The translations under genes and the position numbers were made by a program. The notes beneath the pieces are model-generated. The model was given only the letters and a program-made list of their open reading frames with translations, did not search any database and was not told where the DNA came from. From the IMG/VR virus record IMGVR_UViG_3300013093_000001, positions 49,906-113,905 of that record: a DNA stretch of 64,000 nucleotides; one strand, given 5' to 3'. Shown in pieces: positions 1 to 64,000 of the stretch. The stretch is from a virus. Each line of letters starts with the position of its first letter. Within the stretch, counting starts at the first letter, position 1.

Positions 1-66
1 TTCCTACCAGCTATCATCGACTGGATCACTAGTCGCATTAAAGAAAGAGGAACAAGTAATGTCTGA
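1..66 (+). CDS. 3' end of an upstream gene (partial)
   Basis: The frame is open from the window edge to TGA at 64-66 and encodes the tail FLPAIIDWITSRIKERGTSNV. It overlaps the next start (ATG at 59), and the SD-like AAAGAAAGAGGAA of that gene lies inside it. The position ahead of a holin suggests a lysis or tail gene, but the fragment is too short to assign. Confidence 0.5.
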   Translation, partial: FLPAIIDWITSRIKERGTSNV

Positions 67-259
67 CAATTTTTCCCTCGGCGCAGTAGACCCGGCTACG
101 ATTGCCAAGCAGCTGGATGAGGCAATCGTTGGACTCAACGCCGTGATCGGCGTACTGGAAACACTGCCGATCATCCCCGAATCGTTGCAGAAAAACTTGG
201 TGGAAGCCCAGCATGTCCTGGCTGTCATCAAGCAAATTCTGGACAAAGTTGCATCGTGA
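59..259 (+). CDS. Small helical protein upstream of the holin
   Basis: 66 residues, starting at ATG after a GA-rich SD. Predicted largely alpha-helical with regularly spaced Leu, Ile and Val and no clear membrane segment or Cys. Its stop overlaps the GTG start of the holin gene (GTGA), so the two are probably translationally coupled. Function not recognised; lysis-cassette membership is inferred from position. Confidence 0.75.
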   Translation: MSDNFSLGAVDPATIAKQLDEAIVGLNAVIGVLETLPIIPESLQKNLVEAQHVLAVIKQILDKVAS

Positions 260-579
260 CCACACCGGTCATCCCACATAGCCTCTCGTCACTGGCCTTC
301 TGGCTAGACACGACAGAACGGGCACTCCGTAGCTTCGCGCAGGGTACCCTAGCGGCTCTCGGCGTGGGCAGTACCAGCCATGTTGCGCCGGGGGTGTCAG
401 TACCCTGGGATGCCGCGCTGGCATTCGGTGGCATCTTAGCCATCATGTCCGTCCTGACTTCTATTGCCAGCATTGCTGTACCCGGTAGCGACCCGCAAAA
501 TGGTTCTTTCTTCCCGCCTTACCCGGTACCGGAGGTTAAGATGGCAATGTGGTGGCGGCGACTTATCAGGAGGAAGTGA
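256..579 (+). CDS. r1t-like holin
   Basis: 107 residues, GTG start. The pattern TTERALRSFAQGTLAALGVG followed by VPWDAALAFGGILAIMSVLTSIAS is the typical core of the small actinophage holins related to phage r1t: an N-terminal helix, one or two membrane segments, and an SVLTSIAS-type end to the second. Holins form membrane lesions that release endolysin. The C-terminus is basic (WWRRLIRRK). It overlaps the preceding gene by 4 bases and is followed 1 base later by another membrane-protein gene. No endolysin is in view, so it would lie to the left. Family call from pattern, fairly confident. Confidence 0.8.
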   Translation: MTTPVIPHSLSSLAFWLDTTERALRSFAQGTLAALGVGSTSHVAPGVSVPWDAALAFGGILAIMSVLTSIASIAVPGSDPQNGSFFPPYPVPEVKMAMWWRRLIRRK

Positions 580-580
580 T

Positions 581-964
581 TTGCTCTGGCATCAAAAGCT
601 GTTAGCCAGATTCACTGCTTGGTTCGGTTCTGGTGGCGGCGTCATCCAAACCTTCATAGCAACCGTCGTCGTTGTGGCCTTGGAATTTCTATTCCCACAG
701 CTTGACAAGCATGGCATCTGGTTGCTGTACTGGCTTACAATCTATTCTGCCGTGACGCAGCCAGCCTTGGCGCACGCTGGCGCGGAGAGTAACAAACTCC
801 TACACAAAGTACTTCTCAACCAAGGCGAAATGCTCGCCAATCAGAGCAAGATTTTAGACCGCATAGAACACATGCTGCATGAGGACACGGTGCTGGACCG
901 CCGAACTCACGACCTCGTCCAAGCCATACACGCTTCCGTCGACACCAGTAAGAAAAGACGTTAG
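581..964 (+). CDS. Small membrane protein, lysis cassette
   Basis: 127 residues if translation starts at TTG 581, which has AGGAGG seven bases upstream. An upstream ATG in frame (464) lies inside the holin gene and lacks an SD. Hydrophobic segments at about residues 19-35 and 45-60 are followed by an amphipathic helical tail (LLHKVLLNQGEMLANQSKILDRIEHML) and a basic end. It may be a second holin-like or anchor protein; this is inferred from position and topology only. Confidence 0.75.
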   Translation: MLWHQKLLARFTAWFGSGGGVIQTFIATVVVVALEFLFPQLDKHGIWLLYWLTIYSAVTQPALAHAGAESNKLLHKVLLNQGEMLANQSKILDRIEHMLHEDTVLDRRTHDLVQAIHASVDTSKKRR

Positions 965-1020
965 TAGCTTCCACTAGCGTACTTGCCAGTACACGGCTAA
1001 AGGCGTGAGAACATAGAGTT

Positions 1021-1644
1021 GTGTACGCCGCAGATTTGCCGACACCCGTAGTCACAGGCGATCTTGCAGTATTGATTGCCGTGCTAGGCCATAGTTGGCT
1101 GACATGGATTCTATTCGTCGTCGTCCTGTGGCTCCTGATCACACGGCTGGCAGAGACTTATGAAGGCGCTGCTAAACTCCTCGGACCATTCGGTAAGCGC
1201 GTCATGCGCGGCTACCAGCAACGCCACAGCGAAAGATACATGCACGATGTTGCGGAGCAAGCAAAGGTTATTGCGGCAAAGCTGGAGGCAGACGGCATAC
1301 CGGCAGACTATGAACTGGTCAAGACCCAGTTGGACAACGTCATCACCAGGGTCACCGACTTAGAAGTAGAGAATGCAGCACTTCGATCCTTCGTCGTCTA
1401 CGACGAGCAATGGCACTTCGCCGTTCTCCTTCAAGCGGCGCAGAACGGGTCGGCCCCGAATTTCCCCATCAGGCTGACTTGGTTAGAGTTCCGAGAGAAA
1501 TGGCGGCAGGGTTGGCGGCCTCCAGCTGGTCCACCGACTGAGCTAAAGACCTACGTCGCAGACGTAGGGAAGGCGGCTCGCCGCGCTGCCCGTCAAGCGC
1601 AGGTTCACGAGGAAGATTTACCAGGTGAATACGCTAGCGACTAA
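1021..1644 (+). CDS. Membrane-anchored coiled-coil protein
   Basis: 207 residues, GTG start, weak SD. One N-terminal membrane segment (about residues 15-40), then a basic stretch and a long soluble part with a coiled-coil-like region (VKTQLDNVITRVTDLEVENAAL). The C-terminal part carries YDEQWHF and LTWLEFREKWRQGWRPP, a style seen in actinophage proteins of unknown role. The end overlaps the next gene by 20 bases. No function recognised. Confidence 0.75.
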   Translation: MYAADLPTPVVTGDLAVLIAVLGHSWLTWILFVVVLWLLITRLAETYEGAAKLLGPFGKRVMRGYQQRHSERYMHDVAEQAKVIAAKLEADGIPADYELVKTQLDNVITRVTDLEVENAALRSFVVYDEQWHFAVLLQAAQNGSAPNFPIRLTWLEFREKWRQGWRPPAGPPTELKTYVADVGKAARRAARQAQVHEEDLPGEYASD

Positions 1645-1936
1645 AAATCACCGCGACGAGGTTCTGCTCAACACCTTTGCTGTCGTTTTGATAGAAGCGT
1701 CAACGGGTCGCATCATTTACGCCAATGATCAGATGTCCAATATGACCGGGCTGAAATTAGATGACCTGATGGGCTGCTACATAGCAGACATACTCGCAAA
1801 AGACAGCGTCTTTGAAAACGGACAAGTTCACATCAAACACAGGGACGGTACTACCCTCCCTGCGTGGGTCGCGCTAGACCGCAATATGAAATATGCACCT
1901 AAATACATCGCCGCCGCGCTGCTGCCCGCAATTTGA
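1625..1936 (+). CDS. Stand-alone PAS-domain protein
   Basis: 103 residues, GTG start with GAGGAAG upstream. It reads as one PAS fold: FAVVLIEASTGRIIYANDQM, MTGLKLDDLMG, then HIKHRDGTTLPAWVAL, which match the beta-strand, helical and last-strand parts of PAS sensors. There is no kinase, cyclase or HTH attached. PAS domains bind small ligands or cofactors and mediate protein contacts. The gene overlaps the membrane protein before it and lies 6 bases before the PPE gene, so all three are probably one transcript. Partner and ligand unknown. Confidence 0.75.
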   Translation: MNTLATKNHRDEVLLNTFAVVLIEASTGRIIYANDQMSNMTGLKLDDLMGCYIADILAKDSVFENGQVHIKHRDGTTLPAWVALDRNMKYAPKYIAAALLPAI

Positions 1937-1942
1937 AAATCT

Positions 1943-2953
1943 ATGTTCGAACCACCGGAAATAATTTCTGAGCAACTCTACGCTGGACCGGGTGCTGCTC
2001 CGATGTTGACGGCGGCGGCAGGCTGGCAGGGCACTGCGAACAACCTAGCTGGTACAGGTCAAGACTTCGCTCGTATTATCTCCCAAATCCCCTGGTCGGG
2101 ACCAAGTTCAGAATCGATGCGCGCAACGGCAGCGTCTTACGCGACGTGGCTATTCGCGACAGCGGAACAAGCCGCGCAGACCGCTGCCTTGGCGCACGCC
2201 GCCGCAACGGCCTATGAATTAGCACGCGCGACCGCCATACCACCGGAAGCTGTGACATGTAACAGAATGCAACTGGCAATACTGACGGCAACCAACATCC
2301 TCGGCATGAACTCCGTTGCTATCGCAGCCACAGAATCCCAGTACGCAGAGATGTGGACACAAGATATAGCCGCTATGACAGCCTACAGCGCAACATCTGC
2401 TGAGCTAACGAGCGCATTACCGAATTGGACTACGCCCCCCGCCGCAACGGCTCCACCATCAGCACCTGCTATTTGGACTTATTTACTCGGAGGTCAAACA
2501 ATCCCACAGCTGTTTTGGACTACTTTCCAAGCCAATCTGAGCAGCGGACCATTTTCTTTACCGCTGCAACTCCTCAGCCTGTTTACAGTGCTATGGGCCA
2601 CCGGCAGTCCCGACAGCCCTATCAATCAAATACTGGGGCTGGCCCAGAATCCGGTCATTGCGCCGCCAACATACCTAGCAGAGCCGTTGGCGACAGCGCC
2701 AACACCTCAAATACGCGCCAACATGGGCAGCGGCAATACTCTGGGACCGCTGCGGGTGCCTCCGACATGGGCACAACCGCCTAAGCAACTAGTTCCCCGA
2801 CCCATTACCGTCAACACAGTGGGATCGGAACTAGAACCCTACCCGTTGGGACTGCCGATACTGACAGGTAGCGGCGGTACGACCACGCGGAAACCGTTAC
2901 CCGAATACGGCAAGAGCTCGACCGTGATGGTCAAACACCCATATGGCGGCTAG
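1943..2953 (+). CDS. PPE family protein (PPE-SVP-like)
   Basis: 336 residues. The N-terminus has the defining Pro-Pro-Glu (residues 4-6), YAGPG near 13-17, a WSG turn (W51-G53) and the helical core through ATNILGMNS and IAATESQYAEMW (about 118-138). A Pro-rich linker follows. The C-terminal part contains GSGNTLGPLRVPPTWAQ (262-278), which matches the SVP-type motif (G-x-L-x-VPPxW) of the PPE-SVP subfamily. In mycobacteria PPE proteins pair with PE proteins, use an EspG chaperone and leave through type VII (ESX) secretion. No PE gene is adjacent, so a host PE partner is inferred. Stop codons of this gene and the convergent gene overlap. Confidence 0.95.
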   Translation: MFEPPEIISEQLYAGPGAAPMLTAAAGWQGTANNLAGTGQDFARIISQIPWSGPSSESMRATAASYATWLFATAEQAAQTAALAHAAATAYELARATAIPPEAVTCNRMQLAILTATNILGMNSVAIAATESQYAEMWTQDIAAMTAYSATSAELTSALPNWTTPPAATAPPSAPAIWTYLLGGQTIPQLFWTTFQANLSSGPFSLPLQLLSLFTVLWATGSPDSPINQILGLAQNPVIAPPTYLAEPLATAPTPQIRANMGSGNTLGPLRVPPTWAQPPKQLVPRPITVNTVGSELEPYPLGLPILTGSGGTTTRKPLPEYGKSSTVMVKHPYGG

Positions 2954-3396
2954 GACTGTCGAATTGTTGGAGTAGAACTCAAATCACGCCGACAGTCGAG
3001 GAAGTTTCGCAAAGCTATGTGCATAACTTCTGACAGCTGCCACCCCTCGCTGGACTCACAGAAAGCCTGAACTATATTTTCTTCGCTGTTCGCCCAACCA
3101 TCCTCATGGTCATTGTAAATGCCAACACACCAGCCCATCGGTTTACCAAACCATTCCAAACCTAACCGCGACCGCAGTGAGTGGCAATCTGGGTCCGTGG
3201 CAACTATCCAATGGCCGCTCTCTAAGCGGCCCTCTAAGGCATAGCAACCACCACCTGTATGCACTTCATGCAATAAAATACCCAGGTCAAGCCTTACTTT
3301 CCACAGGATGATCGCGGCATGGGCACCTGACGATTTTCCAATCTCATGCTCATAGTCTGAGAACGGCGGGTCGGTTGGTTTCATAAAAATACCCAT
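2950..3396 (-). CDS. Hypothetical protein, end of the minus block
   Basis: 148 residues. Start overlaps the stop of the gene upstream (TAATG). Contains DGWANSEENIVQAF and FGKPMGWCVGIYND; no family recognised. Its TAG overlaps the PPE stop on the other strand. A GACTGTCG/CGACAGTC inverted repeat lies in its 3' end. Confidence 0.75.
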   Translation of the reverse strand: MGIFMKPTDPPFSDYEHEIGKSSGAHAAIILWKVRLDLGILLHEVHTGGGCYALEGRLESGHWIVATDPDCHSLRSRLGLEWFGKPMGWCVGIYNDHEDGWANSEENIVQAFCESSEGWQLSEVMHIALRNFLDCRRDLSSTPTIRQS

Positions 3397-3812
3397 TACA
3401 CGTCCCGTCTGAAGCTGTAGGCATCATAGGGCTTTCGGCCACACCACACGTCCGTCAGAGCTTGTGTGACGTTAAGGCCAGTTGCTTCGTCAATGGCCTG
3501 CCACTCAACGATGCAACGCGGTTCTCCATCAAGACCCAGCAGAACAGACTCCACCGGTTCCATAAGTGTCATGCGGAGTCGGTTATACCACCACGACTTT
3601 TGCATCGTCAGGCGCATGAACCGCAAACCGTCATCAACACTGGCAAAAACGATGTTCCCGTTCGGCGTCATGTCAGGACTACCAGGGTAGTGTGCACCAC
3701 CTTGACAGGAGAACTGCGTTGCAATGCCAGACCGCCACACGGCGTCCAGCAGATCAACCATGCCTTCGTCAACATGGCCGTTGCTCGTCAATACTTGCTT
3801 ATGAATACTCAC
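3396..3812 (-). CDS. Conserved phage protein with FSCQGG motif
   Basis: 138 residues from GTG 3812, directly after hairpin unit 3813-3886 and AAGGAGG. The spacing is short (3 bases). The stretch GIATQFSCQGG followed by NIVFASVDDGLRFM is a recurrent pattern in small phage proteins of unknown function. A longer in-frame extension would run through the hairpins and is rejected. Confidence 0.75.
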   Translation of the reverse strand: MSIHKQVLTSNGHVDEGMVDLLDAVWRSGIATQFSCQGGAHYPGSPDMTPNGNIVFASVDDGLRFMRLTMQKSWWYNRLRMTLMEPVESVLLGLDGEPRCIVEWQAIDEATGLNVTQALTDVWCGRKPYDAYSFRRDV

Positions 3813-3886
3813 TATCCTCCTTATCTGGGTCGGCCTCTGCCGACCGCGCACCCAGGCCAGGTAATGAACCTGACCTGGGCCTTCTT
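3813..3886 (-). repeat. Double-hairpin unit 1
   Basis: Transcribed sense: HP1 arms CCCAGGTCAGG/CCTGGCCTGGG (one G-U), loop TTCATTA (class II), starting within 10 bases of the upstream stop. Then HP2 GGTCGGC/GCCGACC and AAGGAGG before the next start. This is the last unit of the block. Confidence 0.9.
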
Positions 3887-4363
3887 TCAGTTGTGGTAGT
3901 CGACGTGCACCAGCCACGTTGACGGGTCGAGCGAAGCCAGGAATTTCAAAAACTGCTCTTCAAATTCCGGTCCGCGTTCCCAGTCACCAATCACGGTTGA
4001 CCCGCTACCCTCTGGGCCAAGCCACTTCGTGTGCCACACGCAATCAAGGTCCAGGTAACTGTAGACGTAGTCTATCGACTCTGCTACAAGGTCACCGACG
4101 CGTGCACAGTCGGTAGCGCCAGCTTCCGCGACTTCATCGGGGAAACCGAAACTGCTGGGCTCAGACGGCAGACCGCTAACACAGTCGGGTTTCAACCGCC
4201 ACTCACCACCCCACCTGCCGCCAACAACCCACCAGTCCCATTCAGGATCACCTTCTGGGTCACATGAATCGTAGCCATACCGGGACATGCGTAGTTCCAA
4301 CTCGGACCGCAAGTTATCCGGCTCAACATCTCCCGGTATGGCGACAACATGGCTATAGTGCAT
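3887..4363 (-). CDS. Phage protein with WDWWVVGGRW motif
   Basis: 158 residues from ATG 4363, which follows AGGTGG and overlaps the upstream gene. An alternative ATG is at 4378. PEWDWWVVGGRWGGEW (about residues 40-55) matches a motif common in small phage proteins (WDWxxxGGRW) whose function is unknown. Acidic overall. Confidence 0.75.
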   Translation of the reverse strand: MHYSHVVAIPGDVEPDNLRSELELRMSRYGYDSCDPEGDPEWDWWVVGGRWGGEWRLKPDCVSGLPSEPSSFGFPDEVAEAGATDCARVGDLVAESIDYVYSYLDLDCVWHTKWLGPEGSGSTVIGDWERGPEFEEQFLKFLASLDPSTWLVHVDYHN

Positions 4364-4763
4364 TAGCCGCCACCTCATCTGTCACCGTGGACGCTGGGTA
4401 TTTCGGCGCGAGTTGGTCCCGCAGGAACACCCAAATCCGGTCAGGCAGGCTGGTGGTTTCTCCCTGATCGTCGTGCGACGTCAGGGCAACAGGACCGCAA
4501 ATCACGTCCTGGTTACGCATCTCAGGGCATAAACCCCACCACAACGCTGTCGCTGGCTCATTAACCGGCAAGCCTTGCAGTTTGCCTTCTTCGTTACACC
4601 ACATGTCCAGTTCGTCTGTCACCCGAACCAGTTCAATGTAGCCACCGACAACACCCTGTAGGAATCCCAAACTGGTGGCTTCGTCACCTGACGACACCCG
4701 CCGAAATTCGTACAGACCACCAGAGTCCTGGTCGATAATGGCCGCTTTGTAACCTGTATTCAT
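4353..4763 (-). CDS. DUF3846 protein
   Basis: 136 residues, SD AGGAGGAAAG. LGFLQGVVGGYIELVRV, CNEEGKLQGLPVNEPAT and DVICGPVAL fit the DUF3846 family (LQ-VGGYIE ... NEEGK--GLP-N--A ... -GPV-). The biochemical role of the family is unknown. It overlaps the downstream gene by 11 bases. Confidence 0.85.
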   Translation of the reverse strand: MNTGYKAAIIDQDSGGLYEFRRVSSGDEATSLGFLQGVVGGYIELVRVTDELDMWCNEEGKLQGLPVNEPATALWWGLCPEMRNQDVICGPVALTSHDDQGETTSLPDRIWVFLRDQLAPKYPASTVTDEVAANAL

Positions 4764-4838
4764 CTTTCCTCCTGTCGGGTCTGACCTCGTGTCAGACCTC
4801 GTGTCGCGGCAAGGTAGTGAGCCTTGCCGGGACGAACT
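4764..4838 (-). repeat. Double-hairpin unit 2
   Basis: HP1 core CGGCAAGG/CCTTGCCG with class II loop CTCACTA; HP2 GGTCTGAC/GTCAGACC; then AGGAGGAAAG and ATG. Confidence 0.85.
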
Positions 4839-4994
4839 TTACGCTGGCGTGTCTGGGCCAAACATAGAGCGCAAGTAATTGAGCTCTTCTTTTTTGAGCT
4901 CACTGACATAGCGCAACTCGCCGCAGTGTTCGCAACTATGCGGGTGGTCATTGCCACCGTCGCATGAGCCACACACCCAATCGTCATACGTCAA
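4839..4994 (-). CDS. Small zinc-ribbon-like protein
   Basis: 51 residues from TTG 4994 (MTYDDWVCGSCDGG...). CGSC and CEHC are about a dozen residues apart, as in a small zinc ribbon, followed by a charged helix. The start is the least certain part; an in-frame stop lies just upstream. Confidence 0.6.
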   Translation of the reverse strand: MTYDDWVCGSCDGGNDHPHSCEHCGELRYVSELKKEELNYLRSMFGPDTPA

Positions 4995-5001
4995 TCTACT
5001 G

Positions 5002-5136
5002 CTACCTGCCTCTCTTGGTCACATTGAACTTGCCAGCCTTCAAGCGGTCTACTAATTCTCCCAATGCCGCCTCAAAACCGTCCGCGAAGGCGCTCGCTTC
5101 GTTTTGGTCCAGGTTTTTTCGTCTTTGCACAGCCAC
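5002..5136 (-). CDS. Small helical protein, overlapping reading frame
   Basis: 44 residues from GTG 5136, largely helical (LDQNEASAFADGFEAALGEL). It overlaps the 3' half of the 5052-5219 gene in another frame. Either the two are separate coupled genes or a frameshift joins them. Confidence 0.5.
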   Translation of the reverse strand: MAVQRRKNLDQNEASAFADGFEAALGELVDRLKAGKFNVTKRGR

Positions 5137-5219
5137 ATGGGAGAGTGTTCCAGTTGGTCACGGACCCCGGCGACTGCTTCTTGACACCACTCCTCAACCG
5201 CGTGCTCGTCAAACTCCAT
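5052..5219 (-). CDS. Small acidic protein
   Basis: 55 residues from ATG 5219 (MEFDEHAVEEWCQEAVAGVR...). It is first after hairpin unit 5220-5336. The C-terminal 23 residues overlap the next gene and are basic and less protein-like, so the true end may involve a frame change. Confidence 0.55.
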   Translation of the reverse strand: MEFDEHAVEEWCQEAVAGVRDQLEHSPMWLCKDEKTWTKTKRAPSRTVLRRHWEN

Positions 5220-5336
5220 TGTTGCCTTCCTATAAATTGGTCCTGGCCTGTGCCAATACTCGCGTCCCGGTAAGGTAATAAGCCTTACCGGGACTGTACT
5301 AATAATTAGTACGCTTCACCACACCGGCAACCACAG
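5220..5336 (-). repeat. Double-hairpin unit 3
   Basis: HP1 arms GTCCCGGTAAGG/CCTTACCGGGAC (12 bp) with class II loop CTTATTA; HP2 TGGC/GCCA. About 45 extra AT-richer bases separate the upstream stop from HP1. Confidence 0.85.
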
Positions 5337-5549
5337 TTACGACGTTATCGGTTCTCCGCGTTGTTCGCCGCGTGCATTGTCCCAGGTATACATCATGACA
5401 TCGAGTGCATTAATGAACCTGACGTACATCTCCGATCCTGTCGGAAGGTAGCGCGGTATAGTTGCGCGTTGATCCCGACCGGTTACGGTTTCCGTCAAAT
5501 GCACGTCCACTTGTATGCCGTCGTAGTCAATGCTGACCCTGATCGTCAC
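5337..5549 (-). CDS. Hypothetical protein
   Basis: 70 residues, GTG start overlapping the upstream stop (GTGA). The N-terminus MTIRVSIDYDGIQVDVHLTE looks like paired beta strands. No family recognised. Confidence 0.7.
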   Translation of the reverse strand: MTIRVSIDYDGIQVDVHLTETVTGRDQRATIPRYLPTGSEMYVRFINALDVMMYTWDNARGEQRGEPITS

Positions 5550-5728
5550 GACCTAGACTCCCGCTGCATTATACGAATTTCGTCACGGATAACTGGGTGC
5601 CAAAAACTGTTAATTTCCGTTCCTGGTGTCCAATTTTGACGTGCCCACGACCGAAATTCTGCTTCTTCCTCCGGGGTCAAGTCACGGAAAATGCTCTCAA
5701 ACTGACCCGACTTGCTGTTGCGGATCAT
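5546..5728 (-). CDS. Hypothetical protein
   Basis: 60 residues, charged and helical (LTPEEEAEFRSWARQNW). SD GGAGGGG, start overlapping the upstream stop as TAATG. Middle gene of a three-gene coupled group. Confidence 0.7.
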   Translation of the reverse strand: MIRNSKSGQFESIFRDLTPEEEAEFRSWARQNWTPGTEINSFWHPVIRDEIRIMQRESRS

Positions 5729-5892
5729 TAAATTCCCCTCCGCATAGTCAAAACATGCGCTGCATGAGCTAAATTAATCCAAGCGTCAGCAAGTTGTATC
5801 TGACAATTGACTGTCAGTCTCTGACCTAGCGGACCATTCTCCACCGCAGTGAGTATTTTTTCTGCTTTCCGCAGGTACTCAACGGTTTCCAT
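5728..5892 (-). CDS. Hypothetical helical protein
   Basis: 54 residues from ATG 5892, directly behind GGAGGAGGA. The frame is open further upstream but only through the hairpin unit. Helical, no Cys, no recognised family. Confidence 0.7.
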   Translation of the reverse strand: METVEYLRKAEKILTAVENGPLGQRLTVNCQIQLADAWINLAHAAHVLTMRRGI

Positions 5893-5965
5893 TCCTCCTC
5901 CAATCACCTTGGCCGGTTGCCAAGGACAGCGCCTGGGCGGGGCACTGAACCCCACCCAGGCTTCC
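5893..5965 (-). repeat. Double-hairpin unit 4
   Basis: HP1 arms GCCTGGGTGGGG/CCCCGCCCAGGC (one G-U), class II loop TTCAGTG; HP2 CCTTGGC/GCCAAGG; GGAGGAGGA before ATG. Confidence 0.9.
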
Positions 5966-6244
5966 TCAATCTTTGTAAATCTTGGACCCCAATGCTTCTT
6001 CGGTCGCAATGACCAAATTCTGCATTGTAGTCAACTCCTGCTCCGTGGTTTCCGCCGCCATTGGCATCATCTCAACCCGGTACTCGACAATTTCGTCAAA
6101 ACCAGCTTCTAGGTGGTCGTCAACGATTTTGGCAGCAGTAGCCGCTGTCATGCCGGGGTTATTCTCTCGCAGTTGCTGGATAAGTTCGCTGCGACTGCCT
6201 CGGTAAACTCGGCTCTGGCCTTCCGGCCTCTTGCCGTCAGTCAT
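5966..6244 (-). CDS. Hypothetical helical protein
   Basis: 92 residues from ATG 6244, overlapping the upstream gene by 8 bases. RSELIQQLRENNPGMTAATAAKIVDDHLE suggests a helical N-terminal half; the Met- and Glu-rich C-terminus is also helical. No family recognised. Confidence 0.7.
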   Translation of the reverse strand: MTDGKRPEGQSRVYRGSRSELIQQLRENNPGMTAATAAKIVDDHLEAGFDEIVEYRVEMMPMAAETTEQELTTMQNLVIATEEALGSKIYKD

Positions 6245-6707
6245 TTTGGCCGTCAACGTCGATATACAGCGTCCTGCTTGCACCCGGTCCTGTTTCAACG
6301 GTAATAGAAGCGTGGTCACCGTCAAAAACGATTTCAGCACTCCTGACTGCTTCCAACGACCGCTGCTTCACCGCCGCATACTTTGCGTCATGCGCCGCAA
6401 GACTCGCCGCCAAAGGACTTCTGTCTGTCAGGAATCCTGGGACTCGTTCTGACTGCAACCACTTGACCAAACCACTGACAAATTCTCGTGGTAAGGAAAC
6501 CGTTGCTTCTGGCGCCTGCTCTACCATTGTGCCAAGCAGCGCATGGGGCCGGTTATTGACGACGGCAAGCATGACATCCAATGCCGGGTTAAGCTGCTCC
6601 AGCGGTAACTCCACGTCCCAGTCCAGACGGTCGAATGCCTGATCGGCTAGTTCGACAGCCCTATTTCGCACGGACTGCAACACGTCAGCAGTATTAGTAT
6701 CTGCCAT
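6237..6707 (-). CDS. Hypothetical protein
   Basis: 156 residues from ATG 6707 after GAGGAGAAG. Helical N-terminal 110 residues, then a beta-rich end (AEIVFDGDHASITVETGPGASRTLYIDVDG). No recognised family. Confidence 0.75.
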   Translation of the reverse strand: MADTNTADVLQSVRNRAVELADQAFDRLDWDVELPLEQLNPALDVMLAVVNNRPHALLGTMVEQAPEATVSLPREFVSGLVKWLQSERVPGFLTDRSPLAASLAAHDAKYAAVKQRSLEAVRSAEIVFDGDHASITVETGPGASRTLYIDVDGQND

Positions 6708-6793
6708 GTTTAACTTCTCCTCTAATCTAGTGCAGGTCGGCTCTTTGCCGACCTCGTACCGGGTGCCGGTACGACCCGACACCCGGCCTCTTT
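6708..6793 (-). repeat. Double-hairpin unit 5
   Basis: HP1 arms CCGGGTGTCGG/CCGGCACCCGG (one G-U), loop GTCGTA; HP2 GGTCGGC/GCCGACC; GAGGAGAAG. Confidence 0.9.
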
Positions 6794-7351
6794 TTACGCT
6801 ACAGCCTCAACGCGGTGGGTGTAAAAACACCCATTCTTCCCGCAGTCCACTTCCTGCTGCACAAGCGACCACATTGCGTCCCACACGCCGAATAGCAAAT
6901 CATAATCGGACGGACGACGACCCAAACCGAAATCGTCTTCCGGCTTCATAAACATTGCTATGATCTCGCGTAGCGCCGCTGTCACAATGTCCTTCGCTGC
7001 GTCACACCAAACGAAATTCACGTCTGCCGGGTCGAAGCCCCGGTACCACGACCTCGGTCCCGGCGCTGGCTCTAAACCAGCGTTGGACCGCTCAATTTGA
7101 GCGGCCCTGTACGCCTTCGTGTCGTGGCAGTCGCAGTAATTCCTGTCAGACGCGACAATCTCATCACTGGCAAGTAACTGCCAAATACTGAGATGGACAC
7201 CGGCAAGCAACTCGCTGTCACTGGTCCTGCTGTGCAGGTCCGTGGCATACAAGTCCACGACCTCACGCAAAGCATCCTTCAGGATATCCGTGGCATCTTC
7301 ACACCACAGATAGTCGTCTGACTTTTTGTCGTCTTGGTACTCCCAAGCCAT
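6794..7351 (-). CDS. Protein with an internal domain duplication
   Basis: 185 residues from ATG 7351 (MAWEYQ). Two copies of one domain: WCEDATDILKDALREVV...SDSELLAGV...W in the first half and WCDAAKDIVTAALREII...SDYDLLFGV...W in the second. Each is followed by a Cys-containing segment (CDC, CGKNGC). The repeat is direct and in frame. No family recognised. The ATG at 7366 contains the SD itself and is rejected. Confidence 0.75.
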   Translation of the reverse strand: MAWEYQDDKKSDDYLWCEDATDILKDALREVVDLYATDLHSRTSDSELLAGVHLSIWQLLASDEIVASDRNYCDCHDTKAYRAAQIERSNAGLEPAPGPRSWYRGFDPADVNFVWCDAAKDIVTAALREIIAMFMKPEDDFGLGRRPSDYDLLFGVWDAMWSLVQQEVDCGKNGCFYTHRVEAVA

Positions 7352-7433
7352 ACTTTTCTCCTCCACTATGGGAACCGGCCTTTGCCAGTCCCTCGTACCC
7401 CGGCCGGATTTGACACCGACCGGGGCTGACCTA
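7352..7433 (-). repeat. Double-hairpin unit 6
   Basis: HP1 arms CCCCGGTCGG/CCGGCCGGGG (one G-U), loop TGTCAAAT; HP2 GGGACTGGC/GCCGGTTCCC with a bulge; GGAGGAGAAA. Confidence 0.9.
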
Positions 7434-7898
7434 CTACCTACCCTGCGGGAACTCTTCCTGAATCAAAGCGGTGATAAACGCTTTGTGGTCAGCCAGGGCT
7501 TTATTCAGCGCAACGATCACGCCATACACCGCTTGTCGCTCTCGCCAGTCCTGCATCTGCTCCTCGTAGTATTGTCCAGCGGTGACCGTGGAAGCAGGCA
7601 AACGGAACTGTTTGTCCTCACTAAGCGAGTTTAGTATCGCGTTAGGGTCGTCCGGCTTCTGGGGTTGCGGTTCGTTGCCAACAACAGGAGAAAAACCCCA
7701 GTATTGTGCTTCCAGATGATCGATCAGACCTGTCAGAAATTGCTGCGTTATCGGGAAGCCGTCTTCTCCTGCTGGCTGATCATCCGTCAACACAACGTCG
7801 GCAGCCTGCTTCAGCGCTAGCTTCAACGTGCTGCCAGGTACTTCCAAGACGTAATGATCACACGCCTCGTCAATCCGACGCTGCAATTCTGTTGTCAT
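7434..7898 (-). CDS. Hypothetical protein
   Basis: 154 residues, SD GGAGGAAAG. Mostly helical, with FPITQQFLTGLIDHLEAQYWG mid-protein and a Gln/Asp-rich linker. Lies directly downstream of Ku in the transcript; no functional link can be shown. Confidence 0.75.
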   Translation of the reverse strand: MTTELQRRIDEACDHYVLEVPGSTLKLALKQAADVVLTDDQPAGEDGFPITQQFLTGLIDHLEAQYWGFSPVVGNEPQPQKPDDPNAILNSLSEDKQFRLPASTVTAGQYYEEQMQDWRERQAVYGVIVALNKALADHKAFITALIQEEFPQGR

Positions 7899-7973
7899 CT
7901 TTCCTCCAATCTGACCCGACCCTTTGCCGGGTTCGTACCCCGGTCAGGCTCGACCCTGACCGGGGCTGGGCAG
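7899..7973 (-). repeat. Double-hairpin unit 7
   Basis: HP1 arms CCCCGGTCAGG/CCTGACCGGGG, loop GTCGAG; HP2 ACCCGGC/GTCGGGT (one G-U); GGAGGAAAG. Confidence 0.9.
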
Positions 7974-8831
7974 CTAGCTGACCTTCCTGGTCGGCGCTGC
8001 TCGCTTAGCTGGCGCTTTCTTAGGCGCAGCCTTCTTAGCTGGTGTCTTACCAGCCGGATGCCGCTTGACGGACGCTTCCAGCTGCGCCATCAAGTCGGAC
8101 ACGTCGTCGTCGCGCTGGTCCAGATCAACGACGCTGGTCAACACGCCACCCTTAGCTTTCGTGTCAATCAACGCCGCGACCTGCGCGGTGTAGGTGTCAA
8201 CGAAGTTGGCGGGACTAAAGTCCTCAATCATGCTGTCAACGACTGCGTGCGCCATTTCCAGCATTTTGGGTGACTCAATGGTCCCGTTTAAATGCTGCAA
8301 ACCATTAGCGTCACGGATTTCGTCCAGCCAAATCAGGGTGTGCATGACCAACACGTTGCCAAGGACGCGGATGACAGCCATTTGCTGTCGTGTTCGCAAC
8401 ACAAACTTTGCGACCGCAACAACATCTGACTCCACCATGACCCGACGCAACAGCGCGTAACCTTGAGAGCTGTTGTCTGTGGGTTCCAAAAAGTAACTGG
8501 ACTCCCACATAATCGGGTCAATCTCGTCACTGTGACAAAACTGGACCACCTCAATGGCCGACAACTTATTGGCTTCCTGCAACTGCGCCAGGTCGTCATC
8601 GGTAATAACGACAATCTTGTCGTCATCAACCAGCTTGCCTTTAATGACTTCGTCAGACCGTGGGTTGACGCCACACTTCTTACACACGCGGGGCTGACCA
8701 ATCGCACCCTCGCAACCTGCATGGAACAGGTTAAACGAGATGTCATGGCTGTCCGTTGCCTTGTAGAGTTTGACACCCACATTCACTAAACCGAAGTTCA
8801 GTGACGTGTTTTTCACTGATCTCATACCCAT
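7974..8831 (-). CDS. ku: Ku DNA end-binding protein
   Basis: 285 residues from ATG 8831 (MGMRSVKNTSLNFGLVNVGVKLY). This is the bacterial Ku core: N-terminal beta-barrel with the conserved opening, FNLFHAGC and CKKCG, then the bridge region (ALLRRVMVESDVVAVAKFVLRTRQQMAVIRV). The C-terminal tail is Lys- and Ala-rich (KTPAKKAAPKKAPAKRAAP), as in many bacterial Ku proteins. Ku rings bind DNA ends as homodimers and recruit the LigD ligase in end joining. Mycobacteriophages such as Omega and Corndog are known to carry Ku, where it is thought to help circularise the injected genome. The matching ligase candidate is at 60761-61672. Confidence 0.97.
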   Translation of the reverse strand: MGMRSVKNTSLNFGLVNVGVKLYKATDSHDISFNLFHAGCEGAIGQPRVCKKCGVNPRSDEVIKGKLVDDDKIVVITDDDLAQLQEANKLSAIEVVQFCHSDEIDPIMWESSYFLEPTDNSSQGYALLRRVMVESDVVAVAKFVLRTRQQMAVIRVLGNVLVMHTLIWLDEIRDANGLQHLNGTIESPKMLEMAHAVVDSMIEDFSPANFVDTYTAQVAALIDTKAKGGVLTSVVDLDQRDDDVSDLMAQLEASVKRHPAGKTPAKKAAPKKAPAKRAAPTRKVS

Positions 8832-8992
8832 GTTTTCCTCCTCCACGGCGACCCTTTGCCACCGCTTATTTATTTTAGCCAGACAACTGGCTACTCACCA
8901 CCCGGTGGTGGCGAAATCTATGACCCCTCCAGGTAAAATCTCCTCAATACAGGGGAGGTGTAACGACCCGTCAGGTTCGCTACACCCCCTCC
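8832..8992 (-). repeat. Enlarged double-hairpin unit 8
   Basis: After the upstream stop, HP1 is a long bulged stem (GGGG and GTGTAGCGA paired with TCGTTACAC and CCCC). Two further small hairpins follow (CACCACC/GGTGGTG; AGCCAG/CTGGCT) and then HP2 CGGTGGC/GTCGCCG and GGAGGAGGAAAA before ku. A tiny ORF (TTG AGG AGA ... TAG) is possible but not supported. Confidence 0.7.
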
Positions 8993-9238
8993 CTACTCAG
9001 GGTGGTAAATGCCGTGCATTTCGTCTAGGCATTTGTCGCAGTGCTTGACGTAAGACGGCTTTCCGTCAACTAGCCAAAACTCTGTACCATAAATCTGGTT
9101 TGGCAATATCTGCCTCACGCATGTACTACAGGCATGGCTCTTCCTTGCTCGGCGGTACCGGGTCTCACCTAGCTGTAATTCATCAATCCAGTCAACTTCT
9201 TCTGGATCATCCCTGTAGCCAGCGTAGATGCTAGCCAC
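8993..9238 (-). CDS. Small zinc-binding protein
   Basis: 81 residues from GTG 9238, overlapping the upstream stop. HACSTC and HCDKC, about 33 residues apart, suggest one zinc site. The spacer ILPNQIYGTEFWLVDGKPSYVK resembles zinc ribbons common in phage proteins. Function unknown. Confidence 0.7.
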   Translation of the reverse strand: MASIYAGYRDDPEEVDWIDELQLGETRYRRARKSHACSTCVRQILPNQIYGTEFWLVDGKPSYVKHCDKCLDEMHGIYHPE

Positions 9239-9620
9239 AATGCCACCGCAGCATTTGAGAATAGTTGACGCAACCCTCTGCGTAACCCTCGGTATACATT
9301 TCCGCTCTCTGCTGGTCGTATTGCCGCTCCGACTCCTTGTACTGCGCGAGCAGTTCAGGCGACAGACGTGACTCGTCAACAGTCAACAAAACTCGCTGAC
9401 CATTGCACACAGAGCAAAGCGCATCATAGACACCCGACTTGTAATCCTGCCAAAAGTCGGGGTCTTGATCGTACATTTCATCCTGGGTCATACCGCCCTC
9501 CCAGCAATCATGCACACCGCGACCTTCACAACGCCAGCAGACCTCGTACTTGTCGGGCAAGTTGACGCTCGTCGGTCCGTCTTCGCTGTTTGCGTCGGTA
9601 CCAAGCATCTGGTACTTCAT
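9231..9620 (-). CDS. DnaJ-type zinc-finger phage protein
   Basis: 129 residues, SD GGAGGAGAG. CWRCEGRGVHDCW and CSVCNGQRV are CxxCxGxG-like motifs of the DnaJ zinc-finger type, followed by a charged helix (LAQYKESERQYDQQRAEMY). No J domain. Similar small proteins are frequent in actinophages. Confidence 0.8.
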   Translation of the reverse strand: MKYQMLGTDANSEDGPTSVNLPDKYEVCWRCEGRGVHDCWEGGMTQDEMYDQDPDFWQDYKSGVYDALCSVCNGQRVLLTVDESRLSPELLAQYKESERQYDQQRAEMYTEGYAEGCVNYSQMLRWHCG

Positions 9621-9694
9621 GCTTCTCTCCTCCTAACCGGGCTGGCTTGTGCCAGCCTCGCACCCTGGCCGGGTTCGACCCCGGCCAGGGCTCG
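9621..9694 (-). repeat. Double-hairpin unit 9
   Basis: HP1 arms CCCTGGCCGGG/CCCGGCCAGGG (11 bp), loop GTCGAA; HP2 GGCTGGC/GCCAGCC; GGAGGAGAG. Confidence 0.9.
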
Positions 9695-9895
9695 TCAGGC
9701 CAATCCCCTGACGTACAGGTAACCCTTCACCCGTTCGGCCAGCTCGTAAGCGGAATCGATGATATCCAATTCGTTGGACGAATTGTCATACCGCTCGTAA
9801 AACTGGTTCAGCGCAGCCACGACCGCCTTTGCGTCGTATTCTTGCCGCTCCTGCATAATCGGCAATGACTGCGGCGACCACCAGTGGCCGCTCAC
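9695..9895 (-). CDS. Small helical protein
   Basis: 66 residues, ATG overlapping the upstream stop (ATGA). Helical and acidic; no recognised family. Confidence 0.7.
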   Translation of the reverse strand: MSGHWWSPQSLPIMQERQEYDAKAVVAALNQFYERYDNSSNELDIIDSAYELAERVKGYLYVRGLA

Positions 9896-10098
9896 ATACC
9901 CGGCTTGAAGTCGAAGTACACACGCGGGTTGTGCGTGAACTCCATGACACCTTCGACACGGTCCGACTTCCGTCGGACCATGACGTATGGAGCAGAGAAG
10001 CCAATGACTTCAAATTCTGCCTGTAACTGCTCGGTGTCCCACGTCTGTCCCTCTGGCTTGCGACCAGAGTCGTAGTTGTGGATTTCAATACCTGACAT
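9892..10098 (-). CDS. Hypothetical protein
   Basis: 68 residues from ATG 10098 behind GGAGGAAAAA. Beta-rich composition (EFEVIGFSAPYVMVRRK). The in-frame ATG at 10170 would translate the hairpins and is rejected. Confidence 0.7.
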   Translation of the reverse strand: MSGIEIHNYDSGRKPEGQTWDTEQLQAEFEVIGFSAPYVMVRRKSDRVEGVMEFTHNPRVYFDFKPGM

Positions 10099-10179
10099 TT
10101 TTCCTCCTCCACTTGGGTCGGCCTGGTGCCGACCTCGCGCCGTGGTTGAGTTCGACCCCAACCACGGCAATTCTTAGTC
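10099..10179 (-). repeat. Double-hairpin unit 10
   Basis: HP1 arms GCCGTGGTTGGG/CTCAACCACGGC (12 bp, one G-U), loop GTCGAA; HP2 GGTCGGC/GCCGACC; GGAGGAAAAA. Confidence 0.9.
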
Positions 10180-10530
10180 TCAAACCCGCAGCGTAACAGC
10201 CTGCGGGTTCCTCAACCCAACCGCGAAGGTGTGGTCACCACCGACATCCGTATTACAATGACGGCAGTAGGTTGTAGCACCTACCACTGACAGCGCTGAT
10301 CGCACCCAGGCGAAATGATCGCCAACACACGGCAGGCAAACAGCGCCTCCAGGTTGACCGCACTCCTGCATTGCAATATGCGTTGCTTCCCGTTTGCCAC
10401 ACAGGCCACACCGAATTACCCCGCCAGCTACCTCAGCTAACGAATAAATCTCCCTGAGAGTTTCGATATATGCTTCACCCGTTTTCTCGCTGAGAGACTC
10501 AAGTAATTCTGCTATTAATTCTTCTCCCAT
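10180..10530 (-). CDS. Cys-rich zinc-binding protein
   Basis: 116 residues from ATG 10530. Helical N-terminus, then CGLCG, CLPC and CRHC pairs that could hold one or two zinc ions. No recognised family. Confidence 0.7.
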   Translation of the reverse strand: MGEELIAELLESLSEKTGEAYIETLREIYSLAEVAGGVIRCGLCGKREATHIAMQECGQPGGAVCLPCVGDHFAWVRSALSVVGATTYCRHCNTDVGGDHTFAVGLRNPQAVTLRV

Positions 10531-10600
10531 GTTTCCTCCTCCTTGTGGCTGGTTGTCAGCCCCGTGCGCTGGCCGGGTAATGAACCCGGCCAGGGCTGTG
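10531..10600 (-). repeat. Double-hairpin unit 11
   Basis: HP1 CTGGCCGGG/CCCGGCCAG with class II loop TTCATTA; HP2 GGCTG/CAGCC; GGAGGAGGAAAC. Its 3' part overlaps the 3' end of the 10601 gene region closely. Confidence 0.85.
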
Positions 10601-10954
10601 TCATAGCCGCGACAGGACACCGTTAATTAGTTCTGCCACCGCATCCAACGTCACGCCACCAGACAATTTTAGCTTCTCAGCAACATAATCAGCGCTGACC
10701 GGACTGTCGAAGGTGTATGCCCCGCAGGACTTGACTGCAACGAATACCTGCCTGTGGTTGACATAACTGATCGTATTGCTGCCACCGACGTCGCAAGGCG
10801 ATGCAAACAAAATCCGCAGCGCAGTAGCCTGTCTATCCGTCCAAAGCAGAGCGACCGACCCGTAGTAATTCATATCGAACACCACGGCGTCGAATGTACC
10901 GTCGCTGTTGACAACCTGATTGTATTCGTCAAGCGTGTACTGCCGCTCACCCAT
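10601..10954 (-). CDS. Hypothetical protein
   Basis: 117 residues from ATG 10954, which overlaps the upstream stop as TGATG. Alternating strands in the first 90 residues and a C-terminal helix. No recognised family. Confidence 0.7.
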   Translation of the reverse strand: MGERQYTLDEYNQVVNSDGTFDAVVFDMNYYGSVALLWTDRQATALRILFASPCDVGGSNTISYVNHRQVFVAVKSCGAYTFDSPVSADYVAEKLKLSGGVTLDAVAELINGVLSRL

Positions 10955-11115
10955 CACTCTGGTCCGTTCGCCCAAAAATCCAGCAACTCAAGAATTCCGG
11001 TGAGGGCTTCGGCAATAGCTATCTGCGCGTGGTCCTGGCTAGTTGGACGCAAATCCGCACGCCCGTTTTTAGCCCAACCGATCCGCTCTCGCGCATTTTT
11101 CAGGTGTTGATTCAC
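10954..11115 (-). CDS. Small helical actinophage-type protein
   Basis: 53 residues from GTG 11115 behind GGAGGAAAA. NQHLKNARERIGWA and DHAQIAIAEALTGILELLDF are typical of a small protein found repeatedly in mycobacteriophages; role unknown. Confidence 0.7.
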   Translation of the reverse strand: MNQHLKNARERIGWAKNGRADLRPTSQDHAQIAIAEALTGILELLDFWANGPE

Positions 11116-11186
11116 TTTTCCTCCAATCTGGTCCGGCATTTGCCGGACTCGTACCCCGGCCAGGTTCGACCCTGGCCGGGGCGTGT
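11116..11186 (-). repeat. Double-hairpin unit 12
   Basis: HP1 arms CCCCGGCCAGG/CCTGGCCGGGG (11 bp), loop GTCGAA; HP2 GTCCGGC/GCCGGAC; GGAGGAAAA before GTG. Confidence 0.9.
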
Positions 11187-11648
11187 CTAGCTCGCTATGA
11201 CGCCGCTACCCTCGCAACGCAGGCAGGTCTGGTATCCCAGCGACTCGTGGTCGTAGTCAAACCATTGCGACCCTGGTTCAAGTTGCAGAAGCTTGCTGCG
11301 GTGCAATTCCTCGCTGTAGTTAAAGCCTTCGCCGCTGCAACCCGCGCAAGTGCGCTTGCCTGTCAACTGCAATTCCAGTTCGTAGACAATCGCCGCAACC
11401 TCACAGTTGCAAATATTGACGCTGTGATCGCAACCCAAATCGTCTGAGAGGTATTCAATCAACGACGCCACCAGCGCCTTGGGTACAGGTTGACTGTCAC
11501 CCCGCTCTGGGTGTTTTTCCATCTCAGCGCGGTAGTCAGCGATCTCAGTTCTGCGCATCAATGTCCAAGACGGACGTTCGATGGGGTCACTGACCCGCAA
11601 CGCCTCACTCAGCAGGACATTCTCAATTTCGACCCACTCAGTAGACAT
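11187..11648 (-). CDS. Zinc-finger protein (DnaJ-like CxxCxGxG)
   Basis: 153 residues, SD GGAGGAGAG. CAGCSGEGF and CLRCEGSGV form a DnaJ-type pair; a second Cys cluster (CDHSVNICNCEV) lies upstream. Second protein of this type in the block (see 9231-9620). Function unknown. Confidence 0.75.
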   Translation of the reverse strand: MSTEWVEIENVLLSEALRVSDPIERPSWTLMRRTEIADYRAEMEKHPERGDSQPVPKALVASLIEYLSDDLGCDHSVNICNCEVAAIVYELELQLTGKRTCAGCSGEGFNYSEELHRSKLLQLEPGSQWFDYDHESLGYQTCLRCEGSGVIAS

Positions 11649-11720
11649 CTCTCCTCCTAACTGGGCTGGCCTCTTGCCAGCCTCGTACCCCGGCCAGGTT
11701 CGACCCTGACCGGGGCTATT
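11649..11720 (-). repeat. Double-hairpin unit 13
   Basis: HP1 arms CCCCGGTCAGG/CCTGGCCGGGG (one G-U), loop GTCGAA; HP2 GGCTGGC/GCCAGCC; GGAGGAGAG. Confidence 0.9.
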
Positions 11721-12119
11721 TCAACGAACCGTGAACGACACGGTCATTCCGTCACTCCTACGGTCTATCCTGTCACGCAAACGCGACAGCGAAGCAAACA
11801 GGTGTGCGTGTGGGACTGCTGCAACACCGAACCGTTTGAAACCACCTGGATCGTCAAACTCATCTGCTAAAAACGACTCCGTGTAGTAGTCCTCTGCGTC
11901 TTCGTCAACGTAGCGCACAACTAATCTCCTCACAGGCAACGGACTCAACTCAGCCAGCAACGGCTCCCACAAGCATTGATCGGCAGTGAACGTCACTTCG
12001 TTCTTCGGCCAGCCAAACGTGTCCCTCGGTCCTTCTGACACCCAAGACCAACCTAGCCCTACGGCCATAGTCCGTATGTTTGCTCGGTTTTTCTCTGCAA
12101 TCTCGTACTCGTACTGCAC
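11721..12119 (-). CDS. Hypothetical protein
   Basis: 132 residues from GTG 12119 with AGGAGGAGGAAAAAA upstream. Mixed alpha/beta, acidic central loop (DEDAEDYYTESFLADEFDD). No recognised family. Confidence 0.75.
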   Translation of the reverse strand: MQYEYEIAEKNRANIRTMAVGLGWSWVSEGPRDTFGWPKNEVTFTADQCLWEPLLAELSPLPVRRLVVRYVDEDAEDYYTESFLADEFDDPGGFKRFGVAAVPHAHLFASLSRLRDRIDRRSDGMTVSFTVR

Positions 12120-12200
12120 AGTTTTTTCCTCCTCCTAACTGGTCTGGCTCATGCCAGACTCGTACCCGGTACAGGTTCGACCCTGTACCGGGCGCTACCG
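12120..12200 (-). repeat. Double-hairpin unit 14
   Basis: HP1 arms CCCGGTACAGG/CCTGTACCGGG, loop GTCGAA; HP2 GTCTGGC/GCCAGAC; AGGAGGAGGAAAAAA. Confidence 0.9.
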
Positions 12201-12440
12201 CTAAACCTTCTGCTTACGCGGCTCAAACTCGGTCACAATCGGTTGCGTAGCAGACCCATGATGTGTCCAGTGGTAGTACCCCATCTGGTCAACACCAGTG
12301 AACTCTAAGGGTGGCGGGAACTCTACTAAAACATAGCCGTAACCCAACCGGGCACCTTGCTGCCGGAAGTTATGTTTGGCTTCCGACACGCTGCTGCCTC
12401 GACCCCAGCGGTTTTGACCCATCACAAGGAATGTGGACAT
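12201..12440 (-). CDS. Hypothetical protein
   Basis: 79 residues from ATG 12440 (MSTFLVMGQNRWGRGSS). GSSVSEAKHNFRQQGARLGY recalls a small dsRBD-like or ribosome-like pattern but is too short to assign. Confidence 0.7.
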   Translation of the reverse strand: MSTFLVMGQNRWGRGSSVSEAKHNFRQQGARLGYGYVLVEFPPPLEFTGVDQMGYYHWTHHGSATQPIVTEFEPRKQKV

Positions 12441-12516
12441 TCTTTCCTCCAATCTGACCCGACCTCTTGCCGGGTTCGCGTCCTAGCCAGGTTCGACCCT
12501 GACTAGGACTCCTTTA
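12441..12516 (-). repeat. Double-hairpin unit 15
   Basis: HP1 arms GTCCTAGTCAGG/CCTGGCTAGGAC (12 bp, one G-U), loop GTCGAA; HP2 ACCCGGC/GTCGGGT; GGAGGAAAG. Confidence 0.9.
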
Positions 12517-12762
12517 TTAGTCTTGGGTACCGTAGCTACCCAACCTGCCACGCAATTCTTTCAGCGTGTCAATCTCCCGCGTCAACTGGTTGGCGTGTGC
12601 TTTGGCGACTTCCAGCGCCGCGTTCCCAACCGCTCGGGTGATGTGCCTGAGCGTGGCATTGATGTGGCTGATGTCAGTGGACTGCCGCAACCACATCGCG
12701 TCCCGCAAGCAGCCATCCAACTCCAAAACCAAGTCGTTGATGGCGTCTTGTAAGTGCTCCAT
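12517..12762 (-). CDS. Helical protein
   Basis: 81 residues from ATG 12762 behind GGAGGAAA. Heptad-like helices throughout (DAINDLVLELDGCL, THANQLTREIDTLKELRGRL-type end). No recognised family. Confidence 0.7.
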   Translation of the reverse strand: MEHLQDAINDLVLELDGCLRDAMWLRQSTDISHINATLRHITRAVGNAALEVAKAHANQLTREIDTLKELRGRLGSYGTQD

Positions 12763-12835
12763 TTTCCTCCTTCTAACTGGCTGACTCTTTGTCAGCCTCG
12801 TACCCCGGCCAGTTCTGACACTGGCCGGGGCCACC
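12763..12835 (-). repeat. Double-hairpin unit 16
   Basis: HP1 arms CCCCGGCCAG/CTGGCCGGGG (10 bp), 8-base loop TGTCAGAA; HP2 GGCTGAC/GTCAGCC; GGAGGAAA. Confidence 0.9.
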
Positions 12836-13366
12836 TCACGCCGCAAATGCGTCGTACCACACCTTCCGCTTGTCACCACAGCAAGGGCCATAAAACCACC
12901 CACGCCTATTAACTCTAAGCCGGTGCGCTGTCACGTTACCGTGACAGTAGAAGCAATGCGGGACCAGCTTACCGTCAGCTATCGTAAACTCTAGCTGCTG
13001 CCTCGGCTTATTGTTCCAGCCAACAAAGAACCTAAAAATTCTCAGGTGACTGGTATGACGCATCAAATGCAATGACCTTGCTAGCCTCGCTAACCGCAGC
13101 AGGGCTAAACCACCACCTGCCACGGGCAGTAACGCTGCCACAATGACACAAGCATCAAACACGTTCCAAAAAGACCGGAAGAAAAGCCTGGTAAACGCGA
13201 CACGAAGAGCCAGTTCACACGCAAAGAACAGCAAAACAGCGTTGTCCAGCCGCTCAAGTAATTCAGCGTTCGTGTCATCTACAAGGCTCCACGCCACCAG
13301 ACCAAGGTTGGTTAGAATTGCGACCATCACTACCCGGTCTAGCGGGGAAGACCTGTTGTGCGACAT
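12836..13366 (-). CDS. Stand-alone voltage-sensor-domain protein with Cys-rich tail
   Basis: 176 residues. Four membrane segments fit S1-S4 of ion channels: S1 about 10-28; S2 41-58 with E51 and R55; S3 65-82 with the classic FWNVFDACVIV (WNxFDxxV); S4 88-106 with Arg at 91, 94, 97 and 103, every third residue. The S5-pore-S6 part of voltage-gated channels is absent. After S4 comes a soluble tail with HCFYC and CCGD, perhaps a metal site, and aromatic-basic residues. Voltage-sensor modules without a pore are known in eukaryotic proton channels and voltage-sensing phosphatases. The function here is unknown: proton path, membrane-potential sensor or channel-dominant-negative are possibilities. 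Start chosen because AGGAGGAGG lies 10 bases upstream. Confidence 0.85.
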   Translation of the reverse strand: MSHNRSSPLDRVVMVAILTNLGLVAWSLVDDTNAELLERLDNAVLLFFACELALRVAFTRLFFRSFWNVFDACVIVAALLPVAGGGLALLRLARLARSLHLMRHTSHLRIFRFFVGWNNKPRQQLEFTIADGKLVPHCFYCHGNVTAHRLRVNRRGWFYGPCCGDKRKVWYDAFAA

Positions 13367-13424
13367 TTCTCATAAACCTCCTCCTAACATCCCCGACCCT
13401 GTGTCGGGGAAATCTGTGTGGGGA
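13367..13424 (-). promoter_or_regulatory. HP2-type hairpin and SD before the voltage-sensor gene
   Basis: Only the HP2 half of the usual unit is present: CCCCGAC/GTCGGGG at about 13390-13410, then AGGAGGAGG. HP1 is replaced by the structured RNA candidates at 13425-13690. Confidence 0.8.
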
Positions 13425-13537
13425 GGCGGCGGCGCAGGTACTGCGCCCGAGCCATGTAACCGGGCAAGGCAATCCTTGCTTCCATTGCCACCAAAAATGA
13501 ATGAAAACGGTGGGATGGTGAGTTTAACGCCGCCGCC
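13425..13537 (-). ncRNA. Structured RNA candidate, family 1 copy 1
   Basis: Transcribed sense: 5' arm GGCGGCGGCG (13537-13528), then GTTAAACTCACC, internal hairpins (CCACC/GGTGG, GCAAGG/CCTTGC, CCCG/CGGG), GTACCTGC and closing arm CGCCGCCGCC (13434-13425). It has no good ORF. Shares both end motifs with 13576-13690 and 18804-18990, while the interior differs. Confidence 0.65.
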
Positions 13538-13575
13538 TCAAGCCTCAAAAAGTTTGTGTGGAAAGGTGGTGGGGG

Positions 13576-13690
13576 GGCGGCGGCGCAGGTACTACACGCC
13601 CCGTAGTAAAAGGGCGCTTATTGGTAGTCCTTACTTTCCAATTTCCCACCAGCAAGGAACGAGAAATTGGTTGAGCTTAACGCCGCCGCC
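13576..13690 (-). ncRNA. Structured RNA candidate, family 1 copy 2
   Basis: Tandem neighbour of copy 1. It begins 6 bases after the stop of 13697-13939. Arms GGCGGCGGCG/CGCCGCCGCC, conserved GTTAAGCTCAAC and GTACCTGC, with a different internal hairpin CCAATTTC/GAAATTGG and GCCC/GGGC. Pairing is kept while sequence changes, which supports RNA structure. Confidence 0.65.
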
Positions 13691-13696
13691 TCCAGC

Positions 13697-13939
13697 CTAT
13701 GCTGACCGCCGTGAAGCGGCCATCGTTCGTACCTTGCTGACCACCCAGCGGGTGAATTTTACAAGATAACGAACTGCTGTGACCAAGAACCACGCGAGGC
13801 AAGCGAAAATCAGCAGTTCAGACAACTTGCGATTCTTTCGCATAACGCTCAGTATCACTTCTCCAGCGATTAGCTGGACCGCGTTACTGCTCAGGTGCTT
13901 CGTCAGTTCTTCAAACTGGTTTGGTCGTTCAAGCAACAC
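13697..13939 (-). CDS. Small membrane protein
   Basis: 80 residues from GTG 13939 (SD GAGGAGGAAAG). One membrane segment (LLIFACLAWFLVTAVRYLV) after a helical N-terminus; basic C-terminus. Adjacent to the voltage-sensor gene, separated only by the two RNA candidates, so it could be a partner. Inference from position only. Confidence 0.75.
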   Translation of the reverse strand: MLLERPNQFEELTKHLSSNAVQLIAGEVILSVMRKNRKLSELLIFACLAWFLVTAVRYLVKFTRWVVSKVRTMAASRRSA

Positions 13940-14012
13940 CTTTCCTCCTCTCCTAAGCTGGCCTTATGCCAGCTTCGTGTCCAGCACGACTTCGACATCG
14001 TGCTGGACTTCC
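13940..14012 (-). repeat. Double-hairpin unit 18
   Basis: HP1 arms GTCCAGCACGA/TCGTGCTGGAC, loop TGTCGAAG; HP2 AGCTGGC/GCCAGCT; GAGGAGGAAAG. Confidence 0.9.
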
Positions 14013-14378
14013 TTACTTGCGGTGACCGTGACCGGCGATGTTGTAATGACCGATATCACCACTTGATGTACCGGGTTGGTCGCTGCGGAACACGGAGGGA
14101 CATAAATTCGCCACCGCAATCAACACCGCCTCATCAGCGCGAACCCGCGTCAAATCACTGTTCAGCCACAGGTCATGTGCAATCTTATCGGCAGACGCGC
14201 CAGCGCCGATCTTACTGCAAATCATGTAACCCAATTGAAGCTGGCCGACAGAACCGCCATCGTTAATAAATCCAGCTTGGGACATGGCGCTTAAATAACT
14301 ACCATCATCCGCGTTCGCGATACCCTGCTGGCTTAACGTGAGCGCCAGAACAGCAGACACCGCTGCCTTTAAGACCAT
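14013..14378 (-). CDS. D​UF732 secreted protein
   Basis: 121 residues with a signal peptide (about 1-23, ending ANA). DDGSYLSAMSQAGFIND, GYMICSKIGAGASADKIAHDL and AVLIAVANLCP fit DUF732, a family abundant in mycobacteria as small secreted two-Cys proteins. The C-terminal extension after the second Cys is His/Gly-rich. Expected to be exported by the Sec pathway. Likely acquired from a host; function of the family is unknown. Confidence 0.88.
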   Translation of the reverse strand: MVLKAAVSAVLALTLSQQGIANADDGSYLSAMSQAGFINDGGSVGQLQLGYMICSKIGAGASADKIAHDLWLNSDLTRVRADEAVLIAVANLCPSVFRSDQPGTSSGDIGHYNIAGHGHRK

Positions 14379-14458
14379 CTTTCCTCCTCCTTGTTCGGGC
14401 TATCTGACTGACAGCCGCCGCACTGGGTGGGATTTTGACATCCCACCCAGTCACCTTA
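14379..14458 (-). repeat. Double-hairpin unit 19
   Basis: HP1 arms ACTGGGTGGGA/TCCCACCCAGT, loop TGTCAAAA. HP2 is weak (GGCT/AGCC). GGAGGAGGAAAG. Confidence 0.85.
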
Positions 14459-14665
14459 CTACGAAAACTTCTTACCTGCCTGCAACCACATCATTGCTAT
14501 TACGTCGCATAATTCTGTACGACGCTCTGGCGTGACAGGCGGGTGCTTGGGATTCTCCCACCTCGCCATAATCTGCGCCGCGACCAGCAGCGTTAAGGGT
14601 GTGCGAACCGTTTCCCTGTCTGCTGCCGCCTGGTTCGCGAGCTCAGCCGCGTCTGTTTCGCTCAC
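14459..14665 (-). CDS. Small helical protein
   Basis: 68 residues, GTG start overlapping the upstream stop (GTGA). Helical, ending VIAMMWLQAGKKFS. No recognised family. Confidence 0.7.
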   Translation of the reverse strand: MSETDAAELANQAAADRETVRTPLTLLVAAQIMARWENPKHPPVTPERRTELCDVIAMMWLQAGKKFS

Positions 14666-14979
14666 GCCTCAACCCGCTTAATAACGGGGGCACCTGTTGC
14701 CGGATCACGGTGACCTGTCGTCCACCCACTAGGGACCGCCGCCTGGGCATCATCAATAATTCTCTCAATGACACCCCAGCGGATCGTGTCCGCGTCGATT
14801 TCTTCCGGGTCCACCGGCTCGCTAAAATAAAGCTCCCACGACGCTTCAAGCTCTCCGTCTGAGATTGCTAGTATCTCCTGCATCTCTGCGGCATACGCGC
14901 CACCATCGTTGGCGACCTCATCAACAGCCTGACAGAACAGCATCAAACCCCTGACGTAGTCTTCGTCCATGTCGCTCAT
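14662..14979 (-). CDS. Acidic hypothetical protein
   Basis: 105 residues from ATG 14979 behind GGAGGAGGAA. Strongly acidic, helical. The ATG at 14991 includes the SD and is rejected. Confidence 0.7.
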   Translation of the reverse strand: MSDMDEDYVRGLMLFCQAVDEVANDGGAYAAEMQEILAISDGELEASWELYFSEPVDPEEIDADTIRWGVIERIIDDAQAAVPSGWTTGHRDPATGAPVIKRVEA

Positions 14980-15054
14980 TTCCTCCTCCAATCTGGTCCG
15001 ACCCTTGTCGGACTCGTACCCCAGTCAGCTTCGACACTGACTGGGGCCTGCGTG
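14980..15054 (-). repeat. Double-hairpin unit 20
   Basis: HP1 arms CCCCAGTCAG/CTGACTGGGG, loop TGTCGAAG; HP2 GTCCGAC/GTCGGAC; GGAGGAGGAA. Confidence 0.9.
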
Positions 15055-15552
15055 TCAGTAAACGCGAAAACCGCCATGCTTCGCAGCGGCCTCTAAAAAC
15101 GGGACAAAATCGACTAGCTGTTCTTCAATAGACTGATCTGTGTTGTCGGCGTAAAAATTGCTCGCCAACTCCATTTCAAACAGCTTCAGCGCCGACTGGC
15201 ATTCAACCTTGGTCACCCACCAACCATCATTACCGATGAGCTTGTGGATCGGTATGCCTGGACGCTCATCCCGACTGTCCCGGTAGTAACGATCAACAGC
15301 TGCAACGAAGTCACGCGCTTCCTGCGTGACAGGCTCCCGCGACCAGCCGTCCTCCGACGTAACCCAGTGGTTGTCGTCTGGACGCTCCGGTACCTGCCGC
15401 CAGTTGTCTTCACCAACCGCCTCAAAGGCCATGTTGCAGCGAAGCAGTGCTAACCGCAGGTTACCTTGGTTCCACATGTTTCTGCGGCAGTAGAATTCGT
15501 CGCCGTGCAGCGTTTTACCGTCCTCATCACAAACATACATGTCGTATCCCAT
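15055..15552 (-). CDS. Hypothetical protein
   Basis: 165 residues from ATG 15552 (MGYDMYVCDEDGKTL). The opening with two Cys and aromatic residues resembles small phage proteins of the YDMYV type; unknown role. GAGGAGGAAGC lies 10 bases upstream. Confidence 0.75.
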   Translation of the reverse strand: MGYDMYVCDEDGKTLHGDEFYCRRNMWNQGNLRLALLRCNMAFEAVGEDNWRQVPERPDDNHWVTSEDGWSREPVTQEARDFVAAVDRYYRDSRDERPGIPIHKLIGNDGWWVTKVECQSALKLFEMELASNFYADNTDQSIEEQLVDFVPFLEAAAKHGGFRVY

Positions 15553-15636
15553 GTTTGCTGCTTCCTCCTCACTATGGTCCGACACCCTGCCGGACTCGTA
15601 CCCCGGCTAGCTATGACACTAGCCGGGGCCACCTAA
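15553..15636 (-). repeat. Double-hairpin unit 21
   Basis: HP1 arms CCCCGGCTAG/CTAGCCGGGG, loop TGTCATAG; HP2 GTCCGGC/GTCGGAC (one G-U); GAGGAGGAAG. Confidence 0.9.
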
Positions 15637-16272
15637 CTACCTTCTTTGCGCTGGGTCAACGTAGCGATCTAACAGTCGCCACCCGAAACCCTCACACGCG
15701 AAGGGACGGTCACCGATAATTACTAAATCGCCGACCGACAAACTGCGGTTCCCGTCGTCCCTGTATTTCCTACCCCACGCAAACGCAGGGTTGTCGCGGT
15801 TCAGTTCACCAAAAACTTTCCCCAGTAATCGAAACTCTGGTTCAAATTTCCACTGCAACCGCTCCGGTCCGCGCAACGTGGGAATGAAATCAGGCTCATC
15901 CCAACTGACCGCTAAGACGAGCTGGTCGCCTGGGCGGTGACCGTACATAAAACACTCGGTGTTTTGGTTCAAATAGACCCTCACTTGCCGGTGTCTCTGT
16001 ACGCAGTCGGGACAAAGATCGTTACCTACAAGATTTTCGGCTTGTAGCCAACCATCAGTTTGCAACCCTTCCTGTATGACCGCGTCCCGGATTTTCTCAT
16101 CTTCAGCGTAGCTATCTACACCCCACACGGCGTGACACTCATCGCATTCGATGAATGTCTCCCGTATTTTGTCTGTCAAGTCCAAGGGAAAATTCTCCCT
16201 CACACAGTCGGGTGGTAGATATGCTGTGCTCACGTCGGGCGGGTAACCCCAAAGCGCATCGCCTCGGGTCAT
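15637..16272 (-). CDS. Zinc-site hypothetical protein
   Basis: 211 residues from ATG 16272. CDECH and CPDC lie about 42 residues apart; the rest is mixed alpha/beta with SLSVGDLVIIGDRPFACEGFGWRL at the end. Its start overlaps the stop of a nine-residue leader ORF (16269-16298) that holds the good SD, so translation is probably coupled. Confidence 0.7.
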   Translation of the reverse strand: MTRGDALWGYPPDVSTAYLPPDCVRENFPLDLTDKIRETFIECDECHAVWGVDSYAEDEKIRDAVIQEGLQTDGWLQAENLVGNDLCPDCVQRHRQVRVYLNQNTECFMYGHRPGDQLVLAVSWDEPDFIPTLRGPERLQWKFEPEFRLLGKVFGELNRDNPAFAWGRKYRDDGNRSLSVGDLVIIGDRPFACEGFGWRLLDRYVDPAQRR

Positions 16273-16298
16273 TGCCGCCAACCCTCGTCAGCAGTCAT
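16269..16298 (-). CDS. Leader peptide MTADEGWRQ
   Basis: Nine codons and TGA, with AAAGGAGGATAGAAG just before its ATG. This is the SD position used by real genes in the block, and the main ORF start overlaps its stop as ATGA. Could be a translational coupling leader or a small control peptide. Confidence 0.5.
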   Translation of the reverse strand: MTADEGWRQ

Positions 16299-16378
16299 CT
16301 TCTATCCTCCTTTACCAAAGTCCGGCTCCTTGCCGGACTCGCACCCGGTACGGTTCTGACACCGTACCGGGCCTGTGT
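16299..16378 (-). repeat. Double-hairpin unit 22
   Basis: HP1 arms CCCGGTACGG/CCGTACCGGG, loop TGTCAGAA; HP2 GTCCGGC/GCCGGAC; AAAGGAGGA. Confidence 0.9.
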
Positions 16379-16789
16379 CTAGCCTTCTTTTAGCGCAGCA
16401 ACGCGCTCCGCTATGTCACACACCCACTCAACGCCAGGGATGTCGGTACCCAGCTCGTCTTCATCGACGTATGCCATGGAGTTGTCCGGGCTCCCGGTGT
16501 ACGCCACCACGGGCCGGTCCACGGACTTACGCCCGAAACCCGTCAGGCCAGCGCACCAAATCGGCTGGTACATTTTCTGCTGACCTATGCGCTCCTTGCC
16601 TGCTTCCAGGCAGGGCGTGCATATGTTGACGACAATGTCCTCGTGGTCAAACGAGTCCCAGAACGTCGCGCCGTAATGACCGTCGGTCCTGAAGACATTG
16701 GCTTCGTAAGGCTGGTTATCAGCCTCTATGAAGGCGTTTTGTAGTTTCTTACCGCACACGAAGCACGGTAAAAATGCCTCAACAGACAC
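16379..16789 (-). CDS. Zinc-site hypothetical protein
   Basis: 136 residues from GTG 16789 behind GAGGAGGAAGC. Opens with LPCFVCGKKL; CTPCLEAG follows about 45 residues later, as in zinc-ribbon proteins. The rest is unrecognised. Confidence 0.7.
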   Translation of the reverse strand: MSVEAFLPCFVCGKKLQNAFIEADNQPYEANVFRTDGHYGATFWDSFDHEDIVVNICTPCLEAGKERIGQQKMYQPIWCAGLTGFGRKSVDRPVVAYTGSPDNSMAYVDEDELGTDIPGVEWVCDIAERVAALKEG

Positions 16790-16862
16790 GCTTCCTCCTC
16801 TAACGGGTCGGCTGTCTGCCGACCTCGTACCCGGTATGGTGTTGAAACCATACCGGGCCTTT
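16790..16862 (-). repeat. Double-hairpin unit 23
   Basis: HP1 arms CCCGGTATGG/CCATACCGGG with a deviating loop TTTCAACA; HP2 GGTCGGC/GCCGACC; GAGGAGGAAG. Confidence 0.9.
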
Positions 16863-16979
16863 TTACCGCGACGTACAGGCAAGGGCACGACAATCAGCGC
16901 AGTAGGTTTTGCCGTAGGCGCTGATGTACGCAGTCAGCAACGTCAACGGATTGTCGCAATAAAAGCAGTGGATTAGCAC
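16863..16979 (-). CDS. Tiny zinc-finger protein
   Basis: 38 residues from GTG 16979, with AAGGAGGAG upstream inside the previous gene. CFYC and CADC are 22 residues apart, a minimal zinc ribbon. Overlaps the upstream gene by 7 bases. Confidence 0.65.
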   Translation of the reverse strand: MLIHCFYCDNPLTLLTAYISAYGKTYCADCRALACTSR

Positions 16980-17113
16980 TGGTGCTCCTCCTTATAACCA
17001 AAGTGCGACTCAGGCAGCGTCACGGTCAACTCACCGGCAAGAAAAGCTACGGCCTGTTCGCGACTGAGTCGCATCTTTTGGTACTCCCAAATGTCGCGCT
17101 CGTCGTACTCCAT
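16973..17113 (-). CDS. Small hypothetical protein
   Basis: 46 residues from ATG 17113 behind GGAGGAGGAA (MEYDERDIWEYQKMRLSREQ). Its end YKEEHQC carries the SD of the following gene, so the two are coupled. Confidence 0.7.
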   Translation of the reverse strand: MEYDERDIWEYQKMRLSREQAVAFLAGELTVTLPESHFGYKEEHQC

Positions 17114-17182
17114 TTCCTCCTCCAATCTGGTCAGCTTCTGCCAACCTCGTACCCCGGCCAGGTTCGACCCTGGCCGGGGCTT
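17114..17182 (-). repeat. Double-hairpin unit 24
   Basis: HP1 arms CCCCGGCCAGG/CCTGGCCGGGG, loop GTCGAA; HP2 GGTTGGC/GCTGACC with two adjacent G-U pairs; GGAGGAGGAA. Confidence 0.9.
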
Positions 17183-17542
17183 TCACGCCATCTGTTTACA
17201 CGTCCCATCTGCGCTGTGCTTATCCGGCGGCGTCCAGAAGTGTGTCAAACACCCATGTACCGACCTGAGATACCGTTCTACGTCGGGGTGATCTAATTCA
17301 TCTGCCGGGTTGTCGACACGAGAACAAATCTCATTCCACATGACGTCTTCCAACACCGACCCGGTGAATGCGTCTTGGCTCCTACGCCGCTGGTAATCAT
17401 GTACCAGCAACTCGTCGGACAACTCAATGACCTGATCATTGATGTCTTCTCTGACGCAGTCGCTCACCATACCCTGTAGCGGATTAGCACTGGACGGTAA
17501 ACCAAAACCCTCATAGGGTAAAGGCTGCCAATCTCCCTGCAT
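17183..17542 (-). CDS. Hypothetical protein
   Basis: 119 residues from ATG 17542 behind AGGAGGAGGAAAC. Helical middle, TCKQMA end. No recognised family. Confidence 0.7.
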   Translation of the reverse strand: MQGDWQPLPYEGFGLPSSANPLQGMVSDCVREDINDQVIELSDELLVHDYQRRRSQDAFTGSVLEDVMWNEICSRVDNPADELDHPDVERYLRSVHGCLTHFWTPPDKHSADGTCKQMA

Positions 17543-17618
17543 GTTTCCTCCTCCTAAACGGGCTGGCTTCTGCCAGCCTCGTGTCCGGTGTGGATTCGAC
17601 CCCACACCGGACCGTATG
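17543..17618 (-). repeat. Double-hairpin unit 25
   Basis: HP1 arms GTCCGGTGTGG/CCACACCGGAC, loop GGTCGAAT; HP2 GGCTGGC/GCCAGCC; AGGAGGAGGAAAC. Confidence 0.9.
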
Positions 17619-17867
17619 TCAATCTATGCCGCGCCACCACCGCATCGTAATGTCCAAGTTCCAGTCTCCAATCTCCCATTGCCACTGATCGCGTGGCAAT
17701 TCGGCCACGTTTATTTTCTCATCTTCAAACCTGTCGTCACACCACAGCTGGGCAGCGGCAATCGCCTTCTCCTCAGTTGAGTGAAGAGTGACGGAGATGT
17801 ACGGACCCTCTGCATAACACTCGGTGTCAACCAAGCAAATGGTTAGCACCCAGATATCCTGTTCCAT
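17619..17867 (-). CDS. Hypothetical protein
   Basis: 82 residues from ATG 17867 (MEQDIWVLTICLVDTECYAEGP). Alternating strands with one helix; C-terminus Trp-rich. No recognised family. Confidence 0.7.
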   Translation of the reverse strand: MEQDIWVLTICLVDTECYAEGPYISVTLHSTEEKAIAAAQLWCDDRFEDEKINVAELPRDQWQWEIGDWNLDITMRWWRGID

Positions 17868-17952
17868 TTTCCTCCTCCAATCTGGTCGGCTTTTTGCCAA
17901 CCTCGTACCCACGTCAGGTTCGACCCTGACGTGGGCGCTCAGCGCTAGCTGA
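17868..17952 (-). repeat. Double-hairpin unit 26
   Basis: HP1 arms CCCACGTCAGG/CCTGACGTGGG, loop GTCGAA; HP2 GGTTGGC/GCCGACC (one G-U); GGAGGAGGAAAA. Confidence 0.9.
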
Positions 17953-18393
17953 TCATTGGCGTGCAGCGTAGAACAATTCCACGCATGTGACTTCACGGAC
18001 CGGCTCTACCGTCAGGTAGGCCCAATCGACGAGGTACGCCAATGCGAAGCGCTCTGCGTCCCGCTGCGCCAATTCGCGCGTAGCGGCCTTGCCATACGCA
18101 ATCAGTTCTCCGTCATCAACGGTCCAAGCCTTTAGCCCTAAGTCCGGTTTGCCGGACAGATGACGAACGTACCAGGACCAGGGCCGGGGCCGCGGTCCAG
18201 GCGACAGCTGCTCAAAAAGCAGATCGGTTGCTGCCGCATCAGCGCTAGGCTGGTCATCGTCGCCTGGTGGGAACACTTGCGCGAGCAATTCAAAAGCAGT
18301 CATGTACTGATCGCCAACTTGACCCCCCGTAACCTCAGCGGTTTCGGGCGTCATGGTTGACCATTCCCACGGTACTTCTATCGTTATTTCCAT
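17953..18393 (-). CDS. Hypothetical protein
   Basis: 146 residues, SD AGAGGGAGAAAG with a longer spacer than usual. The C-terminal half (AWTVDDGELIAYGKAATRELAQRDAERFALAYL) looks like a small alpha/beta domain. No recognised family. Confidence 0.7.
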   Translation of the reverse strand: MEITIEVPWEWSTMTPETAEVTGGQVGDQYMTAFELLAQVFPPGDDDQPSADAAATDLLFEQLSPGPRPRPWSWYVRHLSGKPDLGLKAWTVDDGELIAYGKAATRELAQRDAERFALAYLVDWAYLTVEPVREVTCVELFYAARQ

Positions 18394-18476
18394 GGTTGGT
18401 ACTTTCTCCCTCTAACTGGCTCGGCTTTTTGCCAAGCTCGCGTCCTGGTGTGGTTCGACCCACACCAGGACTCCTT
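18394..18476 (-). repeat. Double-hairpin unit 27
   Basis: HP1 arms GTCCTGGTGTGG/CCACACCAGGAC (12 bp), loop GTCGAA; HP2 GCTTGGC/GCCGAGC (one G-U). Confidence 0.9.
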
Positions 18477-18725
18477 TCAGTCCAGGTAACTCGCCACCAC
18501 GTCTTCGAATTCAGCTTCGCAGCAGTCACTCACGTCTTCGTAGTACGTTTCGAAGTCAATGATCGGACTCCAGCTAATTCCTGGGCGTGGACGTTCATGC
18601 TCTAGCGCAATCACGTCACATTCGGTGTTGCACTCTCTGCAAACCTGCGTCAGCGGTGGATTTAAGCGCCTTCGCAGCGCTTCCGCTTCCTGCATACGCA
18701 TCAAAAAGTCTTTCATGCGTGACAT
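18477..18725 (-). CDS. Cys-rich hypothetical protein
   Basis: 82 residues from ATG 18725. CRECNTEC and DCCEAEFE suggest a zinc site. Met-rich N-terminal helix. Directly downstream of RNA candidate 18804-18990. Confidence 0.7.
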   Translation of the reverse strand: MSRMKDFLMRMQEAEALRRRLNPPLTQVCRECNTECDVIALEHERPRPGISWSPIIDFETYYEDVSDCCEAEFEDVVASYLD

Positions 18726-18800
18726 TTTTCCTCCTCCAAGGTGGGCATGGCTATTTGCCACGCCTCGTGCCCCGGCCAGGTTCGACCCTGGCCGGGGCTA
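18726..18800 (-). repeat. Double-hairpin unit 28a
   Basis: HP1 arms CCCCGGCCAGG/CCTGGCCGGGG, loop GTCGAA, placed directly after RNA candidate copy 3 instead of a stop codon; HP2 GGCGTGGC/GCCATGCC (one G-U); GGAGGAAAAA. Confidence 0.9.
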
Positions 18801-18803
18801 GGT

Positions 18804-18990
18804 GCGACGCAGGTACAGTACGCCAGAGGATAGCTGGCGGTCACTCGGGCCGCATCGCAACATGGCTATGCGCGACCTGAGTGGACTGTCCTTGCATTCC
18901 CGCTCCAAAGGGAGCAATCTTACCGCCGAGAAATTGGGCACTCGGCCTCTGCGGCAAGCAAAAACCTTCGGGGGGTGAGTTTAACGTCGC
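18804..18990 (-). ncRNA. Structured RNA candidate, family 1 copy 3
   Basis: Transcribed sense: arm GCGACG (18990-18985), GTTAAACTCACC, internal hairpins GCCGAG/CTCGGC, GCTCC/GGAGC and CGCCAG/CTGGCG, then GTACCTGC and arm CGTCGC (18809-18804). Compared with copies 1 and 2 the closing stem has changed on both sides (covariation). It sits as a non-coding cistron between units 28b and 28a. Confidence 0.7.
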
Positions 18991-19059
18991 TTCCTCTTTT
19001 GTGGTCGGCGTTCTTGCCGACCTCGTGTCCCAGGCAGGTTCGACCCTACCTGGGACTGC
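18991..19059 (-). repeat. Double-hairpin unit 28b
   Basis: HP1 arms GTCCCAGGTAGG/CCTGCCTGGGAC (12 bp, one G-U), loop GTCGAA; HP2 GGTCGGC/GCCGACC; then AGAGGAAGCGACG leading into the RNA candidate rather than a start codon. Confidence 0.9.
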
Positions 19060-19308
19060 TCAGGCGCTGATCTTGTCAAACGGGTGCTTAACCCAACACC
19101 GCTCAGCGTTCATCAACGACCGTTTGCCGTCATCATGGACGACATAGAACCACAATGTTCGCTTTCCCGGGTACATCGCTGACGGCTCCCAATGATGGGG
19201 TCGGCAACCGGACAGGTCGATGTAGCCTGCACGCAAATCGTAGTCCCAGACCCGCAACCCGTGCGTGATTGGGACTCCATCAAGGGTGCGCTCTGTCGTC
19301 GTTTCCAT
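19060..19308 (-). CDS. Hypothetical protein
   Basis: 82 residues, SD AGGAGGAAGAG. Beta-rich (GLRVWDYDLRAGYIDLSG, TLWFYVVHDDGKRSLMNAERC). No recognised family. Confidence 0.7.
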   Translation of the reverse strand: METTTERTLDGVPITHGLRVWDYDLRAGYIDLSGCRPHHWEPSAMYPGKRTLWFYVVHDDGKRSLMNAERCWVKHPFDKISA

Positions 19309-19407
19309 CTCTTCCTCCTTCTAGCTGGCTATTTGCCAACTCGTACCCCGGCCAGGTTCGACCCTGGCCGGGGCTATATTCAGTTGTTATTCAGTTGTGG
19401 GTTAGTG
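19309..19407 (-). repeat. Double-hairpin unit 29
   Basis: HP1 arms CCCCGGCCAGG/CCTGGCCGGGG, loop GTCGAA; HP2 GTTGGC/GCCAGC. Between the upstream stop and HP1 ATTCAGTTGT occurs twice (plus sense). Confidence 0.9.
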
Positions 19408-19788
19408 CTAGGCGACCTTGGTCTCCTTCGGCGCAGCCTTGACCTCGGGCATCCGGTCGTAGTGGTAGAAGTCGACGATCACGTCGTAGGCTCGCTGACG
19501 CTTCACGTCAACAGCCAACTCGACCGTCTTGCCACCCTTTCGGACAGTCGACTTCCAGCCATTCTTCGACGGGACAATGCGGAAGACAACCTGCTCGTCT
19601 CCCTCACCGATCTTGGCCGTCGCAGAAGTGGCCTTGGTCGCTTTCGTGACGCCGTCCAGCTGGAACCAGCGGAGCTGGACCCGACCGGATTTCGTCGGCT
19701 TCTTGCGACCTGCGCCACCGTTGCTGTTCCCAACCGTCTCCACCTCGGGGACGGTGTCGATCACAACGGTTTCCTTAGTTGCGGTCAT
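19408..19788 (-). CDS. Basic hypothetical protein
   Basis: 126 residues from ATG 19788 behind GGAGGAAATAAGAGAG. Low-complexity N-terminus, then VQLRWFQLDGV and VFRIVPSKNGWKSTVRKGGKTVEL; Lys-rich. Possibly nucleic-acid binding, from charge only. Confidence 0.7.
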   Translation of the reverse strand: MTATKETVVIDTVPEVETVGNSNGGAGRKKPTKSGRVQLRWFQLDGVTKATKATSATAKIGEGDEQVVFRIVPSKNGWKSTVRKGGKTVELAVDVKRQRAYDVIVDFYHYDRMPEVKAAPKETKVA

Positions 19789-19890
19789 CTCTCTTATTTC
19801 CTCCATTGTTGTGTGGCATTCGCCACGCATCCGGCCTTGTGCCGGATGTCTGTACCCGGTGCGGTTATGACGCCACACCGGGCCTTGTTG
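19789..19890 (-). repeat. Hairpin unit 30 with three stems
   Basis: HP1 arms CCCGGTGTGG/CCGCACCGGG (one G-U), loop CGTCATAA; HP2 ATCCGGC/GCCGGAT; a third stem GTGGC/GCCAC follows before the SD. Confidence 0.85.
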
Positions 19891-20346
19891 CTAAGCTTCA
19901 ACCGACTGCGACTTCAACGCAGCAATCTGCTGCTGCAACCGCTCGATCTCAGCCACCGGGTCACCCATCATCTGGGTAAACGCCTGCTCAACCGCAGTCA
20001 CAATCCGGTCGGCAGGGTTCAAGCGATAAATCAGGCCTTTTTCATAACCCGACTCACCCTTAATTCCGGCGTAAAGGTTGGTTCCTGCGCGGTTCCGCTT
20101 GACCACGGCCACTCGCCCGTCGTCCATGCGGTACTCACCCGGCTCTGTCACGCGCTCTGCGGCGGGTTTACCACCGGCAAAGGGCGCTTCTAGGGCCTTC
20201 GCAATCAAGGCGCTGGCCTGTTCAGCTGTCATTCCAACAGCTAAAAACTGGTCAATCGCCGACCGCAAGCCGTCTGGTACTTCTCGCTTGACCAGCAGGT
20301 CACCGAGAAAGCTCAGCTGCTTTTCAGTCGCCATTCTTATCGCCAT
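19891..20346 (-). CDS. Hypothetical protein with ATEKQLSFL N-terminus
   Basis: 151 residues from ATG 20346 behind GGAGGAGGAAAC. MATEKQLSFLGDLLVKREV is a helical opening common to many phage and actinobacterial proteins. A Gly/Pro linker and a C-terminal coiled coil (PVAEIERLQQQIAALKSQ) follow. Function unknown. The longer in-frame extension crosses unit 31a and RNA element A and is rejected. Confidence 0.75.
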   Translation of the reverse strand: MAIRMATEKQLSFLGDLLVKREVPDGLRSAIDQFLAVGMTAEQASALIAKALEAPFAGGKPAAERVTEPGEYRMDDGRVAVVKRNRAGTNLYAGIKGESGYEKGLIYRLNPADRIVTAVEQAFTQMMGDPVAEIERLQQQIAALKSQSVEA

Positions 20347-20424
20347 GTTTCCTCCTCCATGGGTCCGACCCTGTGCCAGACCTCGTGTCCGGTGCGGTTT
20401 TGACACCGCACCGGACTCCCTAGC
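20347..20424 (-). repeat. Double-hairpin unit 31a
   Basis: HP1 arms GTCCGGTGCGG/CCGCACCGGAC, loop TGTCAAAA; HP2 GGTCTGGC/GTCGGACC (two G-U). Follows RNA element A directly. Confidence 0.9.
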
Positions 20425-20426
20425 AA

Positions 20427-20742
20427 CCCAACATCGCTGTTGGGGGTGGGGCGGTAGGGGTTCCCTACCCACCCCAGTTTGGAGGTTAGAGGAAATCACT
20501 ATTCATTAGACCTGTCGGTGCCACATGCGACCAGCTTCGCGCTGGCCGGGTTTGCACCCTAGCGCCTTGTGTTCACTAGCGGTGCCTCTACGTGCGCGAC
20601 CGCTGCTTCACTTTTGCCACCATCGTCCAAGTGCGCGACGGCGGCCACAAAGCACGCAGGCGCAAGGCTGCTCAGCCAGGTTGCGTGGACACCACAGATA
20701 TAGGTGTCCCGTAAAACCCGACCGGCAACTTTGCGCCTAAAA
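20427..20742 (-). ncRNA. Large structured RNA candidate, family 2 copy A
   Basis: About 316 nt and similar along its length to 25446-25787. Transcribed sense, in order: AGGCGCAA paired with TTGCGCCT; hairpins GGACACC/GGTGTCC and GGCTG/CAGCC; GCGCACTTGG...AAAAGTGAAGC with a possible pseudoknot; GGGTGCAAACCC; GGCCAGC/GCTGGTC; GATTTCCTCTAACCTCCAAAC; a long G/C stem (GGGGTGGG.../...CCCACCCC-type); and CCCAACA-GCGA-TGTTGGG with a GNRA tetraloop. No plausible ORF. Stems differ from copy B but stay paired. Confidence 0.7.
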
Positions 20743-20814
20743 CAAGTATACCCAGGGGCCTGAGTGTTGCCTACCCCTAAGCACGACTAATTCTTTCTAA
20801 CCCAAACCTGCTGG

Positions 20815-20887
20815 CGGCTGCCGGAAGGCTTTACCTTCCCCAGCCAGCCTCGTACCCGGTGTGGCTTCGACACCATACCGGGCCTCC
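20815..20887 (-). repeat. Hairpin unit 31b
   Basis: HP1 CCCGGTATGG/CCACACCGGG with loop TGTCGAAG and one mismatch (the only unit whose exception favours the plus sense); HP2 is replaced by a longer stem GGCTGGC.../...GCCGCC. It leads into element A, not into a start codon. Confidence 0.8.
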
Positions 20888-20971
20888 TTACTTGTGCGTC
20901 CAGTCCCGGTAAAGCACCGCGAACAGGGTGCAAGCCATAACAATCATGGCCTCAACAGCGGGTGACATCAT
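20888..20971 (-). CDS. 27-residue membrane peptide
   Basis: MMSPAVEAMIVMACTLFAVLYRDWTHK, one hydrophobic segment. ATG at 20971 overlaps the stop of the upstream gene (ATGATGA), with AGCGGGAGAA as SD. Too short for automatic ORF calls but placed like a real coupled gene. Confidence 0.6.
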   Translation of the reverse strand: MMSPAVEAMIVMACTLFAVLYRDWTHK

Positions 20972-21108
20972 TTCTCCCGCTGGCTTTTCAGTCCCAAGCG
21001 TTGACGCACCCAGGCCAGACCTGGCGTTTCAGCCGGGGGCACATAATCCTGTGCGGGTTTAATCCCCTGCCAGACGCTCAACCCCATGTTGGGGTTCATG
21101 TATAGCAT
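20968..21108 (-). CDS. Small hypothetical protein
   Basis: 46 residues from ATG 21108 behind AAGGAGGATAG (MLYMNPNMGLSVWQG...). Coupled to the membrane peptide downstream. Confidence 0.7.
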   Translation of the reverse strand: MLYMNPNMGLSVWQGIKPAQDYVPPAETPGLAWVRQRLGLKSQREK

Positions 21109-21186
21109 TTCTATCCTCCTTCTAGGTCGGCCTCGTGCCAACCTCGTGTCCCGCGTGGGTTCGACCCCACGCGGGACCACCACCTA
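21109..21186 (-). repeat. Double-hairpin unit 32
   Basis: HP1 arms GTCCCGCGTGGG/CCCACGCGGGAC (12 bp), loop GTCGAA; HP2 GGTTGGC/GCCGACC (one G-U); AAGGAGGATAG. Confidence 0.9.
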
Positions 21187-21372
21187 CTAGGAATTCTCCC
21201 AATTCCGGTAGCTCTTGTCTCGGCGTAACGCTTTCGCGTTTCGCTTCTTGCGCTGGTCTTGGTGGATACCAGCAGCGCCGGATCGTCGCAATTCAAGACG
21301 GGCTCGCAGTTGCTCCTCGCAGGCGCTCAGGTACTTGTCATCCACCAGTTGCAGATGACGCTTCATTATCAT
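21187..21372 (-). CDS. Small basic helical protein
   Basis: 61 residues from ATG 21372 behind AGGAGGAAATA. Very basic C-terminus (RRSGAAGIHQDQRKKRNAKALRRDK split by helices); possible nucleic-acid binder, from charge only. Confidence 0.7.
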   Translation of the reverse strand: MIMKRHLQLVDDKYLSACEEQLRARLELRRSGAAGIHQDQRKKRNAKALRRDKSYRNWENS

Positions 21373-21460
21373 TATTTCCTCCTGTACCGGCTGGCTCTTT
21401 GCCAGCCTCGTACCCCGGCAGGTTCTGACACCCACCGGGGCCTGGGCCTTTATGGTCCTG
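21373..21460 (-). repeat. Double-hairpin unit 33
   Basis: HP1 arms CCCCGGTGGG/CCTGCCGGGG with two G-U pairs in the transcribed sense (A-C mismatches in the other), loop TGTCAGAA; HP2 GGCTGGC/GCCAGCC. Confidence 0.9.
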
Positions 21461-21643
21461 CTAGAGCAGCACCAAATCTTCAGGCCACGCCTCATCTTCA
21501 CCGCCTGTGTCGAACTGGCCTGGATCCCATTCCAGGACAATGCCAATTCCGTTGGGGCCGTCCACCACCTCAACAACAGTTCCAATCATGGTAGGTGCAC
21601 CGCAAGAGCGGACACGATCTCCCGGTTTGAACTTTTTACTCAT
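21461..21643 (-). CDS. KOW/SH3-like small protein
   Basis: 60 residues from ATG 21643. KFKPGDRVRS, MIGTVVEVVDGPNGIGIVLEWDPG reads as a small SH3/KOW-type barrel (PGDxV...GxVxxV). Often a nucleic-acid or protein contact module; role here unknown. Confidence 0.7.
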   Translation of the reverse strand: MSKKFKPGDRVRSCGAPTMIGTVVEVVDGPNGIGIVLEWDPGQFDTGGEDEAWPEDLVLL

Positions 21644-21718
21644 TCCTCCTCCACTCTGGTCGGCCTCGTACCGACCTCGTACCCGGTATGGCTTCGACAC
21701 CATACCGGGCCTCGTCAC
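21644..21718 (-). repeat. Double-hairpin unit 34
   Basis: HP1 arms CCCGGTATGG/CCATACCGGG, loop TGTCGAAG; HP2 GGTCGG/CCGACC; GGAGGAGGA. Confidence 0.9.
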
Positions 21719-21988
21719 TCAAGCAAAGTCTCGGTAGCGTTTTTCTGCTTCCACGACCGCTCGCGCGATCTTCGACGGTTCCAACCACTCCTGGTGACCG
21801 GACTTAGCTTCCGGCTGCTTCCAGTACCACGCCACGACCTCACTGTGCGTGTCTTCTGCTTTCCACCAGAACAAGCACGTTTCGTAGGTCAAGTCAGGTA
21901 ACTCGACCGTACTCACCAAGACCGAACCAACGCTCTCCAGCGTGACGACTTCTCGTTCGTGGTAACGGGCGTCTTCTTCGTAGTCCAT
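21719..21988 (-). CDS. Hypothetical protein
   Basis: 89 residues, SD AGGAGGAGAAAA. VVTLESVGSVLVSTVELPDLTYETCLFW gives strands, then an acidic helical end. No recognised family. Confidence 0.7.
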   Translation of the reverse strand: MDYEEDARYHEREVVTLESVGSVLVSTVELPDLTYETCLFWWKAEDTHSEVVAWYWKQPEAKSGHQEWLEPSKIARAVVEAEKRYRDFA

Positions 21989-22064
21989 TTTCTCCTCCTA
22001 ATCAGCTGACCGTTTGCCAGCTTTGCGCCCTGTGTGGTTTCGACACCACACAGGGCCATCTCAC
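21989..22064 (-). repeat. Double-hairpin unit 35
   Basis: HP1 arms CCCTGTGTGG/CCACACAGGG, loop TGTCGAAA; HP2 AGCTGGC/GTCAGCT (one G-U); AGGAGGAGAAAA. Confidence 0.9.
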
Positions 22065-22376
22065 TCAGTTGCGCCACCACGTTTCCCAGTCGTACATCTC
22101 ACTGTCGCTCAGGAACCCGTCGCCATCCGGGTCGGTACCAAACCGGGCGAACTCAATGCGCTTCGCCGCTAGGGCGAACTGCAAGTTCTTCGACTCTCCA
22201 GCCGGGACCAAAAACGTCACATCCCACACGGAGAAATCTGTACCGGAACCGGTGTCGTAGCCGTGGTGATCGGCAATGATCTGCTTCAGGAACACCCATT
22301 GGGGGTTTTCCCGTCCAGCGTCATCGCGCTCCGGGTAGGGCAGGTAAGCCTTGTACCGGTGCATTACTGTTGCCAT
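22065..22376 (-). CDS. Hypothetical protein
   Basis: 103 residues from ATG 22376 behind GGAGGAGGAAAAC. Contains DPDGDGFLSDSEMYDWETW, an EF-hand-like acidic loop (DPDGDGFLS) that could bind Ca2+. Otherwise unrecognised. Confidence 0.7.
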   Translation of the reverse strand: MATVMHRYKAYLPYPERDDAGRENPQWVFLKQIIADHHGYDTGSGTDFSVWDVTFLVPAGESKNLQFALAAKRIEFARFGTDPDGDGFLSDSEMYDWETWWRN

Positions 22377-22454
22377 GTTTTCCTCCTCCAACGTGGTCCG
22401 GCCTTGTGCCGGACCTGCGTGCCCTGGCGGGTTCTGACACCCACCAGGGCTTTT
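22377..22454 (-). repeat. Double-hairpin unit 36
   Basis: HP1 arms CCCTGGTGGG/CCCGCCAGGG (one G-U), loop TGTCAGAA; HP2 GGTCCGGC/GCCGGACC (8 bp). Confidence 0.9.
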
Positions 22455-22760
22455 CTAGCTGGTTGCCGCCTCAAACTCAGCGTTTAACTCAGCAACCTTC
22501 TGCTTGACCGTCCCATCCAGCCACGCTTGCGCCAGTTCATCAATTTTCGGTACCCGGTAGGGCCAAATCTCCCTGAACTCGCTCGCCAGCTTGAATTGCG
22601 CTGTCAAACACTCAGCCGTCATCTCCAACTTGCCGTCAAGTTCTTCTACTATAAACTTGACGAGCTGGGTTTCATTCTGACGGACGGCATCCAATTTCCG
22701 CCAAGTGTTGAAGACGCGCTCTCGCGCTTTTTCTAATTTGGTCGGTGGACCACCAATCAT
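22455..22760 (-). CDS. Helical hypothetical protein
   Basis: 101 residues, SD AGGAGGAAAA. Nearly all helix with heptad spacing (TKLEKARERVFNTWRKL; VAELNAEFEAA). No recognised family. Confidence 0.7.
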   Translation of the reverse strand: MIGGPPTKLEKARERVFNTWRKLDAVRQNETQLVKFIVEELDGKLEMTAECLTAQFKLASEFREIWPYRVPKIDELAQAWLDGTVKQKVAELNAEFEAATS

Positions 22761-22831
22761 TTTTCCTCCTCCTTATCTAGCCACTAGTGGCTTCGTACCG
22801 GTGCAGGGTTCGACCCCCACACCGGTTCCTT
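22761..22831 (-). repeat. Double-hairpin unit 37
   Basis: HP1 arms ACCGGTGTGGGG/CCCTGCACCGGT region with two adjacent G-U pairs, loop containing GGTCGAA; HP2 AGCCA/TGGCT; AGGAGGAAAA. Confidence 0.85.
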
Positions 22832-23101
22832 TTACTGCGAGAACTGCGCGTGGAGCTCTCGGGCGTACTCGGGTATAGCTGCTTTCCACCATGTCTCATA
22901 CCCAAGGTGTTGGGCAATTTGCTGCGCCAAGTGCAGCGCATCTTCCGGCGACAAGAACATGACCGCGTTGCTTCGGTCTGTTTTCGTTCCGGCCAGGTCA
23001 ATGACGACCTTCGTCCCGTCTTCCGTGCGGTGTACGTCTCGCCGTAGCGCGACGTAGTGCATGTAGACGGTGAAGGCGCTGCTTTCGTGGTCTTGTTCCA
23101 T
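22832..23101 (-). CDS. Hypothetical protein
   Basis: 89 residues from ATG 23101. FTVYMHYVALRRDVHR then VVIDLAGTKTDRSNAVMFLSPEDALHLAQQIAQHL: beta hairpin followed by a helix, as in small regulatory folds. No recognised family. Confidence 0.7.
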   Translation of the reverse strand: MEQDHESSAFTVYMHYVALRRDVHRTEDGTKVVIDLAGTKTDRSNAVMFLSPEDALHLAQQIAQHLGYETWWKAAIPEYARELHAQFSQ

Positions 23102-23178
23102 TTTTCCTCCTCCAACATGGGTTCGGCTTCTTGCCGGACCTCGCGTCCCGGTCAGGTTCGACGCTGACCGGGACTCCC
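23102..23178 (-). repeat. Double-hairpin unit 38
   Basis: HP1 arms GTCCCGGTCAG/CTGACCGGGAC, loop CGTCGAAC; HP2 GGTCCGGC/GCCGAACC with one mismatch; GGAGGAGGAAAAA. Confidence 0.9.
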
Positions 23179-23424
23179 TCACACGACCGTGAAATTCCCG
23201 GTCTTGGCTTTCACCTTCACGTTCGCGTACCAGCGCCGATCCCGGTAGGGGTCGGGGCCAACCACCACGTCGCTCGGTGTCAGCTCTGCAGCTTTCACAG
23301 TCCCACGGTTGCTGAACGCTGAGGTGTCGGTGAATGCCACCGGCTGCTCAGCCTCAACAGCGTCCTTCAACGCTTTCTTGGACGGGAAGTTACGTCCTCC
23401 TAGCGTGGCGTGGAAGTTGCTCAT
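23179..23424 (-). CDS. Hypothetical protein
   Basis: 81 residues from ATG 23424 (MSNFHATLGGRNFPSKKALKDAV). Ends in beta strands (RRWYANVKVKAKTGNFTVV). No recognised family. Confidence 0.7.
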   Translation of the reverse strand: MSNFHATLGGRNFPSKKALKDAVEAEQPVAFTDTSAFSNRGTVKAAELTPSDVVVGPDPYRDRRWYANVKVKAKTGNFTVV

Positions 23425-23509
23425 TATTTTTCCTCCTCCAACATGGGTCCGGCCTTGTGCCGGACCCTGCGTGCCCCCGCCAGGTTCGACCCTGACGGGG
23501 GCTTCTGTC
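23425..23509 (-). repeat. Double-hairpin unit 39
   Basis: HP1 arms GCCCCCGTCAGG/CCTGGCGGGGGC (12 bp, one G-U), loop GTCGAA; HP2 GGTCCGGC/GCCGGACC. Confidence 0.9.
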
Positions 23510-23854
23510 CTACTGGACGTATCCGTTGTCAACACACTCCTGGCAGGTAAAAAACCCTGTCTTTAGGTTGTAGAACCCATCCCAGCCGGTGTCCTTCGCA
23601 TTACAGGACCAGCAATCCGGGGCTGGCATGATTTCGGGCGCTTCGTCCTTGAATGCGTCCCACTCTTTGGGCGTCACCCCGCTGATGAGAAATTCTCTCT
23701 CATCAACACTCAGGTGTGGGAACGCGTCTTGCACGCACTCTCCCACGCCGCGCTCTCGCGCTTCCAGCCACGCTTCCATCGCGTGGGGTGCAACATCAAT
23801 GTCCATCTGGTTCACGTAACCAGTGATGATCGATGTCTTCTGGACTGTGACCAT
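23510..23854 (-). CDS. Zinc-site hypothetical protein
   Basis: 114 residues from ATG 23854. Helical N-terminal part (MEAWLEARERGVGECVQDAFPHLSVDERE), then CWSCNAKDTGWDGFYNLKTGFFTCQEC, a CxxC-x18-CxxC zinc ribbon. Function unknown. Confidence 0.75.
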   Translation of the reverse strand: MVTVQKTSIITGYVNQMDIDVAPHAMEAWLEARERGVGECVQDAFPHLSVDEREFLISGVTPKEWDAFKDEAPEIMPAPDCWSCNAKDTGWDGFYNLKTGFFTCQECVDNGYVQ

Positions 23855-23934
23855 TCTTTCCTCCTCCAACTTGGCTCGACCTCATGTCAAGCCTCGTACC
23901 CGGTGGTGGTTCGACCCACCACCGGGCCTTGTGG
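23855..23934 (-). repeat. Double-hairpin unit 40
   Basis: HP1 arms CCCGGTGGTGG/CCACCACCGGG, loop GTCGAA; HP2 GGCTTGAC/GTCGAGCC (one G-U), identical to HP2 of unit 42. Confidence 0.9.
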
Positions 23935-24153
23935 CTAGTGCACCAATTCGTTCGGCATCCAGCCTGGTTGACGGTCTGAGTAGTGTGACTCATCGTCAAC
24001 CGCAGTAATCGTCGCTAACTGCATTCCGTCACCTTCGCTTAGCTTGCATATCGAAGCATTCGCGATTCCCTGCTCTTGCATCGCCAGCAAGGTCTTCAGG
24101 TTCCGTGTGGTCAGTTCAACGCGAAGTTCGTTTCCAACTGCGAACACCTTCAT
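23935..24153 (-). CDS. Hypothetical protein
   Basis: 72 residues from ATG 24153. MKVFAVGNELRVELTTRNLKTLLAMQEQG: two strands and a helix, resembling a small swapped-hairpin fold. No recognised family. Confidence 0.7.
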   Translation of the reverse strand: MKVFAVGNELRVELTTRNLKTLLAMQEQGIANASICKLSEGDGMQLATITAVDDESHYSDRQPGWMPNELVH

Positions 24154-24235
24154 TTTTTCCTCCTCCAACTTGGCTTGGCCTCGTGCCAGCCTCGTACCCC
24201 TGCCAGGTTCGACCCTGACAGGGGCTCCTTCCGCG
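24154..24235 (-). repeat. Double-hairpin unit 41
   Basis: HP1 arms CCCCTGTCAGG/CCTGGCAGGGG (one G-U), loop GTCGAA; HP2 GGCTGGC/GCCAAGCC with a bulge. Confidence 0.9.
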
Positions 24236-24682
24236 TCAGCGGTAAAAACCATCACAATCGGTGTCATCTAACCCTAATACGTGGACGAATAGCTTCTCCC
24301 CACACATCAGGCATATCTGCTGGCTGTACTCTTCCAACAACTGATTTTCGACTGCCGAAGCCAGCTCTTCCCCAGACAGACCTTGTTCAGTAAAACTGCT
24401 GAACAACTCGACACAGCGGGGTGCTACCCTCACTGCGTCAATGTGGAAGTCTGCTATCCAGTCCCAGTTCAGTTGTTTATCGTCACCGTGTGCTTTACTA
24501 CTCGTTGACCCGGTGTGATACACATAATCCGACCAGCGGATGTATGTACCGGCCATCGGTGTACCAGAGAGTCTGTAGTGACGATCAACGTATGCCGGTT
24601 CGTGTGGCGGTTCTAATACCGTCTCAACGGTAATCAAAACCGACTCAACCGACAGGGCAGTTTGCAGCAACCGTGCGTCCAC
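24236..24682 (-). CDS. Hypothetical protein
   Basis: 148 residues from GTG 24682 with GGAGGAGGAAAC upstream. Contains CLMCGEKLFVHVL near the C-terminus and a helical centre. No recognised family. Confidence 0.7.
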   Translation of the reverse strand: MDARLLQTALSVESVLITVETVLEPPHEPAYVDRHYRLSGTPMAGTYIRWSDYVYHTGSTSSKAHGDDKQLNWDWIADFHIDAVRVAPRCVELFSSFTEQGLSGEELASAVENQLLEEYSQQICLMCGEKLFVHVLGLDDTDCDGFYR

Positions 24683-24765
24683 TGCTGTTTCCTCCTCCAA
24701 CTTGGCTCGACCTCATGTCAAGCCTCGTACCCGGTACAGTTTCGAGGCTGTACCGGGCCTGTGCG
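24683..24765 (-). repeat. Double-hairpin unit 42
   Basis: HP1 arms CCCGGTACAG/CTGTACCGGG with deviating loop CCTCGAAA; HP2 GGCTTGAC/GTCGAGCC. Confidence 0.9.
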
Positions 24766-24927
24766 CTACGCCAACCCGGCGCGGCGCAGTGCGTCCCGCA
24801 TCGCGGGGTTGCGGTAGTGCGTACCCCGCACCGGGGCGGGACCGCTCGCCTTCGCAGGCATGGCGGCCGGAGTGGCCTCTGCGGCCACAACCGCGACCAG
24901 CTTCCGGTTCACGTTGTATGCGTTCAC
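24766..24927 (-). CDS. Small Ala/Pro-rich basic protein
   Basis: 53 residues from GTG 24927. RKLVAVVAAEATPAAMPAKA then NPAMRDALRRAGLA. Basic, low complexity; no recognised family. Confidence 0.65.
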   Translation of the reverse strand: MNAYNVNRKLVAVVAAEATPAAMPAKASGPAPVRGTHYRNPAMRDALRRAGLA

Positions 24928-25007
24928 TTTTTTCCTCCTCCAACATGGGCCTGACCTTTTGCCAAGCCTCGTACCCCGGCAGGTTCTGACACCCACCGGG
25001 GCCTTCG
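24928..25007 (-). repeat. Double-hairpin unit 43
   Basis: HP1 arms CCCCGGTGGG/CCTGCCGGGG (two G-U), loop TGTCAGAA; HP2 GGCTTGGC/GTCAGGCC (two G-U). Confidence 0.9.
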
Positions 25008-25280
25008 TCACACGGCGACGATCTTCAATTCGCCTCGCGTGACCAATCGGTACATCGGGCGACACCCATCATCGGTCCGACACAGGGTATCAATGGCGCA
25101 ACGAATGTCATCGACAAGCGTCTCAACTGGGTCATCACCCCTGCGCCAGTTCGGGTAGCGGAACACGTTCTTCATGTCCGCTTCGAACGCAGCAATGTAA
25201 CCAGTGCGTCCAAGAATCTCGTCGGCGTTCCGGGCAAGTGCAACCCAGGCCGCTTCGTCGTAAATCTCCGACATCCTCAT
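25008..25280 (-). CDS. Hypothetical protein, first strong gene of the block
   Basis: 90 residues from ATG 25280 (MRMSEIYDEAAWVALARNADEIL); ATG 25274 and an upstream GTG (after GCGGAGGC) are alternatives. The usual GGAGGAAA is missing; only TTGGAG lies upstream. Helical N-terminal half. No recognised family. Confidence 0.6.
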   Translation of the reverse strand: MRMSEIYDEAAWVALARNADEILGRTGYIAAFEADMKNVFRYPNWRRGDDPVETLVDDIRCAIDTLCRTDDGCRPMYRLVTRGELKIVAV

Positions 25281-25440
25281 GTGACAGCTCCAATCTGTCT
25301 CTAACTCGGTGGCCTCAACTGAGGTCACCGCCTCCGCTTCGTCAGCGGCAGGATGGTTGGTTGTGCAGCGCGGGGTAAATCTCCCAGCCGCGCTGCACAA
25401 CCTCGTGGCCGGTGCGGTTTTGACACCGCACCGGCCTCCA
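25281..25440 (-). repeat. Enlarged hairpin unit 44
   Basis: HP1 arms GGCCGGTGCGG/CCGCACCGGCC, loop TGTCAAAA, directly after RNA element B; a long HP2 (GTTGTGCAGCGCGG paired with CCGCGCTGCACAAC); and a third stem GGTGACCTCA/TGAGGCCACC before the weak start of 25008-25280. Confidence 0.8.
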
Positions 25441-25445
25441 GTACA

Positions 25446-25787
25446 CCCAACATCGCTGTTGGGGCGGGGGTGGGCGGGGGCTCCCCACCCACCCCCTGTT
25501 TGGAGGTTAGAGGAAATCACTATGTATCAAACCTGTCGGTGCTACATGCGACCGGCTCTTGCCAGTCGGGTTTGCGCCCTAGCTCGTCGTGTCCACTAGC
25601 AAGGCCTCTAACCGCGCACCTGCTGCTTCACTTTTGCCGACATCGCCCAAGTGCGCGACGGCGGCCACAACGAACAACGCAAAGAAGCCGGTCAAGGTAG
25701 CACCTACAGGGATGTACCCCTGTAGGTTGCGGACCCCTTAGATAAGGGTGTCCCTAAAACCCCGACCGGCAACTTTGCGCCTAAAAC
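25446..25787 (-). ncRNA. Large structured RNA candidate, family 2 copy B
   Basis: About 342 nt, homologous to 20427-20742. Transcribed sense: GCGCAAAG with CTTTGCGT; GCCGGTC with GACCGGC; GGACACCCTT/AAGGGGTCC; CTACAGGG/CCCTGTAG (replacing GGCTG/CAGCC of copy A); conserved GCGCACTTGGGCGATG and GGCAAAAGTGAAGCAGC; GACTGGC/GCCGGTC; GATTTCCTCTAACCTCC; a G/C-rich stem; and CCCAACA-GCGA-TGTTGGG. HP1 of unit 44 follows. Confidence 0.7.
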
Positions 25788-25834
25788 AAACGTACCAACG
25801 GGCAGGAGCGACCACAACCCCCAATCTTTTCTGG

Positions 25835-26047
25835 TCACTCATTCTTTGGCGCGGGGTCGGCGCTGGCAGCGGCTGGTTGAGCGGCAATTCTTTCCGCTAC
25901 CCAGGATGCTGGTTTCTTTCTCCACCAAGATTGAGTGACCGGAGCCGGTACCGGCTTCGGAGTGGCTGAGCGGAGCGACACTCGGAGCAAAAATCGGAGT
26001 GACATTCGGAGTAACTCTGATTGCGTGAGTTGATAGCGGCTCTGCAC
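25835..26047 (-). CDS. Doubtful ORF over a 12-base repeat array
   Basis: 70 codons (MQSRYQLTQSELLRMSLRF...). No hairpin unit or SD precedes it. Another frame of the same DNA reads as VTPN-VTPI-FAPS-VAPL, four-residue repeats like those of phage structural proteins. The true coding frame, if any, is unclear. Confidence 0.3.
   Translation of the reverse strand: MQSRYQLTQSELLRMSLRFLLRVSLRSATPKPVPAPVTQSWWRKKPASWVAERIAAQPAAASADPAPKNE
25958..26018. repeat. 12-base tandem repeats
   Basis: Five copies of CGGAGYNNNNNT at 25958, 25971, 25983, 25995 and 26007, mostly 12 bases apart. They lie ahead of the minus block in the divergent region. Either iteron-like binding sites or a 4-residue protein repeat. 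Confidence 0.7.
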
Positions 26048-26295
26048 TAGGACTGCGCCCTAGCTTACTCGGCCCTGGCAGCCTCCGCGCTGTCCTCCGC
26101 GCTGTCCTCCAGCAGCCGCTCCCCAGCCACTCTGGGCAGTTGTGGCAGAAAAGATTGGGTGGCGTGAAGAGTAAACCCGTTGCACAGAACTATTGCCTGG
26201 TGTCAAGCTAGGTATTACGCTTGCCTTATGGCAAGCGTTACACGACACACCACCACGGTGGACAACGCAGCGCCAGGGACGGAGGTGACAACAAA
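26048..26295. other. Divergent intergenic region
   Basis: 248 bases between the minus block and the plus genes. Contains CTCCGCGCTGTC twice in tandem (about 26091-26115) and a perfect hairpin CGCTTGCC-TTAT-GGCAAGCG at 26218-26237. TTGACA occurs on the minus strand near 26208 but no good -10 follows at normal spacing, so promoters are expected here but none can be fixed. Confidence 0.5.
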
Positions 26296-26697
26296 ATGAG
26301 CAAACGCCAAAACGGCAAGGCACTGCCAATGAGCAGTGTCGCAGGCAAGGGTCACAAGCGAGCACCCCGCCTGTCGGCGAGGGTACCGGAGCACCTGCTA
26401 GCACCTAGCGAGAGGTCCACCGGCTCGCTGCGGTTGGACGACCCGGCACCACGCGAGATTAAGATCGTCGCGCCGCCGCAACCCGCCGTGGTTCCAAGCA
26501 AGGACCACAGCGCCGACGAGCGGCTGGCAGAGGGACGGGTCGGCAAGGACCGCCCCCTGCTTGAGTCGCTGGGTGTGGTAGACGGAGCGTTGTGGGTAGA
26601 CGCCCAGTTTACCGCATTGCCCCGGTTCAGCTGGTCGTACCGCAAGGATGGTACAGCTGAGTACAAGCGCCGCGACCCGGAGCTTGGGTGGTACTGA
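26296..26697 (+). CDS. Hypothetical protein, first plus gene of the divergent segment
   Basis: 133 residues, SD GGAGGTGA nine bases before ATG. Basic N-terminus (SKRQNGKALPMSS, GKGHKRAPRLSARVP), then a C-terminal domain DGALWVDAQFTALPRFSWSYRKDGTAEYKRRD. No recognised family. Confidence 0.75.
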   Translation: MSKRQNGKALPMSSVAGKGHKRAPRLSARVPEHLLAPSERSTGSLRLDDPAPREIKIVAPPQPAVVPSKDHSADERLAEGRVGKDRPLLESLGVVDGALWVDAQFTALPRFSWSYRKDGTAEYKRRDPELGWY

Positions 26698-26700
26698 CGG

Positions 26701-26729
26701 TGGGGCGCAGGCCAACAACCTGCGCCCCA
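26701..26729 (+). terminator. Hairpin after 26296-26697
   Basis: TGGGGCGCAGG paired with CCTGCGCCCCA, 7-base loop, 3 bases after the stop. No T-run follows, so termination is inferred from position. Confidence 0.5.
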
Positions 26730-26769
26730 CCCCCAACAAGCACACACACAGCACACAAAGGAGAGCAAC

Positions 26770-26928
26770 ATGGCAACAGATGTTGACATAGACGAATTGG
26801 AATACCGGCTACGCAAGATAGCAGAAGCTGGCCTGAGTTGGAGCAGGTTTGTTCAGGTAGCGCAGGGAAACGGCGACCTCACATACAAGCAAGCACAGGA
26901 ACTGCGCCAACGGATGCAGCACCGCTAA
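26770..26928 (+). CDS. Small helical protein
   Basis: 52 residues (MATDVDIDELEYRLRKIAEAG...LRQRMQHR) with AAAGGAGAGCAAC upstream. Helical; could be a small DNA-binding or regulatory protein but no motif is decisive. Confidence 0.75.
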   Translation: MATDVDIDELEYRLRKIAEAGLSWSRFVQVAQGNGDLTYKQAQELRQRMQHR

Positions 26929-27330
26929 AAGCGGAAACACGCGGCGAACCAACCACGGAATGCCGGGCAGTCGGGTGGCTGCTCTGCACCAGTACAAATC
27001 TCCACACCAGATTCCCAACGTGCCGCCCAACAGGATTCTGGCCTCGGCCCACCTCGGCACGGACACCACCCTTAATCTCCCTCCGCGTGAAAGGACCGCA
27101 GTTGCACCAGGCATCTGAGGCGCGGCCCTCTGCCCCCGCCCTGCCCCTGCCCGACCTCCACCTCCGCACCTGCCCGCCTCTGAACTGGGAACAACTCAAC
27201 CTCGGCCCACCTCGGCCCACCTCGGCCCCAGCCGCCCGAAACTCAGCTCGGCTCAGGGCCAATCTCCTTCGCTTCGCAGCAAATCTCCCTCGCTTCAAAA
27301 TCAGCTCAACGCCGGCTCCCGTGCCGCCGG
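26929..27330. other. Non-coding stretch, C-rich
   Basis: About 400 bases. Long frames exist on both strands but show no SD and biased composition. Contains three tandem CCTCGGCCCA-type decamers near 27200-27230 and three AATCTCCYTCSGC-like segments. No gene is supported. Confidence 0.6.
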
Positions 27331-27333
27331 CGC

Positions 27334-27473
27334 AAGTTACTGGTCGGTAACTTACTGGCCGGTAACATGGTCATGTCGGTAAACCTGGTCAAGTTACCCA
27401 ACATTACCGACATGACCAACATGACCAACATGGGTAAGTTACCCAACATGACCAGCTTACACCCGTGTAACTT
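27334..27473. repeat. GTAACTT repeat and inverted-repeat cluster
   Basis: GTAACTT/AAGTTAC at 27334, 27347, 27391, 27436 and 27467 in both orientations. Also a perfect 14-base inverted repeat GGTCATGTCGGTAA (27369-27382) and TTACCGACATGACC (27404-27417), plus repeated CAACATGACC. Looks like multiple protein-binding sites: operator array or replication origin. Confidence 0.75.
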
Positions 27474-27654
27474 AGCGTAGCCTTACCTAACAACCCATAA
27501 CGTCGTCCCTTACACCATTGCCTGGCCGACTGTCAATAGCTGGACAGTGTGACGTACAACACAAAATTGGTCGGCCTAAACCCTTGCGACGTGTGTCCAA
27601 CTAAGGTAATTTGGTACTTGTCAGGCAATACCAACCAAGTAGTAAGGACACAAA

Positions 27655-28017
27655 ATGGACACCAACACCAACACCGCCGCCGCCGCCGCCGCCGCCATTG
27701 GCAGCGTCGTCGCAACCCACGGTAACGTCGTCGTCGCCGCGCCGCGCCGGACCGCATGGGTCGTCGTCGGCAAGGGGTATGACGGTCCGACCGGACCGTC
27801 CACCGGACCTGCCGACGGGTGGCAGACCGTCGGCGACACACACGTCCTGACCTACACCATGCGTCAGGTCAAGGCCGGTACGTGGGTCGCTACCAACAAG
27901 GTCACGGGTCGCAGCGCAAAGGGTCTGACCCGCAGCGCCGCGTACGCTTGGTGTGTCCGCGACAACAAGGCGCGTCACGCGGCGGCGGTCGCCGCCGCTA
28001 ACGCCGCAACGGCGTAG
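27655..28017 (+). CDS. Ala/Thr-rich hypothetical protein
   Basis: 120 residues, AAGGACA before ATG. N-terminal run of nine Ala after MDTNTNT, then RTAWVVVGKGYDGPTGPSTGP and THVLTYTMRQVKAGTWVATNKVTG, a beta-rich domain, and an Ala-rich end. Flanked by the GTAACTT clusters and a strong hairpin; could be a regulator binding these, but no HTH is visible. Confidence 0.75.
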   Translation: MDTNTNTAAAAAAAIGSVVATHGNVVVAAPRRTAWVVVGKGYDGPTGPSTGPADGWQTVGDTHVLTYTMRQVKAGTWVATNKVTGRSAKGLTRSAAYAWCVRDNKARHAAAVAAANAATA

Positions 28018-28025
28018 CGGCCACA

Positions 28026-28060
28026 CCGTACCCCACCCGCGACACGCGGGTGGGGTACGG
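28026..28060 (+). terminator. Strong 15-bp hairpin after 27655-28017
   Basis: CCGTACCCCACCCGC paired perfectly with GCGGGTGGGGTACGG, loop GACAC, 8 bases after the stop. No T-run. Confidence 0.6.
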
Positions 28061-28102
28061 TTGCGCGTGGGCGGCTGGTCCCCCCGACAAGGTTACCCGC
28101 CA

Positions 28103-28126
28103 GTAACTTACGCCGGCGTAAGTTAC
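28103..28126. promoter_or_regulatory. 24-bp perfect palindrome
   Basis: Arm GTAACTTACGCC followed directly by its exact inverse GGCGTAAGTTAC. Outer part equals the GTAACTT motif of the 27.33-27.47 kb cluster, suggesting the same DNA-binding protein. The rest of 28061-28299 holds G/C runs and no gene. Confidence 0.75.
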
Positions 28127-28299
28127 ATCCGCCCCCCTCCGCCCAAAGTCTGGGGGGCCGAGGGGGGGCGGGACGGAGGTGGTTCTAACTACCCCCGCAA
28201 TCTTTGAAGACCGTTTGGGCGGCACGTATCAGTTCTTTCCCATGTAATCAATTTTCAGATGTACCCTTGTTCTGTGTCCCAGAAGGGTGCTGATGCGAC

Positions 28300-28497
28300 A
28301 TGAGGTTGTTCCTGCGGGTTTGCGGTTTCACCGTCGTGGAGTTAGCTTTGGAGTCGTCTGAGTCGGTCCGTGACGAAGGGCCGCAGTTCGCTGGTGGCGG
28401 TCAGTCGGGTTGTTTGGAGCGAGATTTGTCGCCGTTGAGTCCTGATGATCGGTATGACTGGGAAGTTGAAGATCGACAGTCTTTCGGGTTTCACTAG
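28300..28497 (+). CDS. Small hypothetical protein
   Basis: 65 residues (MRLFLRVCGFTVVELALESSES...). Begins with a beta-rich stretch like small actinophage proteins with an FxVxGFTVxxLxLE opening. SD weak. Followed by the membrane-protein gene. Confidence 0.6.
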   Translation: MRLFLRVCGFTVVELALESSESVRDEGPQFAGGGQSGCLERDLSPLSPDDRYDWEVEDRQSFGFH

Positions 28498-28506
28498 GAG
28501 ATTATT

Positions 28507-28770
28507 GTGGATGCGTTACATGCGGCTGCGAATGTGGTGGGCTTCGCTGGCATGGTGTGTGTGATTCTTGCTTACGCGTACATCACTGCTGTTGACCGTC
28601 CTAATCCTTTTATCCAGCATGGGACTAATCTGCTTGGTGCAGTGTTGTTGGGCTTTTCGCTGCTCGTTAATACCAATCCTGCGAGCTTGGTTTTGGAGAT
28701 GTTTTGGTTGGCGATCTCATCGTGGGGTCTTGTCAAGGCCGTTGTGGATAGGAAAAAGCGTGATGCCTAA
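28507..28770 (+). CDS. CBU_0592-like small membrane protein
   Basis: 87 residues from GTG 28507, SD AGGAG. Three hydrophobic segments: NVVGFAGMVCVILAYAYI, LLGAVLLGFSLLVN, LVLEMFWLAISSWGLVKA. The order GFxGMxxxxLAY ... NLLGAxLLxxSL ... LEMFWLxISxxGL fits the CBU_0592 membrane-protein family of unknown function. Confidence 0.75.
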   Translation: MDALHAAANVVGFAGMVCVILAYAYITAVDRPNPFIQHGTNLLGAVLLGFSLLVNTNPASLVLEMFWLAISSWGLVKAVVDRKKRDA

Positions 28771-28924
28771 CCCTTTGACTGATGAGTTGTCGGATGCCGT
28801 GAAGGCTGATTTGGCGGCTGAGTTTGAGCGGTTGCGGCGGGTGATTGATTCCCGTCAGGGTGCGTTGCCGTGGCGTGAGCAGGCGCGGTTGTATAACGAG
28901 TTCACGTTGCGTCGTTTCACGTGA
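28763..28924 (+). CDS. Small acidic helical protein
   Basis: 53 residues from ATG 28763, overlapping the upstream stop by 8 bases. MPNPLTDELSDAVKADLAAEFERLRRV is helical. Its stop codon lies within the parS-like palindrome. Confidence 0.7.
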   Translation: MPNPLTDELSDAVKADLAAEFERLRRVIDSRQGALPWREQARLYNEFTLRRFT

Positions 28925-28927
28925 AAC
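28914..28927. promoter_or_regulatory. parS-like palindrome
   Basis: GTTTCACGTGAAAC, a perfect 14-base palindrome that equals the core of the bacterial parS site (TGTTTCACGTGAAACA) bound by ParB. Flanking half-sites TGTTCGG (28931) and CCGAACA (about 28978) follow within 55 bases. Binding by host ParB is inferred. Confidence 0.65.
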
Positions 28928-29042
28928 GATTGTTCGGTTAAAGGGCAGATTTCGTCGCGTGTGGAACAGCCGCTTTTTCCGAACATGTTCCGACACGTCT
29001 GGCAGATGGCGGGTTGTCACCGGGAACGGCTATGCTAGACCG

Positions 29043-29243
29043 GTGAAGGAATGGCCGATTGGTGAAAACCCCAGCGGTGTCACCCAAGGTCCGATCACAG
29101 CTGGTGACAGCTATGATGATGGCGGGAAGACGTTGCAACCTAATAATGATTTACCGTTAATGAATGACACCCCTTACGCTAAGGTTTGGCATCCTGTTGC
29201 TGGTACGCCAACTCTGGGTACTGACACCGGGTTTACACTGTGA
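29043..29243 (+). CDS. Small hypothetical protein
   Basis: 66 residues from GTG 29043 (MKEWPIGENPSGVTQGPIT...). Polar, with many Gly, Pro and Asp, and TPTLGTDTGFTL end; may be a small virion or capsid-associated protein, unproven. Upstream in-frame codons are arginine-rich shadow and rejected. Confidence 0.6.
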   Translation: MKEWPIGENPSGVTQGPITAGDSYDDGGKTLQPNNDLPLMNDTPYAKVWHPVAGTPTLGTDTGFTL

Positions 29244-29521
29244 TGGCGTGTCGTTGTAAAACACCGATCTGGGCTCAGCAAATCCTTGCTGGTCTGAAGA
29301 AAATAGAGAAAGGAATCGAGGACATTATGGCTCTTGTTCAGGTTGACCAGGCGGCGTTGGACACGCTTGCCGCATCACTGGAGGCTGTCAAGTCGTCTTT
29401 GGCTACGGAGATTGCTGCGTTGGGTCAGGCGCTCCCCGCCGCTGACCTCACTGGGATCAACAAGGCGCTGACGGACTTGGAGGCCTTGGAGGCCCCCGCG
29501 CCGCCTGCCCCCGCCCCGTAA
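29243..29521 (+). CDS. Helical protein with Pro/Ala tail
   Basis: 92 residues from ATG 29243 (TGATG overlap). CRCKTPIWAQQILAGLKKIEKG then a helical repeat region VDQAALDTLAASLEAVKSSLATEIAAL and APAPPAPAP tail. An internal ATG (29327) has a better SD (CGAGGAC), so a shorter form may also be made. Confidence 0.65.
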   Translation: MACRCKTPIWAQQILAGLKKIEKGIEDIMALVQVDQAALDTLAASLEAVKSSLATEIAALGQALPAADLTGINKALTDLEALEAPAPPAPAP

Positions 29522-29522
29522 G

Positions 29523-29711
29523 GTGCAGAGGTTGCTGGTCAAGGCACTCATCATCCTTGGTGTTGAGTTGATTGCGCTTGCCGTGGTGGTGACGGGGTGT
29601 AACGGTGGCTTAGCCGCCCTCCGTCACCACCAGCAAATGCACCTAGATTGCTGTAACCTGGGCGAAGGCTCCGAAATTACGGGCCTAGACAATGGGCCAG
29701 CAAACCATTGA
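29523..29711 (+). CDS. Small membrane protein
   Basis: 62 residues from GTG 29523. Basic start, membrane segment LVKALIILGVELIALAVVVTGC; the Cys at the end of the segment could be a lipidation site but the lipobox is poor. Overlaps the next gene by 20 bases. Confidence 0.6.
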   Translation: MQRLLVKALIILGVELIALAVVVTGCNGGLAALRHHQQMHLDCCNLGEGSEITGLDNGPANH

Positions 29712-30567
29712 GGTCGGTCAGCTAGCGCCTGGTGACCAATGGGATCAAACCCTGCTAGCTGACCTCCTCAGTAACAAGTTGTATCCTACCGGCCTGTCAT
29801 TCCGTCGTTGCATGGGTTATCCGAACGCAGATGGCTGTGTCCTATTGATCCCTGGCCGGTATTGGTGGGATCACACGGAAGAGATTTCAGACGCTTTAAG
29901 TCGTTACCGTTGGGTGCTGTGCTTGCTGACTGGTGACGAAGAAGCGCTGTTTGATATCAGTCGTGTGGTGCATCCAAACATTAAGTGGTGGGTCCAGTCG
30001 CCGCGCCCAGACCGTGACTACCGAGATGCCAGGTTGGTGGGGTTGGGGTACACGCCTCACTGCCGGACGCAGGCGGTGGGTTACCCGTCCAAGGAATTAG
30101 ATATATTCCTCGCTGCACAGAATACGCATGAGCGGCGTGCACTCGCGTTTGCGGCGTTACGCGGTTCACCGTTCTTCAACATGCTGCTGCTGCCTACGGA
30201 GGGTTTTACCTGTGGGATGAAGCCAGACGCTTATGCTACGGCGATGCGGAACACACGGGTTGCGCCTGCGCCTGCCGGTCCCGCCACCCCCGACACCTTC
30301 AGGGTGTATGAGGCTTTGCAGGCACACGCCATACCGATTGCTGATGATGTGACACCGGGGTACCCTAGTCGCGGTTTTTGGCGCAACCTTTACCCTGATG
30401 CGCCATTCCCGATTTTGACTGACTACACCCATCTGTCCGGTCAGGTCCACCAACTTTTGGAGTCGTACCCGTCGTCGGCTAATGAAGTTGCGGCGTGGTG
30501 GATGCGGCAGAAGCGAGAATATGCGCGGTGGCTGCGTAGCGACTTGACGGCGTTGGGTGCCCTATGA
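29692..30567 (+). CDS. Glycosyltransferase-like protein
   Basis: 291 residues. DGCVLLIPGRYWWDHTEEISDALSRYRWVLCLLTGDEE reads as a Rossmann-like start; NIKWWVQSPRPDRDYRDARLVGLGYTPH and the C-terminal FPILTDYTHLSGQVHQLLESYPSSANEVAAWWMRQ resemble GT-B-type glycosyltransferases of phages. The donor is unknown. Followed by a GT-A-like gene with ATGA overlap, which supports a shared sugar-transfer role. Confidence 0.6.
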   Translation: MGQQTIEVGQLAPGDQWDQTLLADLLSNKLYPTGLSFRRCMGYPNADGCVLLIPGRYWWDHTEEISDALSRYRWVLCLLTGDEEALFDISRVVHPNIKWWVQSPRPDRDYRDARLVGLGYTPHCRTQAVGYPSKELDIFLAAQNTHERRALAFAALRGSPFFNMLLLPTEGFTCGMKPDAYATAMRNTRVAPAPAGPATPDTFRVYEALQAHAIPIADDVTPGYPSRGFWRNLYPDAPFPILTDYTHLSGQVHQLLESYPSSANEVAAWWMRQKREYARWLRSDLTALGAL

Positions 30568-31301
30568 GGCAGCAGATTACGGTGGTCACGCCTGTGTCAC
30601 CCATCCCCAGCCACCCCGGTATGGAGATTATAGAGGAGACAGTTGCGTCGGTCAGACACCATTTACCGGACGCGGAAATCGTTTTGACCTTTGACGGTGT
30701 CCGAAAGGATGATGAGGACAGGCGGCCAGACTACGAGGAGTTTGTGCGGCGTACCTTGTGGCGAGCCGACCACCAATGGGGTCGCGTTGTTCCCTGGCTA
30801 TTCCCCCACCACACCCACCAAGCTGGCATGATGCGGCATGTGCTTGACAGCCTCGACACGCCGCTTCTTATGTATGTGGAGCAGGACACACCGCTGTGTG
30901 TGGACAAGGACATCAGTGTCTTTGAGACAACTAACTTCATCCTATCCGGCGCATCCGACGTGGTCAGACTGCACCACGAAAAACGGGTACCAGATGAACA
31001 CCGCAGAATGATTCATGGTTTTGACGGCGCTGACTACCTTCGGACCTCCCAGTGGTCGCAGCGCCCACACATTGCGTCCGTTGACTACTACCGGCGCATC
31101 ATGCAAGACCACTTCTCAGCCAACGCCTGCTGCTTTATTGAGGACGTTATGCACAGCGTCGTCCAGGAGGCCAGGAAAAGTGAGGCGGTGTGGGAAAACC
31201 ACCGGGTGCACATCTACCACCCAGATGGTGACATCCAGCGCAGCTACCACACAGACGGACGCGCAGGCGCTGAGAAGTATGAAGACAAGCAAACCTTTTA
31301 G
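30564..31301 (+). CDS. Family 2-like glycosyltransferase
   Basis: 245 residues. MRQQITVVTPVSPIPSHPGMEIIEETVASVRHHLPDAEIVLTFDGV is the usual GT-A opening; LLMYVEQDTPLC is at the DxD-like position. A C-terminal region VVRLHHEKRVPDEHRRMIHGF follows. Would transfer a sugar from a nucleotide donor to an unknown acceptor, perhaps a virion protein. Coupled to the gene upstream. Confidence 0.75.
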   Translation: MRQQITVVTPVSPIPSHPGMEIIEETVASVRHHLPDAEIVLTFDGVRKDDEDRRPDYEEFVRRTLWRADHQWGRVVPWLFPHHTHQAGMMRHVLDSLDTPLLMYVEQDTPLCVDKDISVFETTNFILSGASDVVRLHHEKRVPDEHRRMIHGFDGADYLRTSQWSQRPHIASVDYYRRIMQDHFSANACCFIEDVMHSVVQEARKSEAVWENHRVHIYHPDGDIQRSYHTDGRAGAEKYEDKQTF

Positions 31302-31303
31302 CC

Positions 31304-32335
31304 ATGAAAATTGGTTCGGTTTTCTCTGGTGGCGGTGGCCTCGACCTGGCGGTAGAGCAGGTATTCAACGGTCGGGTGGTGTGGCAGTCGGAAATCGACC
31401 GATCTGCGTCTAGGGTTTTGGCAAAGAGGTTTGGTGCACCAAACCTCGGAGATATCACAACCGTCAACTGGGATTTGGTAGAACCAGTGGACGTGCTGTG
31501 CGGTGGGTTTCCCTGCCAGGACGTCAGCGCCGCAGGCAAGCGCGCCGGAATCAAGGACGGCACCCGCTCCGGTCTGTGGGCTGTGTTTGCTGACGCCATC
31601 GACACCCTGCGCCCGCCCATTGTCATCATCGAAAACGTCAGAGGACTGCTCAGTGCCCGAGCCCATCGCAATATGGAACGCGCAGACACAACTCTGGGAA
31701 ACGAGTCAGAGCGATTTATTCTCCGAGCAGCAGGAGCCGTACTCGGCGACCTGGCCGACCTCGGGTATGACGCGCAATGGACAACTATTGCCGCTGGCGA
31801 TGTCGGGGCACCGCACAGGCGAGAACGAGTCTTTGTTGTTGCCTACGCCGGATACGGGAATGACTCCAAACGGTCACGGTCGGCGTGGCGGCACGAAGGG
31901 CAACGGTCACCAGTCAAGCAATTCGCTGGATTCAGAAGTTATGGACATGTAGAGCTGCTGCCGACGCCCAACGCCAGCGATGCATCCGGTGGCGGTGCCC
32001 ACCCCGACAAACGAGAAGGACATTCCCGCCAACTCATCGACTACGCGCTGCTCAACAACACCACGGCCTGGGGCAAGTACGCTCCCGCCATCCGACGCTG
32101 GGAATCCCTGACCCGTCCTGCCCCGGTGCCCACAGAGTTGACCAAGAACGGAAATCCCCGACTCAACGCGGCGTTTTCCGAATGGCTGATGGGCTGGCCT
32201 GCCGGGTGGGTCACCGACCCGGCCATCGGTATCAGCCGCAACGACCAGTTACGCATTCTCGGTAATGGAGTCGTTGTTCAGCAGGCAATTGCTGCGCTCA
32301 ACTACCTGCTGCTCACACAAAACATAACGCTGTGA
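31304..32335 (+). CDS. C5-cytosine DNA methyltransferase
   Basis: 343 residues. Motif I FSGGGGLDLA (7-16), catalytic motif IV GGFPCQDVS with Cys71, motif VI ENVRG (110-114), motif VIII GAPHRRERVF, and the last motifs RILGNGVVVQQA. A target recognition region lies between. It methylates C5 of cytosine in a specific sequence, probably to protect phage DNA from restriction; no cognate endonuclease is adjacent. Directly after the glycosyltransferase genes. Confidence 0.95.
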   Translation: MKIGSVFSGGGGLDLAVEQVFNGRVVWQSEIDRSASRVLAKRFGAPNLGDITTVNWDLVEPVDVLCGGFPCQDVSAAGKRAGIKDGTRSGLWAVFADAIDTLRPPIVIIENVRGLLSARAHRNMERADTTLGNESERFILRAAGAVLGDLADLGYDAQWTTIAAGDVGAPHRRERVFVVAYAGYGNDSKRSRSAWRHEGQRSPVKQFAGFRSYGHVELLPTPNASDASGGGAHPDKREGHSRQLIDYALLNNTTAWGKYAPAIRRWESLTRPAPVPTELTKNGNPRLNAAFSEWLMGWPAGWVTDPAIGISRNDQLRILGNGVVVQQAIAALNYLLLTQNITL

Positions 32336-32453
32336 CGGCAGCGGCCACGAAGAAGTACGACACCGGCTTCAGTTGGCAGCTACGCGCGAATAAAGAGGCC
32401 GCAACAAAAACGATCACAAGTGTGGTCATGGTGTCACTGTACGCCTGACTCAT
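32313..32453 (-). CDS. 46-residue membrane protein
   Basis: MSQAYSDTMTTLVIVFVAASL...; two hydrophobic segments. ATG overlaps the upstream stop (ATGA). Its 3' end overlaps the methyltransferase 3' end on the other strand by 23 bases. Confidence 0.6.
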   Translation of the reverse strand: MSQAYSDTMTTLVIVFVAASLFARSCQLKPVSYFFVAAAVTALCFV

Positions 32454-32617
32454 ATTTTCCACACGAGCAGCCTACAGGCAGGGTGGCCGTTAATTTTAAT
32501 CCGGGTAAAACACTCAAGGTTATTCCAGTCTGGACCTGCTGGTACCTTCGCAGTGTTATTAACGTCGCTCGTTATTAGCGTCCCGACGATAATGACCAGG
32601 CTGAGCAGGCGGTTCAT
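32450..32617 (-). CDS. Small secreted or anchored two-Cys peptide
   Basis: 55 residues from ATG 32617, coupled to the exonuclease gene (ATGA). Signal-like N-terminus MNRLLSLVIIVGTLITS, then a short domain with two Cys (LECFTRIKINGHPACRLLVW). Function unknown. Confidence 0.65.
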   Translation of the reverse strand: MNRLLSLVIIVGTLITSDVNNTAKVPAGPDWNNLECFTRIKINGHPACRLLVWKI

Positions 32618-33429
32618 CTTACCGCTCGTAGTTCCGTTCCCGACTTTGCGCGTTTCCCCCGGCAGTAACTCCCACAGCCGTCACACCTGTACTGGTTGTA
32701 GCCGAAGGTACCGGTGAAGTAGAGGCCAGCGGGTTTAAGCAGCCCTTCCTTACCGCAAGCTATACATACCAGTAACTCATCATCATCTGCGTGTTTGCGG
32801 TGGATAGCGACGTTGATTGGCGTCCACGGCAAGTACGCCACCAACAGCCGTTCCGTTAAAACAACGTCATGGCAGTTGTATTCCTTCATCTTGCGCTGCG
32901 ACTCTCTGCGCTCCGCAGCGGTACCGTAGCGGATCTGAAACCAAAGATCGGAACCCTGATGAGCTACCTTCTTATCCCCAAGCCATTGACGCGCAGACCA
33001 GTCGAGGCTTTTGTAGGCTGCACCTTTGCCGAATTTGCGGGTCACTTTGTAAAGGTCCACGCTCTTAGACGGCGCTGGCCGACCTAAACCCAGGACACCG
33101 CATTCATGTTCAATCCAGCCCAGGTCGAAGCGGTCGCCGTTATAGGTGACAAGGATATGGGCATCATTCATAAGTTGCCACAGGCTTTGCAGCATCTTCT
33201 TATAGCTGTCAGCGTCGTCATCAAGCCACGAGGCCTTGAAGACGACCTTGTCCTCCCCGAACCATTTGGCTGCGAAACACAAAATGCGGGGCGGTTTGAT
33301 GCACCGCGCAGCAGGTAGCCACTTGACATCTGCGCCAAAGGACTCCCAAATACCCCTCTGGGTTTCGATATCAAGGGTCAAGATTTTGGCGTCTGAGTGC
33401 AACGCGGAAACACGCTGGGCAAGGCTCAA
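32614..33429 (-). CDS. RNase H-like 3'-5' exonuclease
   Basis: 271 residues from TTG 33429. ILTLDIETQRG (D20, E22), VTYNGDRFDLGWIE and YNCHDVVLTERLL are the three exonuclease motifs of the DnaQ/DEDD fold. The C-terminus carries a zinc ribbon (CIACGKEG...CDGCGSYC). Such stand-alone proteins occur in many actinophages with replication genes; processing of DNA ends or proofreading is inferred. Coupled to the gene upstream (TTGA). Confidence 0.85.
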   Translation of the reverse strand: MSLAQRVSALHSDAKILTLDIETQRGIWESFGADVKWLPAARCIKPPRILCFAAKWFGEDKVVFKASWLDDDADSYKKMLQSLWQLMNDAHILVTYNGDRFDLGWIEHECGVLGLGRPAPSKSVDLYKVTRKFGKGAAYKSLDWSARQWLGDKKVAHQGSDLWFQIRYGTAAERRESQRKMKEYNCHDVVLTERLLVAYLPWTPINVAIHRKHADDDELLVCIACGKEGLLKPAGLYFTGTFGYNQYRCDGCGSYCRGKRAKSGTELRAVR

Positions 33430-33668
33430 GTGGCGGCTCCGGCCGGGTGGTGGTTATAAACATGGTCCCTAAACGGGGTACAGGAAATATCCAGCCCCTC
33501 CTCACAACACATGCGCCACAACCCGCGCACGGAGTTGCCGTCAAATATCCACTGGTCGAATGCTTGTTTGTCTGCTTTCGATAGTTCTGCATACCAGTTA
33601 CACGTCGTGCAACCGCGACGACCCTTCAGGCTTTCGCCGTGTTTCTCAATGCGTGTAGCGAGTCCCAT
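33426..33668 (-). CDS. Conserved actinophage-type small protein
   Basis: 80 residues. GRRGCTTCNWYAELSKADKQAFDQWI and HVYNHHP: CTTC plus His residues may bind zinc. Frequently found next to the exonuclease type above in actinophages; role unknown. Confidence 0.7.
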   Translation of the reverse strand: MGLATRIEKHGESLKGRRGCTTCNWYAELSKADKQAFDQWIFDGNSVRGLWRMCCEEGLDISCTPFRDHVYNHHPAGAAT

Positions 33669-33690
33669 GCTGCCCTTCCATCAACCCGCG

Positions 33691-33858
33691 TCAGCGGGAT
33701 CGGATCAGTGTTTTCTCTGCTTCCCACATAGTCCCATCTGTTTGCCACTTTACGAGGTAGATATTGCCTTCTGGCTTCATCAAGCTCTCTACGACGATAC
33801 CGACTTGCTTGGTATTTCTGCGCTTGACCACGTCGCCAGCTCTCAGTGTGGGTTTCAT
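33691..33858 (-). CDS. SH3/KOW-like small protein
   Basis: 55 residues from ATG 33858; GTG 33885 is an alternative. LRAGDVVKRRNTKQVGIVVES and YLVKWQTDGTMW suggest a small beta barrel (compare 21461-21643). Confidence 0.6.
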   Translation of the reverse strand: MKPTLRAGDVVKRRNTKQVGIVVESLMKPEGNIYLVKWQTDGTMWEAEKTLIRSR

Positions 33859-33900
33859 CGTGGTTCTTCTGCCATGTACCGTCACAGTGACGTAATGCGC

Positions 33901-34161
33901 CTATAGGTCAGCGGTCTTTACAGCGCGGGACAGCATGTTAATGGCGGTTCGATGGATAGGATTATGCCTGGAAATGAGATCGAACCGTGGGTCAAGCACC
34001 CCAGCTAGGTGACCGGCGACAGCGGCGATGGCAAATCTGACCAGTACGGGGTGCTTGTTGCGGTACCTTTCCACCGCATAAGTCATCAAGTCGTCGGCAA
34101 TCACCTCATAGACCAGGACACCGGCTATGAGCATGCCCCACGCAACGTCGCCGCTCCGCAC
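33901..34161 (-). CDS. DUF7427-like membrane-associated protein
   Basis: 86 residues. WGMLIAGVLVYEVIADDLMTYAVERYRNKHPVLVRFAIAAVAGHLAGVL fits the small actinophage family with YEVxAxxxxLxSxAxxRxxxxHPVLxRxxIxxxxxHL. Role unknown. Confidence 0.75.
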   Translation of the reverse strand: MRSGDVAWGMLIAGVLVYEVIADDLMTYAVERYRNKHPVLVRFAIAAVAGHLAGVLDPRFDLISRHNPIHRTAINMLSRAVKTADL

Positions 34162-34206
34162 ACTCTCAGTATTAACCCACGAAACTGGTTATATGACGGT
34201 GACGCG

Positions 34207-34473
34207 CTAGGCCCAACCCAAGTCTTTAATCAGCTGATCGGCAATGTCCATGTTCGCTAACAGGCGTTCACTGACGTTTTTTTCTCGTTCAGCTCTTCGC
34301 TCTTTGTTACGTTGAACGTTGAGTTTAGCTACCTGTCTAGCGCACTTAACTTTATTGCGGTACGCCTGCCTCTTAGCTTTGAGTTTTTCCTGCTCCCGCT
34401 TCTTGGCTTGCAAGGCGCGGTACTCACTCACCAGCATGGGTCGCCCGTACCGCATCGGCCACGGTTCACTCAT
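34207..34473 (-). CDS. Basic coiled-coil protein
   Basis: 88 residues, more than a quarter Lys and Arg in a long helix (AKKREQEKLKAKRQAYRNK ... RNKERRAEREK). Possible nucleic-acid binding, from charge. Confidence 0.7.
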   Translation of the reverse strand: MSEPWPMRYGRPMLVSEYRALQAKKREQEKLKAKRQAYRNKVKCARQVAKLNVQRNKERRAEREKNVSERLLANMDIADQLIKDLGWA

Positions 34474-34489
34474 AGCTACAAAAATAACG

Positions 34490-34645
34490 TCAAGAGTGGT
34501 ATGCCGTCAAGAAAGCAAGTACGCAGACGGCGGCAACCAGACACGGCAACTCCAAGCTGTCACCTATGAACATTTGGATAGTGGCGTACACGGTGGCGGT
34601 GACGGCAATGAGGAGCAGAAAATAACTCAGTAGGCGCGTTGTCAT
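34490..34645 (-). CDS. Small two-segment membrane protein
   Basis: 51 residues from ATG 34645, coupled to the upstream stop. Segments LLSYFLLLIAVTATVYATI and LPCLVAAVCVLAFLTAY. Confidence 0.65.
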   Translation of the reverse strand: MTTRLLSYFLLLIAVTATVYATIQMFIGDSLELPCLVAAVCVLAFLTAYHS

Positions 34646-34824
34646 GCGCTGGCCGCCGGAACCATTTTGGCGAAAATATCGTCTACGATGTCCGTTGCCA
34701 GGTTCAGGGACATCTCGTAAGACATATTGGTGCTGCAATTGCTTAGGTGGCTGTAGACCAGTTTGATGAGGTCATGTCGCGCCTCTAGGTACAGTATGAC
34801 CAACTCTGCATCTTCTTGTCCCAT
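34642..34824 (-). CDS. Helical hypothetical protein
   Basis: 60 residues, AGAAAGGGAATGAC upstream. AELVILYLEARHDLIKLVYSHL and LNLATDIVDDIFAKMV helices. Divergent from the leaderless gene at 34890. Confidence 0.7.
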   Translation of the reverse strand: MGQEDAELVILYLEARHDLIKLVYSHLSNCSTNMSYEMSLNLATDIVDDIFAKMVPAASA

Positions 34825-34877
34825 GTCATTCCCTTTCTTTGGTTAACAACACCCTATTATATGCCAGCGGACGGGTA

Positions 34878-34890
34878 TATAATGCGTGTG
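34878..34890 (+). promoter_or_regulatory. -10 promoter element of a leaderless transcript
   Basis: TATAAT at 34878-34883, six bases before GTG 34890, which places the expected start of transcription at the start codon. No convincing -35 is seen. Leaderless mRNAs are common in mycobacteria. Confidence 0.6.
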
Positions 34891-35189
34891 TGACAGATCA
34901 GAATATGACAAGAACAAGCCAGAACTTCATGAGCGTTGTGGAGGTGGTGGAGCAATTTGATGCCATGCGGCATGAGTTGGAGCAGCTACACCGCCGCAAC
35001 ATTGAGTTAGAGAACATGGTCACGTTGGGAGATTTCCTGTGTGACTCCTGTAGTCGTCAAGTGGTTCCCGCGCCGTCTAGCGACGGCTGTTACATGTTTA
35101 TTTGTGAGCGGTGTATGGAACTTAAACGGTTCAGCAGTAAGGATGCGCGGGACGGTTGGGAGAGGACACACCGCGCCGCAGGTTGCTAA
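34890..35189 (+). CDS. Zinc-ribbon protein, probably leaderless
   Basis: 99 residues from GTG 34890. N-terminal coiled coil (VVEVVEQFDAMRHELEQLHRRNIELENM), then CDSCSRQV and CERCMELKRF. Likely a small DNA- or protein-binding factor. No SD upstream, in line with a leaderless mRNA. Confidence 0.7.
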   Translation: MTDQNMTRTSQNFMSVVEVVEQFDAMRHELEQLHRRNIELENMVTLGDFLCDSCSRQVVPAPSSDGCYMFICERCMELKRFSSKDARDGWERTHRAAGC

Positions 35190-35218
35190 CCGACCGGGAC
35201 AGGGGTAAGGATGGAAAT

Positions 35219-35413
35219 GTGAAAGCACAAGACCAGGACCGGCATTATCAACTGAACGCGGGTCAGCGCGACCAAATGATATGGCAGCTACGAAAACGTG
35301 GTATGCCTATGCACAAGATCGCCAAACGTGTCGGCATGTCAGCGTCAGGAGTCTGCCGTGCACTTGAAAGAATGAAAGCTGGCAGGTCAGGCGTTGACAG
35401 GCGCGATACTTAA
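35219..35413 (+). CDS. Small helix-turn-helix protein
   Basis: 64 residues from GTG 35219. LNAGQRDQMIWQLRKRGMPMHKIAKRVGMSASGVCRALERMKAG is a standard HTH (two helices then recognition helix), like those of resolvases or sigma region 4. Probable transcription regulator or DNA-binding adaptor. Confidence 0.75.
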   Translation: MKAQDQDRHYQLNAGQRDQMIWQLRKRGMPMHKIAKRVGMSASGVCRALERMKAGRSGVDRRDT

Positions 35414-35592
35414 TGCCCGCCTACCTCTGTCCGGTGTGCTTGCTGCGCGTTGCGCCGACACAACGACATAAAATCGTCAGCCACCTGGACAAATTGAACA
35501 AAATCTGTCCAGGTTCAAGCCAGCCCTGGGCTATAGCCGTCCGAAAAAACATTTTGAAGCCAAGAACCGCGCAGAAAAAGCCGGTCAAATGA
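35413..35592 (+). CDS. Small C2H2-like zinc protein
   Basis: 59 residues, TAATG overlap with the HTH gene. CPVCLLRVAPTQRHKIVSH fits a Cys2-His2-like finger; basic C-terminus. Coupled to the next gene (ATGA). Confidence 0.65.
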   Translation: MPAYLCPVCLLRVAPTQRHKIVSHLDKLNKICPGSSQPWAIAVRKNILKPRTAQKKPVK

Positions 35593-35717
35593 CTTGCATC
35601 TTCGGTCATAAATGGCGCAAGAAATTCGCCACAATTGACCCCACGATCCTCCACAGCGACCTTATGATACGAGTATGCGTGCGTTGCAAAAAGGAACGAA
35701 GCAATGACCATCGGTGA
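35589..35717 (+). CDS. Small zinc protein
   Basis: 42 residues, MTCIFGHKW...RVCVRCKKERSNDHR, Cys/His pattern as in small phage zinc ribbons. Overlaps both neighbours. Confidence 0.6.
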   Translation: MTCIFGHKWRKKFATIDPTILHSDLMIRVCVRCKKERSNDHR

Positions 35718-36444
35718 CCCCTGCGTCGTCGGAGTGGTTGCACACCCGCAGCGGGAATCCCGTCACCGCCTACTATGCGACTTTGCTCAACCGGAAGTCT
35801 TTTGCCTTGACGACGGCTCCCTAGGCTGCGCCAACAACCATATTGAAGTGTTGACCGAACTGCTTCAATATCCGAGGACAGCCCGGTGGGCCGTGGTGTT
35901 GGAGGACGACGCCGTACCGTGCTTTGAGTTCCGCAAACAACTGCGGTCGGCATTGGAGACAAGTCCAGCACCAATTATCAGCCTGTACCTTGGGACGGGT
36001 AACCCCAGCGGCCACATCCAGCGTCAATTCAAAGCCGCCGTGGACACTGCTACCGCCAAAGGGCACAGCTGGATTATGGGCGACTGCCTGGTACCGGGCG
36101 TCGGGTACGCCATTGAACGAACACTTCTGCGCGACCTCATAAAAACGCTGCCCACACGGTCAGAAGAATTAACCATGCGGATAACGCGCTGGGCACAGTC
36201 TCGGGGCTACCCCGTCGCCTACACCAGACCCAGCCTGGTAGACCATGAGGATAGCGACCCTATAGGCAGACCCTGGCGTGGCAGCAACTACCTCCCGCGC
36301 AAGGCTTGGTCTTTTAGTACCGGAACAGACATTTACGCCTGGGATACTCCCTTCACGGAGTTAGGCCATTGCGGCAACTGGAGCATCCCAGAGGCTGAAG
36401 AAGAAGTGACCGACTTTTTGCCGCCGTCGAAGATTTATGGCTAG
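35704..36444 (+). CDS. Glycosyltransferase-like protein (family 25 style)
   Basis: 246 residues. NHIEVLTELL and WAVVLEDDAVPC resemble the family 25 pattern (sugar transfer to lipopolysaccharide or protein), with DD as the metal site. GVGYAIERTLLRDLI and HEDSDPIG follow. Acceptor unknown. Forms a pair with 36737-37375. Confidence 0.7.
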   Translation: MTIGDPCVVGVVAHPQRESRHRLLCDFAQPEVFCLDDGSLGCANNHIEVLTELLQYPRTARWAVVLEDDAVPCFEFRKQLRSALETSPAPIISLYLGTGNPSGHIQRQFKAAVDTATAKGHSWIMGDCLVPGVGYAIERTLLRDLIKTLPTRSEELTMRITRWAQSRGYPVAYTRPSLVDHEDSDPIGRPWRGSNYLPRKAWSFSTGTDIYAWDTPFTELGHCGNWSIPEAEEEVTDFLPPSKIYG

Positions 36445-36740
36445 GTTGCGCCATCAGTACGTCGACACTTCCTAATGGACGTTGCCTCCGTTGCGGCCAT
36501 GACAAAGACAGTCACGACAAAGACGGAAAATGTCAAATCAAAATACAAACAGATTGGGACGAGCAGAAGCGCGCCTTCTTAGGGGAACGCCAGTGTTCTT
36601 GTCTGGTCTACACGACCGTTCAAGACCCTCAACCGACGGCAGATCAGGAAGCCCCCAAGAAACACTGTTGCCCACATGAATATATGAAGTCCAGCCTAAT
36701 CTGTGTTCACTGCGGCCAACGGCGCAAACCCCGCTTATGA
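36437..36740 (+). pseudogene. Zinc-finger ORF split by a frameshift or lacking a start
   Basis: ATG 36437 gives only MARLRHQYVDTS then TAA. The frame next to it, open to TGA 36738-36740, encodes GRCLRCGHDKDSHDKDGKC...CSCLVY...HCCPHEY...CVHCGQRRKPRL, a clear multi-Cys zinc protein, but has no ATG, GTG or TTG upstream. A frameshift near 36470 would join them. Mutation, sequencing error or programmed shifting all remain possible. Confidence 0.5.
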
Positions 36741-37375
36741 GCGTGGCCGTATGTATACCGTGGCGACCGTCCAAGCGAAGGGAGCCGCCGTATCGGCGCG
36801 TAAGAGAGTTTTGGGAAGCAACTGGGTGGCCGATATACACCGCAGACAGCGACAGCCGCATATTCAGCGCAAGTCAAGCGAGAAATAATGCGGTACGGCA
36901 AGCTGATGCAGAGGTAGTTGTCGTCGCGGATGCCGACAGCATACCGCCGATGAAGAATGTCAGAGCCGCCGTACAAAACCCGCAGGGCTTTATCTGGCCC
37001 TTCACCCGAACTCTCATTATCGACGGTTGTTGGACCGGACCCCTAAGCAAAGCCCGTGTCCAGAAGGAATACGACGGTATAGGCGGGGTTACCATTTGCC
37101 GCAGGTCAGAGTATTTACGGGTCGGCGGTCAGCCTGAAGAATTCTACGGGTGGGGTTATGAGGTCATGGCCTTTCATGTCATCGCGCAAACGCTGTCCAC
37201 GACACAGCGCATTCCGGGTGTTCTTTATTCCCTCAACCATAATGATGAAGAAGGACGTTCCGACTCCCCATGCTGGGACAGAGACAGGACTGACAATGAA
37301 GTCCTGCTTAAACCCTACCTCAACGCCATGCAGCGACCGTGGCTGATGCGTGAACTGCTCTCGGAACGGATTTAG
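36737..37375 (+). CDS. Glycosyltransferase (family 2/27-like)
   Basis: 212 residues. AVCIPWRPSKRREPPYRRVREFWEATGWPIYTADS opens the GT-A fold; ASQARNNAVRQADAEVVVVADADSIPP carries DAD, the nucleotide-sugar metal motif. GGVTICRRSEYLRVGGQPEEFYGWGYEVMAF matches the galactosyltransferase-type C-terminal region (GG..E.F.GWGxEV). Good support for a nucleotide-sugar transferase. Confidence 0.85.
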   Translation: MSVAVCIPWRPSKRREPPYRRVREFWEATGWPIYTADSDSRIFSASQARNNAVRQADAEVVVVADADSIPPMKNVRAAVQNPQGFIWPFTRTLIIDGCWTGPLSKARVQKEYDGIGGVTICRRSEYLRVGGQPEEFYGWGYEVMAFHVIAQTLSTTQRIPGVLYSLNHNDEEGRSDSPCWDRDRTDNEVLLKPYLNAMQRPWLMRELLSERI

Positions 37376-37527
37376 AGCGGTTCGTCAATGCCGCCACCGA
37401 CTCGCGGTGTCGGGCCATCGTCCAGCTTCTCAACCGTCCATACGATCACCATTATCAAGCCAATACACCCGACCAGGGTCAGCAGCATCGTCAACATGAG
37501 CAGACCCGCCACCACGAATATGTCCAT
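37372..37527 (-). CDS. Small membrane protein
   Basis: 51 residues from ATG 37527. MDIFVVAGLLMLTMLLTLVG with a second segment IGLIMVIVWTV and a polar tail. Stop overlaps the glycosyltransferase 3' end. Confidence 0.65.
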   Translation of the reverse strand: MDIFVVAGLLMLTMLLTLVGCIGLIMVIVWTVEKLDDGPTPRVGGGIDEPL

Positions 37528-37534
37528 GCAGTCC

Positions 37535-38242
37535 TCATTGGTCGTCCGGCAATTCAATTATTTTGGTCACCGCGACCTTTTCCGGCAACACCACAACCTC
37601 TTGCTCAGACCTGCCGTCAAAGTAGGCGATGATGTCTTTTTTGGCGACCGTACCTACTACAAGATTACGCGCCTCATCTTTGCCTGCCAAGCGCCGCGCA
37701 AAGAATTTAGCGACTACCGGATTAGTTGACCAGGAGAAGCCGTGTTGTATGCCGCGACCGGGGAAACCCCGATACACAGTGACCTCACCCGGCAGGTCGT
37801 GCTTAATGACGTTGCGTTCCTCCTGTTGCATCATTGCGTACCGGCAGGGTCGGTGACTACTCAACAGGTGTCGCCACTCCGACATGTTCTGCCGTATGTT
37901 CTCGCTGTCTGTCCATATGTCACCTAGCAGGGACCAATACTTCTTGTCAGGCAAAATGTCCTCCACGGACATAAAAGCATCCAGCCGGTACGGGCGCTCA
38001 TGGAGGAATATGAAACGGTCCCAACGCCTGGTATTCCGCGCCTTGTTGACAGCCAACTTCTTCTCTCGTAACTGTCGATTGACCAGCGCATTCATGGCGT
38101 CAAAGTGGGGCACACTAAAAACAAGGGGGTGACGCAGCATAGGCCACCCCAAATCCTCGTTTTCCTCCAGGTAATACTCCAGTTCCGCGCTCAGCGGCTC
38201 CTGCTTAGACATCAAGTCCTGTAGTTCTGTCAGCAAATTCAC
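37535..38242 (-). CDS. ADP-ribosyltransferase-like protein (R-S-E type)
   Basis: 235 residues. VTVYRGFPG (R158), GFSWSTNPVVAKFFA (S-W-S-T at 170-173) and RSEQEVVVLPEKV (E213 and E215, an ExE) give the R-S-E catalytic signature of mono-ADP-ribosyltransferases. KKDIIAYFDGR just before is also typical. The N-terminal 145 residues are unrecognised and may hold targeting. It would transfer ADP-ribose from NAD+ to a host protein, as T4 Alt and Mod do. Start overlaps the upstream stop. Confidence 0.8.
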   Translation of the reverse strand: MNLLTELQDLMSKQEPLSAELEYYLEENEDLGWPMLRHPLVFSVPHFDAMNALVNRQLREKKLAVNKARNTRRWDRFIFLHERPYRLDAFMSVEDILPDKKYWSLLGDIWTDSENIRQNMSEWRHLLSSHRPCRYAMMQQEERNVIKHDLPGEVTVYRGFPGRGIQHGFSWSTNPVVAKFFARRLAGKDEARNLVVGTVAKKDIIAYFDGRSEQEVVVLPEKVAVTKIIELPDDQ

Positions 38243-38424
38243 CCAACTACCTCCGTCACAGGCGGCAGCGGTACTTCCGGCTTAAAAAAGTTGTGCATAG
38301 CCTCCGCTTCGCCGCAGTCGCTACAGATGTTGGTTTTGTTGTCGCAACGAGATGTTGCGGGGTAACTTTTAATCTCAGCGCCGCAACGTGGACAAACAAG
38401 ACCGGACCACCAGTCAGCCGTCAT
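38239..38424 (-). CDS. Conserved phage zinc-ribbon protein
   Basis: 61 residues from ATG 38424. CPRCGAEIKSYPATSRCDNKTNICSDCGEAEAM is a pattern found in many phages (CPxCG ... YPAxSRxDNKTxICxDCG-EA). Coupled to the ADP-ribosyltransferase gene. Confidence 0.8.
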   Translation of the reverse strand: MTADWWSGLVCPRCGAEIKSYPATSRCDNKTNICSDCGEAEAMHNFFKPEVPLPPVTEVVG

Positions 38425-38494
38425 TAATCGGTCCCTTCTCAAGTCTGGCGACCGTTTGCCGCCATTACACAACTTTAGGCCACCACAGCTACCT

Positions 38495-38659
38495 TCACCA
38501 GTCGGTAGAGGTAACGAGGGATTCCAGTTTGCTGATGAATTCACGCAGGTCTTTGACATCAAACCATGTGAAGTCGCCGTTGTATCCCTGCCAAGGACCA
38601 ATGACGACCTCATTGAGTCCGGTGTCAATCCGCATGTCTGGTACTGTACTGTCGCTCAT
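38495..38659 (-). CDS. Small hypothetical protein
   Basis: 54 residues from ATG 38659, coupled to the upstream stop (ATGA). MSDSTVPDMRIDTGLNEVVIGPWQG...; beta-rich then a C-terminal helix. Confidence 0.65.
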   Translation of the reverse strand: MSDSTVPDMRIDTGLNEVVIGPWQGYNGDFTWFDVKDLREFISKLESLVTSTDW

Positions 38660-38832
38660 TTGTCACACGGCGCAATGATCAGACCTGGGCAGGCATCACC
38701 CTGTGGCGGGTCGGTCAACATCTTTATGTAAGCCGGTAGGAATGGCTCACCGGTCGGCTGTGGTGGCGCGGCAGCTTCCGTAGTTCCACACGCAGAAGTA
38801 ACTAACACAACTGCAACCAGCAGTCGCCTCAT
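38656..38832 (-). CDS. Lipoprotein-like small protein
   Basis: 58 residues from ATG 38832. MRRLLVAVVLVTSACGTTEAAAPP: basic start, hydrophobic core and a Cys at the lipobox position (TSAC is a weak lipobox), then two more Cys (DACPGLIIAPC). Expected at the outer face of the membrane. Confidence 0.65.
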   Translation of the reverse strand: MRRLLVAVVLVTSACGTTEAAAPPQPTGEPFLPAYIKMLTDPPQGDACPGLIIAPCDK

Positions 38833-39305
38833 GCCATTCCTCTTCCTGTTGTGATTCCTTCTTCCCAGTCACGCTGACGCGCCTTACTAGGTCCGTTCAC
38901 TGCGACGTTTTCCTCTTGTGTTGTCACTAGGCCGTCTTGTATTAAGTACGGGAAGTCGTCTTGTAGCGCTTCCGGCAGTATCCACAAATGGTACTCGTTT
39001 GCTTGATCTGTCAGCTTAGACTCCGGTGGAAAAACCTCAATGCCAATTCGTTCGGGACCAGCTACCTCATTCTTAATTGCCTGCATGTGTCGCCAGTCGC
39101 GGATGGCTCTACGGTCATGCCGGTGGAAACTGACATGCAACGCGCCGAACCCTATGTCACGAACGAACACACTGTATAGATCGTTCCTGTAAGTAGCCTT
39201 CGGGACGGACATTCCAGCATTTATATAAAACTGCGCTGTCGTCTCGCATAGCTGAAGTGGTTGCCATCGGTGCCTCTGCTGCGGATTCCTCCTGCTTTTA
39301 TTCAC
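38829..39305 (-). CDS. DUF7694-like phage protein
   Basis: 158 residues from GTG 39305 (SD AGGAGAGG). WxNDLYSVFVRD-type strand, HVSFHRHDRRAIRDWRHMQAIKNEVAGPE, VFPPESKLTDQANEYHLWIL match a widespread phage family of unknown function. Confidence 0.75.
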   Translation of the reverse strand: MNKSRRNPQQRHRWQPLQLCETTAQFYINAGMSVPKATYRNDLYSVFVRDIGFGALHVSFHRHDRRAIRDWRHMQAIKNEVAGPERIGIEVFPPESKLTDQANEYHLWILPEALQDDFPYLIQDGLVTTQEENVAVNGPSKARQRDWEEGITTGRGMA

Positions 39306-39382
39306 TACCTCTCCTGCTCTTTGCTTGATTTGGCCTTTTGCCGCCAGCTACAATTATTTGTAAATTGTTTATTGCTCGCAAC

Positions 39383-39799
39383 CTACGACACCGCCTGTCG
39401 CATCAGGTCCGAGAACTCCATAAGGTGGCCGTACTTACGTTTCAGGTCACCGATTTCCCGCTGGAGCTCTTTCAACAGGATTTTCGTTAGGAACTCATCC
39501 TGTACTAGTTCCTCTGTCGGAATGTACCCAGTCCGTCTGTCGCCAGCTTCATGGAATGACTGGAAAGCCCTCACGTACCGACGCTCTCCAGACGGCGCAT
39601 CGGGTATTTGAATGCGTACAGACCTCACCAACTCAGCAGCCTGTACCTTCCGGTAAGCCTCTCCCGCAACGGTGTCGTCCCATTCAAACCGATGGTGGAG
39701 GGGCGCGTCCAACGGACGCGCCTCCTCGACAACCAGTTCTGGCGTTAACTCACCGTGGTTACGGTAAATTGCCGTCAAAACATCACGCAGGTTTGACAT
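39383..39799 (-). CDS. Conserved phage protein
   Basis: 138 residues, start overlapping the upstream stop (TGATG). HGELTPELVVEEARPLDAPLHHRFEWDDTVAGEAYR is a pattern seen in many phage and prophage proteins; C-terminal coiled coil. Function unknown. Confidence 0.7.
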   Translation of the reverse strand: MSNLRDVLTAIYRNHGELTPELVVEEARPLDAPLHHRFEWDDTVAGEAYRKVQAAELVRSVRIQIPDAPSGERRYVRAFQSFHEAGDRRTGYIPTEELVQDEFLTKILLKELQREIGDLKRKYGHLMEFSDLMRQAVS

Positions 39800-40461
39800 C
39801 AGCCTTCAATGCCAATCTCAACACTGCGGTCCACCTCGTACGTCCCGTACTCACCACGCTTTTCTGGCCGCCACTCACCGACCCCAATACCCATGCCGCC
39901 AGCGTCAATGAGAGACAGCACGCTGTTGCGGTCAATGGATGACTTGACGTAGGTCACCGTCAGTACCGTCGTCCATTCGGGGAACATTGGACGGTATCGC
40001 AGGTCAGCCGACCGGGATGGACCGCCTAACCTGACCACGTCCTCACGCATCTCCGGTACACCCTTGATTTCGACCAACATTTGCGGGTCGGCCTTAGTCA
40101 AAACGCCGCGAAAAAACAGGAACTGCCGCAACGCCGTCATCGTGATGGACTTGTCGTAGAACCTGGCCGCGCTTGTCGTCGCCGCCTTAAACGCGGTGAC
40201 AGGGAAGCCGTAAGCCTCTACCGGCTGGTCCGGTGTTCCCACGTTCGGCATGTCACTACGCAGGATGCGGTAAAAAGATGCCTCATACTCTGCTTTGGGG
40301 TCGCGGATTTCCTTGACCTTTTTCTTACCTTGCTGCGCCTCCAGCATCTGCCGCTTAGACTTCTCGCTAAAGTTGTGGACAATCAGCGGAGATGTACCGA
40401 TGATCGGTACATACAGCGTTTCTACGTCAATTCTGTCTAGCTTTACGTTATCTGTCGTCAC
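39799..40461 (-). CDS. Conserved phage protein, possible nucleic-acid binder
   Basis: 220 residues from GTG 40461. IIGTSPLIVHNFSEKSK, then EYEASFYRILRS and GMGIGVGEWRPEKRGEYGTYEV. Frequent in phages with DUF932 proteins. A RAMP-like ferredoxin fold is possible but not established. Preceded by the only hairpin unit outside the main block. Confidence 0.65.
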   Translation of the reverse strand: MTTDNVKLDRIDVETLYVPIIGTSPLIVHNFSEKSKRQMLEAQQGKKKVKEIRDPKAEYEASFYRILRSDMPNVGTPDQPVEAYGFPVTAFKAATTSAARFYDKSITMTALRQFLFFRGVLTKADPQMLVEIKGVPEMREDVVRLGGPSRSADLRYRPMFPEWTTVLTVTYVKSSIDRNSVLSLIDAGGMGIGVGEWRPEKRGEYGTYEVDRSVEIGIEG

Positions 40462-40560
40462 TACACTTACCTCTCCTTATGGGTCAGCCCGTTGCCGACC
40501 TCGTACCCTGTCCAAGTTTGACCCTGACCAGGGCTCGCGTGCCACGACGGGGTTCCTTAT
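40462..40560 (-). repeat. Outlying, degenerate double-hairpin unit
   Basis: HP2 (GGTCGGCAACGGGCTGACC, mismatched) and a decayed HP1 (CCCTGGTCAGG/CTTGGACAGGG, loop GTCAAA) with GGAGAGG before GTG 40461. A further stem GCGTGGC/GCCACGC lies upstream. It sits between the period-5 array and the gene. Confidence 0.7.
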
Positions 40561-40617
40561 GCCACGCCTGCTGACCCGCATATATATATATACGGTAAAT
40601 AAAACCGGCTTACTTCA

Positions 40618-41250
40618 CCAGGCCAACTTGTCATGCCCAGCACTGCCTGCCGTGCTAAGCCCAGCCCAGCCGCACCAAACCCGACCTCGCCGTACCGTAC
40701 CTCGCCTGCCTCGCCGTGCCAGACCCGACCTCGCCATGCCAGACCTCACCGCGCCAAACCGTACCGCGCCCCGCCTGCCATGCCATGCCTTGCGATGCCA
40801 TGCCGTACCACGCCTCACCTTGCCTGCCTCGCTAGCCTCACCTTGCCTGCCTCGCCATACCATTCCTCGCCTCGCCTTGCCGCGCCTGCCTTGCCACACC
40901 CTGCCTCGACACGCCAAGCAAAGCCCAGCCTCGCCTGCCATGACTTGCCTCAACGTGACATACCCGGCCTTGACCCGCCTGCCCTGCCTTGACTTGCCTC
41001 GACTTGCCTCAACCAGCCTCGACTGCCGCGCCACACCGCGCCAGACCGCGCCATCCACACCCAGCCGCTCCGTGCCTCGACTGCGTCGCCGCGCCATGCC
41101 TGACCGGGACTGCCTCGCCATACCAGGCCGTGCCGTGCCATGCCAAACCGCGCCCTGCCCGGTCCCGCCATGCCTTGCCACGCCTTGACTGCCGTGACTT
41201 GACAAACCCCGCCGTGCCCAACCAAACCTGACCATGCCTGCCAGCCAGCT
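40618..41250. repeat. Period-5 degenerate repeat array
   Basis: About 630 bases made of NNRCC units (plus sense; GGYNN on minus), such as TCGCC, ATGCC, TTGCC and CGACC, with only occasional phase shifts. Over 120 units. Open frames exist on both strands only because such repeats avoid stops; no SD or gene is seen. Confidence 0.85.
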
Positions 41251-41275
41251 AGGTTGCCTTGTCGAACAATGCTCT

Positions 41276-41320
41276 GTATGGCAGTCCCGGCGACGGAGGT
41301 AGACACCGGGACCGCCATAC
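41276..41320 (-). terminator. Hairpin downstream of the DUF932 gene
   Basis: GTATGGCGGTCCCGG paired with CCGGGACTGCCATAC (one mismatch), 15-base loop, about 35 bases beyond the stop of 41354-42421. No U-run on the minus strand; CTTATTTTAG follows on the plus strand. Confidence 0.5.
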
Positions 41321-41353
41321 CTTATTTTAGTTGTAGGTTGTACTGTTCACCAG

Positions 41354-42421
41354 CTACCCCAACACAGACTCCAACGCCGCCACGAACTTGCGGTCCGACT
41401 CAGCCTGCTCTCCCTTAATTGCTCGCCAGGTGTTGCGCTCGCTACGAGATCCCTGAATTTGACTCAACCAGTGGTCCCAGGTGTTGTTCGTTTGGACTGC
41501 ACCAAAGGCGGTACCTTGCCACGGTGCACATCGGTCGTCGGACGTGTATAAATCCCACCACCTGTCGCGTTTATTCAACGCCACCGTCCTAGCGCGACCC
41601 TCATCCTCTGGTATGGGGATGACAATGTCCAAAACCTTGCCGACCTGCTGCGTTGTGACCTCTCGGTCCAGCAAAGCGTGTAATTCGGACACAAACTCCT
41701 CGTTGGTGGCTTCCAAAATACCCAGCGCGTCCCGCTCGTCTTGGAAATCAGCAAAGTTGCGGGTGTGTTTGCGCCTAAACAGGACACCAGCCTTGTTGGC
41801 TTCCAGCAGGTTCCACGACAACGTGTTATCGCAGACCGTTGCGTTGATTGTCCTGCCGCTCGTTTGGGAAATCGAACCGTCCATGCTGTCAGCTTTGAGC
41901 AGGTTGGGTCGGTAATCGAAACCCGACTTAGCGTCGTGTAGCGTTTCCGGCAACGAGAACTCAACCCAGGCGCGGCCACCTTTAGCTAGCAGACCGGCAG
42001 ACGAGATGCCTAACACTGAACCCGTTAACCGCTCTGCCTGCTGGATTAGGGTTATGCCGTAGGACTGGTGGATCGCGGTCTTGAAAATCCCCAGGTCGTA
42101 GCCGGTGTCGTCCCGCAACACTCCACGACGCGCCGCCTGCGACTCAATAACCTTAACCGCGACACCCTGCGCTGTTATGAAATCAGCTTCGTCAACCTCA
42201 CACGGTTTCAGGTACGCCACCTCAAGTGACTGCGGTAGCCAGTTAAATAGTCGGCGCTGCACGTCGGCGACTGGAATAAAACCCTCGTAATGGTTACATT
42301 CCATATAGGTACCGTCTTCGTTTTTGCGGAGGTCGTCGCGGCGGTGCCACGCATTCCCCCTTTGCGCGGTCATGCCGATCAATGTGTTGACCTGCAAGTC
42401 CCGCATCGTTTCTTGCGTCAT
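41354..42421 (-). CDS. DUF932 protein
   Basis: 355 residues, SD AGAGAGGGAA. The N-terminus with AWHRRDDL, VLRDDTGYDLGIFKTAIHQSYGI and the later VCDNTLSWNLLEA...RRKHTRNF are typical of DUF932 (phage/plasmid-like, TIGR03299). The family is common on phages and plasmids; biochemical role unknown. Confidence 0.9.
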   Translation of the reverse strand: MTQETMRDLQVNTLIGMTAQRGNAWHRRDDLRKNEDGTYMECNHYEGFIPVADVQRRLFNWLPQSLEVAYLKPCEVDEADFITAQGVAVKVIESQAARRGVLRDDTGYDLGIFKTAIHQSYGITLIQQAERLTGSVLGISSAGLLAKGGRAWVEFSLPETLHDAKSGFDYRPNLLKADSMDGSISQTSGRTINATVCDNTLSWNLLEANKAGVLFRRKHTRNFADFQDERDALGILEATNEEFVSELHALLDREVTTQQVGKVLDIVIPIPEDEGRARTVALNKRDRWWDLYTSDDRCAPWQGTAFGAVQTNNTWDHWLSQIQGSRSERNTWRAIKGEQAESDRKFVAALESVLG

Positions 42422-42467
42422 GCGTTCCCTCTCTTTGTTGTTTTAGTCCCTTGTGGACTAAATTCTG

Positions 42468-42707
42468 TTAGTAGTCGGGTAAGGGTTCACCGCCGCAGGC
42501 GCAGCCGCTGCTATGCCATGCAGCCCAGGCATGGGCTTTGCCGGGTTTGCCGGGGTTGTTTTCGTCCTCGTACCACTCCATCAGGTGTCCAGCCCACGAC
42601 TGGTATTGGACGGTGGTGTCGGTGGTACCTTGGCGGTCGAATTCGATCTGCCGCTGGTCGTAGCAGTCGATTTCGCTTTGTTCGTATGCGCTGGGGTCGT
42701 AAGACAT
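42468..42707 (-). CDS. Small acidic protein
   Basis: 79 residues from ATG 42707 with AGGAGGTAAAC. Two Cys at SGCACGG near the end. Preceded by an HP2-like stem (TGTTTGGC/GCCGGACA). Confidence 0.7.
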   Translation of the reverse strand: MSYDPSAYEQSEIDCYDQRQIEFDRQGTTDTTVQYQSWAGHLMEWYEDENNPGKPGKAHAWAAWHSSGCACGGEPLPDY

Positions 42708-42767
42708 GTTTACCTCCTGTCCTGTCCGGCCATTTGCCAAACAGCTAAGGTAATAGTATGGGTTTAG

Positions 42768-43499
42768 CTAGTTGCTCACAACCTGCTGCGGTTTGATGAT
42801 GAATGGTGCACCAGACAAGCCATGACGTATCCGCGCTGGAGAGCTCGTCTTACTGAGGAAGTCGTGGACTGCGCGGCAACAGCCGTCCCAGGCCCAGTAG
42901 TCGTCAATGAGGACAACGCCGCCTGGGACAACACTATCCCAAAACGCGTCGAGGCAGATCATGGTGGAGTCGTACCAGTCTGCGTCTAGGCGCAACACCG
43001 CAATCTTTTCTGGTTTCAAACAGGTGGGCAGTGTGTCTTCAAAAAAACCGGGTGTGATGTGTACGCTTTGAGGTTGCGGCGCTCTCGACAGGGTATCAAC
43101 GAAGGTTTTTGCTGACGCGGAGCAGTTATTGCGGTAGTACGGCCCCTCAACGTCACGCTGCCATTCCAGTGCAGATTGTCCGTCAATTTCCTGTGCTGGC
43201 GGCATACCTTGGAAAGAGTCGAAGAAGAAATAGTCGCGCTTAGGACCACATACTTCAATTAGAGCCGCCGACATGCCGCCCTTCCATGTCCCGCACTCTA
43301 TGACCGCGCCGCCTTTGCCTGCCAGATGACTGGCGACGATAGCGATGTTGTCAACGAATTGCAGCAGTGGGATCATGCTGCGGTCGCGGTACTTGTTATA
43401 TAGGTGTAGGCCGCGCAACCAGGAACTACTGTAACGCATGGCTCGCTGCGCGGAAAGTTGTTCGGGACGGATTAGTCTCAAATCTAGCTTCGGCAACAT
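42768..43499 (-). CDS. TylF-like SAM methyltransferase
   Basis: 243 residues from ATG 43499 (TTG 43505 possible). GGAVIECGTWKGGMSAALIE (SAM motif I), FFFDSFQGMP, ITPGFFEDTLPTC, AVLRLDADWYDSTMICLDAFWDSVVPGGVVLIDDYWAW: this set is characteristic of macrocin O-methyltransferase TylF, a sugar O-methylating family. With four glycosyltransferases nearby, methylation of a transferred sugar is a reasonable inference. Confidence 0.9.
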   Translation of the reverse strand: MLPKLDLRLIRPEQLSAQRAMRYSSSWLRGLHLYNKYRDRSMIPLLQFVDNIAIVASHLAGKGGAVIECGTWKGGMSAALIEVCGPKRDYFFFDSFQGMPPAQEIDGQSALEWQRDVEGPYYRNNCSASAKTFVDTLSRAPQPQSVHITPGFFEDTLPTCLKPEKIAVLRLDADWYDSTMICLDAFWDSVVPGGVVLIDDYWAWDGCCRAVHDFLSKTSSPARIRHGLSGAPFIIKPQQVVSN

Positions 43500-43566
43500 G
43501 GGCAAAGTCTACATCCTGCGTCTGATGAACGTGCACCGAAAGCCAGTGCTGTGTGACAATGAGTAA

Positions 43567-44049
43567 ATGGCACGCACACGCAAACCTGGACCGCAACCAG
43601 ATATGAGCGCGGAAGACCGTCACCGCCGCAACACGCGCATCATGGCGTTGTTTGTTGCCGGGAACACGGAGAGCGAAATTGGTCGTGTCGTCAACCTGAC
43701 TGGTGCTCGCGTCCACCAAATCCTCAAAGCGGAACTTAAGAACGCTGCACGTCACCGGCAGTTATTGACTGACCAGGCTCTAGCCATCTACGTCACGCGG
43801 TTGGAAACCCTGATCCGCGCCGCGTGGCCTGGTGTTGTTCAGCAAGACCCGAAATTCATTGAAATAGCTCGCAGGTTATTGGAGCAGCAGGCCAGGTTGT
43901 ACGATCTGGAAGAGGACAGGATGCCAGGACTGCCGCCTATGGCTGAGAATGAATTGTCGGACGACGACGGCCTGGACCCGAGGGATGAGTTAGCGCAGTA
44001 CCGTCGCCGCCACCGGACCAGACCGGGTGAAGCTACAGGGACCGAGTAG
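43567..44049 (+). CDS. Probable small terminase subunit
   Basis: 160 residues. An N-terminal HTH (NTESEIGRVVNLTGARVHQILKAEL) is followed by helical VETLIRAAWPGVVQQDPKFIEIARRLLEQQARLYDL and an acidic C-terminus, the architecture of actinophage TerS proteins. It would recognise packaging sites and regulate TerL. One small gene separates it from terL. Confidence 0.75.
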   Translation: MARTRKPGPQPDMSAEDRHRRNTRIMALFVAGNTESEIGRVVNLTGARVHQILKAELKNAARHRQLLTDQALAIYVTRLETLIRAAWPGVVQQDPKFIEIARRLLEQQARLYDLEEDRMPGLPPMAENELSDDDGLDPRDELAQYRRRHRTRPGEATGTE

Positions 44050-44064
44050 TTGTAGGAGGTCATC

Positions 44065-44307
44065 GTGTTGTTCAAACTGATACCAGTCGGTGTTGTGAAC
44101 GCTTTGGAGAATTTCGTCAACAGTGTCATAACGGTAATTGTTGACTCTGTTGAGGACCGGATGCGGATGGTGATGCTGGAGTTCACCGTCGATGACCCTA
44201 ATGCTGGTGGACCCGTTATATGTAGTAAATGCGCCACTAATACCGAGTCGGGTATATGCCCTGACTGTCAGCCTATGGCGCACTCTCGACTCCCTAACCA
44301 GGCATGA
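44065..44307 (+). CDS. Small protein with zinc ribbon tail
   Basis: 80 residues from GTG 44065 (SD AGGAGGT). Beta-rich N-terminus and CSKCATNTESGICPDC. Between TerS and TerL. Confidence 0.65.
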   Translation: MLFKLIPVGVVNALENFVNSVITVIVDSVEDRMRMVMLEFTVDDPNAGGPVICSKCATNTESGICPDCQPMAHSRLPNQA

Positions 44308-45923
44308 CTGCCGCGTTTGTTGACGAGGTCATCCCCGCGCAGGGGAGTACCACGCCACGCATTTACACCAAGCCCCTGGATGTCAACTGCACTGGTCAGG
44401 TTGATGACGAGGAGTGCATTTGCGGGTGTGGACTCAACCCTGACACGTCGTGGGGTTTCGACTGCATCGACTTCCTCCTCAATGTGTGTCATTGGCAGCT
44501 TATGCCCTGGCAGGAGTGGTTGTATGTGCACGCTTTGGAGAAGCAGACAGACGGTACGGGTTTCCGCTTCCAAATCCTTGTCATCCTGGTGGCGCGTCAG
44601 AATGGTAAGTCGCGGTGGCTTAAGGGGCTGGGTTTGTGGCGGCTTTTCCTGTCCCGCTACGGGCGGGTTGACGCTCATTGTCCTGGCGCTCGACTCGCTG
44701 TCATCGCTGCTCAGAACCTTGACTATGCGGAGAATATGCTCAAGGAGGTTGTTGACGAAATCCGTGACAACCCGCTGCTGTGCCGTGAGCTGATTAACCA
44801 CCGGGTCACCAATGGTAAACACAGGGCTATCCTCACTAACCGCCGTTACTGGCGTGCCGCCACCGCGTCCCGTAAAGGCGCTCGTTCGTTGTCGGTAGAC
44901 ATAGCCATGTTGGATGAGTTGCGTGAGCATACGACGTGGGATGCGTGGAATGCTATTGTCCCGACGACGACGGTACGCCGATACAGCCAGGTGGTGTGTA
45001 CCAGCAACGCGGGAGACAGCCGCAGTGAGGTGTTGAGAGCGGCCAGGGATGGCGCTATGCGCCGCGTGTTGACGGGCGAAACGGAGAACACCAGGATCGG
45101 GTTGTTTGAGTGGAGTGTTCCTATGGAGGAAGACCCTAAAGACCCGGCGTTTTGGCACATGGCTAACCCGTCTATGGGTTTACTGAATGATTTTTCGCTG
45201 GATGATTTGCGTGGCTATTTGGAGGCAATGGAGTATAGGAACTTGGCTGGCTTTCAAACTGAACACCTGTGTCAGTGGGTTGACTCCCTGCAACCTGGCA
45301 TTTTGCCAGCTGAGCATTGGGCTGAAACTATTGACCCCACCAGTCGCAGAGATGAGTCGGCACCTGTTTTCGCGGCATTGGACGTTAACTATGATAGGAC
45401 GAGAAGCTATGTCTGCATCGCAGGCCGTCGCGCTGACGGTAACTTGCACATTGAAATTGCCGTCGCTGCCAGCGGAACTGACTGGGTTGTTGAGTACCTT
45501 GCGGAACGAAAGAAAAAGTTCAAAGCCGTCGCTGTCCAAAAGACCGGAGCGCCGGTCAGCGGTATGATTGACGACATTAAACGCGCTGGTGTCAAGGTTG
45601 TTGAGTGGGGTCCGAGCAACGAAATTGCTGGGGCCTGCGCCATGCTGTATGACCAGATCACTGAACACCGGATTTTCCACCGGCCAGCCGGAGCCCTGGA
45701 CCGAGCAGCTGCTAGCGGCGTGGCGAGGAATGTCAGTGAGGGTTGGGTGTTTGACCGCCGTAACTCCCCCGTCGACGTGTCGCCTTTAATTGCGTGCGCC
45801 GCTGCGGCATGGTTGGAGCATAAAAGGCCGGGAACGCCTACAGTTCATGAGTGGCCTGATGAAGATGTCATTAGGCAGTGGGAAGAAGAAGGCCGAGGCA
45901 TGGAGGCGCAATGGAAAACGTGA
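44304..45923 (+). CDS. terL: Terminase large subunit
   Basis: 539 residues. Walker A-type VARQNGKS (96-103), Walker B SVDIAMLDE (197-205), coupling region around CTSNAG, then the nuclease domain beginning AALDVNYDRTRSYV with acidic residues. This packages DNA into the prohead and cuts it. The 3' end lies in the first copy of a 47-base tandem duplication, so the C-terminus EEEGRGMEAQWKT is encoded again downstream. Confidence 0.95.
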   Translation: MTAAFVDEVIPAQGSTTPRIYTKPLDVNCTGQVDDEECICGCGLNPDTSWGFDCIDFLLNVCHWQLMPWQEWLYVHALEKQTDGTGFRFQILVILVARQNGKSRWLKGLGLWRLFLSRYGRVDAHCPGARLAVIAAQNLDYAENMLKEVVDEIRDNPLLCRELINHRVTNGKHRAILTNRRYWRAATASRKGARSLSVDIAMLDELREHTTWDAWNAIVPTTTVRRYSQVVCTSNAGDSRSEVLRAARDGAMRRVLTGETENTRIGLFEWSVPMEEDPKDPAFWHMANPSMGLLNDFSLDDLRGYLEAMEYRNLAGFQTEHLCQWVDSLQPGILPAEHWAETIDPTSRRDESAPVFAALDVNYDRTRSYVCIAGRRADGNLHIEIAVAASGTDWVVEYLAERKKKFKAVAVQKTGAPVSGMIDDIKRAGVKVVEWGPSNEIAGACAMLYDQITEHRIFHRPAGALDRAAASGVARNVSEGWVFDRRNSPVDVSPLIACAAAAWLEHKRPGTPTVHEWPDEDVIRQWEEEGRGMEAQWKT

Positions 45924-45975
45924 CACCAGAAGAAGAAGGCCGAGGCATGGAGGCGCAATGGAAAACGTGACACCA
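45882..45975 (+). repeat. 47-base perfect tandem duplication
   Basis: Copies at 45882-45928 and 45929-45975, identical. Each has the end of terL, the SD GGAGGCGCA and the first codons of the next gene. Copy 1 therefore starts a small ORF (45911-45970, MENVTPEEEGRGMEAQWKT) that re-reads the TerL tail, while copy 2 starts the intact gene at 45958. Confidence 0.95.
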
Positions 45976-46338
45976 ATCGGCAGCGGTGGCCGTATTTATG
46001 CGGATTCTCGGCCAAAAACCGGAAAAAAGCCGCCTGTTGACGACAGGGAGGCGCAGACCCGTCAAGCGGAGAGCAAATTGTTTGAACGGATTGTCGACAG
46101 GTTGGAGCGGGAGGAAAAGGAACTCAAAACCTCGCCGCAACCTCGACCCGTCGTTGAGGAGCCGCCGCAGGACACTGTTGATTGGCCTGCCATTGGTTCC
46201 ACGGTCTTGGAGGTCAGCGGCGCTGGCCTGCTGGCGGTCAGCGGGTGGATGATTACGCACTGGTTGGGTGTGATGATTCTGGGTTTGTCCTGCATCCTCA
46301 TGGGTGTGGCTACCGGTATGCCTAAGCGCGGTGCATAA
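45958..46338 (+). CDS. Membrane protein between terL and portal
   Basis: 126 residues from ATG 45958. Basic, charged N-terminal 75 residues, then a hydrophobic hairpin GAGLLAVSGWMITHWLGVMILGLSCILMGVA. Unusual in a packaging operon; function unknown. A start at 45911 (copy 1) stops after 19 codons. Confidence 0.75.
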   Translation: MENVTPIGSGGRIYADSRPKTGKKPPVDDREAQTRQAESKLFERIVDRLEREEKELKTSPQPRPVVEEPPQDTVDWPAIGSTVLEVSGAGLLAVSGWMITHWLGVMILGLSCILMGVATGMPKRGA

Positions 46339-47664
46339 ATGAGTATCCTCAACCGCCTGATTACTCGCGGTAGCGTCGGCCAGACGGAGCGGGAACAGCG
46401 CGACCTGTCGGGCAGCAGCTTCGTCCCACCACCGTCTATGGGTGTGATGGATGATTTCGTTGGGGTTCACCGCGCCATGTCCAACATGACCGTCTTCGCC
46501 TGCGTCAGACTGCTGGCCGACACCATTGCCAGTTTGCCGTGGAAGGCTTATAGGCGGGACAGCAAGGGTGTACCCAAGGAGGTTAAACCGCAACCCAAAA
46601 TCATCACGCAGCCGTACCCAGGTTTCGACCTGTGGCAGTGGAAGTGGATGTGTGTGGCGGCGATGGGTTTGCGTGGCAATAGCTACCACTATGTGACCAG
46701 CCGCGACCAGTTAGGGTATCCCGCCGCGCTGCTGCCACTGCACCCGGATATTGTTTTTTTGGAGCGCCGCCCCGACATTCTCATGTGGTTTGACCCCATC
46801 TACCGCATTATGGGTGAGCCGGTGAAGCGGGAAGACATGATCCACATGCGGCGCTTCACCTTGCCGGGAGAGCCGTGGGGTTTGTCGCCCATTAAGCAGG
46901 CCGCTGTCGCCATTGGCATGGGGCTGTCGGCAGAGGAATACGGGTACCGGTATTTCAAGGAGTCGGCTAACCCGTCCGGTGTGTTGTCCACCGACTTGGA
47001 TTTGGATGACGACGCCATCACCGCTGTCCAACAGAATTGGATTAAAAGCCACGGTGGACGCAGGCTCCCAGCTATTCTCACCAACGGGTTTTCGTGGAAG
47101 AATTTGACCATCTCACCCGAGGAATCTCAATTCTTGGAGACTCGCCAATTCCAGCGTTCCGAGATTTGCATGATGTTTGGTGTCCCACCAATCCTCATTG
47201 GTGACACTAAGGAGACAACGGCGTGGGGTACTGGTGTTGAGCAAATTACGTTAGGTGCTGTCACCTACACATTCCGCGCCTGGACTAGTTGCATGGAGTC
47301 GGTGATTAGCGCATGTCTGCCACGCGGCCAATTTGTGCGATTCGACTACAACGCTTTGCTGCGCGGCAACCGTGCTGAACGCTATAACGCACTTAAGTTG
47401 GGTATTCAGTCGCCGTTCCTCACCGTCAACGAAGCGAGAGCGGAGGAGGAGTTGGACCCCGTAGACGGCGGTGACCAGCTAATTATGCCCGCAAACTTTA
47501 TGCCCTACGATGCACTGGATGAAACTGAATCCGGTCCTAACCCGGCTCAAATGCCCGCCGCGCATCCGGGTACACTGCCCATGCCGCCTGTTGGCGGGGG
47601 AGAAAATAATGGTGCTTTAGGAAATCTTAACGGCACGCCTAACGAACATGCGCGTCCTATGTGA
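46339..47664 (+). CDS. HK97-type portal protein
   Basis: 441 residues. FACVRLLADTIASLPWKAYRR opening, ALLPLHPDIV, DMIHMRRFTLPGEPWGLSPIKQAAVAIG, YFKESANPSGVLST, RSEICMMFGVPPILIGDTK and NRAERYNALKLGIQSPFLTVNEARAEEELDP are the conserved portal segments. It forms the dodecameric portal ring. Pro- and Gly-rich C-terminus. Confidence 0.95.
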   Translation: MSILNRLITRGSVGQTEREQRDLSGSSFVPPPSMGVMDDFVGVHRAMSNMTVFACVRLLADTIASLPWKAYRRDSKGVPKEVKPQPKIITQPYPGFDLWQWKWMCVAAMGLRGNSYHYVTSRDQLGYPAALLPLHPDIVFLERRPDILMWFDPIYRIMGEPVKREDMIHMRRFTLPGEPWGLSPIKQAAVAIGMGLSAEEYGYRYFKESANPSGVLSTDLDLDDDAITAVQQNWIKSHGGRRLPAILTNGFSWKNLTISPEESQFLETRQFQRSEICMMFGVPPILIGDTKETTAWGTGVEQITLGAVTYTFRAWTSCMESVISACLPRGQFVRFDYNALLRGNRAERYNALKLGIQSPFLTVNEARAEEELDPVDGGDQLIMPANFMPYDALDETESGPNPAQMPAAHPGTLPMPPVGGGENNGALGNLNGTPNEHARPM

Positions 47665-47687
47665 CATTCTAACTCTACAGGAGGACA

Positions 47688-50036
47688 ATGACGGGTATGC
47701 CTGACTATCGGAGCAGAGCTAAGCTGCTTGATGTCCGCGAGGAACGGCGGGGTCGCCGTTTTGAGTTTCGTGAAGACAAAGACAGCAACCAAGTAATCCT
47801 TGAGGGATATGCGGCGACGTTTGAGCCGTATGACGTACATGGCGGTCCAGACGCGGGTGGCTGGGTTGAGAAGCTGGACTTGCGGTGTTTCGACAACACC
47901 CTGGCTGAGCAGCCGGACCTGCAACTCCTCATCAATCATGAGGGTACGCCGCTGGCGCGTACTAAGAGTGGAACGTTGCAGTTGTCGCGGGACCGCCACG
48001 GGCTCCGCGTTCGCGCATCCCTGGACCCCAGCGACCCTGACGTACAGCGACTGATCCCGAAGATGCGGCGCGGCGACATGGATGAAATGTCCTTCGCGTT
48101 CCGTGTTACTGATCAAACATGGGACACCTCCTACACCAACCGGACCATCAACCACCTGAGCCTCGAAAAAGGTGATGTCAGTGTCGTCAATTACGGCATG
48201 AACCCCGGTACCAGGGCTATTTTGTCGGCTGATGCTGTGGGTACGTTGGCGCAACTGTCGGACAAGGAACTGGTGGAGTTGCGGAAGGTGGACCGCAACA
48301 AACTAGCCAGGGCTCAGGCAATCCTGTCGGCGGCTGTTGAGCAGCGCGACACCAAACCGCAGTCCTACAAGCCCCCAGCCGGGGTTAAAGCTGAGGGTAA
48401 ACGCGCTTTGGAGTGGATTAAGGCAGGTCACGCTGGCGCTAACTTCACCGACGTTGGCCGTAAACGCGCTGAGGACTTAGCGCGGGGCGCATCGTTGAGT
48501 TTGGACACAATTAAGCGCATGTCCAGCTATTTGGCGCGTCACGCTGTTGATAAAAAGGGTAAGGGGTGGAGTCCTGGCGAGGACGGCTACCCCTCCCCCG
48601 GTCGTGTCGCGTGGGCCGCGTGGGGTGGTGATCCGGCTGTCTCATGGACACACAGCATCCTCAACGCCAAGGACGATGAGCGTGGCGACAGCAAACCCGC
48701 AAGCGGAGATGTTGCTTACGCCGACCCCGGCTACAAACCGGACGGAAAGAAACGCTACCCCATCGACACTGTAGAGCATTGCCGCGCAGCATGGTCGTAC
48801 ATCAACATGCCGAAAAATCAGGTCGGCTACACGTCGTCCCAGGTCAACTCCATTAAAACCCGCATCAAGGCGGCACTCAAAAAGTTTGGTGTAGATGTGA
48901 GTGAAGCAAAAACTGATGGCAGGGCAATGGACTCTGCAATCACGTCGACCACAAAGTCGCCGCTGCAGCCCGTCCAGTGGGCACCGGACACGACACAAGA
49001 CCCGCACACCATGAATTTCGACATGAAGGACGGCGACTACACCATGATGCCGGACCAGCTTGGCGAAATCCCAGGCAACATTGCCGGTGGCGCGTTAGCA
49101 ACACAACCAGACTTCACGCCGGGACCATTCGGCGACCCCCATGACATTGCGAAGGAGATGCTGGCGATGGACAGCGAAATGGCTCAGTGTACTGACGACC
49201 CGCATGAAACTCCTTACGATGTCGCAGAGGTCAAACGGGACGAGGAAGAAATGGGCATGGACATGGCCGAACGCGCCTACACCGAAGCCGACGTGATGAA
49301 ACTGCTTGCCGGTTTGGACGCGGTCATTGATGAGGCGGGTTGCCTGACTGGTGACATGGACCGCAAAGATTTGCCGGAAGACCTGGGTCAAGCCCTCGAC
49401 CTGTTGGCGGCGGCGCAGGGGTTGATCGACAAAATGATGTGGATGACCGGTACATACGACCCCGACGACCCCAGCAGATCATTGCGTGACGCTAAGGCCG
49501 ACCCTGACGGCGACGGCGACAACGAAGAAGAAGAAACGAAAGACATGGAAGAGGACGACTGCGAGGAAAAGGGCTTCGACTGGTCACTTGCTGAGGCTTT
49601 GGACCGGACCATCGTTCATGCCTACAAACTGGCTGGCGACAACATGGACGTGCGAAAAGCACTAGCTTTTGCGCGGTCACAACTGAAGCAGATGCGTGGC
49701 ATTGACGCGGCAGGTACCAGCGAAATCAGCAAAAAGCTGACGGAGCTGCGTAAAGAGGTCGGGATGCCCGACACTGGTTCTGTCAGCGACGGCCTCAAGT
49801 ACCTGCGTAGCATGGGTGCCGCGCCTGTCGGCTACCGTGGCCTGCTCAACGACCCGACTGCTAAGCAGGACGACCAGATGTGGCCCGGTAAGGCCGGTAT
49901 GTCGCCTGCGGAGTTGTTGGAGAAGGAGCGCCGCGCAAGGGTCGCGCAGAAAGAACTTGAGGAAGCGCAGGAGCGTAACCGTCAAGCGCTCCGCGAGGCT
50001 GAATTGCAGGACGCGATCAGTAGGATGCGGGGGTAG
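47688..50036 (+). CDS. Prohead protease fused to a long C-terminal region
   Basis: 782 residues, SD AGGAGGACA. Residues about 36-190 are a HK97-type protease with H84 in INHEGTPLART and S135 in DEMSFAF. A second region KRALEWIKAGHAGANFTD...KGWSPGEDGYPSPGRVAWAAWGGD and KKRYPIDTVEHCRAAW resembles DUF6582-type segments. The last 350 residues are acidic with a coiled-coil end (ELLEKERRARVAQKELEEAQE), probably the scaffold. Cleaves capsid and scaffold during maturation. Confidence 0.9.
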   Translation: MTGMPDYRSRAKLLDVREERRGRRFEFREDKDSNQVILEGYAATFEPYDVHGGPDAGGWVEKLDLRCFDNTLAEQPDLQLLINHEGTPLARTKSGTLQLSRDRHGLRVRASLDPSDPDVQRLIPKMRRGDMDEMSFAFRVTDQTWDTSYTNRTINHLSLEKGDVSVVNYGMNPGTRAILSADAVGTLAQLSDKELVELRKVDRNKLARAQAILSAAVEQRDTKPQSYKPPAGVKAEGKRALEWIKAGHAGANFTDVGRKRAEDLARGASLSLDTIKRMSSYLARHAVDKKGKGWSPGEDGYPSPGRVAWAAWGGDPAVSWTHSILNAKDDERGDSKPASGDVAYADPGYKPDGKKRYPIDTVEHCRAAWSYINMPKNQVGYTSSQVNSIKTRIKAALKKFGVDVSEAKTDGRAMDSAITSTTKSPLQPVQWAPDTTQDPHTMNFDMKDGDYTMMPDQLGEIPGNIAGGALATQPDFTPGPFGDPHDIAKEMLAMDSEMAQCTDDPHETPYDVAEVKRDEEEMGMDMAERAYTEADVMKLLAGLDAVIDEAGCLTGDMDRKDLPEDLGQALDLLAAAQGLIDKMMWMTGTYDPDDPSRSLRDAKADPDGDGDNEEEETKDMEEDDCEEKGFDWSLAEALDRTIVHAYKLAGDNMDVRKALAFARSQLKQMRGIDAAGTSEISKKLTELRKEVGMPDTGSVSDGLKYLRSMGAAPVGYRGLLNDPTAKQDDQMWPGKAGMSPAELLEKERRARVAQKELEEAQERNRQALREAELQDAISRMRG

Positions 50037-50042
50037 TTTCCG

Positions 50043-50189
50043 GTGTGTCCCTGCTCAGGTGGCGACTGCTGTTGCGAGAATGACTGTACGGACTGTGACT
50101 GCCACGACGCGCAGTCACCCATCGCAACACAGGTGCCCTGGCAGGCACCACCGGTAATGTATACGACCCCGACAACTCAAGTCTGGTAA
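50043..50189 (+). CDS. Cys-rich miniprotein
   Basis: 48 residues from GTG 50043 (six bases after the protease stop). MCPCSGGDCCCENDCTDCDC has eight Cys in 20 residues, then a polar Pro-rich tail. Metallothionein-like composition; could bind metal or be disulfide-linked. Start and translation not proven. Confidence 0.6.
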   Translation: MCPCSGGDCCCENDCTDCDCHDAQSPIATQVPWQAPPVMYTTPTTQVW

Positions 50190-50200
50190 CGGAGAACTAA

Positions 50201-50509
50201 ATGGCTACTGCGGTAACCCGCACCAACCCGCCGTCGTACACCGCTACCCAGGTGACGATGGCAAACGCCGCTGGGGTTGTCGAGCTGCTGGCCTCCCTGT
50301 ATCCCACTGTTCGCTCAACTGCGGAGCCGGTGGTCAACAACAACGAGGCCGACTGGCAAATCTCGATCCACCAGCCGGGTTTCGTGGATCAGATCGCCAA
50401 CCTGACGGACTGGATCCTGACTGGAGAGGTTCTGCCCAGCGGCCCAGTTGTTCTGGTCTACACTAACGAGGAATTCACGGCCACCTTCACCGTCCCGGCC
50501 GGAAACTAA
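50201..50509 (+). CDS. Virion-type beta protein
   Basis: 102 residues, ATG 50201. VRSTAEPVVNNNEADWQISIHQPG...VVLVYTNEEFTATFTVPAGN; strand-rich and in the head-gene region, so possibly head decoration. No family recognised. Confidence 0.65.
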   Translation: MATAVTRTNPPSYTATQVTMANAAGVVELLASLYPTVRSTAEPVVNNNEADWQISIHQPGFVDQIANLTDWILTGEVLPSGPVVLVYTNEEFTATFTVPAGN

Positions 50510-50518
50510 GGAGACAAT

Positions 50519-51022
50519 ATGGCCGCGCCCTGCTTCATTACCCACAATGCCGTCACGTCGGCGCTGACTGCCCCAATGGCGGGTACCGCCACCTCTGCTA
50601 CCTCGGGTACGGTGAAGACCATTCTTCAGCTGAAGCCCGGCAGCAACAAGTGTCGCATCATTGAGTGGGGCTATATCTTTACCGCCACCCCGACCTCACC
50701 GGTCCAGATGGAGCTGATTGAGACCGGTACGGTGTTCGCCACTGTGACGGCGGGAAGCATTTCGAACTACAACGACACCACCGGTCCTGCTTCTCTTGCC
50801 ACTACGGGTACGGCTGCCACAGGATTCAACGGTTCAGCTGAAGGAACTATCACTGCGACTAGGCTGTTGGCGCAAACCCTGGACTCTTCTGGTTACTTCA
50901 AACAGCAATTCCCTCTGGGCAGAGAACCTGAGGTAAACGCTGGATATTCGCTTCGGGTGAGGGCTACTCCGACCACTGCCGCTGCGACTACGGTCCTCTG
51001 CTACATCATCTGGGAGGAGTGA
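50519..51022 (+). CDS. Virion-type beta protein
   Basis: 167 residues, SD AAGGAGAC. Thr/Ala-rich beta protein (LQLKPGSNKCRIIEWGYIFTATPTSPVQMELIET...). Likely an outer-head or decoration protein, from position and composition. Confidence 0.7.
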   Translation: MAAPCFITHNAVTSALTAPMAGTATSATSGTVKTILQLKPGSNKCRIIEWGYIFTATPTSPVQMELIETGTVFATVTAGSISNYNDTTGPASLATTGTAATGFNGSAEGTITATRLLAQTLDSSGYFKQQFPLGREPEVNAGYSLRVRATPTTAAATTVLCYIIWEE

Positions 51023-51025
51023 GGA

Positions 51026-51739
51026 GTGGCCCGATTGGGACGGGCCTACCCTGGACCGCAGCTCAAGCCATTTCGCGAGGTAAATCTAGCTCCGTACTCT
51101 GCGACATTCGACAGCGCTTCATTTGGGGGATCACCCGCTGGCAACCAGAACTACATTAACTGGACGCACAACGTCCAGGGCAACTTTTTAGTGGTGACCA
51201 TTTTGGCCTCTTCGATTTTCGGAACCAATATCCCGACGGTTGGCGGCCAGCAGATGACAGCGATTTACAACAATAATGGCGGGGCCTTCGCGGTAATGAT
51301 GAATCCCCCCAAGGGACCGCAGCCGATAGTCAGCGGCCAGTATGGAAGCTACCCAATGTTCGGTTTCGCTGCGTCATATTTTAATGTTTATAATTGGAGT
51401 AACCCAACGACCGCAGGAAACTCGTTTGGTGGATATCCATTCTCGGTAACATTTCCGACGCAACCGAACGACACCATTGTGTCAATGTGGTGGACTTCGC
51501 TCGACCCGTCAAATATCTATAACTCAAACGGTATTCTGCGGGGTACTCTACCCGGTAGTAATGGCATCGGCAAACAGATCATGGAAAACCGGGCAACATC
51601 AAACGAAACCGTAATATCGGCCTCCACTTACGGGATTACAGTCAATGGCTTAGTCATTCGCTCGTACCCGTTCCGGTATTCTCAGCCGCCGCAACCGCAG
51701 TCGATGTCGCAGTCGGTGGTCAACCTAGGGGTGCTTTGA
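51026..51739 (+). CDS. Appendage-like paralogue 1
   Basis: 237 residues from GTG 51026. Opens MARLGRAYPGPQLKPF, then a beta-rich, Asn- and Gly-rich body and the tail PPQPQSMSQSVVNLGVL. Shares its N-terminus with three genes downstream. Probably a virion decoration or fibre. Confidence 0.75.
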   Translation: MARLGRAYPGPQLKPFREVNLAPYSATFDSASFGGSPAGNQNYINWTHNVQGNFLVVTILASSIFGTNIPTVGGQQMTAIYNNNGGAFAVMMNPPKGPQPIVSGQYGSYPMFGFAASYFNVYNWSNPTTAGNSFGGYPFSVTFPTQPNDTIVSMWWTSLDPSNIYNSNGILRGTLPGSNGIGKQIMENRATSNETVISASTYGITVNGLVIRSYPFRYSQPPQPQSMSQSVVNLGVL

Positions 51740-51740
51740 A

Positions 51741-52472
51741 ATGGCGCGGCTGGGCCGTAGGTATCCGATAGCGCGAGTAGATGCACAACAGCCAATTCAG
51801 TTTTTCCTCGCGGCGGGTAACGGCGGATCTGCAACTACCTCCTGGACTGATACTATTCCCGCCAACGCCACCGCCGCCGTATTGGTTTCTACCGGCGGTG
51901 GAACGGTTTCGTCCCCATCAGTCACTATTGGCGGGGTTGCGATGAATCTGACCTCTGTGTCTGGCGGTTATGTCGGTACTCTGCTGCTATCCGGTACTGG
52001 TCTGCCTGGAACAAGCCAATCCGTAGTGCTGACTGGGATGCCGACCACTGGATCGAGCGGCGTAGCAGGTATTGTTTACTATCAAAACATCAGCGGTGTC
52101 GGAACCATCTCTTCTGGTACCGGAACCACCGGTAGCGGATTCGTCGTTAACGCGGGATCGGCAGCGCAAACCTTGTTTGTTAATGCTGTTCAAGGGCCAG
52201 GGTTTGGCGGCTTCACCGTGTTCGGTCAAAGGCTGCGGTTTACTGTTGGACAGATTTATCCAGTAAGCGCGGCCTTTGCTATTTGCGACGCCTTCGGCTA
52301 CTCGCCGGTCAATTTTTACTACGGGTGGACCGGGGTAAGCTACACATATTATTCGGTAATCATTCCACTAACCACGCTGTATGCACCGCCTGGCTTCCTG
52401 CGCGCCTCCAACAGCTACTACTTCCAGCAGCCGCCTACCCTGCCGCAGTCGGTGCAGAATGTGAACATGTGA
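51741..52472 (+). CDS. Appendage-like paralogue 2
   Basis: 243 residues, MARLGRRYPIARVDAQQPIQ. Thr/Ser/Gly-rich jelly-roll-like body (SWTDTIPANATAAVLVSTGGG) and tail YAPPGFLRASNSYY then LPQSVQNVNM. One base separates it from paralogue 1; it overlaps paralogue 3 (TGATG). Confidence 0.75.
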   Translation: MARLGRRYPIARVDAQQPIQFFLAAGNGGSATTSWTDTIPANATAAVLVSTGGGTVSSPSVTIGGVAMNLTSVSGGYVGTLLLSGTGLPGTSQSVVLTGMPTTGSSGVAGIVYYQNISGVGTISSGTGTTGSGFVVNAGSAAQTLFVNAVQGPGFGGFTVFGQRLRFTVGQIYPVSAAFAICDAFGYSPVNFYYGWTGVSYTYYSVIIPLTTLYAPPGFLRASNSYYFQQPPTLPQSVQNVNM

Positions 52473-53146
52473 TGGCGCGACTCGTTCGGCGCTTCCCCGC
52501 AATGCTTCGCACTGTGCCATTCTCGCCGGTACTTACCTCATTCACTACGGCGGGATCGTTTTCCTACAAAGTGCCCGTTGGGGCAGCGTATGTCGATGTG
52601 ATTCTTATCGGCGCTGGCGGCGGTGGTGGCGGCGGCGGCTGGTCTGGGAACACCTATGGTGGCGGCGGCGGCGCTGGGCAATGGCAGGCAGTCACATTGA
52701 CCGTTGGAAACCAAATCTCAGCGGGTGGGGTTATCAATGGAACAGTTGGAGCTGGCGGCGGCGGCGCAGGTTTGTTTAGCGGACCCGGATCTCCTGGCGG
52801 TTCGACAACTGCAACGGCATCGGGTTGGGCAGGTTTGACCGCCTTGGGGGGATCTGGACAATCCGGTTCGGGCAATGGCGCATCACCTGGAAACTTCGTG
52901 TTCGATAATGTTACTTATATTGGAGGTACTGGCGGTCCTCGTGTCGCTGGTAATGGAACTGCGCCGGGGGCAGGCGGCGGTGACGGTCTTTCTTCCTACA
53001 CCAATGGCGGGAGTGGTGCTCAAGGAGGGGCATTCTTTTACGCGCATCCACCGTACGCGCCACCAGGTTTTCTGGCCGCTTACGCTCCGGTGAAACCCAC
53101 GTCGCAGCCCGGAACTTCTCAGTCTGTCACGAATTCAAGGCTCTGA
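52472..53146 (+). CDS. Appendage-like paralogue 3 with Gly-rich domain
   Basis: 224 residues, MARLVRRFPAMLRTV. A strand (GSFSYKVPVGAAYVDVILIGAGG) then Gly-rich repeats with GGGGGAGQW, the Gly_rich type seen in phage tail fibres and minor tail proteins. Tail YAPPGFLAAYAP and SQSVTNSRL matches paralogue 2. Confidence 0.8.
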   Translation: MARLVRRFPAMLRTVPFSPVLTSFTTAGSFSYKVPVGAAYVDVILIGAGGGGGGGGWSGNTYGGGGGAGQWQAVTLTVGNQISAGGVINGTVGAGGGGAGLFSGPGSPGGSTTATASGWAGLTALGGSGQSGSGNGASPGNFVFDNVTYIGGTGGPRVAGNGTAPGAGGGDGLSSYTNGGSGAQGGAFFYAHPPYAPPGFLAAYAPVKPTSQPGTSQSVTNSRL

Positions 53147-53183
53147 TATGGTCGGGGAGTATACTCATTGAGGCGAGGCTCTG

Positions 53184-53855
53184 ATGGCGCACCTGTTACG
53201 GCGGTTCCCGATGGCGGCGTTTTCGCCTACGCCATCTCCAGTGAGTTTTGACGCGGTGAGCGCGTTGCAGTATTCGACATCGTCACCAGTGACTTGGTCG
53301 CACACGATCAATGGAAACTGTCTGGTCATCCCGTTTATTCAGGAAACAAATGGGACTTCAACGGGAACCATGTCAGCGACAGTGGGCGGTCAGGCAATGA
53401 GTAGCCTTTACTACGCATTATATTTTAATGCTGTTGGCTACTACGCATACGTTGGAATGTTTGGGTTAATCAATCCACCAACGGGCGCACAAACCATCTC
53501 AATATCGCAGCCGACAAACTCAAATCACTGGTTTCAGGGTGGATCGCTGTCATATCGCAACGTATCGTCGTTCGGTTCCGTAGTTGCAAACATCACGGCA
53601 GCCAACGGTCCAGCGACCGTGACGGCCACGTCTTCACCGCTTCAGCGAGTGGTCAACATTCTGGCAATGTGGGCCTCGACTCCAACAAGTTATAGCCAAA
53701 CCGCACGCATTGGACCGTGGAACACATCAAGCGCCATTCGCCCTGGAGTCATTGGTGACGCACCGGGTGCCGCGAGCGTGACGTTTTCGGAAACAGCTAC
53801 GGACTACGGCGCGAACCTCGGATGCCTCGCACTTCCGCTGATTCCACTCCCGTGA
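53184..53855 (+). CDS. Appendage-like paralogue 4
   Basis: 223 residues, MAHLLRRFPMAAFSPTP. Same N-terminal pattern as 1-3; body similar to paralogue 1 (TINGNCLVIPFI, SATVGGQAMSSLYY); lacks the SQSV tail. Confidence 0.75.
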   Translation: MAHLLRRFPMAAFSPTPSPVSFDAVSALQYSTSSPVTWSHTINGNCLVIPFIQETNGTSTGTMSATVGGQAMSSLYYALYFNAVGYYAYVGMFGLINPPTGAQTISISQPTNSNHWFQGGSLSYRNVSSFGSVVANITAANGPATVTATSSPLQRVVNILAMWASTPTSYSQTARIGPWNTSSAIRPGVIGDAPGAASVTFSETATDYGANLGCLALPLIPLP

Positions 53856-54032
53856 ATGACCACGCCCGAGACCATCTCCACCCCAGTTGTTCTGATCCAA
53901 ATAACCCCACCGCAGAGGAAAGAATATGACCATCACCCCCGCAACGGGCAAACTCTAACCTTTGCCGCCATTGTCGGCCGGGTACGCTTAATCCAGGGAG
54001 CGTTGTACTGCCGATCACCACGACCTAAGTAA
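53856..54032 (+). CDS. Small ORF after the appendage genes
   Basis: 58 codons from ATG 53856 (MTTPETISTPVVLIQITPP...). An alternative frame starts at an ATG with the better SD AGAGGAAAGA but ends after ten codons (MTITPATGKL). May be the remnant of a decayed gene. Confidence 0.4.
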   Translation: MTTPETISTPVVLIQITPPQRKEYDHHPRNGQTLTFAAIVGRVRLIQGALYCRSPRPK

Positions 54033-54061
54033 CACTCATTCTAGAAAAGCGGATTGACGCA

Positions 54062-56503
54062 TTAGATCACGCTCGACCGAATGATAGACGCGTTAGAGTT
54101 ACCCGAGGGCAGAATGACAATGTTCTTCTGGCCGTGCTGTAGGTAGACGGTGTTGTTGATTGTCGGAGCGATGGAGAGGTTGGCGTTGGCGGCCCAAGCG
54201 TATCTGGCGCTGTTTGTGCGTATCGGGGTGACAGACAGCGATGCAGTCGCGTAGATGGTTTTGGCTGCTGCCGTGGTGCGTGTCGGCGTGACGGACAGCG
54301 ACGTGTTGGCGTTGGCGGTGTGCTGTATCGCCGTCGTGATAGTCGGGGTGACGGTGAGGAGCGCGCCCTTGGAGGTCTGTTCGACTTCATTTGCGGTGCG
54401 TATCGGGGTGACAGACAGCGATGCAGTCGCGTAGATGGTTTTGGCTGCTGTCGTGGTGCGTGTCGGCGTGACGGACAGAGATGCAGTTGCTCTGTGTGTG
54501 ACCGACACCGCAGTGGTGTACGTCGGGGTGACCGTCAGCGCGGCGGTTCCGTATCGGGTCTTGGACTGTGCTGCCGCCAACGTCGGTGTCACCGTGAGCA
54601 GAGCAGCAGATTTGATGGTCGCCTTCGCGGTAATCGAGACCGTTGGCGTGACCGTGAGGATTGTTGTCGCCGCGTACTCTGTTTTGGATCCACTGACCGA
54701 GGGAGTGGGGGTGACCGACAGTGACGAGGTGGCGTGAACCGTTTTGGCTGTCGCCGTGGACGCGGTGGGAGTAACGGACAGCGACGACGTGGCGTGGATG
54801 GTCTTTGCCGCCGTAACGGTGCGCGTCGGGCTGGCCGTCAGCGCGGCATTGCCCTTGGCTGTGTGCTGTACCGCCAGCGTGATGTTCGGCGTTACGGTAA
54901 CGCTGATGCCTGCTGATGTTGTTTCTACCTCAACTGCTGTGCGTATCGGTATCACGTTCAGGGCTGCGTTGGCCTTCGCTGTCCTAAACGGCGTTGTTTG
55001 CAGGTTCGGTGTGACGCTCAACGCTGCTTGCGGTCTTGTATTCCTGTGGCTGTCGGTTGTCGCTTGGGTAACGACAGCAAGAATTGCTGCCGCCTTCCTC
55101 GTCTTGGACAATGCCAGCGTTGCGGTGGGTGTTACGGCCAAGGCAGCGGTGACGTGAATTGTCTTGGCGATGGCAGCGGTTTCTACTGGGACAATCACTG
55201 CCGCGCTGCTCGCGGCGTGGTTGACCTTTGCGGCAGCGCCAATGTTGGGCCGAACTAGAAGGCTGACGCCATTGATGGGTATGGTCTTTAGTTCAACCGC
55301 CGTTTCTATCGGGGTGACCGCCAATGCGGCAGCCAGGGTTGCGGTGCGGTGTGTTGTAGTGGTGACAGTCGGTTGGTTTGTGATCGCTGCATTGACGTGA
55401 ATGGTCTTGGTAATAGTTGAAGTCGTTGCCGGTGCGACGGCTTTCGTTGCTGCAACTCTTGCCGGGTCTAGGTACTGTGCCGCGCTGAACGCAGGAGTTA
55501 CGGTTGTGGCGGCGCTGATGTGAATGGTTTTGGTGGTCGCAGCAGCGAGTGTTGGTGTCGCATTGAGGGTTGCGGCGGTAAAGCGGGTTCTGTGCGGCGT
55601 TACTAAAAAGTTTGGCGTGAAACTCAAGGTCACGGCGCTTATCGCAGTGCGGTGAGTCGTGGTAGTAATGCTCGGTGTGGCAGTAGCGGCAACGGAGAAT
55701 AAAGAGGCAACGTGAGCGTAAAAGGCCGGTGTCACGTTCTTTGTAGTGTTGGTGATTGCTGTTCTGTGGCTGCTGACTGCCGTCGTGGGTGTCACGGTCA
55801 GGGTCTTTTGTAGGAAGCCGGTCCTGTGCCCCGCCGCCGCCAGAATGGGCGTTGCGTAGAGCAGCGCAGGGTTGACACCCTCCAAGTTGTGGACGAATAT
55901 GCTGACGCTGGGTGTCACGGTCAGGCTGCTGTGAACCCTGGTTCGGTTAAAGGCAGTGGTGTTGACTGTTGGAGGTAGGGACAGTGTGGCCTGGTCGGTG
56001 GTTGACCTGTGCACCGTGAAGGACAGGTTTGGTGTGCATACCAGTGACGTTTGGCCGTAAGCGGTGCGGTGTCCTTGCGCGGTTTTACTCACTGCCAGTT
56101 GCAGGGAAGCCGCGGAGTAAACTGTTTTTGCTATCAGTAAGCTGATGCTGGGGTGAGCCAGGAATTGAGAGGTTGTTGCAGTCCGATTGGCCGCCGTGAC
56201 CTGCAATTGTGGTTCTAGGTTGAGCAGAAGATCACCATGCGTGATGCGGCCAATAACGCCAACAGAGGTTGGGATGACTTGCACAGAAGTCAACGCCAAC
56301 TCACTGTTGAATGTCAGCAGCGCATACAGTGTAGGTGTCGTGGCCTGGGACGACTGGATTCTGACCAGAATGCCAGCGGGGGTGACGTTCTCGGCCACAA
56401 CCAGCAGGTAGCGGTTCTCTTGCGGTATTAAGACATGCCGGTTTTCTGCGGGAACTGCTACGTCGCGGTTTTCCCCCTGGATGACGGCGACAGGGTACGT
56501 CAT
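54062..56503 (-). CDS. Giant repeat protein on the opposite strand
   Basis: 813 residues. The N-terminus has three ENR motifs (GENRDVAVPAENRHVLIPQENRYLLV), as in small virion proteins with NRxxxVPxENR. About 30 repeats of some 22 residues follow, of the type SLSVTPTRTTTAAKTIYATA: a VTPT core then a KTIHAT-like edge, forming strand-turn-strand units. The C-terminal repeats are nearly identical, suggesting recent expansion. Probably a long fibre or surface adhesin. Its reverse orientation inside the structural operon is odd. Confidence 0.8.
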   Translation of the reverse strand: MTYPVAVIQGENRDVAVPAENRHVLIPQENRYLLVVAENVTPAGILVRIQSSQATTPTLYALLTFNSELALTSVQVIPTSVGVIGRITHGDLLLNLEPQLQVTAANRTATTSQFLAHPSISLLIAKTVYSAASLQLAVSKTAQGHRTAYGQTSLVCTPNLSFTVHRSTTDQATLSLPPTVNTTAFNRTRVHSSLTVTPSVSIFVHNLEGVNPALLYATPILAAAGHRTGFLQKTLTVTPTTAVSSHRTAITNTTKNVTPAFYAHVASLFSVAATATPSITTTTHRTAISAVTLSFTPNFLVTPHRTRFTAATLNATPTLAAATTKTIHISAATTVTPAFSAAQYLDPARVAATKAVAPATTSTITKTIHVNAAITNQPTVTTTTHRTATLAAALAVTPIETAVELKTIPINGVSLLVRPNIGAAAKVNHAASSAAVIVPVETAAIAKTIHVTAALAVTPTATLALSKTRKAAAILAVVTQATTDSHRNTRPQAALSVTPNLQTTPFRTAKANAALNVIPIRTAVEVETTSAGISVTVTPNITLAVQHTAKGNAALTASPTRTVTAAKTIHATSSLSVTPTASTATAKTVHATSSLSVTPTPSVSGSKTEYAATTILTVTPTVSITAKATIKSAALLTVTPTLAAAQSKTRYGTAALTVTPTYTTAVSVTHRATASLSVTPTRTTTAAKTIYATASLSVTPIRTANEVEQTSKGALLTVTPTITTAIQHTANANTSLSVTPTRTTAAAKTIYATASLSVTPIRTNSARYAWAANANLSIAPTINNTVYLQHGQKNIVILPSGNSNASIIRSSVI

Positions 56504-56537
56504 CGCCGCTCCTCTACGAAATTACGTCATATTTCCG

Positions 56538-56921
56538 CTAGGACGCTGTGGGCAGCGACACGCTCAGGGACGACAGCTGCAAAGTGTCGCCGCTGCTCCA
56601 CGCCTTGCTGGTGGACAACGCAGCGGAAAACAGAAACGTCCCCGAACTCGCCGCGCTCCACACGGAGATGTCGGTGATTGTTTCAGTTGTCCCGCCGTTA
56701 GTCCACTGCGGCGTTGTCGATAATGAGATGCTGCCGCTGGCTGCCGTACCGAAGGTGGCCGATGCTCTAGTCGTACTTCCCACGCTGACAGAGGTCGTTC
56801 CAGCCGTACCCGGCGCGGCGGTGTGAATACCGATATACACCGTCGCGTAGCTTGTGGCGCTGGTGCCGTTAAGCAGATTCAGCAGCGCGTTGGTGAAGGT
56901 TGTTGAAAAGCCGTCGGCCAT
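56538..56921 (-). CDS. Tail-fibre/head-decoration-like protein
   Basis: 127 residues, SD AAGGAATAAC. FTNALLNLLNGTSATSYATVYIGIHTAAPGTAGTTSV...RASATFGTAASG...DISVWSAASSGTFLFSAAL...GDTLQLSSLSVSL matches a common phage structural family (NALLxxLxGTxxT...VGLHTAxPG...). Encoded with the repeat protein. Confidence 0.75.
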   Translation of the reverse strand: MADGFSTTFTNALLNLLNGTSATSYATVYIGIHTAAPGTAGTTSVSVGSTTRASATFGTAASGSISLSTTPQWTNGGTTETITDISVWSAASSGTFLFSAALSTSKAWSSGDTLQLSSLSVSLPTAS

Positions 56922-56922
56922 G

Positions 56923-57039
56923 TTATTCCTTGTCCTCAGATTGTGTTGCTTTGATGACGTTGATCTCTGCTTCTACATTGACGGGGATGCTTAGCGTCCA
57001 GCCCTGTTGGGGTTCCCAGTCGCAGTCTTGGCGCTCCAT
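56923..57039 (-). CDS. 38-residue hypothetical protein
   Basis: MERQDCDWEPQQGWTLSIPVNVEAEINVIKATQSEDKE; beta-rich and acidic, SD AAGGAGTAAAG. Part of the four-gene minus insertion. Confidence 0.6.
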   Translation of the reverse strand: MERQDCDWEPQQGWTLSIPVNVEAEINVIKATQSEDKE

Positions 57040-57048
57040 CTTTACTCC

Positions 57049-57387
57049 TTAGCTGTACCGCGTGTTGATGTAGAGCAGTTTAGACGTTTTATAGACCTCA
57101 GACTTTGAGGTTGTTATCTGACACTCTACGACTGCTTGCGTCCCATCGACACCACCTGAGATCAGAACGAAAACCGTGTTGCCTTGAATTTGTTGCGCGA
57201 CGGCTGTTGCGTTGCTGTCCACAGTGACCGTGTAGGTAGAGATAGTGACTGGAGGATTATGATTTTGTGGTATCCACTGCGTCCAGTCGAAGGCATACCA
57301 GGCCACGTCTGTGGGGTCTTTATGCCACGGCAACTCTGGTGTCTGAGCGGTCAGGCCGCGTGCCCACAGTTGCTCAAACGTCGTCAC
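57049..57387 (-). CDS. Virion-type hypothetical protein
   Basis: 112 residues, GTG start. WYAFDWTQWIPQNHNPPVTISTYTVTVDSNATAVAQQIQGNTVFVLISGGVDGTQAVVECQITTS has the layout of small phage structural beta proteins. First gene of the minus insertion. Confidence 0.65.
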   Translation of the reverse strand: MTTFEQLWARGLTAQTPELPWHKDPTDVAWYAFDWTQWIPQNHNPPVTISTYTVTVDSNATAVAQQIQGNTVFVLISGGVDGTQAVVECQITTSKSEVYKTSKLLYINTRYS

Positions 57388-57642
57388 TGTTACATCATGT
57401 CACGGTGGCGGGTCATAATGCGGTAGACTCGACTATTGTTTTACGCGGTCGGCGTGTCCATTTAAGCGATATACGACAATCATTTGCTATTCTGCCTCCA
57501 GATACACGATTCCGGAGTAGCTATCCTTGGATCAAGTATCCACGCGCTTCCGGCGGTCGCCTTGGTACGTCCCGGCACATGCCTTGGAGTGGGAGAGTTT
57601 CAGAACAATTAACCCATTGGCACAAGGACGGGATCAAAACGC
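57388..57642. other. Divergent gap before the capsid gene
   Basis: 255 bases without a good gene. Ends with AAGGACGGG before the capsid ATG. AT-rich patches (TTGTTTTACG, CATTTAAG, GATATACG near 57436-57476) could hold promoters for the divergent genes, but none is convincing. Confidence 0.5.
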
Positions 57643-59085
57643 ATGAGTGACATTGAAGGCAGGGGTCTTGTCGCCGCTGGCGGCATGGAGGACTTCCTGG
57701 CAACCCTCATCAAGCGGCGCGGCTCGGTACAGGAAGAGCGTGCGCGCGCTCAGCAAAAGGGCGAGGCCGTCCTGCTGCTGGCTAAGGAGCAGGGCCGCGA
57801 GAAGCTGGAACCGCAGGAGGACAGCGAGTTCCGCAAGTACATGGACGAGATGAAGAATCTCGGTGCAGAACTGGTCGGCTTGGACGACCGCATCGAGGAG
57901 ATTCGCTCAGAGGTCGAGCGCAGCGGTCAGCTGAACGCTAACCTGTCGCGCATCCGTAAGGCAGAGGGCACGATCACGCGGGTGCGTGAGCAGGCCATCT
58001 ACCAGAAGGGTGACCCGCGTCGGTCCTACATGCAGGACTTGGTAAAGACCACGCTCGGCGTGGACGACACTGGGGAGTGCCGGGACCGTCTGATGCGGCA
58101 CGCGCAGGACGTGTCCACGCTGCCGGAGTACACGGAGTACCGCGACATCAACCGCACTGACGGTTCCGGTGGGTACGCCGTCCCGCCTGCGTGGCTGATG
58201 AACCAGTACGTCGAGTTGGCGCGTCCCGGTCGGGCATTCGCTAACCTCTGCCAGCGGCAGCCGCTGCCTGGTGGTACGGACTCCATCAACATCCCCAAGC
58301 TGTTGACGGGTACCACGGTCGGCGTCCAAACCACCGACAACAGTGAGGTTTCGGACACGGACCTGACAGACACCTACATCAACGCGCCTGTCCGCACCAT
58401 CAGCGGCCAGCAGGGTGTGTCGATCCAGTTGATCGACCAGTCGCCCATCGCGTTCGATGACGTGGTGTTCCGTGACCTCGTCGCCGCTCACGCTGCGGCC
58501 ACCGACAAGCAGGTCTTGGACGGTACCGGCTCTGCCGGTCAGGTGACGGGTGTGGACTACACCGCTGGGATTGGGACGGTCGCGGTCAGCGCGGTCACCA
58601 TCCAGGGTGTGTACTCCGCAATCGCCAACGCCATTCAGCGAGTGCATTCGACGCGGTTCCTCCCGCCCGAGGTCATCGTGATGCACCCGCGTCGGTGGGG
58701 CTGGTTCCTGTCGCTGCTGGACACGCAGGACCGTCCGCTGTTCCTGCCGAGCGCCAACGCGCCGATGAACGTCGCTGGCGTTCTGTCGGACGTGGCCTCC
58801 CAGCAGGTTGTTGGGCAGATGCACGGCCTGCCGGTCGTCACCGACCCCAACATCACCACCAGTGCCGGTTCGGAAACCCCGACCGGTACGGAGGACACCA
58901 TCTACGTCCTCCGCGCCAGCGACCTCATCCTGTGGGAGTCGGGCATCCGTGCCCGCGTTCTGCCGGAAACCAAGGCGCTGAACTTGACGGTGCTGCTGCA
59001 AATCTACAACTACCTGGCCTTCACCGCAGCCCGGTACCCGCAGTCCATCGTCGCGATCACCGGCTTGACCCCGCCGACCTTCTGA
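57643..59085 (+). CDS. HK97-fold major capsid protein
   Basis: 480 residues. The N-terminal 120 residues are a coiled-coil delta domain (ERARAQQKGEAVLLLAKEQ, YMDEMKNLGAELVGLDDRIEEI), removed by the protease in HK97-like phages. The rest is HK97 fold: GGYAVPPAWLMNQYVELARPGRAFANLCQRQPLPGGTDSINIPKL, DVVFRDLVAAHAAATDKQVLDGTG, TRFLPPEVIVMHPRRWGWFLSL. High Asp/Glu and codon use more GC-rich than neighbours, as for highly expressed genes. Confidence 0.95.
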   Translation: MSDIEGRGLVAAGGMEDFLATLIKRRGSVQEERARAQQKGEAVLLLAKEQGREKLEPQEDSEFRKYMDEMKNLGAELVGLDDRIEEIRSEVERSGQLNANLSRIRKAEGTITRVREQAIYQKGDPRRSYMQDLVKTTLGVDDTGECRDRLMRHAQDVSTLPEYTEYRDINRTDGSGGYAVPPAWLMNQYVELARPGRAFANLCQRQPLPGGTDSINIPKLLTGTTVGVQTTDNSEVSDTDLTDTYINAPVRTISGQQGVSIQLIDQSPIAFDDVVFRDLVAAHAAATDKQVLDGTGSAGQVTGVDYTAGIGTVAVSAVTIQGVYSAIANAIQRVHSTRFLPPEVIVMHPRRWGWFLSLLDTQDRPLFLPSANAPMNVAGVLSDVASQQVVGQMHGLPVVTDPNITTSAGSETPTGTEDTIYVLRASDLILWESGIRARVLPETKALNLTVLLQIYNYLAFTAARYPQSIVAITGLTPPTF

Positions 59086-59102
59086 TCGAAGTTCGCGGGT
59101 AA

Positions 59103-59150
59103 GGCGGGTGGTACACCCTCACAAGGGGTGTGCCACCCGCCTCATTTTTT
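59103..59150 (+). terminator. Intrinsic terminator after the capsid gene
   Basis: GGCGGGTGGTACACCC paired with GGGTGTGCCACCCGCC (16 bp, one G-U), 7-base loop, then TCATTTTTT. The T-run overlaps the stop of the convergent gene, so the same hairpin may serve both directions. Confidence 0.9.
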
Positions 59151-60299
59151 GGTTCGCCTGACCGTGTTTACCCCGGTTTGTCCCAGTCGTTCCACATGCG
59201 TCCAGTACGGTGCTATAAAAATCCATTCGCGGTGTCTGCCGTCGCAGGGGCATGTGCCGCGCATCAGTTGGCATGGTATGGCGTTGCGTGGTCCATACCA
59301 CTGCATCCTAAAGTGGCATTTACGGTGCTGCGGGTCTTGCTGGTGGGATATGTCGCCTTGCTGGCTACCTTCACCTATGCGGGACTGCCGGTATCTGCTC
59401 AGCGCAGCGCCAATCGTCCACCCCACCCGGTACATACTCAAAGGTTTACGGGCAATGGTCTTGCTAAAACGCCTGGTGGCGCTGGCCGGTACACGCTCCG
59501 CGTCCAGGGTAGTGGAACACAGGTACAGCAGGCAGCCGACAATAATGCGGTAAACCTCCGCGATCCACGCTTCTTGTTCAACGCGCTGCGACTCAAAAGC
59601 AAAGTTGAAGCGTTTGACTTGCGCCGCTACGAGGTCTTTGAGGTTTGAGGTACCAGTCAGCGGTATTGAGAAGCTGGCGCATTCACCGTCAACCCGTTTC
59701 CCGGTGGGGTCCAAAACATCAAAAATAGCTGAGATGCCGAGGGTATTGGCTTCCGGGTCATGTGTGGTCAACGTGTCGGTGGCAATCCTGTCTAACCATT
59801 GGCTAACGTCGGAGTCTTTCGGTGGGTTAAGTTGCTCCTGGGGTGTCAACCAGCGGGTATCCCCGTTTGGGGTCCGTATAAAACACGGTGTCCGTGAGCC
59901 GTGAACGAAAAACCCGACGAATTGCATCGACGCCTCTTGGTACTTAGCCATTGCTATGGGCTCCGCGCCTGCTCGCCAGCTTTTTATTTTGACGGGTTCA
60001 GCGAACACCACCATCGGGTTTTGGTACGGTATCGCAAAAAATATGCCAAGGTCGAATGTGGACGACGACGCCTTCGACACCTCAGCGACCAGTCCGGGGT
60101 GCATAGCCACCGTTTGTCGGCCAACGGATCGCCACAGCTTAGCTATCCTGGTGTTTCTCACAATGTTGTGCTGCCATGTGGCCGGTAATGCGTCTGTCAA
60201 CCTGCTGCCGCTCGCCATCTCGGCAGCCATTTTGGCGTCACCTTCACAAAACCGCAGCAACTGCTCTGCTGCGCGGATGGAATTGTCTGTGGCTACCAT
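59142..60299 (-). CDS. Hypothetical actinophage protein
   Basis: 385 residues. Largely alpha/beta; C-terminal HRKCHFRMQWYGPRN...REWIFIAPYW recalls a beta-finger seen at the ends of several phage and bacterial proteins (H-RxQWYGP...RWIxP), including AcrVA2-like proteins. No catalytic motif found. Confidence 0.65.
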   Translation of the reverse strand: MVATDNSIRAAEQLLRFCEGDAKMAAEMASGSRLTDALPATWQHNIVRNTRIAKLWRSVGRQTVAMHPGLVAEVSKASSSTFDLGIFFAIPYQNPMVVFAEPVKIKSWRAGAEPIAMAKYQEASMQFVGFFVHGSRTPCFIRTPNGDTRWLTPQEQLNPPKDSDVSQWLDRIATDTLTTHDPEANTLGISAIFDVLDPTGKRVDGECASFSIPLTGTSNLKDLVAAQVKRFNFAFESQRVEQEAWIAEVYRIIVGCLLYLCSTTLDAERVPASATRRFSKTIARKPLSMYRVGWTIGAALSRYRQSRIGEGSQQGDISHQQDPQHRKCHFRMQWYGPRNAIPCQLMRGTCPCDGRHREWIFIAPYWTHVERLGQTGVNTVRRTKK

Positions 60300-60613
60300 A
60301 TGACGACCTCTGCGTTGTCACCGCCGTAGCATCGGGTCGCCACCAGTGTTTCACCGTCAATAAAGTGGGCTGGGAAGCGGCCAACACAGTCCATGACATA
60401 ACGCTCACCCGTCACCGGGCTGTACGCCACGAATTCCTGGTTCATGCCGCTGGCGTAGTAGGCGCGACGGACATTCTCAGCAAAATGGCAACTGGTGTGA
60501 CCGCCGACTACCCCTTCATACCCGTCAGGGCACATGGTAAACAAATCGGCCTTCGCTGGTGCTGCCGTGACAACGGCAGTCGCTAACATTCCCGCCAACA
60601 AAGCTAACCTCAT
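60293..60613 (-). CDS. Secreted protein of mycobacterial type
   Basis: 106 residues. Signal peptide (1-22, ending AKA), then MCPDGYEGVVGGHTSCHFAENVRRAYYASG...AYSPVTGERYVMDC...CYGGDNAEVVIW. This CPxGxxGVxGxxTSCxFAxNVRxAY...YSPVTGxxYxMxC style is common in mycobacterial secreted proteins. Four Cys suggest disulfides outside the cell. Confidence 0.85.
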   Translation of the reverse strand: MRLALLAGMLATAVVTAAPAKADLFTMCPDGYEGVVGGHTSCHFAENVRRAYYASGMNQEFVAYSPVTGERYVMDCVGRFPAHFIDGETLVATRCYGGDNAEVVIW

Positions 60614-60777
60614 TGCGACTTCCTTCTCCTTTCCTCTAATACCAACCGGATAGCTAATTCTGTTGCTTCTTCGCTGCGTTCGGGGTCCAGGGCACGCAGG
60701 ACGCTGCCTAGTATCTGTCTTATCTCTTCGCTGGTCAGCTCTTCGATTTCCTGGTCGTCGTCACTCTCGTACAACAT
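60610..60777 (-). CDS. Small acidic protein
   Basis: 55 residues from ATG 60777 (MLYESDDDQEIEELTSEEIRQIL). Acidic helical. Start overlaps the ligase 3' end, so it is coupled to it. Confidence 0.7.
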   Translation of the reverse strand: MLYESDDDQEIEELTSEEIRQILGSVLRALDPERSEEATELAIRLVLEERRRKSQ

Positions 60778-61672
60778 CTTGTGGTCCCTTGTCTGTGCGT
60801 AGGCCACGCCAACTCGGGTGGCGTAGCGTTGCTTCCTTAGTCCATTCCATAAACCGGACCTCACCAACCGTCACCGGCTCCACAAACGTCATACCCTTAC
60901 CGACCCGCAATGTGTTCCCAAACGGGTTGGTGGCGGTTGCCAAGGGTGCATACAGGCTGTGTAGCGCGTCTAAATCATTGCCCGTAAACCCTGTACCCAC
61001 CTTGCCAACATAGGTCAGTCCACCGCCATTCGGTATACCCATCAGTAGGCTGCCGATGCCGCCACTGCGGTGGCCTTTACCCTCCAACCAGCCGCCAATG
61101 ACAACTTCCTGCGTACACCAATTCTTTGTCTTAACCCATAGGGGTGAGCGCTGTCCCGGCTTGTAGGTGCTGTCCCAGCGTTTGCAGACCACACCCTCCC
61201 ACTGCTGCTGCTGCGCGTACTCCAACGCCTGACCGCCGTGGTCTACATCAATTAAACCTGGGACTGTAATGGGCAGGGTTTGCGCCAGTAACTCCAAAAG
61301 TTTGCGCCGTTCCCGGTACGCGACATGCAGCAACGGGCGGCCATCAAGTTCCAGCAGGTCAAAGGCCCACAGTTGGACTTCGCCGCGCCTGTGGTTCTGC
61401 ATGGCGTTAAAGTCTGGTTGTCCATTCTTGCCAATAACCACCGCTTCACCGTCAATGGTCATCTGCTTAAACGCGCCGTTCTGGTTGACCAACTGCCGCA
61501 ACTGCGGGTAGTCGGCGGTCACGTCCCTGCCGCTGCGGGAGGTAATTCTGACGTTGCCGCCGTCAACCTCAACAATCACCCTGTAGCCGTCCCATTTACC
61601 CTCAAAAGCCCACTCGTCGGCCTTAAGGTTCGCCGCCTCACCACTCAACGCCAGCATGGGTTTGACAATCAT
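60761..61672 (-). CDS. ATP-dependent DNA ligase, LigD LIG-domain type
   Basis: 303 residues. Motif I AFEGKWDGYRV with nucleotidyl Lys26, motif FDLLELDGRPL, motif IV EGVVCKR, motif V WVKTKNW and the OB-fold region GTGFTGNDLDAL...VGEVRFMEWTKEATLRHPSWRGLRTDK. Length fits the isolated ligase domain of LigD without polymerase and phosphoesterase domains. It seals nicks and, with Ku, can join double-strand ends. The Ku gene is at 7974-8831. Confidence 0.93.
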   Translation of the reverse strand: MIVKPMLALSGEAANLKADEWAFEGKWDGYRVIVEVDGGNVRITSRSGRDVTADYPQLRQLVNQNGAFKQMTIDGEAVVIGKNGQPDFNAMQNHRRGEVQLWAFDLLELDGRPLLHVAYRERRKLLELLAQTLPITVPGLIDVDHGGQALEYAQQQQWEGVVCKRWDSTYKPGQRSPLWVKTKNWCTQEVVIGGWLEGKGHRSGGIGSLLMGIPNGGGLTYVGKVGTGFTGNDLDALHSLYAPLATATNPFGNTLRVGKGMTFVEPVTVGEVRFMEWTKEATLRHPSWRGLRTDKGPQDVVRE

Positions 61673-62004
61673 TGACGCTGCGCCCTCCACCGTGTCAAGG
61701 CCGCGTCAATGTCGCTAGCAACCTCCTGGTACGGCTTGTTCGGGTCGTGGTAAGCCTTTTTCCGGTCTTTGCGGTTGGGGTGGACCGTGGCCTCAGACCG
61801 CTGCTTGTGGTATTGCGACTCAGGCAGTCCATAATTCAGCGCATACGCCTGGTCTGTGGCTTGCCGCTCCGTTGCATGGGCTGTCACTACGTCTTTCTTG
61901 ACTTCGTCGTACACCAACCACGGTAAGTTGAGGACGTTCAGCAGAGGTACAAAGTCGGGCACGTCTGTCAATTTTACCGGTCGGTATCGCACAGGGTTGT
62001 CCAT
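61669..62004 (-). CDS. Hypothetical protein
   Basis: 111 residues from ATG 62004 (MDNPVRYRPVKLTDVPDFVPLL). Basic, with HKQRSEATVHPNRKDRKKAYHDPNKPYQEVASDI. Coupled to the ligase (ATGA); a role with it is possible but unproven. Confidence 0.65.
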   Translation of the reverse strand: MDNPVRYRPVKLTDVPDFVPLLNVLNLPWLVYDEVKKDVVTAHATERQATDQAYALNYGLPESQYHKQRSEATVHPNRKDRKKAYHDPNKPYQEVASDIDAALTRWRAQRQ

Positions 62005-62064
62005 AAACTTATTGTAGTCGGGGGTCCGGCGACTCGGTACCCCGGTAAAAAATGGTTTCCACCA

Positions 62065-62583
62065 GTGCGCCGCGTGACTCTTACTGCGCTGATTGATACG
62101 CTGATGGCTATGGCAGGTCGCAAAGAAAAAAATTCTATCGTTGCGCGAGAAGGAGTCGGTGGCCGCATGTCGCCGCCACCGGAGGGTGACATTTTCGTGC
62201 GTAGTCCGTTGTTCGCTCGGGCAGAGGCGATTAGGGAGCAGGTTGCGCTCCTCAAAAGCCTTAAGCAGCCCGTTCCTCCGCATTTGCAGGCGTTGTTCAA
62301 TGCGCTGAAGGAGGAGCCTAAGGCGGCTGTCCAGGCGGTTGAGGAAACGACCGGTGTTGAGGTTGCAGAGGTGACGGTGGACAAGGGTGAACCGGCACCA
62401 GCTGACGTGGGAAGCAACAGCAACATCTTCACGCAGCCCACACCGGAACCGGAACCCACGCCGGAACCTGAGCCGGAACCCGAGCCGGAACCACAACCTG
62501 TAGCAGAGCCGGAACCAGTAGTGACAGAAGCTCCTAAGCCACACAAGACCACCAGGGCACAAAGAACCTACCAGGGGAGGTAA
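62065..62583 (+). CDS. Head-assembly region protein with Pro-Glu repeats
   Basis: 172 residues if starting at GTG 62065; ATG 62104 is an alternative. Helical middle (REQVALLKSLKQPVPPHLQALFNALKEE) and a PEPEPEPEPEP tract. Position between capsid and head-tail genes fits a head accessory role. Confidence 0.65.
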   Translation: MRRVTLTALIDTLMAMAGRKEKNSIVAREGVGGRMSPPPEGDIFVRSPLFARAEAIREQVALLKSLKQPVPPHLQALFNALKEEPKAAVQAVEETTGVEVAEVTVDKGEPAPADVGSNSNIFTQPTPEPEPTPEPEPEPEPEPQPVAEPEPVVTEAPKPHKTTRAQRTYQGR

Positions 62584-62584
62584 G

Positions 62585-63265
62585 GTGACGGAGCCAACCT
62601 GGACGGCAACTGATGAGGTCAATGCGCTAGCAAAGCAACCGCCAGCGGCAGATGACCAGTACCCAGGTTTGGCGACGAGCGCAGACCCCGACTGGCAGTC
62701 GTTCCTCTCAAGCGACCCCGACTGGTTCCTCCGCGCCGCAGGCCGAACCATCAGACGGTTCTGTGGTTGGCATATCTACCCCAACCTGCGGGTCACTGTG
62801 AGTGATGAGCGGGTCGGTTCGTGGGGCATCATCAGTCTGCCTAGCAGGTATGTGACAGGGGTGGACAACCTGTCCCTCAGCGTTGGCGACAACCAATACC
62901 AGCTCATCCCACCCGACAAGTATGTGTGGCATAAGGGTGGTTGGATGCAGTTGCGTGACATGGCCTCCTGGGACTACTTCACACCCGGCTACTACTACGG
63001 CAATGACCAATACTATTTACCAGCCGGTCAGTCCACCAACCAGGCGCAAATCACTTTTTGGCATGGTTATGCGACGGTACCGCCTGACGTCAAGGAAGTT
63101 TTGTTTGAGTTGACGCAGCAGGCCATGACGCAAGCCAGCGGTAACCTGAAAACCGCTGAGGTTGCTGGCGGCTTTAAGGTAGAGTTGTCGCAGAATTTCG
63201 GATTGACATTGAACCCAGAGCAGAAAAACCGGTTAGCGACGTACCGTATCGGCATGGTCAAGTAG
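62585..63265 (+). CDS. Head-to-tail adaptor
   Basis: 226 residues from GTG 62585. AGRTIRRFCGWHIYPN, SLPSRYVTGVDNLSL, LIPPDKYVWHKGGWMQL, QITFWHGYATVPPDVKEVLFELTQQAM match the connector fold of HK97 gp6 / phage adaptor proteins. It links portal and tail. Confidence 0.85.
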   Translation: MTEPTWTATDEVNALAKQPPAADDQYPGLATSADPDWQSFLSSDPDWFLRAAGRTIRRFCGWHIYPNLRVTVSDERVGSWGIISLPSRYVTGVDNLSLSVGDNQYQLIPPDKYVWHKGGWMQLRDMASWDYFTPGYYYGNDQYYLPAGQSTNQAQITFWHGYATVPPDVKEVLFELTQQAMTQASGNLKTAEVAGGFKVELSQNFGLTLNPEQKNRLATYRIGMVK

Positions 63266-63675
63266 TGGGGCTTTTCCCCGAACCTTACACTGTTGCCCAC
63301 ATCGCACGCAGCGAGGATGGGCCGGTGGACCCTGACACCGGCAACCCTATTCAATTGGCGCAGACGGCGGTCATTCGTAAAGTGCAGGCCATCTCACAGG
63401 TCGGACGTATTAGGGGTTCCAGCATCGACGTCATGTCGCCAGAGTTTATTCAGCGCGTCAGGACTGACCTGCACCTGACTGTCAGCGACCCGATGGTGTA
63501 CGGCAACATGGATCAGGTTTTGCTGTTCCCCAGCCTGGATTCAGAGGGTAATTACGTCGCGGGTACCGGCATCGCCTTCTGGGTTGACGGCCTGCCAATG
63601 GATCAGTCGCTTTCGCCGTGGCCTACTTTCTTCAAAGTATTCGGTGGTCTTATACGGGTTAGGAGGGCTGGGTAA
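63265..63675 (+). CDS. Head-to-tail stopper
   Basis: 136 residues, GTG start overlapping the upstream stop (TAGTG). GSSIDVMSPEFIQRVRTDLHLTVSDPMVYGNMDQVLLF...FWVDGLPMDQSLSPWPTFFKVFGGLIRVRRAG fits the stopper proteins of actinophages. Confidence 0.75.
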   Translation: MGLFPEPYTVAHIARSEDGPVDPDTGNPIQLAQTAVIRKVQAISQVGRIRGSSIDVMSPEFIQRVRTDLHLTVSDPMVYGNMDQVLLFPSLDSEGNYVAGTGIAFWVDGLPMDQSLSPWPTFFKVFGGLIRVRRAG

Positions 63676-64000
63676 TGGCATTCATCCCAGAAATCGCTGA
63701 ATTTGCCGTAGAGGCTGGTGGCGCAGAAGCAGGTGCTGAAGGTATTGAAGCCGAAGGCTCAGCAGAAGCCTACGGAGGTGAGGAGGAAGGTCCAGAGGGC
63801 GAAGACGGTGAGGGTGATCACCCGTCACGCGCTAAATATCACTGTAGCCACACGACGACGCTGGGTATCAACCAGGAGGGTTGGCGACTGATCCTCCACC
63901 ACCCCATTGTTGTAGAAGCAATTAAGCAACGTGCTACAGGCATTGCGGAAGCGGCCAACGACATGTCAATTACGCGCAACGCGGAAGAAAAAGCGGACTA
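63675..64000 (+). CDS. HK97 gp10-like head-tail protein (partial)
   Basis: Runs off the window. An acidic, Glu/Gly-rich N-terminus (about 50 residues) precedes HHPIVVEAIKQRATGIAEAANDMS, the helical pattern of HK97 gp10-like neck proteins. Confidence 0.65.
   Translation, partial: MAFIPEIAEFAVEAGGAEAGAEGIEAEGSAEAYGGEEEGPEGEDGEGDHPSRAKYHCSHTTTLGINQEGWRLILHHPIVVEAIKQRATGIAEAANDMSITRNAEEKAD

What the first reader, a model, noticed from the sequence alone, without database searches (positions are those of the whole stretch)
20427..25787. Two copies of a 320-340 nt RNA candidate with compensating stems
Elements at 20427-20742 and 25446-25787 align over their length. They share GCGCACTTGG...AAAAGTGAAGC, GATTTCCTCTAACCTCC and a CCCAACA-GCGA-TGTTGGG hairpin whose loop is GNRA only in the minus sense. 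Corresponding hairpins differ in sequence but remain paired (CTACAGGG/CCCTGTAG against GGCTG/CAGCC). Each is followed by HP1 of a punctuation unit. This is large enough for a ribozyme, scaffold or sponge RNA. It is not recognisable by eye as tmRNA or RNase P RNA.
Basis: partly seen in the sequence, partly recalled or inferred. Interest (0 to 1): 0.87.

Follow-up and report, generated by a model that had tools for sequence, protein, structure and literature searches.

The report
Duplicated structured leader RNA in phage
A phage DNA record carries two diverged copies of a roughly 310-340-letter folded RNA, each with promoter-like DNA just before it and each placed ahead of a stretch of about 35 small genes; it matches no known RNA class and probably helps control how those genes are switched on.

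Summary
A (20427-20742) and B (25446-25787) are 79% identical non-coding paralogues on the minus strand. That strand folds far better than chance (single-sequence z -6.8 and -9.3; paired alignment z -8.2 against -3.0 for the plus strand). In four helices of the core, 10 of 37 base pairs vary, 5 of them on both sides, and none breaks. No Rfam family matches and no homologue was found, so the RNA is known from one phage only. The copies are best read as a duplicated cassette of promoter-like DNA, structured RNA and an identical HP1 hairpin. B sits exactly at the head of a 19-kb leftward array (35 HP1 hairpins, stereotyped UUGGAGGAGGAAA ribosome-binding sites); A sits 5 kb in. An invariant single-stranded block (AUUUCCUCUAACCUCCAAAC) is a split complement of that site. 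In silico it buries the site of the gene after A (most occluded of 37) or pairs with the RNA's own UAGAGG loop. I favour a cis-acting leader that gates translation (about 0.35). A trans-acting RNA and a put-like antiterminator remain open.

The parts
20427..20737 (-). RNA copy A, predicted +1 (G of GGCGC) at 20737, to the GNRA hairpin at 20427
   Evidence: 79% identity to copy B; fold z -6.75; non-coding
25446..25781 (-). RNA copy B, predicted +1 at 25781, to the GNRA hairpin at 25446
   Evidence: fold z -9.32
20745..20773 (-). promoter-like site before copy A: TAGGCA-17-TATACT
   Evidence: 9 of 12 consensus matches, 0.1 expected per shuffled region; inferred, not shown to be active
25789..25817 (-). 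same position before copy B: TTGTGG-17-TACGTT (only 6 of 12)
   Evidence: homologous to A's site: 25 of 38 upstream nt identical; poor sigma-70 consensus
20656..20737 (-). domain 1 of copy A: long imperfect helix P1 that starts at the predicted +1
   Evidence: MFE -51.1 kcal/mol
25676..25781 (-). domain 1 of copy B: same invariant 5' strand, changed 3' strand still pairs; extra hairpin ACCTACAGGG/CCCTGTAGGT
   Evidence: MFE -69.4 kcal/mol
20562..20655 (-). domain 2 of copy A: closing helix around two hairpins (loop CGCACUUGG; loop with UAGAGG)
   Evidence: both copies fold alone to near-identical MFE shapes; 4 double changes, 0 broken pairs
25582..25675 (-). domain 2 of copy B
20528..20548 (-). 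hairpin GGCCAGC/GCUGGUC of copy A
   Evidence: 1 double and 2 single changes against B, all paired
25549..25568 (-). hairpin GACUGGC/GCCGGUC of copy B
20478..20498 (-). invariant anti-RBS block GAUUUCCUCUAACCUCCAAAC, copy A
   Evidence: pairs with the RBS of gene 19891-20346; 0 of 150 shuffled blocks do as well
25498..25518 (-). the same invariant block, copy B
   Evidence: pairs with its own GGUUAGAGG loop, probability about 0.93
20585..20590 (-). UAGAGG loop of copy A, alternative partner of the block (6 bp)
25605..25610 (-). UAGAGG loop of copy B (9 bp with the block)
20448..20477 (-). G+C-rich terminal hairpin, copy A (approximate limits)
25466..25496 (-). G+C-rich terminal hairpin, copy B
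20387..20416 (-). HP1 hairpin after copy A (CCGGTGCGG-TGTCAAAA-CCGCACCGG)
   Evidence: identical to the HP1 after B over 26 nt
25407..25436 (-). HP1 hairpin after copy B, the first of the array
19891..20346 (-). gene directly downstream of copy A (151 aa, weak PHROG 636 match, function unknown); its RBS GGAGGAGGAAA is the predicted cis target

Best explanation
SHOWN: two paralogous structured non-coding RNAs on the minus strand of a tailed phage, each part of a duplicated unit of similar upstream DNA, RNA and an identical HP1 hairpin. B is at the head of a leftward array of small genes; A lies 5 kb inside it. INFERRED: transcription starts at GGCGC, 7 nt after a -10 site, and runs through the RNA into the array, so the RNA is a long 5' leader. 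Domains 1 and 2 fold first. The invariant single-stranded block AUUUCCUC-UAAC-CUCCAAAC then chooses between two partners. One is the leader's own UAGAGG loop, which leaves the downstream ribosome-binding site free. The other is the UUGGAGGAGGAAA-type ribosome-binding site of the following gene, which closes it off. Whatever binds the conserved core (an unidentified protein, metabolite, or the ribosome or polymerase itself) would set the balance, so the leader gates expression of the array from each entry point.
For: Minus-strand structure and compensation: fold z -6.75 and -9.32, alifold z -8.2, 8 double changes against 2.2 expected, 37 pairs with 10 variable and 0 broken. Non-coding. Promoter-like site abutting copy A and similar upstream DNA in B, 25/38 identical. 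All 35 detected HP1 hairpins lie on the minus strand between 6758 and 25436, none elsewhere in the record, and B precedes the first. In the leader-plus-gene transcript of A the block pairs with the gene's RBS: site 0.14 unpaired, lowest of 37 array genes (values 0.14-0.98); 0 of 150 shuffled blocks match it. In B the block pairs 9 bp with GGUUAGAGG, probability about 0.93.
Against: The cis switch is clear only in A; the gene after B has a weak site (UUGGAG) and the block barely reaches it (sum of pairing 1.6, site 0.53 unpaired). The block is pyrimidine-rich and every array gene has a GGAGG-type site, so complementarity to the array is only modestly above shuffles (P 0.023) and the block was chosen after inspection. 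The two partners of the block are invariant in their core, so covariation cannot test them. B's promoter hexamers are poor (6/12). There is no expression evidence and there are only two sequences.
Confidence: 0.35

Rival explanations
1. A free-standing trans-acting non-coding RNA with its own promoter, present in two copies for dosage or specialisation. It would bind proteins, or use the block to bind the stereotyped ribosome-binding sites of many array mRNAs.
For: Both copies have similar DNA at the promoter position. Copy A occupies a gene's place between HP1-type hairpins. The block complements array sites better than the genome's plus-strand gene starts (mean -15.4 against -8.9 kcal/mol) and better than the 16S 3' end does (-12.2). 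Highly expressed non-coding RNAs are known in other actinophages (PMC10986025).
Against: No intrinsic terminator with a U-run ends either RNA, and both are followed at once by HP1 and array genes. Complementarity against shuffles is only P 0.023.
Confidence: 0.3
2. A cis-acting transcription element: a leader RNA that modifies RNA polymerase so that it reads through the roughly 35 stable HP1 hairpins of the array, in the manner of HK022 put.
For: Each copy follows a promoter-like site and precedes a run of stable hairpins (mean HP1 energy -25 kcal/mol). HK022 also has two similar put RNAs near early promoters that act over 10 kb or more (PMC9378689).
Against: The RNA is about 4-5 times longer than put (about 70 nt) and differently built. 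HP1s lack U-runs, so they need not be terminators. Both copies are on one strand rather than in divergent operons. Nothing tested here addresses polymerase binding.
Confidence: 0.17
3. A DNA-level element (origin, packaging or recombination site) whose hairpins matter as DNA, with the RNA-like pattern incidental.
For: B adjoins a roughly 500-bp divergent non-coding region with inverted and direct repeats.
Against: The minus strand folds and conserves pairs much better than the plus strand; wobble G-U pairs replace Watson-Crick pairs on the minus strand, which would be A-C mismatches on the other.
Confidence: 0.05

Closest known systems
HK022 putL/putR RNA (PMC9378689)
   Same: two similar structured RNAs in the leaders of phage operons, near promoters, followed by long gene runs
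   Different: put is about 70 nt with two stem-loops; this is 310-340 nt with at least five hairpins, and both copies are in one operon direction. Function here untested.
SAS/ESAS start-associated sequences of Cluster K mycobacteriophages (PMC3203893)
   Same: the surrounding array repeats a structured element plus a stereotyped sequence before many gene starts
   Different: those are short (13 bp, with 17-bp inverted repeats) and concern the HP1/HP2 punctuation, not the 310-340-nt RNA
Highly transcribed non-coding RNAs of actinophages (WC1, D29, Kampy; described in PMC10986025)
   Same: non-coding RNAs of actinophages in gene-free stretches, unknown function
   Different: no match of the core model in D29, Giles or TM4; those RNAs lie at genome ends or mid-genome
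GOLLD, ROOL and other large ornate RNAs (PMC12286853)
   Same: large structured bacterial or phage RNAs of unclear function
   Different: no Rfam match to them even at E <= 5; the present RNA is smaller
Translational riboswitches and ribosomal-protein leaders (own knowledge)
   Same: a leader segment that pairs alternatively with an internal strand or with the ribosome-binding site
   Different: no ligand known, no member family, duplicated within one operon

Membership tests
any Rfam 15 family | covariance-model score at or above the gathering threshold | tested here: not met
   none in the whole window or the rest of the record; permissive search of each copy gave nothing for A and only weak sub-threshold hits for B
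tmRNA or tRNA | ARAGORN-recognisable tRNA-like domain | tested here: not met
   no gene in window or record
HK022 put-type antiterminator RNA | about 70-nt, two-stem-loop RNA | tested here: not met
   310-340 nt with several domains
HK022 put-type antiterminator RNA | location in the leader just downstream of an early promoter | tested here: inconclusive
   promoter-like site before A, poor one before B; timing unknown
HK022 put-type antiterminator RNA | suppression of termination through RNA polymerase | not testable with these tools
   needs in vitro transcription
translational leader with RBS sequestration | alternative pairings that hide or expose the downstream RBS | tested here: inconclusive
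   predicted for A, weak for B; internal alternative strong in B, weak in A
translational leader with RBS sequestration | ligand- or factor-dependent switching | not testable with these tools
   needs biochemical or genetic assay
protein-coding sequence (rival to an RNA) | conserved open frame with third-position bias | tested here: not met

The most novel reading that the evidence does not exclude
A phage RNA that acts as one master switch for a whole gene array in trans: its invariant bulged anti-RBS block (UUUCCUC-UAAC-CUCCAA) pairs with the shared UUGGAGGAGGAAA ribosome-binding sites of some 35 genes, and is released or silenced by pairing with its own RBS-like loop (UAGAGG).
Probability: 0.12. 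Interest if true: 0.8.

Novelty: new variant of a known kind. Interest (0 to 1): 0.5.

Why it matters
The RNA belongs to no described family, is large and is maintained in two compensated copies, so it probably does something the phage needs. If the leader reading is right, it gives a directly testable case of one RNA architecture gating a long operon whose genes nearly all carry the same structured start signal; comparable start-associated repeats in Cluster K mycobacteriophages are still unexplained. Its value is limited until homologues or expression data exist.

Tried and rejected
Homologues: exact patterns from conserved blocks in IMG/VR and two in GTDB genomes; blastn against phages and plasmids; the core model against the fetched matches, seven related viral contigs, five mycobacteriophages and one Gordonia phage, then Giles, TM4 and D29. 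All further matches were chance or the seed itself.

Neighbouring array proteins as bait found no related contigs; the portal protein found relatives, but their contigs gave no match to the element, and most probably do not reach the array region.

A plus-strand mini-gene (GGAGGTTAGAGGAAATCACTATG in B) was rejected: A has ATT in place of ATG and a stop two codons on.

A pseudoknot CACUU:AAGUG between the 10-nt loop and the AAAAGUGAAGC linker is possible, but both strands are invariant and the linker looks too short to span a 10-bp stem; not claimed. Known RNA classes covered by Rfam (including group I introns, RNase P, small ribozymes, GOLLD and ROOL) were rejected on the Rfam result. My first count of helix 4 was one column out of register; one search is the corrected count.
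Full report
SETTING. The window is bases 49,906-113,905 of a 113,905-base IMG/VR virus record. Terminase, portal, head-maturation protease and major head proteins lie at 44-59 kb; the portal is 47% identical to that of Omegavirus (Cluster J) mycobacteriophages. From about 25.4 kb leftward to about 6.8 kb runs an array of small minus-strand genes. In most, a hairpin here called HP1 lies a few nt after a stop codon and is followed by ACGAGG, a second hairpin, a GGAGGAGGAAA-type ribosome-binding site and the next start. Thirty-five HP1 hairpins were found on the minus strand between 6758 and 25436 and none elsewhere in the record.

THE OBSERVATION. A (20427-20742) and B (25446-25787) are paralogues: 257 of 326 aligned positions identical, one 24-nt insertion in B and several single-base indels. 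They are the only two copies in the record. Similarity continues upstream (25 of 38 nt, no shuffle of 20,000 reaching it) and downstream through an HP1 that is identical in both over 26 nt, to ACGAGG.

NOT CODING. No frame is open across either copy, indels break the frame, and 22 substitutions in the first 115 nt of the core spread 8/7/7 over codon positions.

STRAND AND STRUCTURE. The minus strand folds at z -6.75 (A) and -9.32 (B); the plus strand at -2.8 and -6.3. On the paired alignment the consensus energy is z -8.2 on the minus and -3.0 on the plus strand (column shuffles, dinucleotides not preserved). Using pairs predicted from A alone, B has 8 double changes that keep the pair against 2.2 expected and 17 broken against 27 (P 0.0006 and 0.0004); on the plus strand 3 against 1.5. 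The reverse direction is weaker on the minus strand (5 against 2.5, P 0.08) and the plus strand also scores there (6 against 1.8, P 0.004); stems shared between strands would do this, so this particular test does not by itself settle the strand. In the four best helices of the core, 37 pairs include 5 with double changes and 5 with single changes, none broken; partner-slid controls pair in 24-51% of cells. The single changes there are G-U wobbles in the minus sense. Only two sequences exist, so this is strong for a structure but not an R-scape-grade proof of each helix.

ANATOMY (minus sense). Domain 1: an invariant 5' strand GGCGCAAAGUUGCCGGUCGGG folds back on a changed 3' strand in both copies; B adds the hairpin ACCUACAGGG/CCCUGUAGGU. 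Domain 2 (94 nt): a closing helix around two hairpins, with near-identical MFE shape in both copies when folded alone; in the longer single-sequence fold of B this domain rearranges. Then a hairpin GGCCAGC/GCUGGUC, the invariant block GAUUUCCUCUAACCUCCAAAC, a G+C-rich hairpin, a GNRA-capped hairpin, and HP1. In A, TAGGCA-17-TATACT ends 7 nt before the first base of domain 1 (9 of 12 matches); B has TTGTGG-17-TACGTT at the same place (6 of 12). The sequences TTGTTTTAGG and AAAGAATNAGT occur only at these two places in the record.

THE CONSERVED BLOCK. The array consensus UUGGAGGAGGAAA has the complement UUUCCUCCUCCAA; the block is UUUCCUC-UAAC-CUCCAA, the same sequence split by four bases. Mean duplex energy with 36 array start regions is -15.4 kcal/mol against -11.4 for dinucleotide shuffles (P 0.023), -8.9 against 18 assumed plus-strand gene starts, and -12.2 for an actinobacterial-type 16S 3' end (typed from own knowledge) with the array. 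When A is folded with its downstream gene, the block closes on that gene's site: total pairing 13.0 against 4.2 for shuffled blocks, none of 150 as high, and the site is the most occluded of 37 array genes (0.14 unpaired). In RNA B alone the block pairs 9 bp with its own GGUUAGAGG (probability about 0.93); in A the same loop offers 6 bp. This is a two-state arrangement on paper. It is weaker for B, whose next gene has only UUGGAG.

RELATIVES. Nothing in Rfam. Nothing by DNA or core model in phages, plasmids, IMG/VR patterns, GTDB patterns, or the related and comparison phage records searched. The RNA is at present known from one record.

VERDICT. A real structured phage RNA in two copies (my confidence about 0.9), best read as a duplicated leader cassette of the leftward array. 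Cis gating of translation by the anti-RBS block is the most concrete mechanism (0.35), with a trans-acting RNA (0.30) and a put-like antitermination leader (0.17) as live rivals. Membership in the put family was tested on size and shape and not met; works-like-put remains possible.

Noticed in passing
window 6758-25436, minus strand: 35 HP1 hairpins (12-bp stem, loop with GUC-R-N-A) lie mostly 2-19 nt after stop codons and are followed by ACGAGG, a second hairpin and a stereotyped GGAGGAGGAAA site; none elsewhere in the record. U-G and G-U pairs in some stems (e.g. 21412-21441) fit the minus-sense RNA.
   Followed up: partly
window 20855-20886: a degenerate HP1 (A-C mismatch in the stem) followed by hairpin-forming sequence but no gene, directly upstream of RNA copy A: a gene-less unit
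   Followed up: no
window 25360-25401: a 14-bp perfect hairpin (GTTGTGCAGCGCGG/CCGCGCTGCACAAC) replaces the usual second hairpin after the HP1 of copy B
   Followed up: no
window 25800-26290: roughly 500-bp non-coding divergent region with long-range inverted repeats (25813-25833/26146-26166), a tandem CCTCCGCGCTGT pair and CGGAGTGACATT-like repeats; possible origin or operator
   Followed up: partly
window 7974-8831, minus strand: a Ku-like DNA end-binding protein (PF02735, PHROG 4873) in the array
   Followed up: no
window 28025-28061: perfect 16-bp hairpin ACCGTACCCCACCCGC-GTGTC-GCGGGTGGGGTACGGT, purpose unknown
   Followed up: no

Follow-up and report, generated by a model that had tools for sequence, protein, structure and literature searches.

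The window analysed here, a stretch of 64,000 nucleotides covering positions 49,906 to 113,905 of the IMG/VR virus record IMGVR_UViG_3300013093_000001, carries on its minus strand a degenerate array of GGYNN units, which lies beside a gene for a RAMP/Cas7-like protein and a small gene overlapping the latter (Table 1). The array is the only one in the source record of 113,905 bp. Generally, the third position of the unit holds a pyrimidine, in most cases C, the last two are close to random, and G-T or G-A replaces GG in some units. Self-identity of the stretch 40618-41250 at lag 5 is 0.54 versus 0.20-0.32 at lags 1-4 and 6-8, and across the 64 kb the 200-base windows that score highest at lag 5 are all located within the array. 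In addition, five consecutive GGYNN units occur 29 times in the window, always within the array, and shuffled sequences would be expected to give 0.01. The autocorrelation and the counts bear out the 5-base periodicity reported in the preliminary description, and the parse of 40612-41237 on the minus strand into 128 units agrees with its figure of more than 120.

The phase, which had been described as kept for long runs, is kept within segments and not throughout, since steps of 4 bases occur about every 10 units. Neighbouring CC steps lie 5 bases apart in 76 of 109 cases and 4 bases apart in 14, and the slip of one base falls nearly always at a GGCA followed by GGC or GTC, dividing the array into about 11 segments, mostly of 8-16 units. 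In the window array and its relatives, the 4-base step is GGCA in 113 of 127 cases, and the intervals between such steps (n = 105) have a median of 10 full units, with 86% within 7-15. Taken from these intervals in the DNA, the number of repeats per guide is consistent with the 9-16 repeats per vrRNA published for the phage-borne system VIPR (Viral Interference Programmable Repeat; PMC13142463). No structured 3' tail of the SUSP1-clade type was found between the window segments; a terminal stem is found in the arrays of cluster F phages, and there is a possible one at the 3' end of the window array. In S1 and S3-S6, a number of units deviate from GGY, and some guides may therefore be decayed.

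The 'punctuation' unit earlier noted next to the array is a hairpin, with one mismatch in its stem. About 30 hairpins with stems of 12-14 bp are also scattered over 3851-25438 of the window, most of them with a loop resembling GGTTCGACC (or TTTTGAC / TAATGAAC), and this family is probably what the preliminary description called the punctuation block. The gene directly upstream of the array encodes a DUF932 / TIGR03299 phage-plasmid protein (41354-42421, minus strand), and a TylF-like macrocin O-methyltransferase gene is found nearby (42768-43505, minus strand). As well, the window contains a perfect 47-bp tandem duplication (45882-45975) at the 3' end of the terminase gene.

Table 1. Features of the locus in window coordinates; guide assignments are predictions.
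Feature	Position	Strand	Remarks
Putative vrRNA array	40615-41237	-	about 128 GGYNN units; about 11 guide segments; sense strand of vipr operon
S1, guide segment	41190-41233	-	GGCA at end
S2, guide segment	41111-41189	-	15 full units + GGCA; target scans negative
S3, guide segment	41024-41110	-	two internal 4-base steps (CGCA, GGAT)
S4, guide segment	40980-41023	-	many GTC variant units
S5, guide segment	40936-40979	-	GG AA CG AT AC GA AA AT
S6, guide segment	40887-40935	-	GGCA at end
S7, guide segment	40848-40886	-	GGCA at end
S8, short remnant	40825-40847	-	starts with the same 13 bases as S9
S9, guide segment	40776-40824	-	GGCA at end
S10, guide segment	40707-40775	-	GG GC AC TT GC GA CT AT GA CG CT AC GA
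S11, guide segment	40648-40706	-	target scans negative
Array 3' end	40615-40647	-	GCTTAGCAC/GTGCTGGGC able to pair across last GGCA/GGCA step
Hairpin, 15-bp stem	41276-41320		just 5' of array (sense direction), between DUF932 gene stop and first unit
vipr	39799-40461	-	RAMP / Cas7-like Vipr protein, 220 aa, phrog_4652
Candidate vap (VIPR accessory protein)	39383-39799	-	phrog_15946, 138 aa, overlaps vipr stop

The Vipr protein and its association with arrays

The gene vipr is intact in the window, and its product matches phrog_4652 in PHROG at 1.1e-41. The family profile of phrog_4652 found one sequence in the PDB, 36pp, 'SUSP1 Vipr protein' (E 3.5e-38), with the C-terminal Gly-rich RAMP loop aligned, and the window protein as a single sequence matched the same entry at 3.2e-4 (phmmer). 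Moreover, its AlphaFold model (pLDDT 92, pTM 0.87) has Csm3/Cas7 structures as PDB neighbours (Foldseek E down to 8e-6; VIA-align Z 11.8). The window protein combines the RAMP/RRM fold and Gly-rich loop of Vipr with homology to a known member. Pfam returned nothing but one weak stray match over 67 family members, and neither PADLOC nor NCBIfam gave a match for vipr or the candidate vap. The latter is a candidate accessory gene of the VIPR system, whose family phrog_15946 is present in 25 of the 92 array loci described below; a fold search of its model (pLDDT 91.5) gave no significant PDB match.

A search for similar arrays in other DNA, which had been proposed beforehand, found them in cluster-F mycobacteriophages and in viral contigs. 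Ten GGY in phase were found in at least 120 stretches of viral contigs. These stretches vary widely in NN and are often interrupted by stops in every frame; their G-rich strand usually coincides with the sense strand of the preceding gene, and the array begins a few bases past the stop of that gene. Among viral loci selected by their NN-diverse array, 76 of 92 contain a phrog_4652 member, the examined DNA breaking off at the array in most of the others, and the arrays near 94 phrog_4652 members, counted in loci chosen in the same way, lie on the sense strand in 127 cases versus 2 on the other. In the reverse test, loci were collected with the window Vipr protein alone and were thus unbiased by the array; eight of the nine contain an array, and the remaining one is truncated by the end of its contig. 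The window array itself is intergenic, flanks vipr and lies on the same strand.

Six genome-contig loci also carry the family beside such arrays, including a Thermoplasmata MAG and a Patescibacteria MAG. The homologue lies at 632-1210 of the archaeal locus (L178) and at 519-1118 of the Patescibacteria locus (L135). In isolated phages, UmaThurman gp39 and Saal gp51 are homologous to the window Vipr and adjoin GGYNN arrays, and the Saal tblastn match extends from gp51 to the gp52 boundary. The actinophage proteins of phrog_4652 are direct homologues of the window Vipr located beside GGYNN arrays, but they are annotated as hypothetical, and the name VIPR is absent from the records examined. A likely function can now be attached to phrog_4652, as well as to numerous phage genes annotated as 'hypothetical'.

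Seven cluster-F mycobacteriophages carry related arrays in which whole segments have been gained or lost. When these arrays are aligned, the mismatches at G, G and Y are 0, 11 and 0 of about 945 cells each, versus 175 and 138 at the two N positions (11 versus 313 in all), so that conserved GGY alternates with hypervariable NN. Slow evolution of GGY and fast evolution of NN are predicted for a protein-bound scaffold carrying a variable guide. The evolution of the array is visible between sister phages, in which NN is altered, GGY is retained and units appear or disappear, and the arrays of Saal and BobaPhett differ by 5-nt unit gains. In cluster F, the array belongs to the early operon, where genes for Cro/repressor, antirepressor and excisionase are its neighbours (L002, L256-L261).

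Guide sequences and their predicted targets

VIPR is described in the main text of a 2026 preprint (PMC13142463, bioRxiv 2026.04.26.720920), in which GGY is held by the protein and NN serves as a noncontiguous guide. The NN pairs recognise double-stranded DNA as NNxNNx (NNxNNxNN), with a 1-nt skip and wobble alignment, and the resulting RNP represses transcription, mostly of competing phages and prophages (PMC13142463). Across 493 segments of the arrays collected here, NN usage is correlated with codon positions 1-2 (r 0.61) and uncorrelated with the other frames, and guides are therefore readable as degenerate peptides. All-against-all guide scans of the array loci are near background except at the 1-nt skip.

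With the published skip, S10 reads GAT[FL]A[DE]L[IM][DE]RL. Its pattern of 11 units (22 bases) was scanned with up to 3 mismatches against 150 Mycobacteriales genomes and gave 53 matches versus 3 for the reversed pattern, while the permuted-order control gave 7, all at 3 mismatches. Both matches with 1 mismatch are integrases, as are 6 of the 7 examined among those with at most 2. The matched integrases carry HDxRH(T/S)GA...GAT(L/V)AELMxRLGHST. In addition, the 8-unit seed of S10 matched ten viral contigs, four of them in tyrosine integrases and at the same place, and the first 9-unit seed had 5 matches outside integrases, among them a TFAELIDRL motif. The full 13-unit pattern had no match in 397 genomes, and integrase matches emerge when the last two units are removed. 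The NN of these units (AC GA) are unlike those of the integrases (GG CA), and the terminal AC GA is taken to represent 3' units outside the guide. As judged from these sequence matches, S10 is likely to target prophage genes for tyrosine integrases in Mycobacteriales; we place the assignment no higher because homologous integrases count as one event. No recognisable tyrosine integrase is encoded by the 113,905-bp source record itself. S5 matches a prophage integrase gene (L302) at 15 of 16 positions, which is weak on its own, and scans with S2 and S11 found no targets. Of all the window guides, S10 and, weakly, S5 are those to which a target is assigned.

Guides of related arrays can also be read in this way. 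Those of L263 and L268 match the integrase motifs TLDRYGHL and MTLDxYADL. The close relatives L264, L266, L267 and L270 have a common guide with the antisense reading AHELGHLV, and this pattern, with one skipped base, matched at least 120 viral contigs; among the matches listed, 112 run antisense to an ORF, with the wobble register kept in nearly every case. The examples tested belong to Peptidase_M78, that is, ImmA/IrrE proteases with the HELGH motif. ImmA/IrrE proteases cleave phage repressors. Full-length guides reach 22/22 and 25/26 matches, partly by construction because the contigs were found with the shared seed. The most conserved cluster-F guide had no viral-contig match. A guide of another array locus (L012, 3123-3249) matches L120 near 7157 at 19/20 with the 1-nt skip, inside a 289-aa ORF.

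S10 and the guides of relatives, as computational matches, follow the 1-nt-skip rule and point to targets in competing mobile elements. On balance, actinophage arrays might well be stocked with guides that spell conserved motifs of prophage maintenance, such as the integrase core and the HELGH of ImmA/IrrE. Such a guide passes over the wobble base and would therefore silence an entire family of proteins in unrelated prophages; it would be broad-spectrum and act at the level of protein motifs, from within tail-less arrays that have GGCA as their sole punctuation.

Proposed function and rival readings

We consider the array to be the vrRNA guide array of a VIPR system in an actinobacteriophage-like virus (probability about 0.93), and the window locus fits nearly all testable VIPR features. 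The array and vipr would be transcribed together, leftward, and each segment of about 8-16 GGYNN units, ended by GGCA, would give one vrRNA. By analogy, Cas7-like Vipr copies would occupy the GGY triplets of this RNA, the NN pairs would pair with double-stranded DNA and leave out one base at each step, in most cases the wobble base of a codon, and the bound RNP would block transcription of competing phage or prophage genes; assembly of the RNP, the rule of a 1-nt skip and the repression are carried over from what the main text of the preprint describes for other VIPR systems (PMC13142463). The window copy is presumably expressed and active, and its segments may be processed, perhaps at GGCA.

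Two of the functions first suggested for the array, protein binding and a G-rich transcript, went in the right direction, because the G-rich strand is the sense strand of the adjoining vipr. The former is supported as a reading, the array adjoining a gene of the Vipr family, and binding itself would follow by analogy; for the latter, an RNA remains the favoured reading and the sponge gives way to a guide array by homology. Homology to VIPR likewise replaces the suggestions of a packaging or recombination region and of unusual DNA. The N positions do vary, as had been stated, and yet they would not be free, being by the same homology the information-bearing positions.

It is unlikely that the array is a decayed one, or an RNA or protein decoy acting, for example, against other VIPR systems, and does not provide active guides. 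Such a state would account for the many GTC or other variant units in some segments, for the remnant S8 and for the lack of S2 and S11 targets in the scans; however, the units of S10 are clean and its targets form a coherent family that stands up to the controls, vipr is intact, and close relatives hold GGY constant while NN changes. Far less probable is a low-complexity protein-coding gene, for which a 206-aa ORF (40615-41235, minus strand) or a 297-aa ORF on the plus strand could be proposed. One minus-strand frame is open across the array, and ORFs have been annotated there in some relatives, such as Donkeykong gp48 and UmaThurman gp40, but stops are rare in GGYNN because of its composition, with purine-rich N. 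A homologous protein family in one frame, which the preliminary description had named as the result that would make the period a by-product, was searched for, and the ORF that overlaps the array matched no family. Moreover, stops in every frame are found in many of the related arrays, the 5-nt differences between the sister phages break any reading frame, and relatives keep no frame.

A degenerate microsatellite, or a DNA-structure element such as a G-quadruplex or R-loop former or a recombination hot spot, with no protein partner, is equally improbable. The G-rich strand with regular GG is suggestive of it, and pentamer microsatellites exist in bacterial genomes. Indeed, the bacterial genome matches to the GGY scan are mostly plain microsatellites with one or few NN, but the NN-diverse arrays of that scan are mostly those with a vipr gene, and phage arrays have diverse NN, a fixed strand and a fixed partner. 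The window array is NN-diverse and its neighbouring units are not identical, in keeping with the earlier remark that it is no simple microsatellite. In the main, this reading is refuted by the partner-gene and target data.

Other candidates were also set aside. A CRISPR-Cas array was rejected, as there is no repeat-spacer structure and PADLOC gave no match among the neighbours, and binding arrays of TRAP, CsrA, Rho, Chi or SSAP type were dropped once the Vipr match appeared. An Rfam search gave no match.

Comparison with published systems

VIPR is a newly described logic of RNA-guided DNA recognition, which has been proposed to precede CRISPR. It can now be placed in actinobacteriophages, including seven isolated cluster-F mycobacteriophages with culturable hosts, and guides have been decoded to named targets, namely integrase and ImmA protease. 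Target choice, array processing and guide acquisition therewith become testable in laboratory phage-host pairs. The main text of PMC13142463 makes no mention of integrase, protease or mycobacteria, and the motif-level targets and the actinophage setting add to that main text, while its supplementary data may overlap with them.

According to the main text of the preprint, Vipr is a RAMP protein of about 20-25 kDa, vrRNAs lie in intergenic DNA flanking vipr on the same strand, and a small accessory gene (vap1-6) is found alongside (PMC13142463). The window shares with this system the Vipr RAMP protein, the GGY/NN repeats with hypervariable NN, 9-16 repeats per guide, an intergenic sense-strand array carried by a phage, a small adjoining gene, the 1-nt skip with wobble alignment and, as predicted, targets in competing mobile elements. 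The two differ in that the window guides are packed head to tail, mostly with only the GGCA step between them, and no structured tail was found for each guide, whereas vrRNAs of the SUSP1 clade have a conserved structured 3' tail (PMC13142463). The preprint distinguishes seven types, and the staggered or overlapping array types that it describes may be the same as this head-to-tail packing. The Vipr of Escherichia phage SUSP1 (PDB 36pp) is related to the window protein by the family profile match and the Gly-rich RAMP loop, but single-sequence similarity is low, and the SUSP1 vrRNAs are separate and tailed. Compared with Cas7/Csm3 of class 1 CRISPR-Cas, the Cas7-like fold, a protein built along a guide RNA and periodic unpaired positions are held in common; in contrast to CRISPR arrays, the window locus is without palindromic repeats, spacers and other cas genes, and its guides are written in a noncontiguous two-of-five code.
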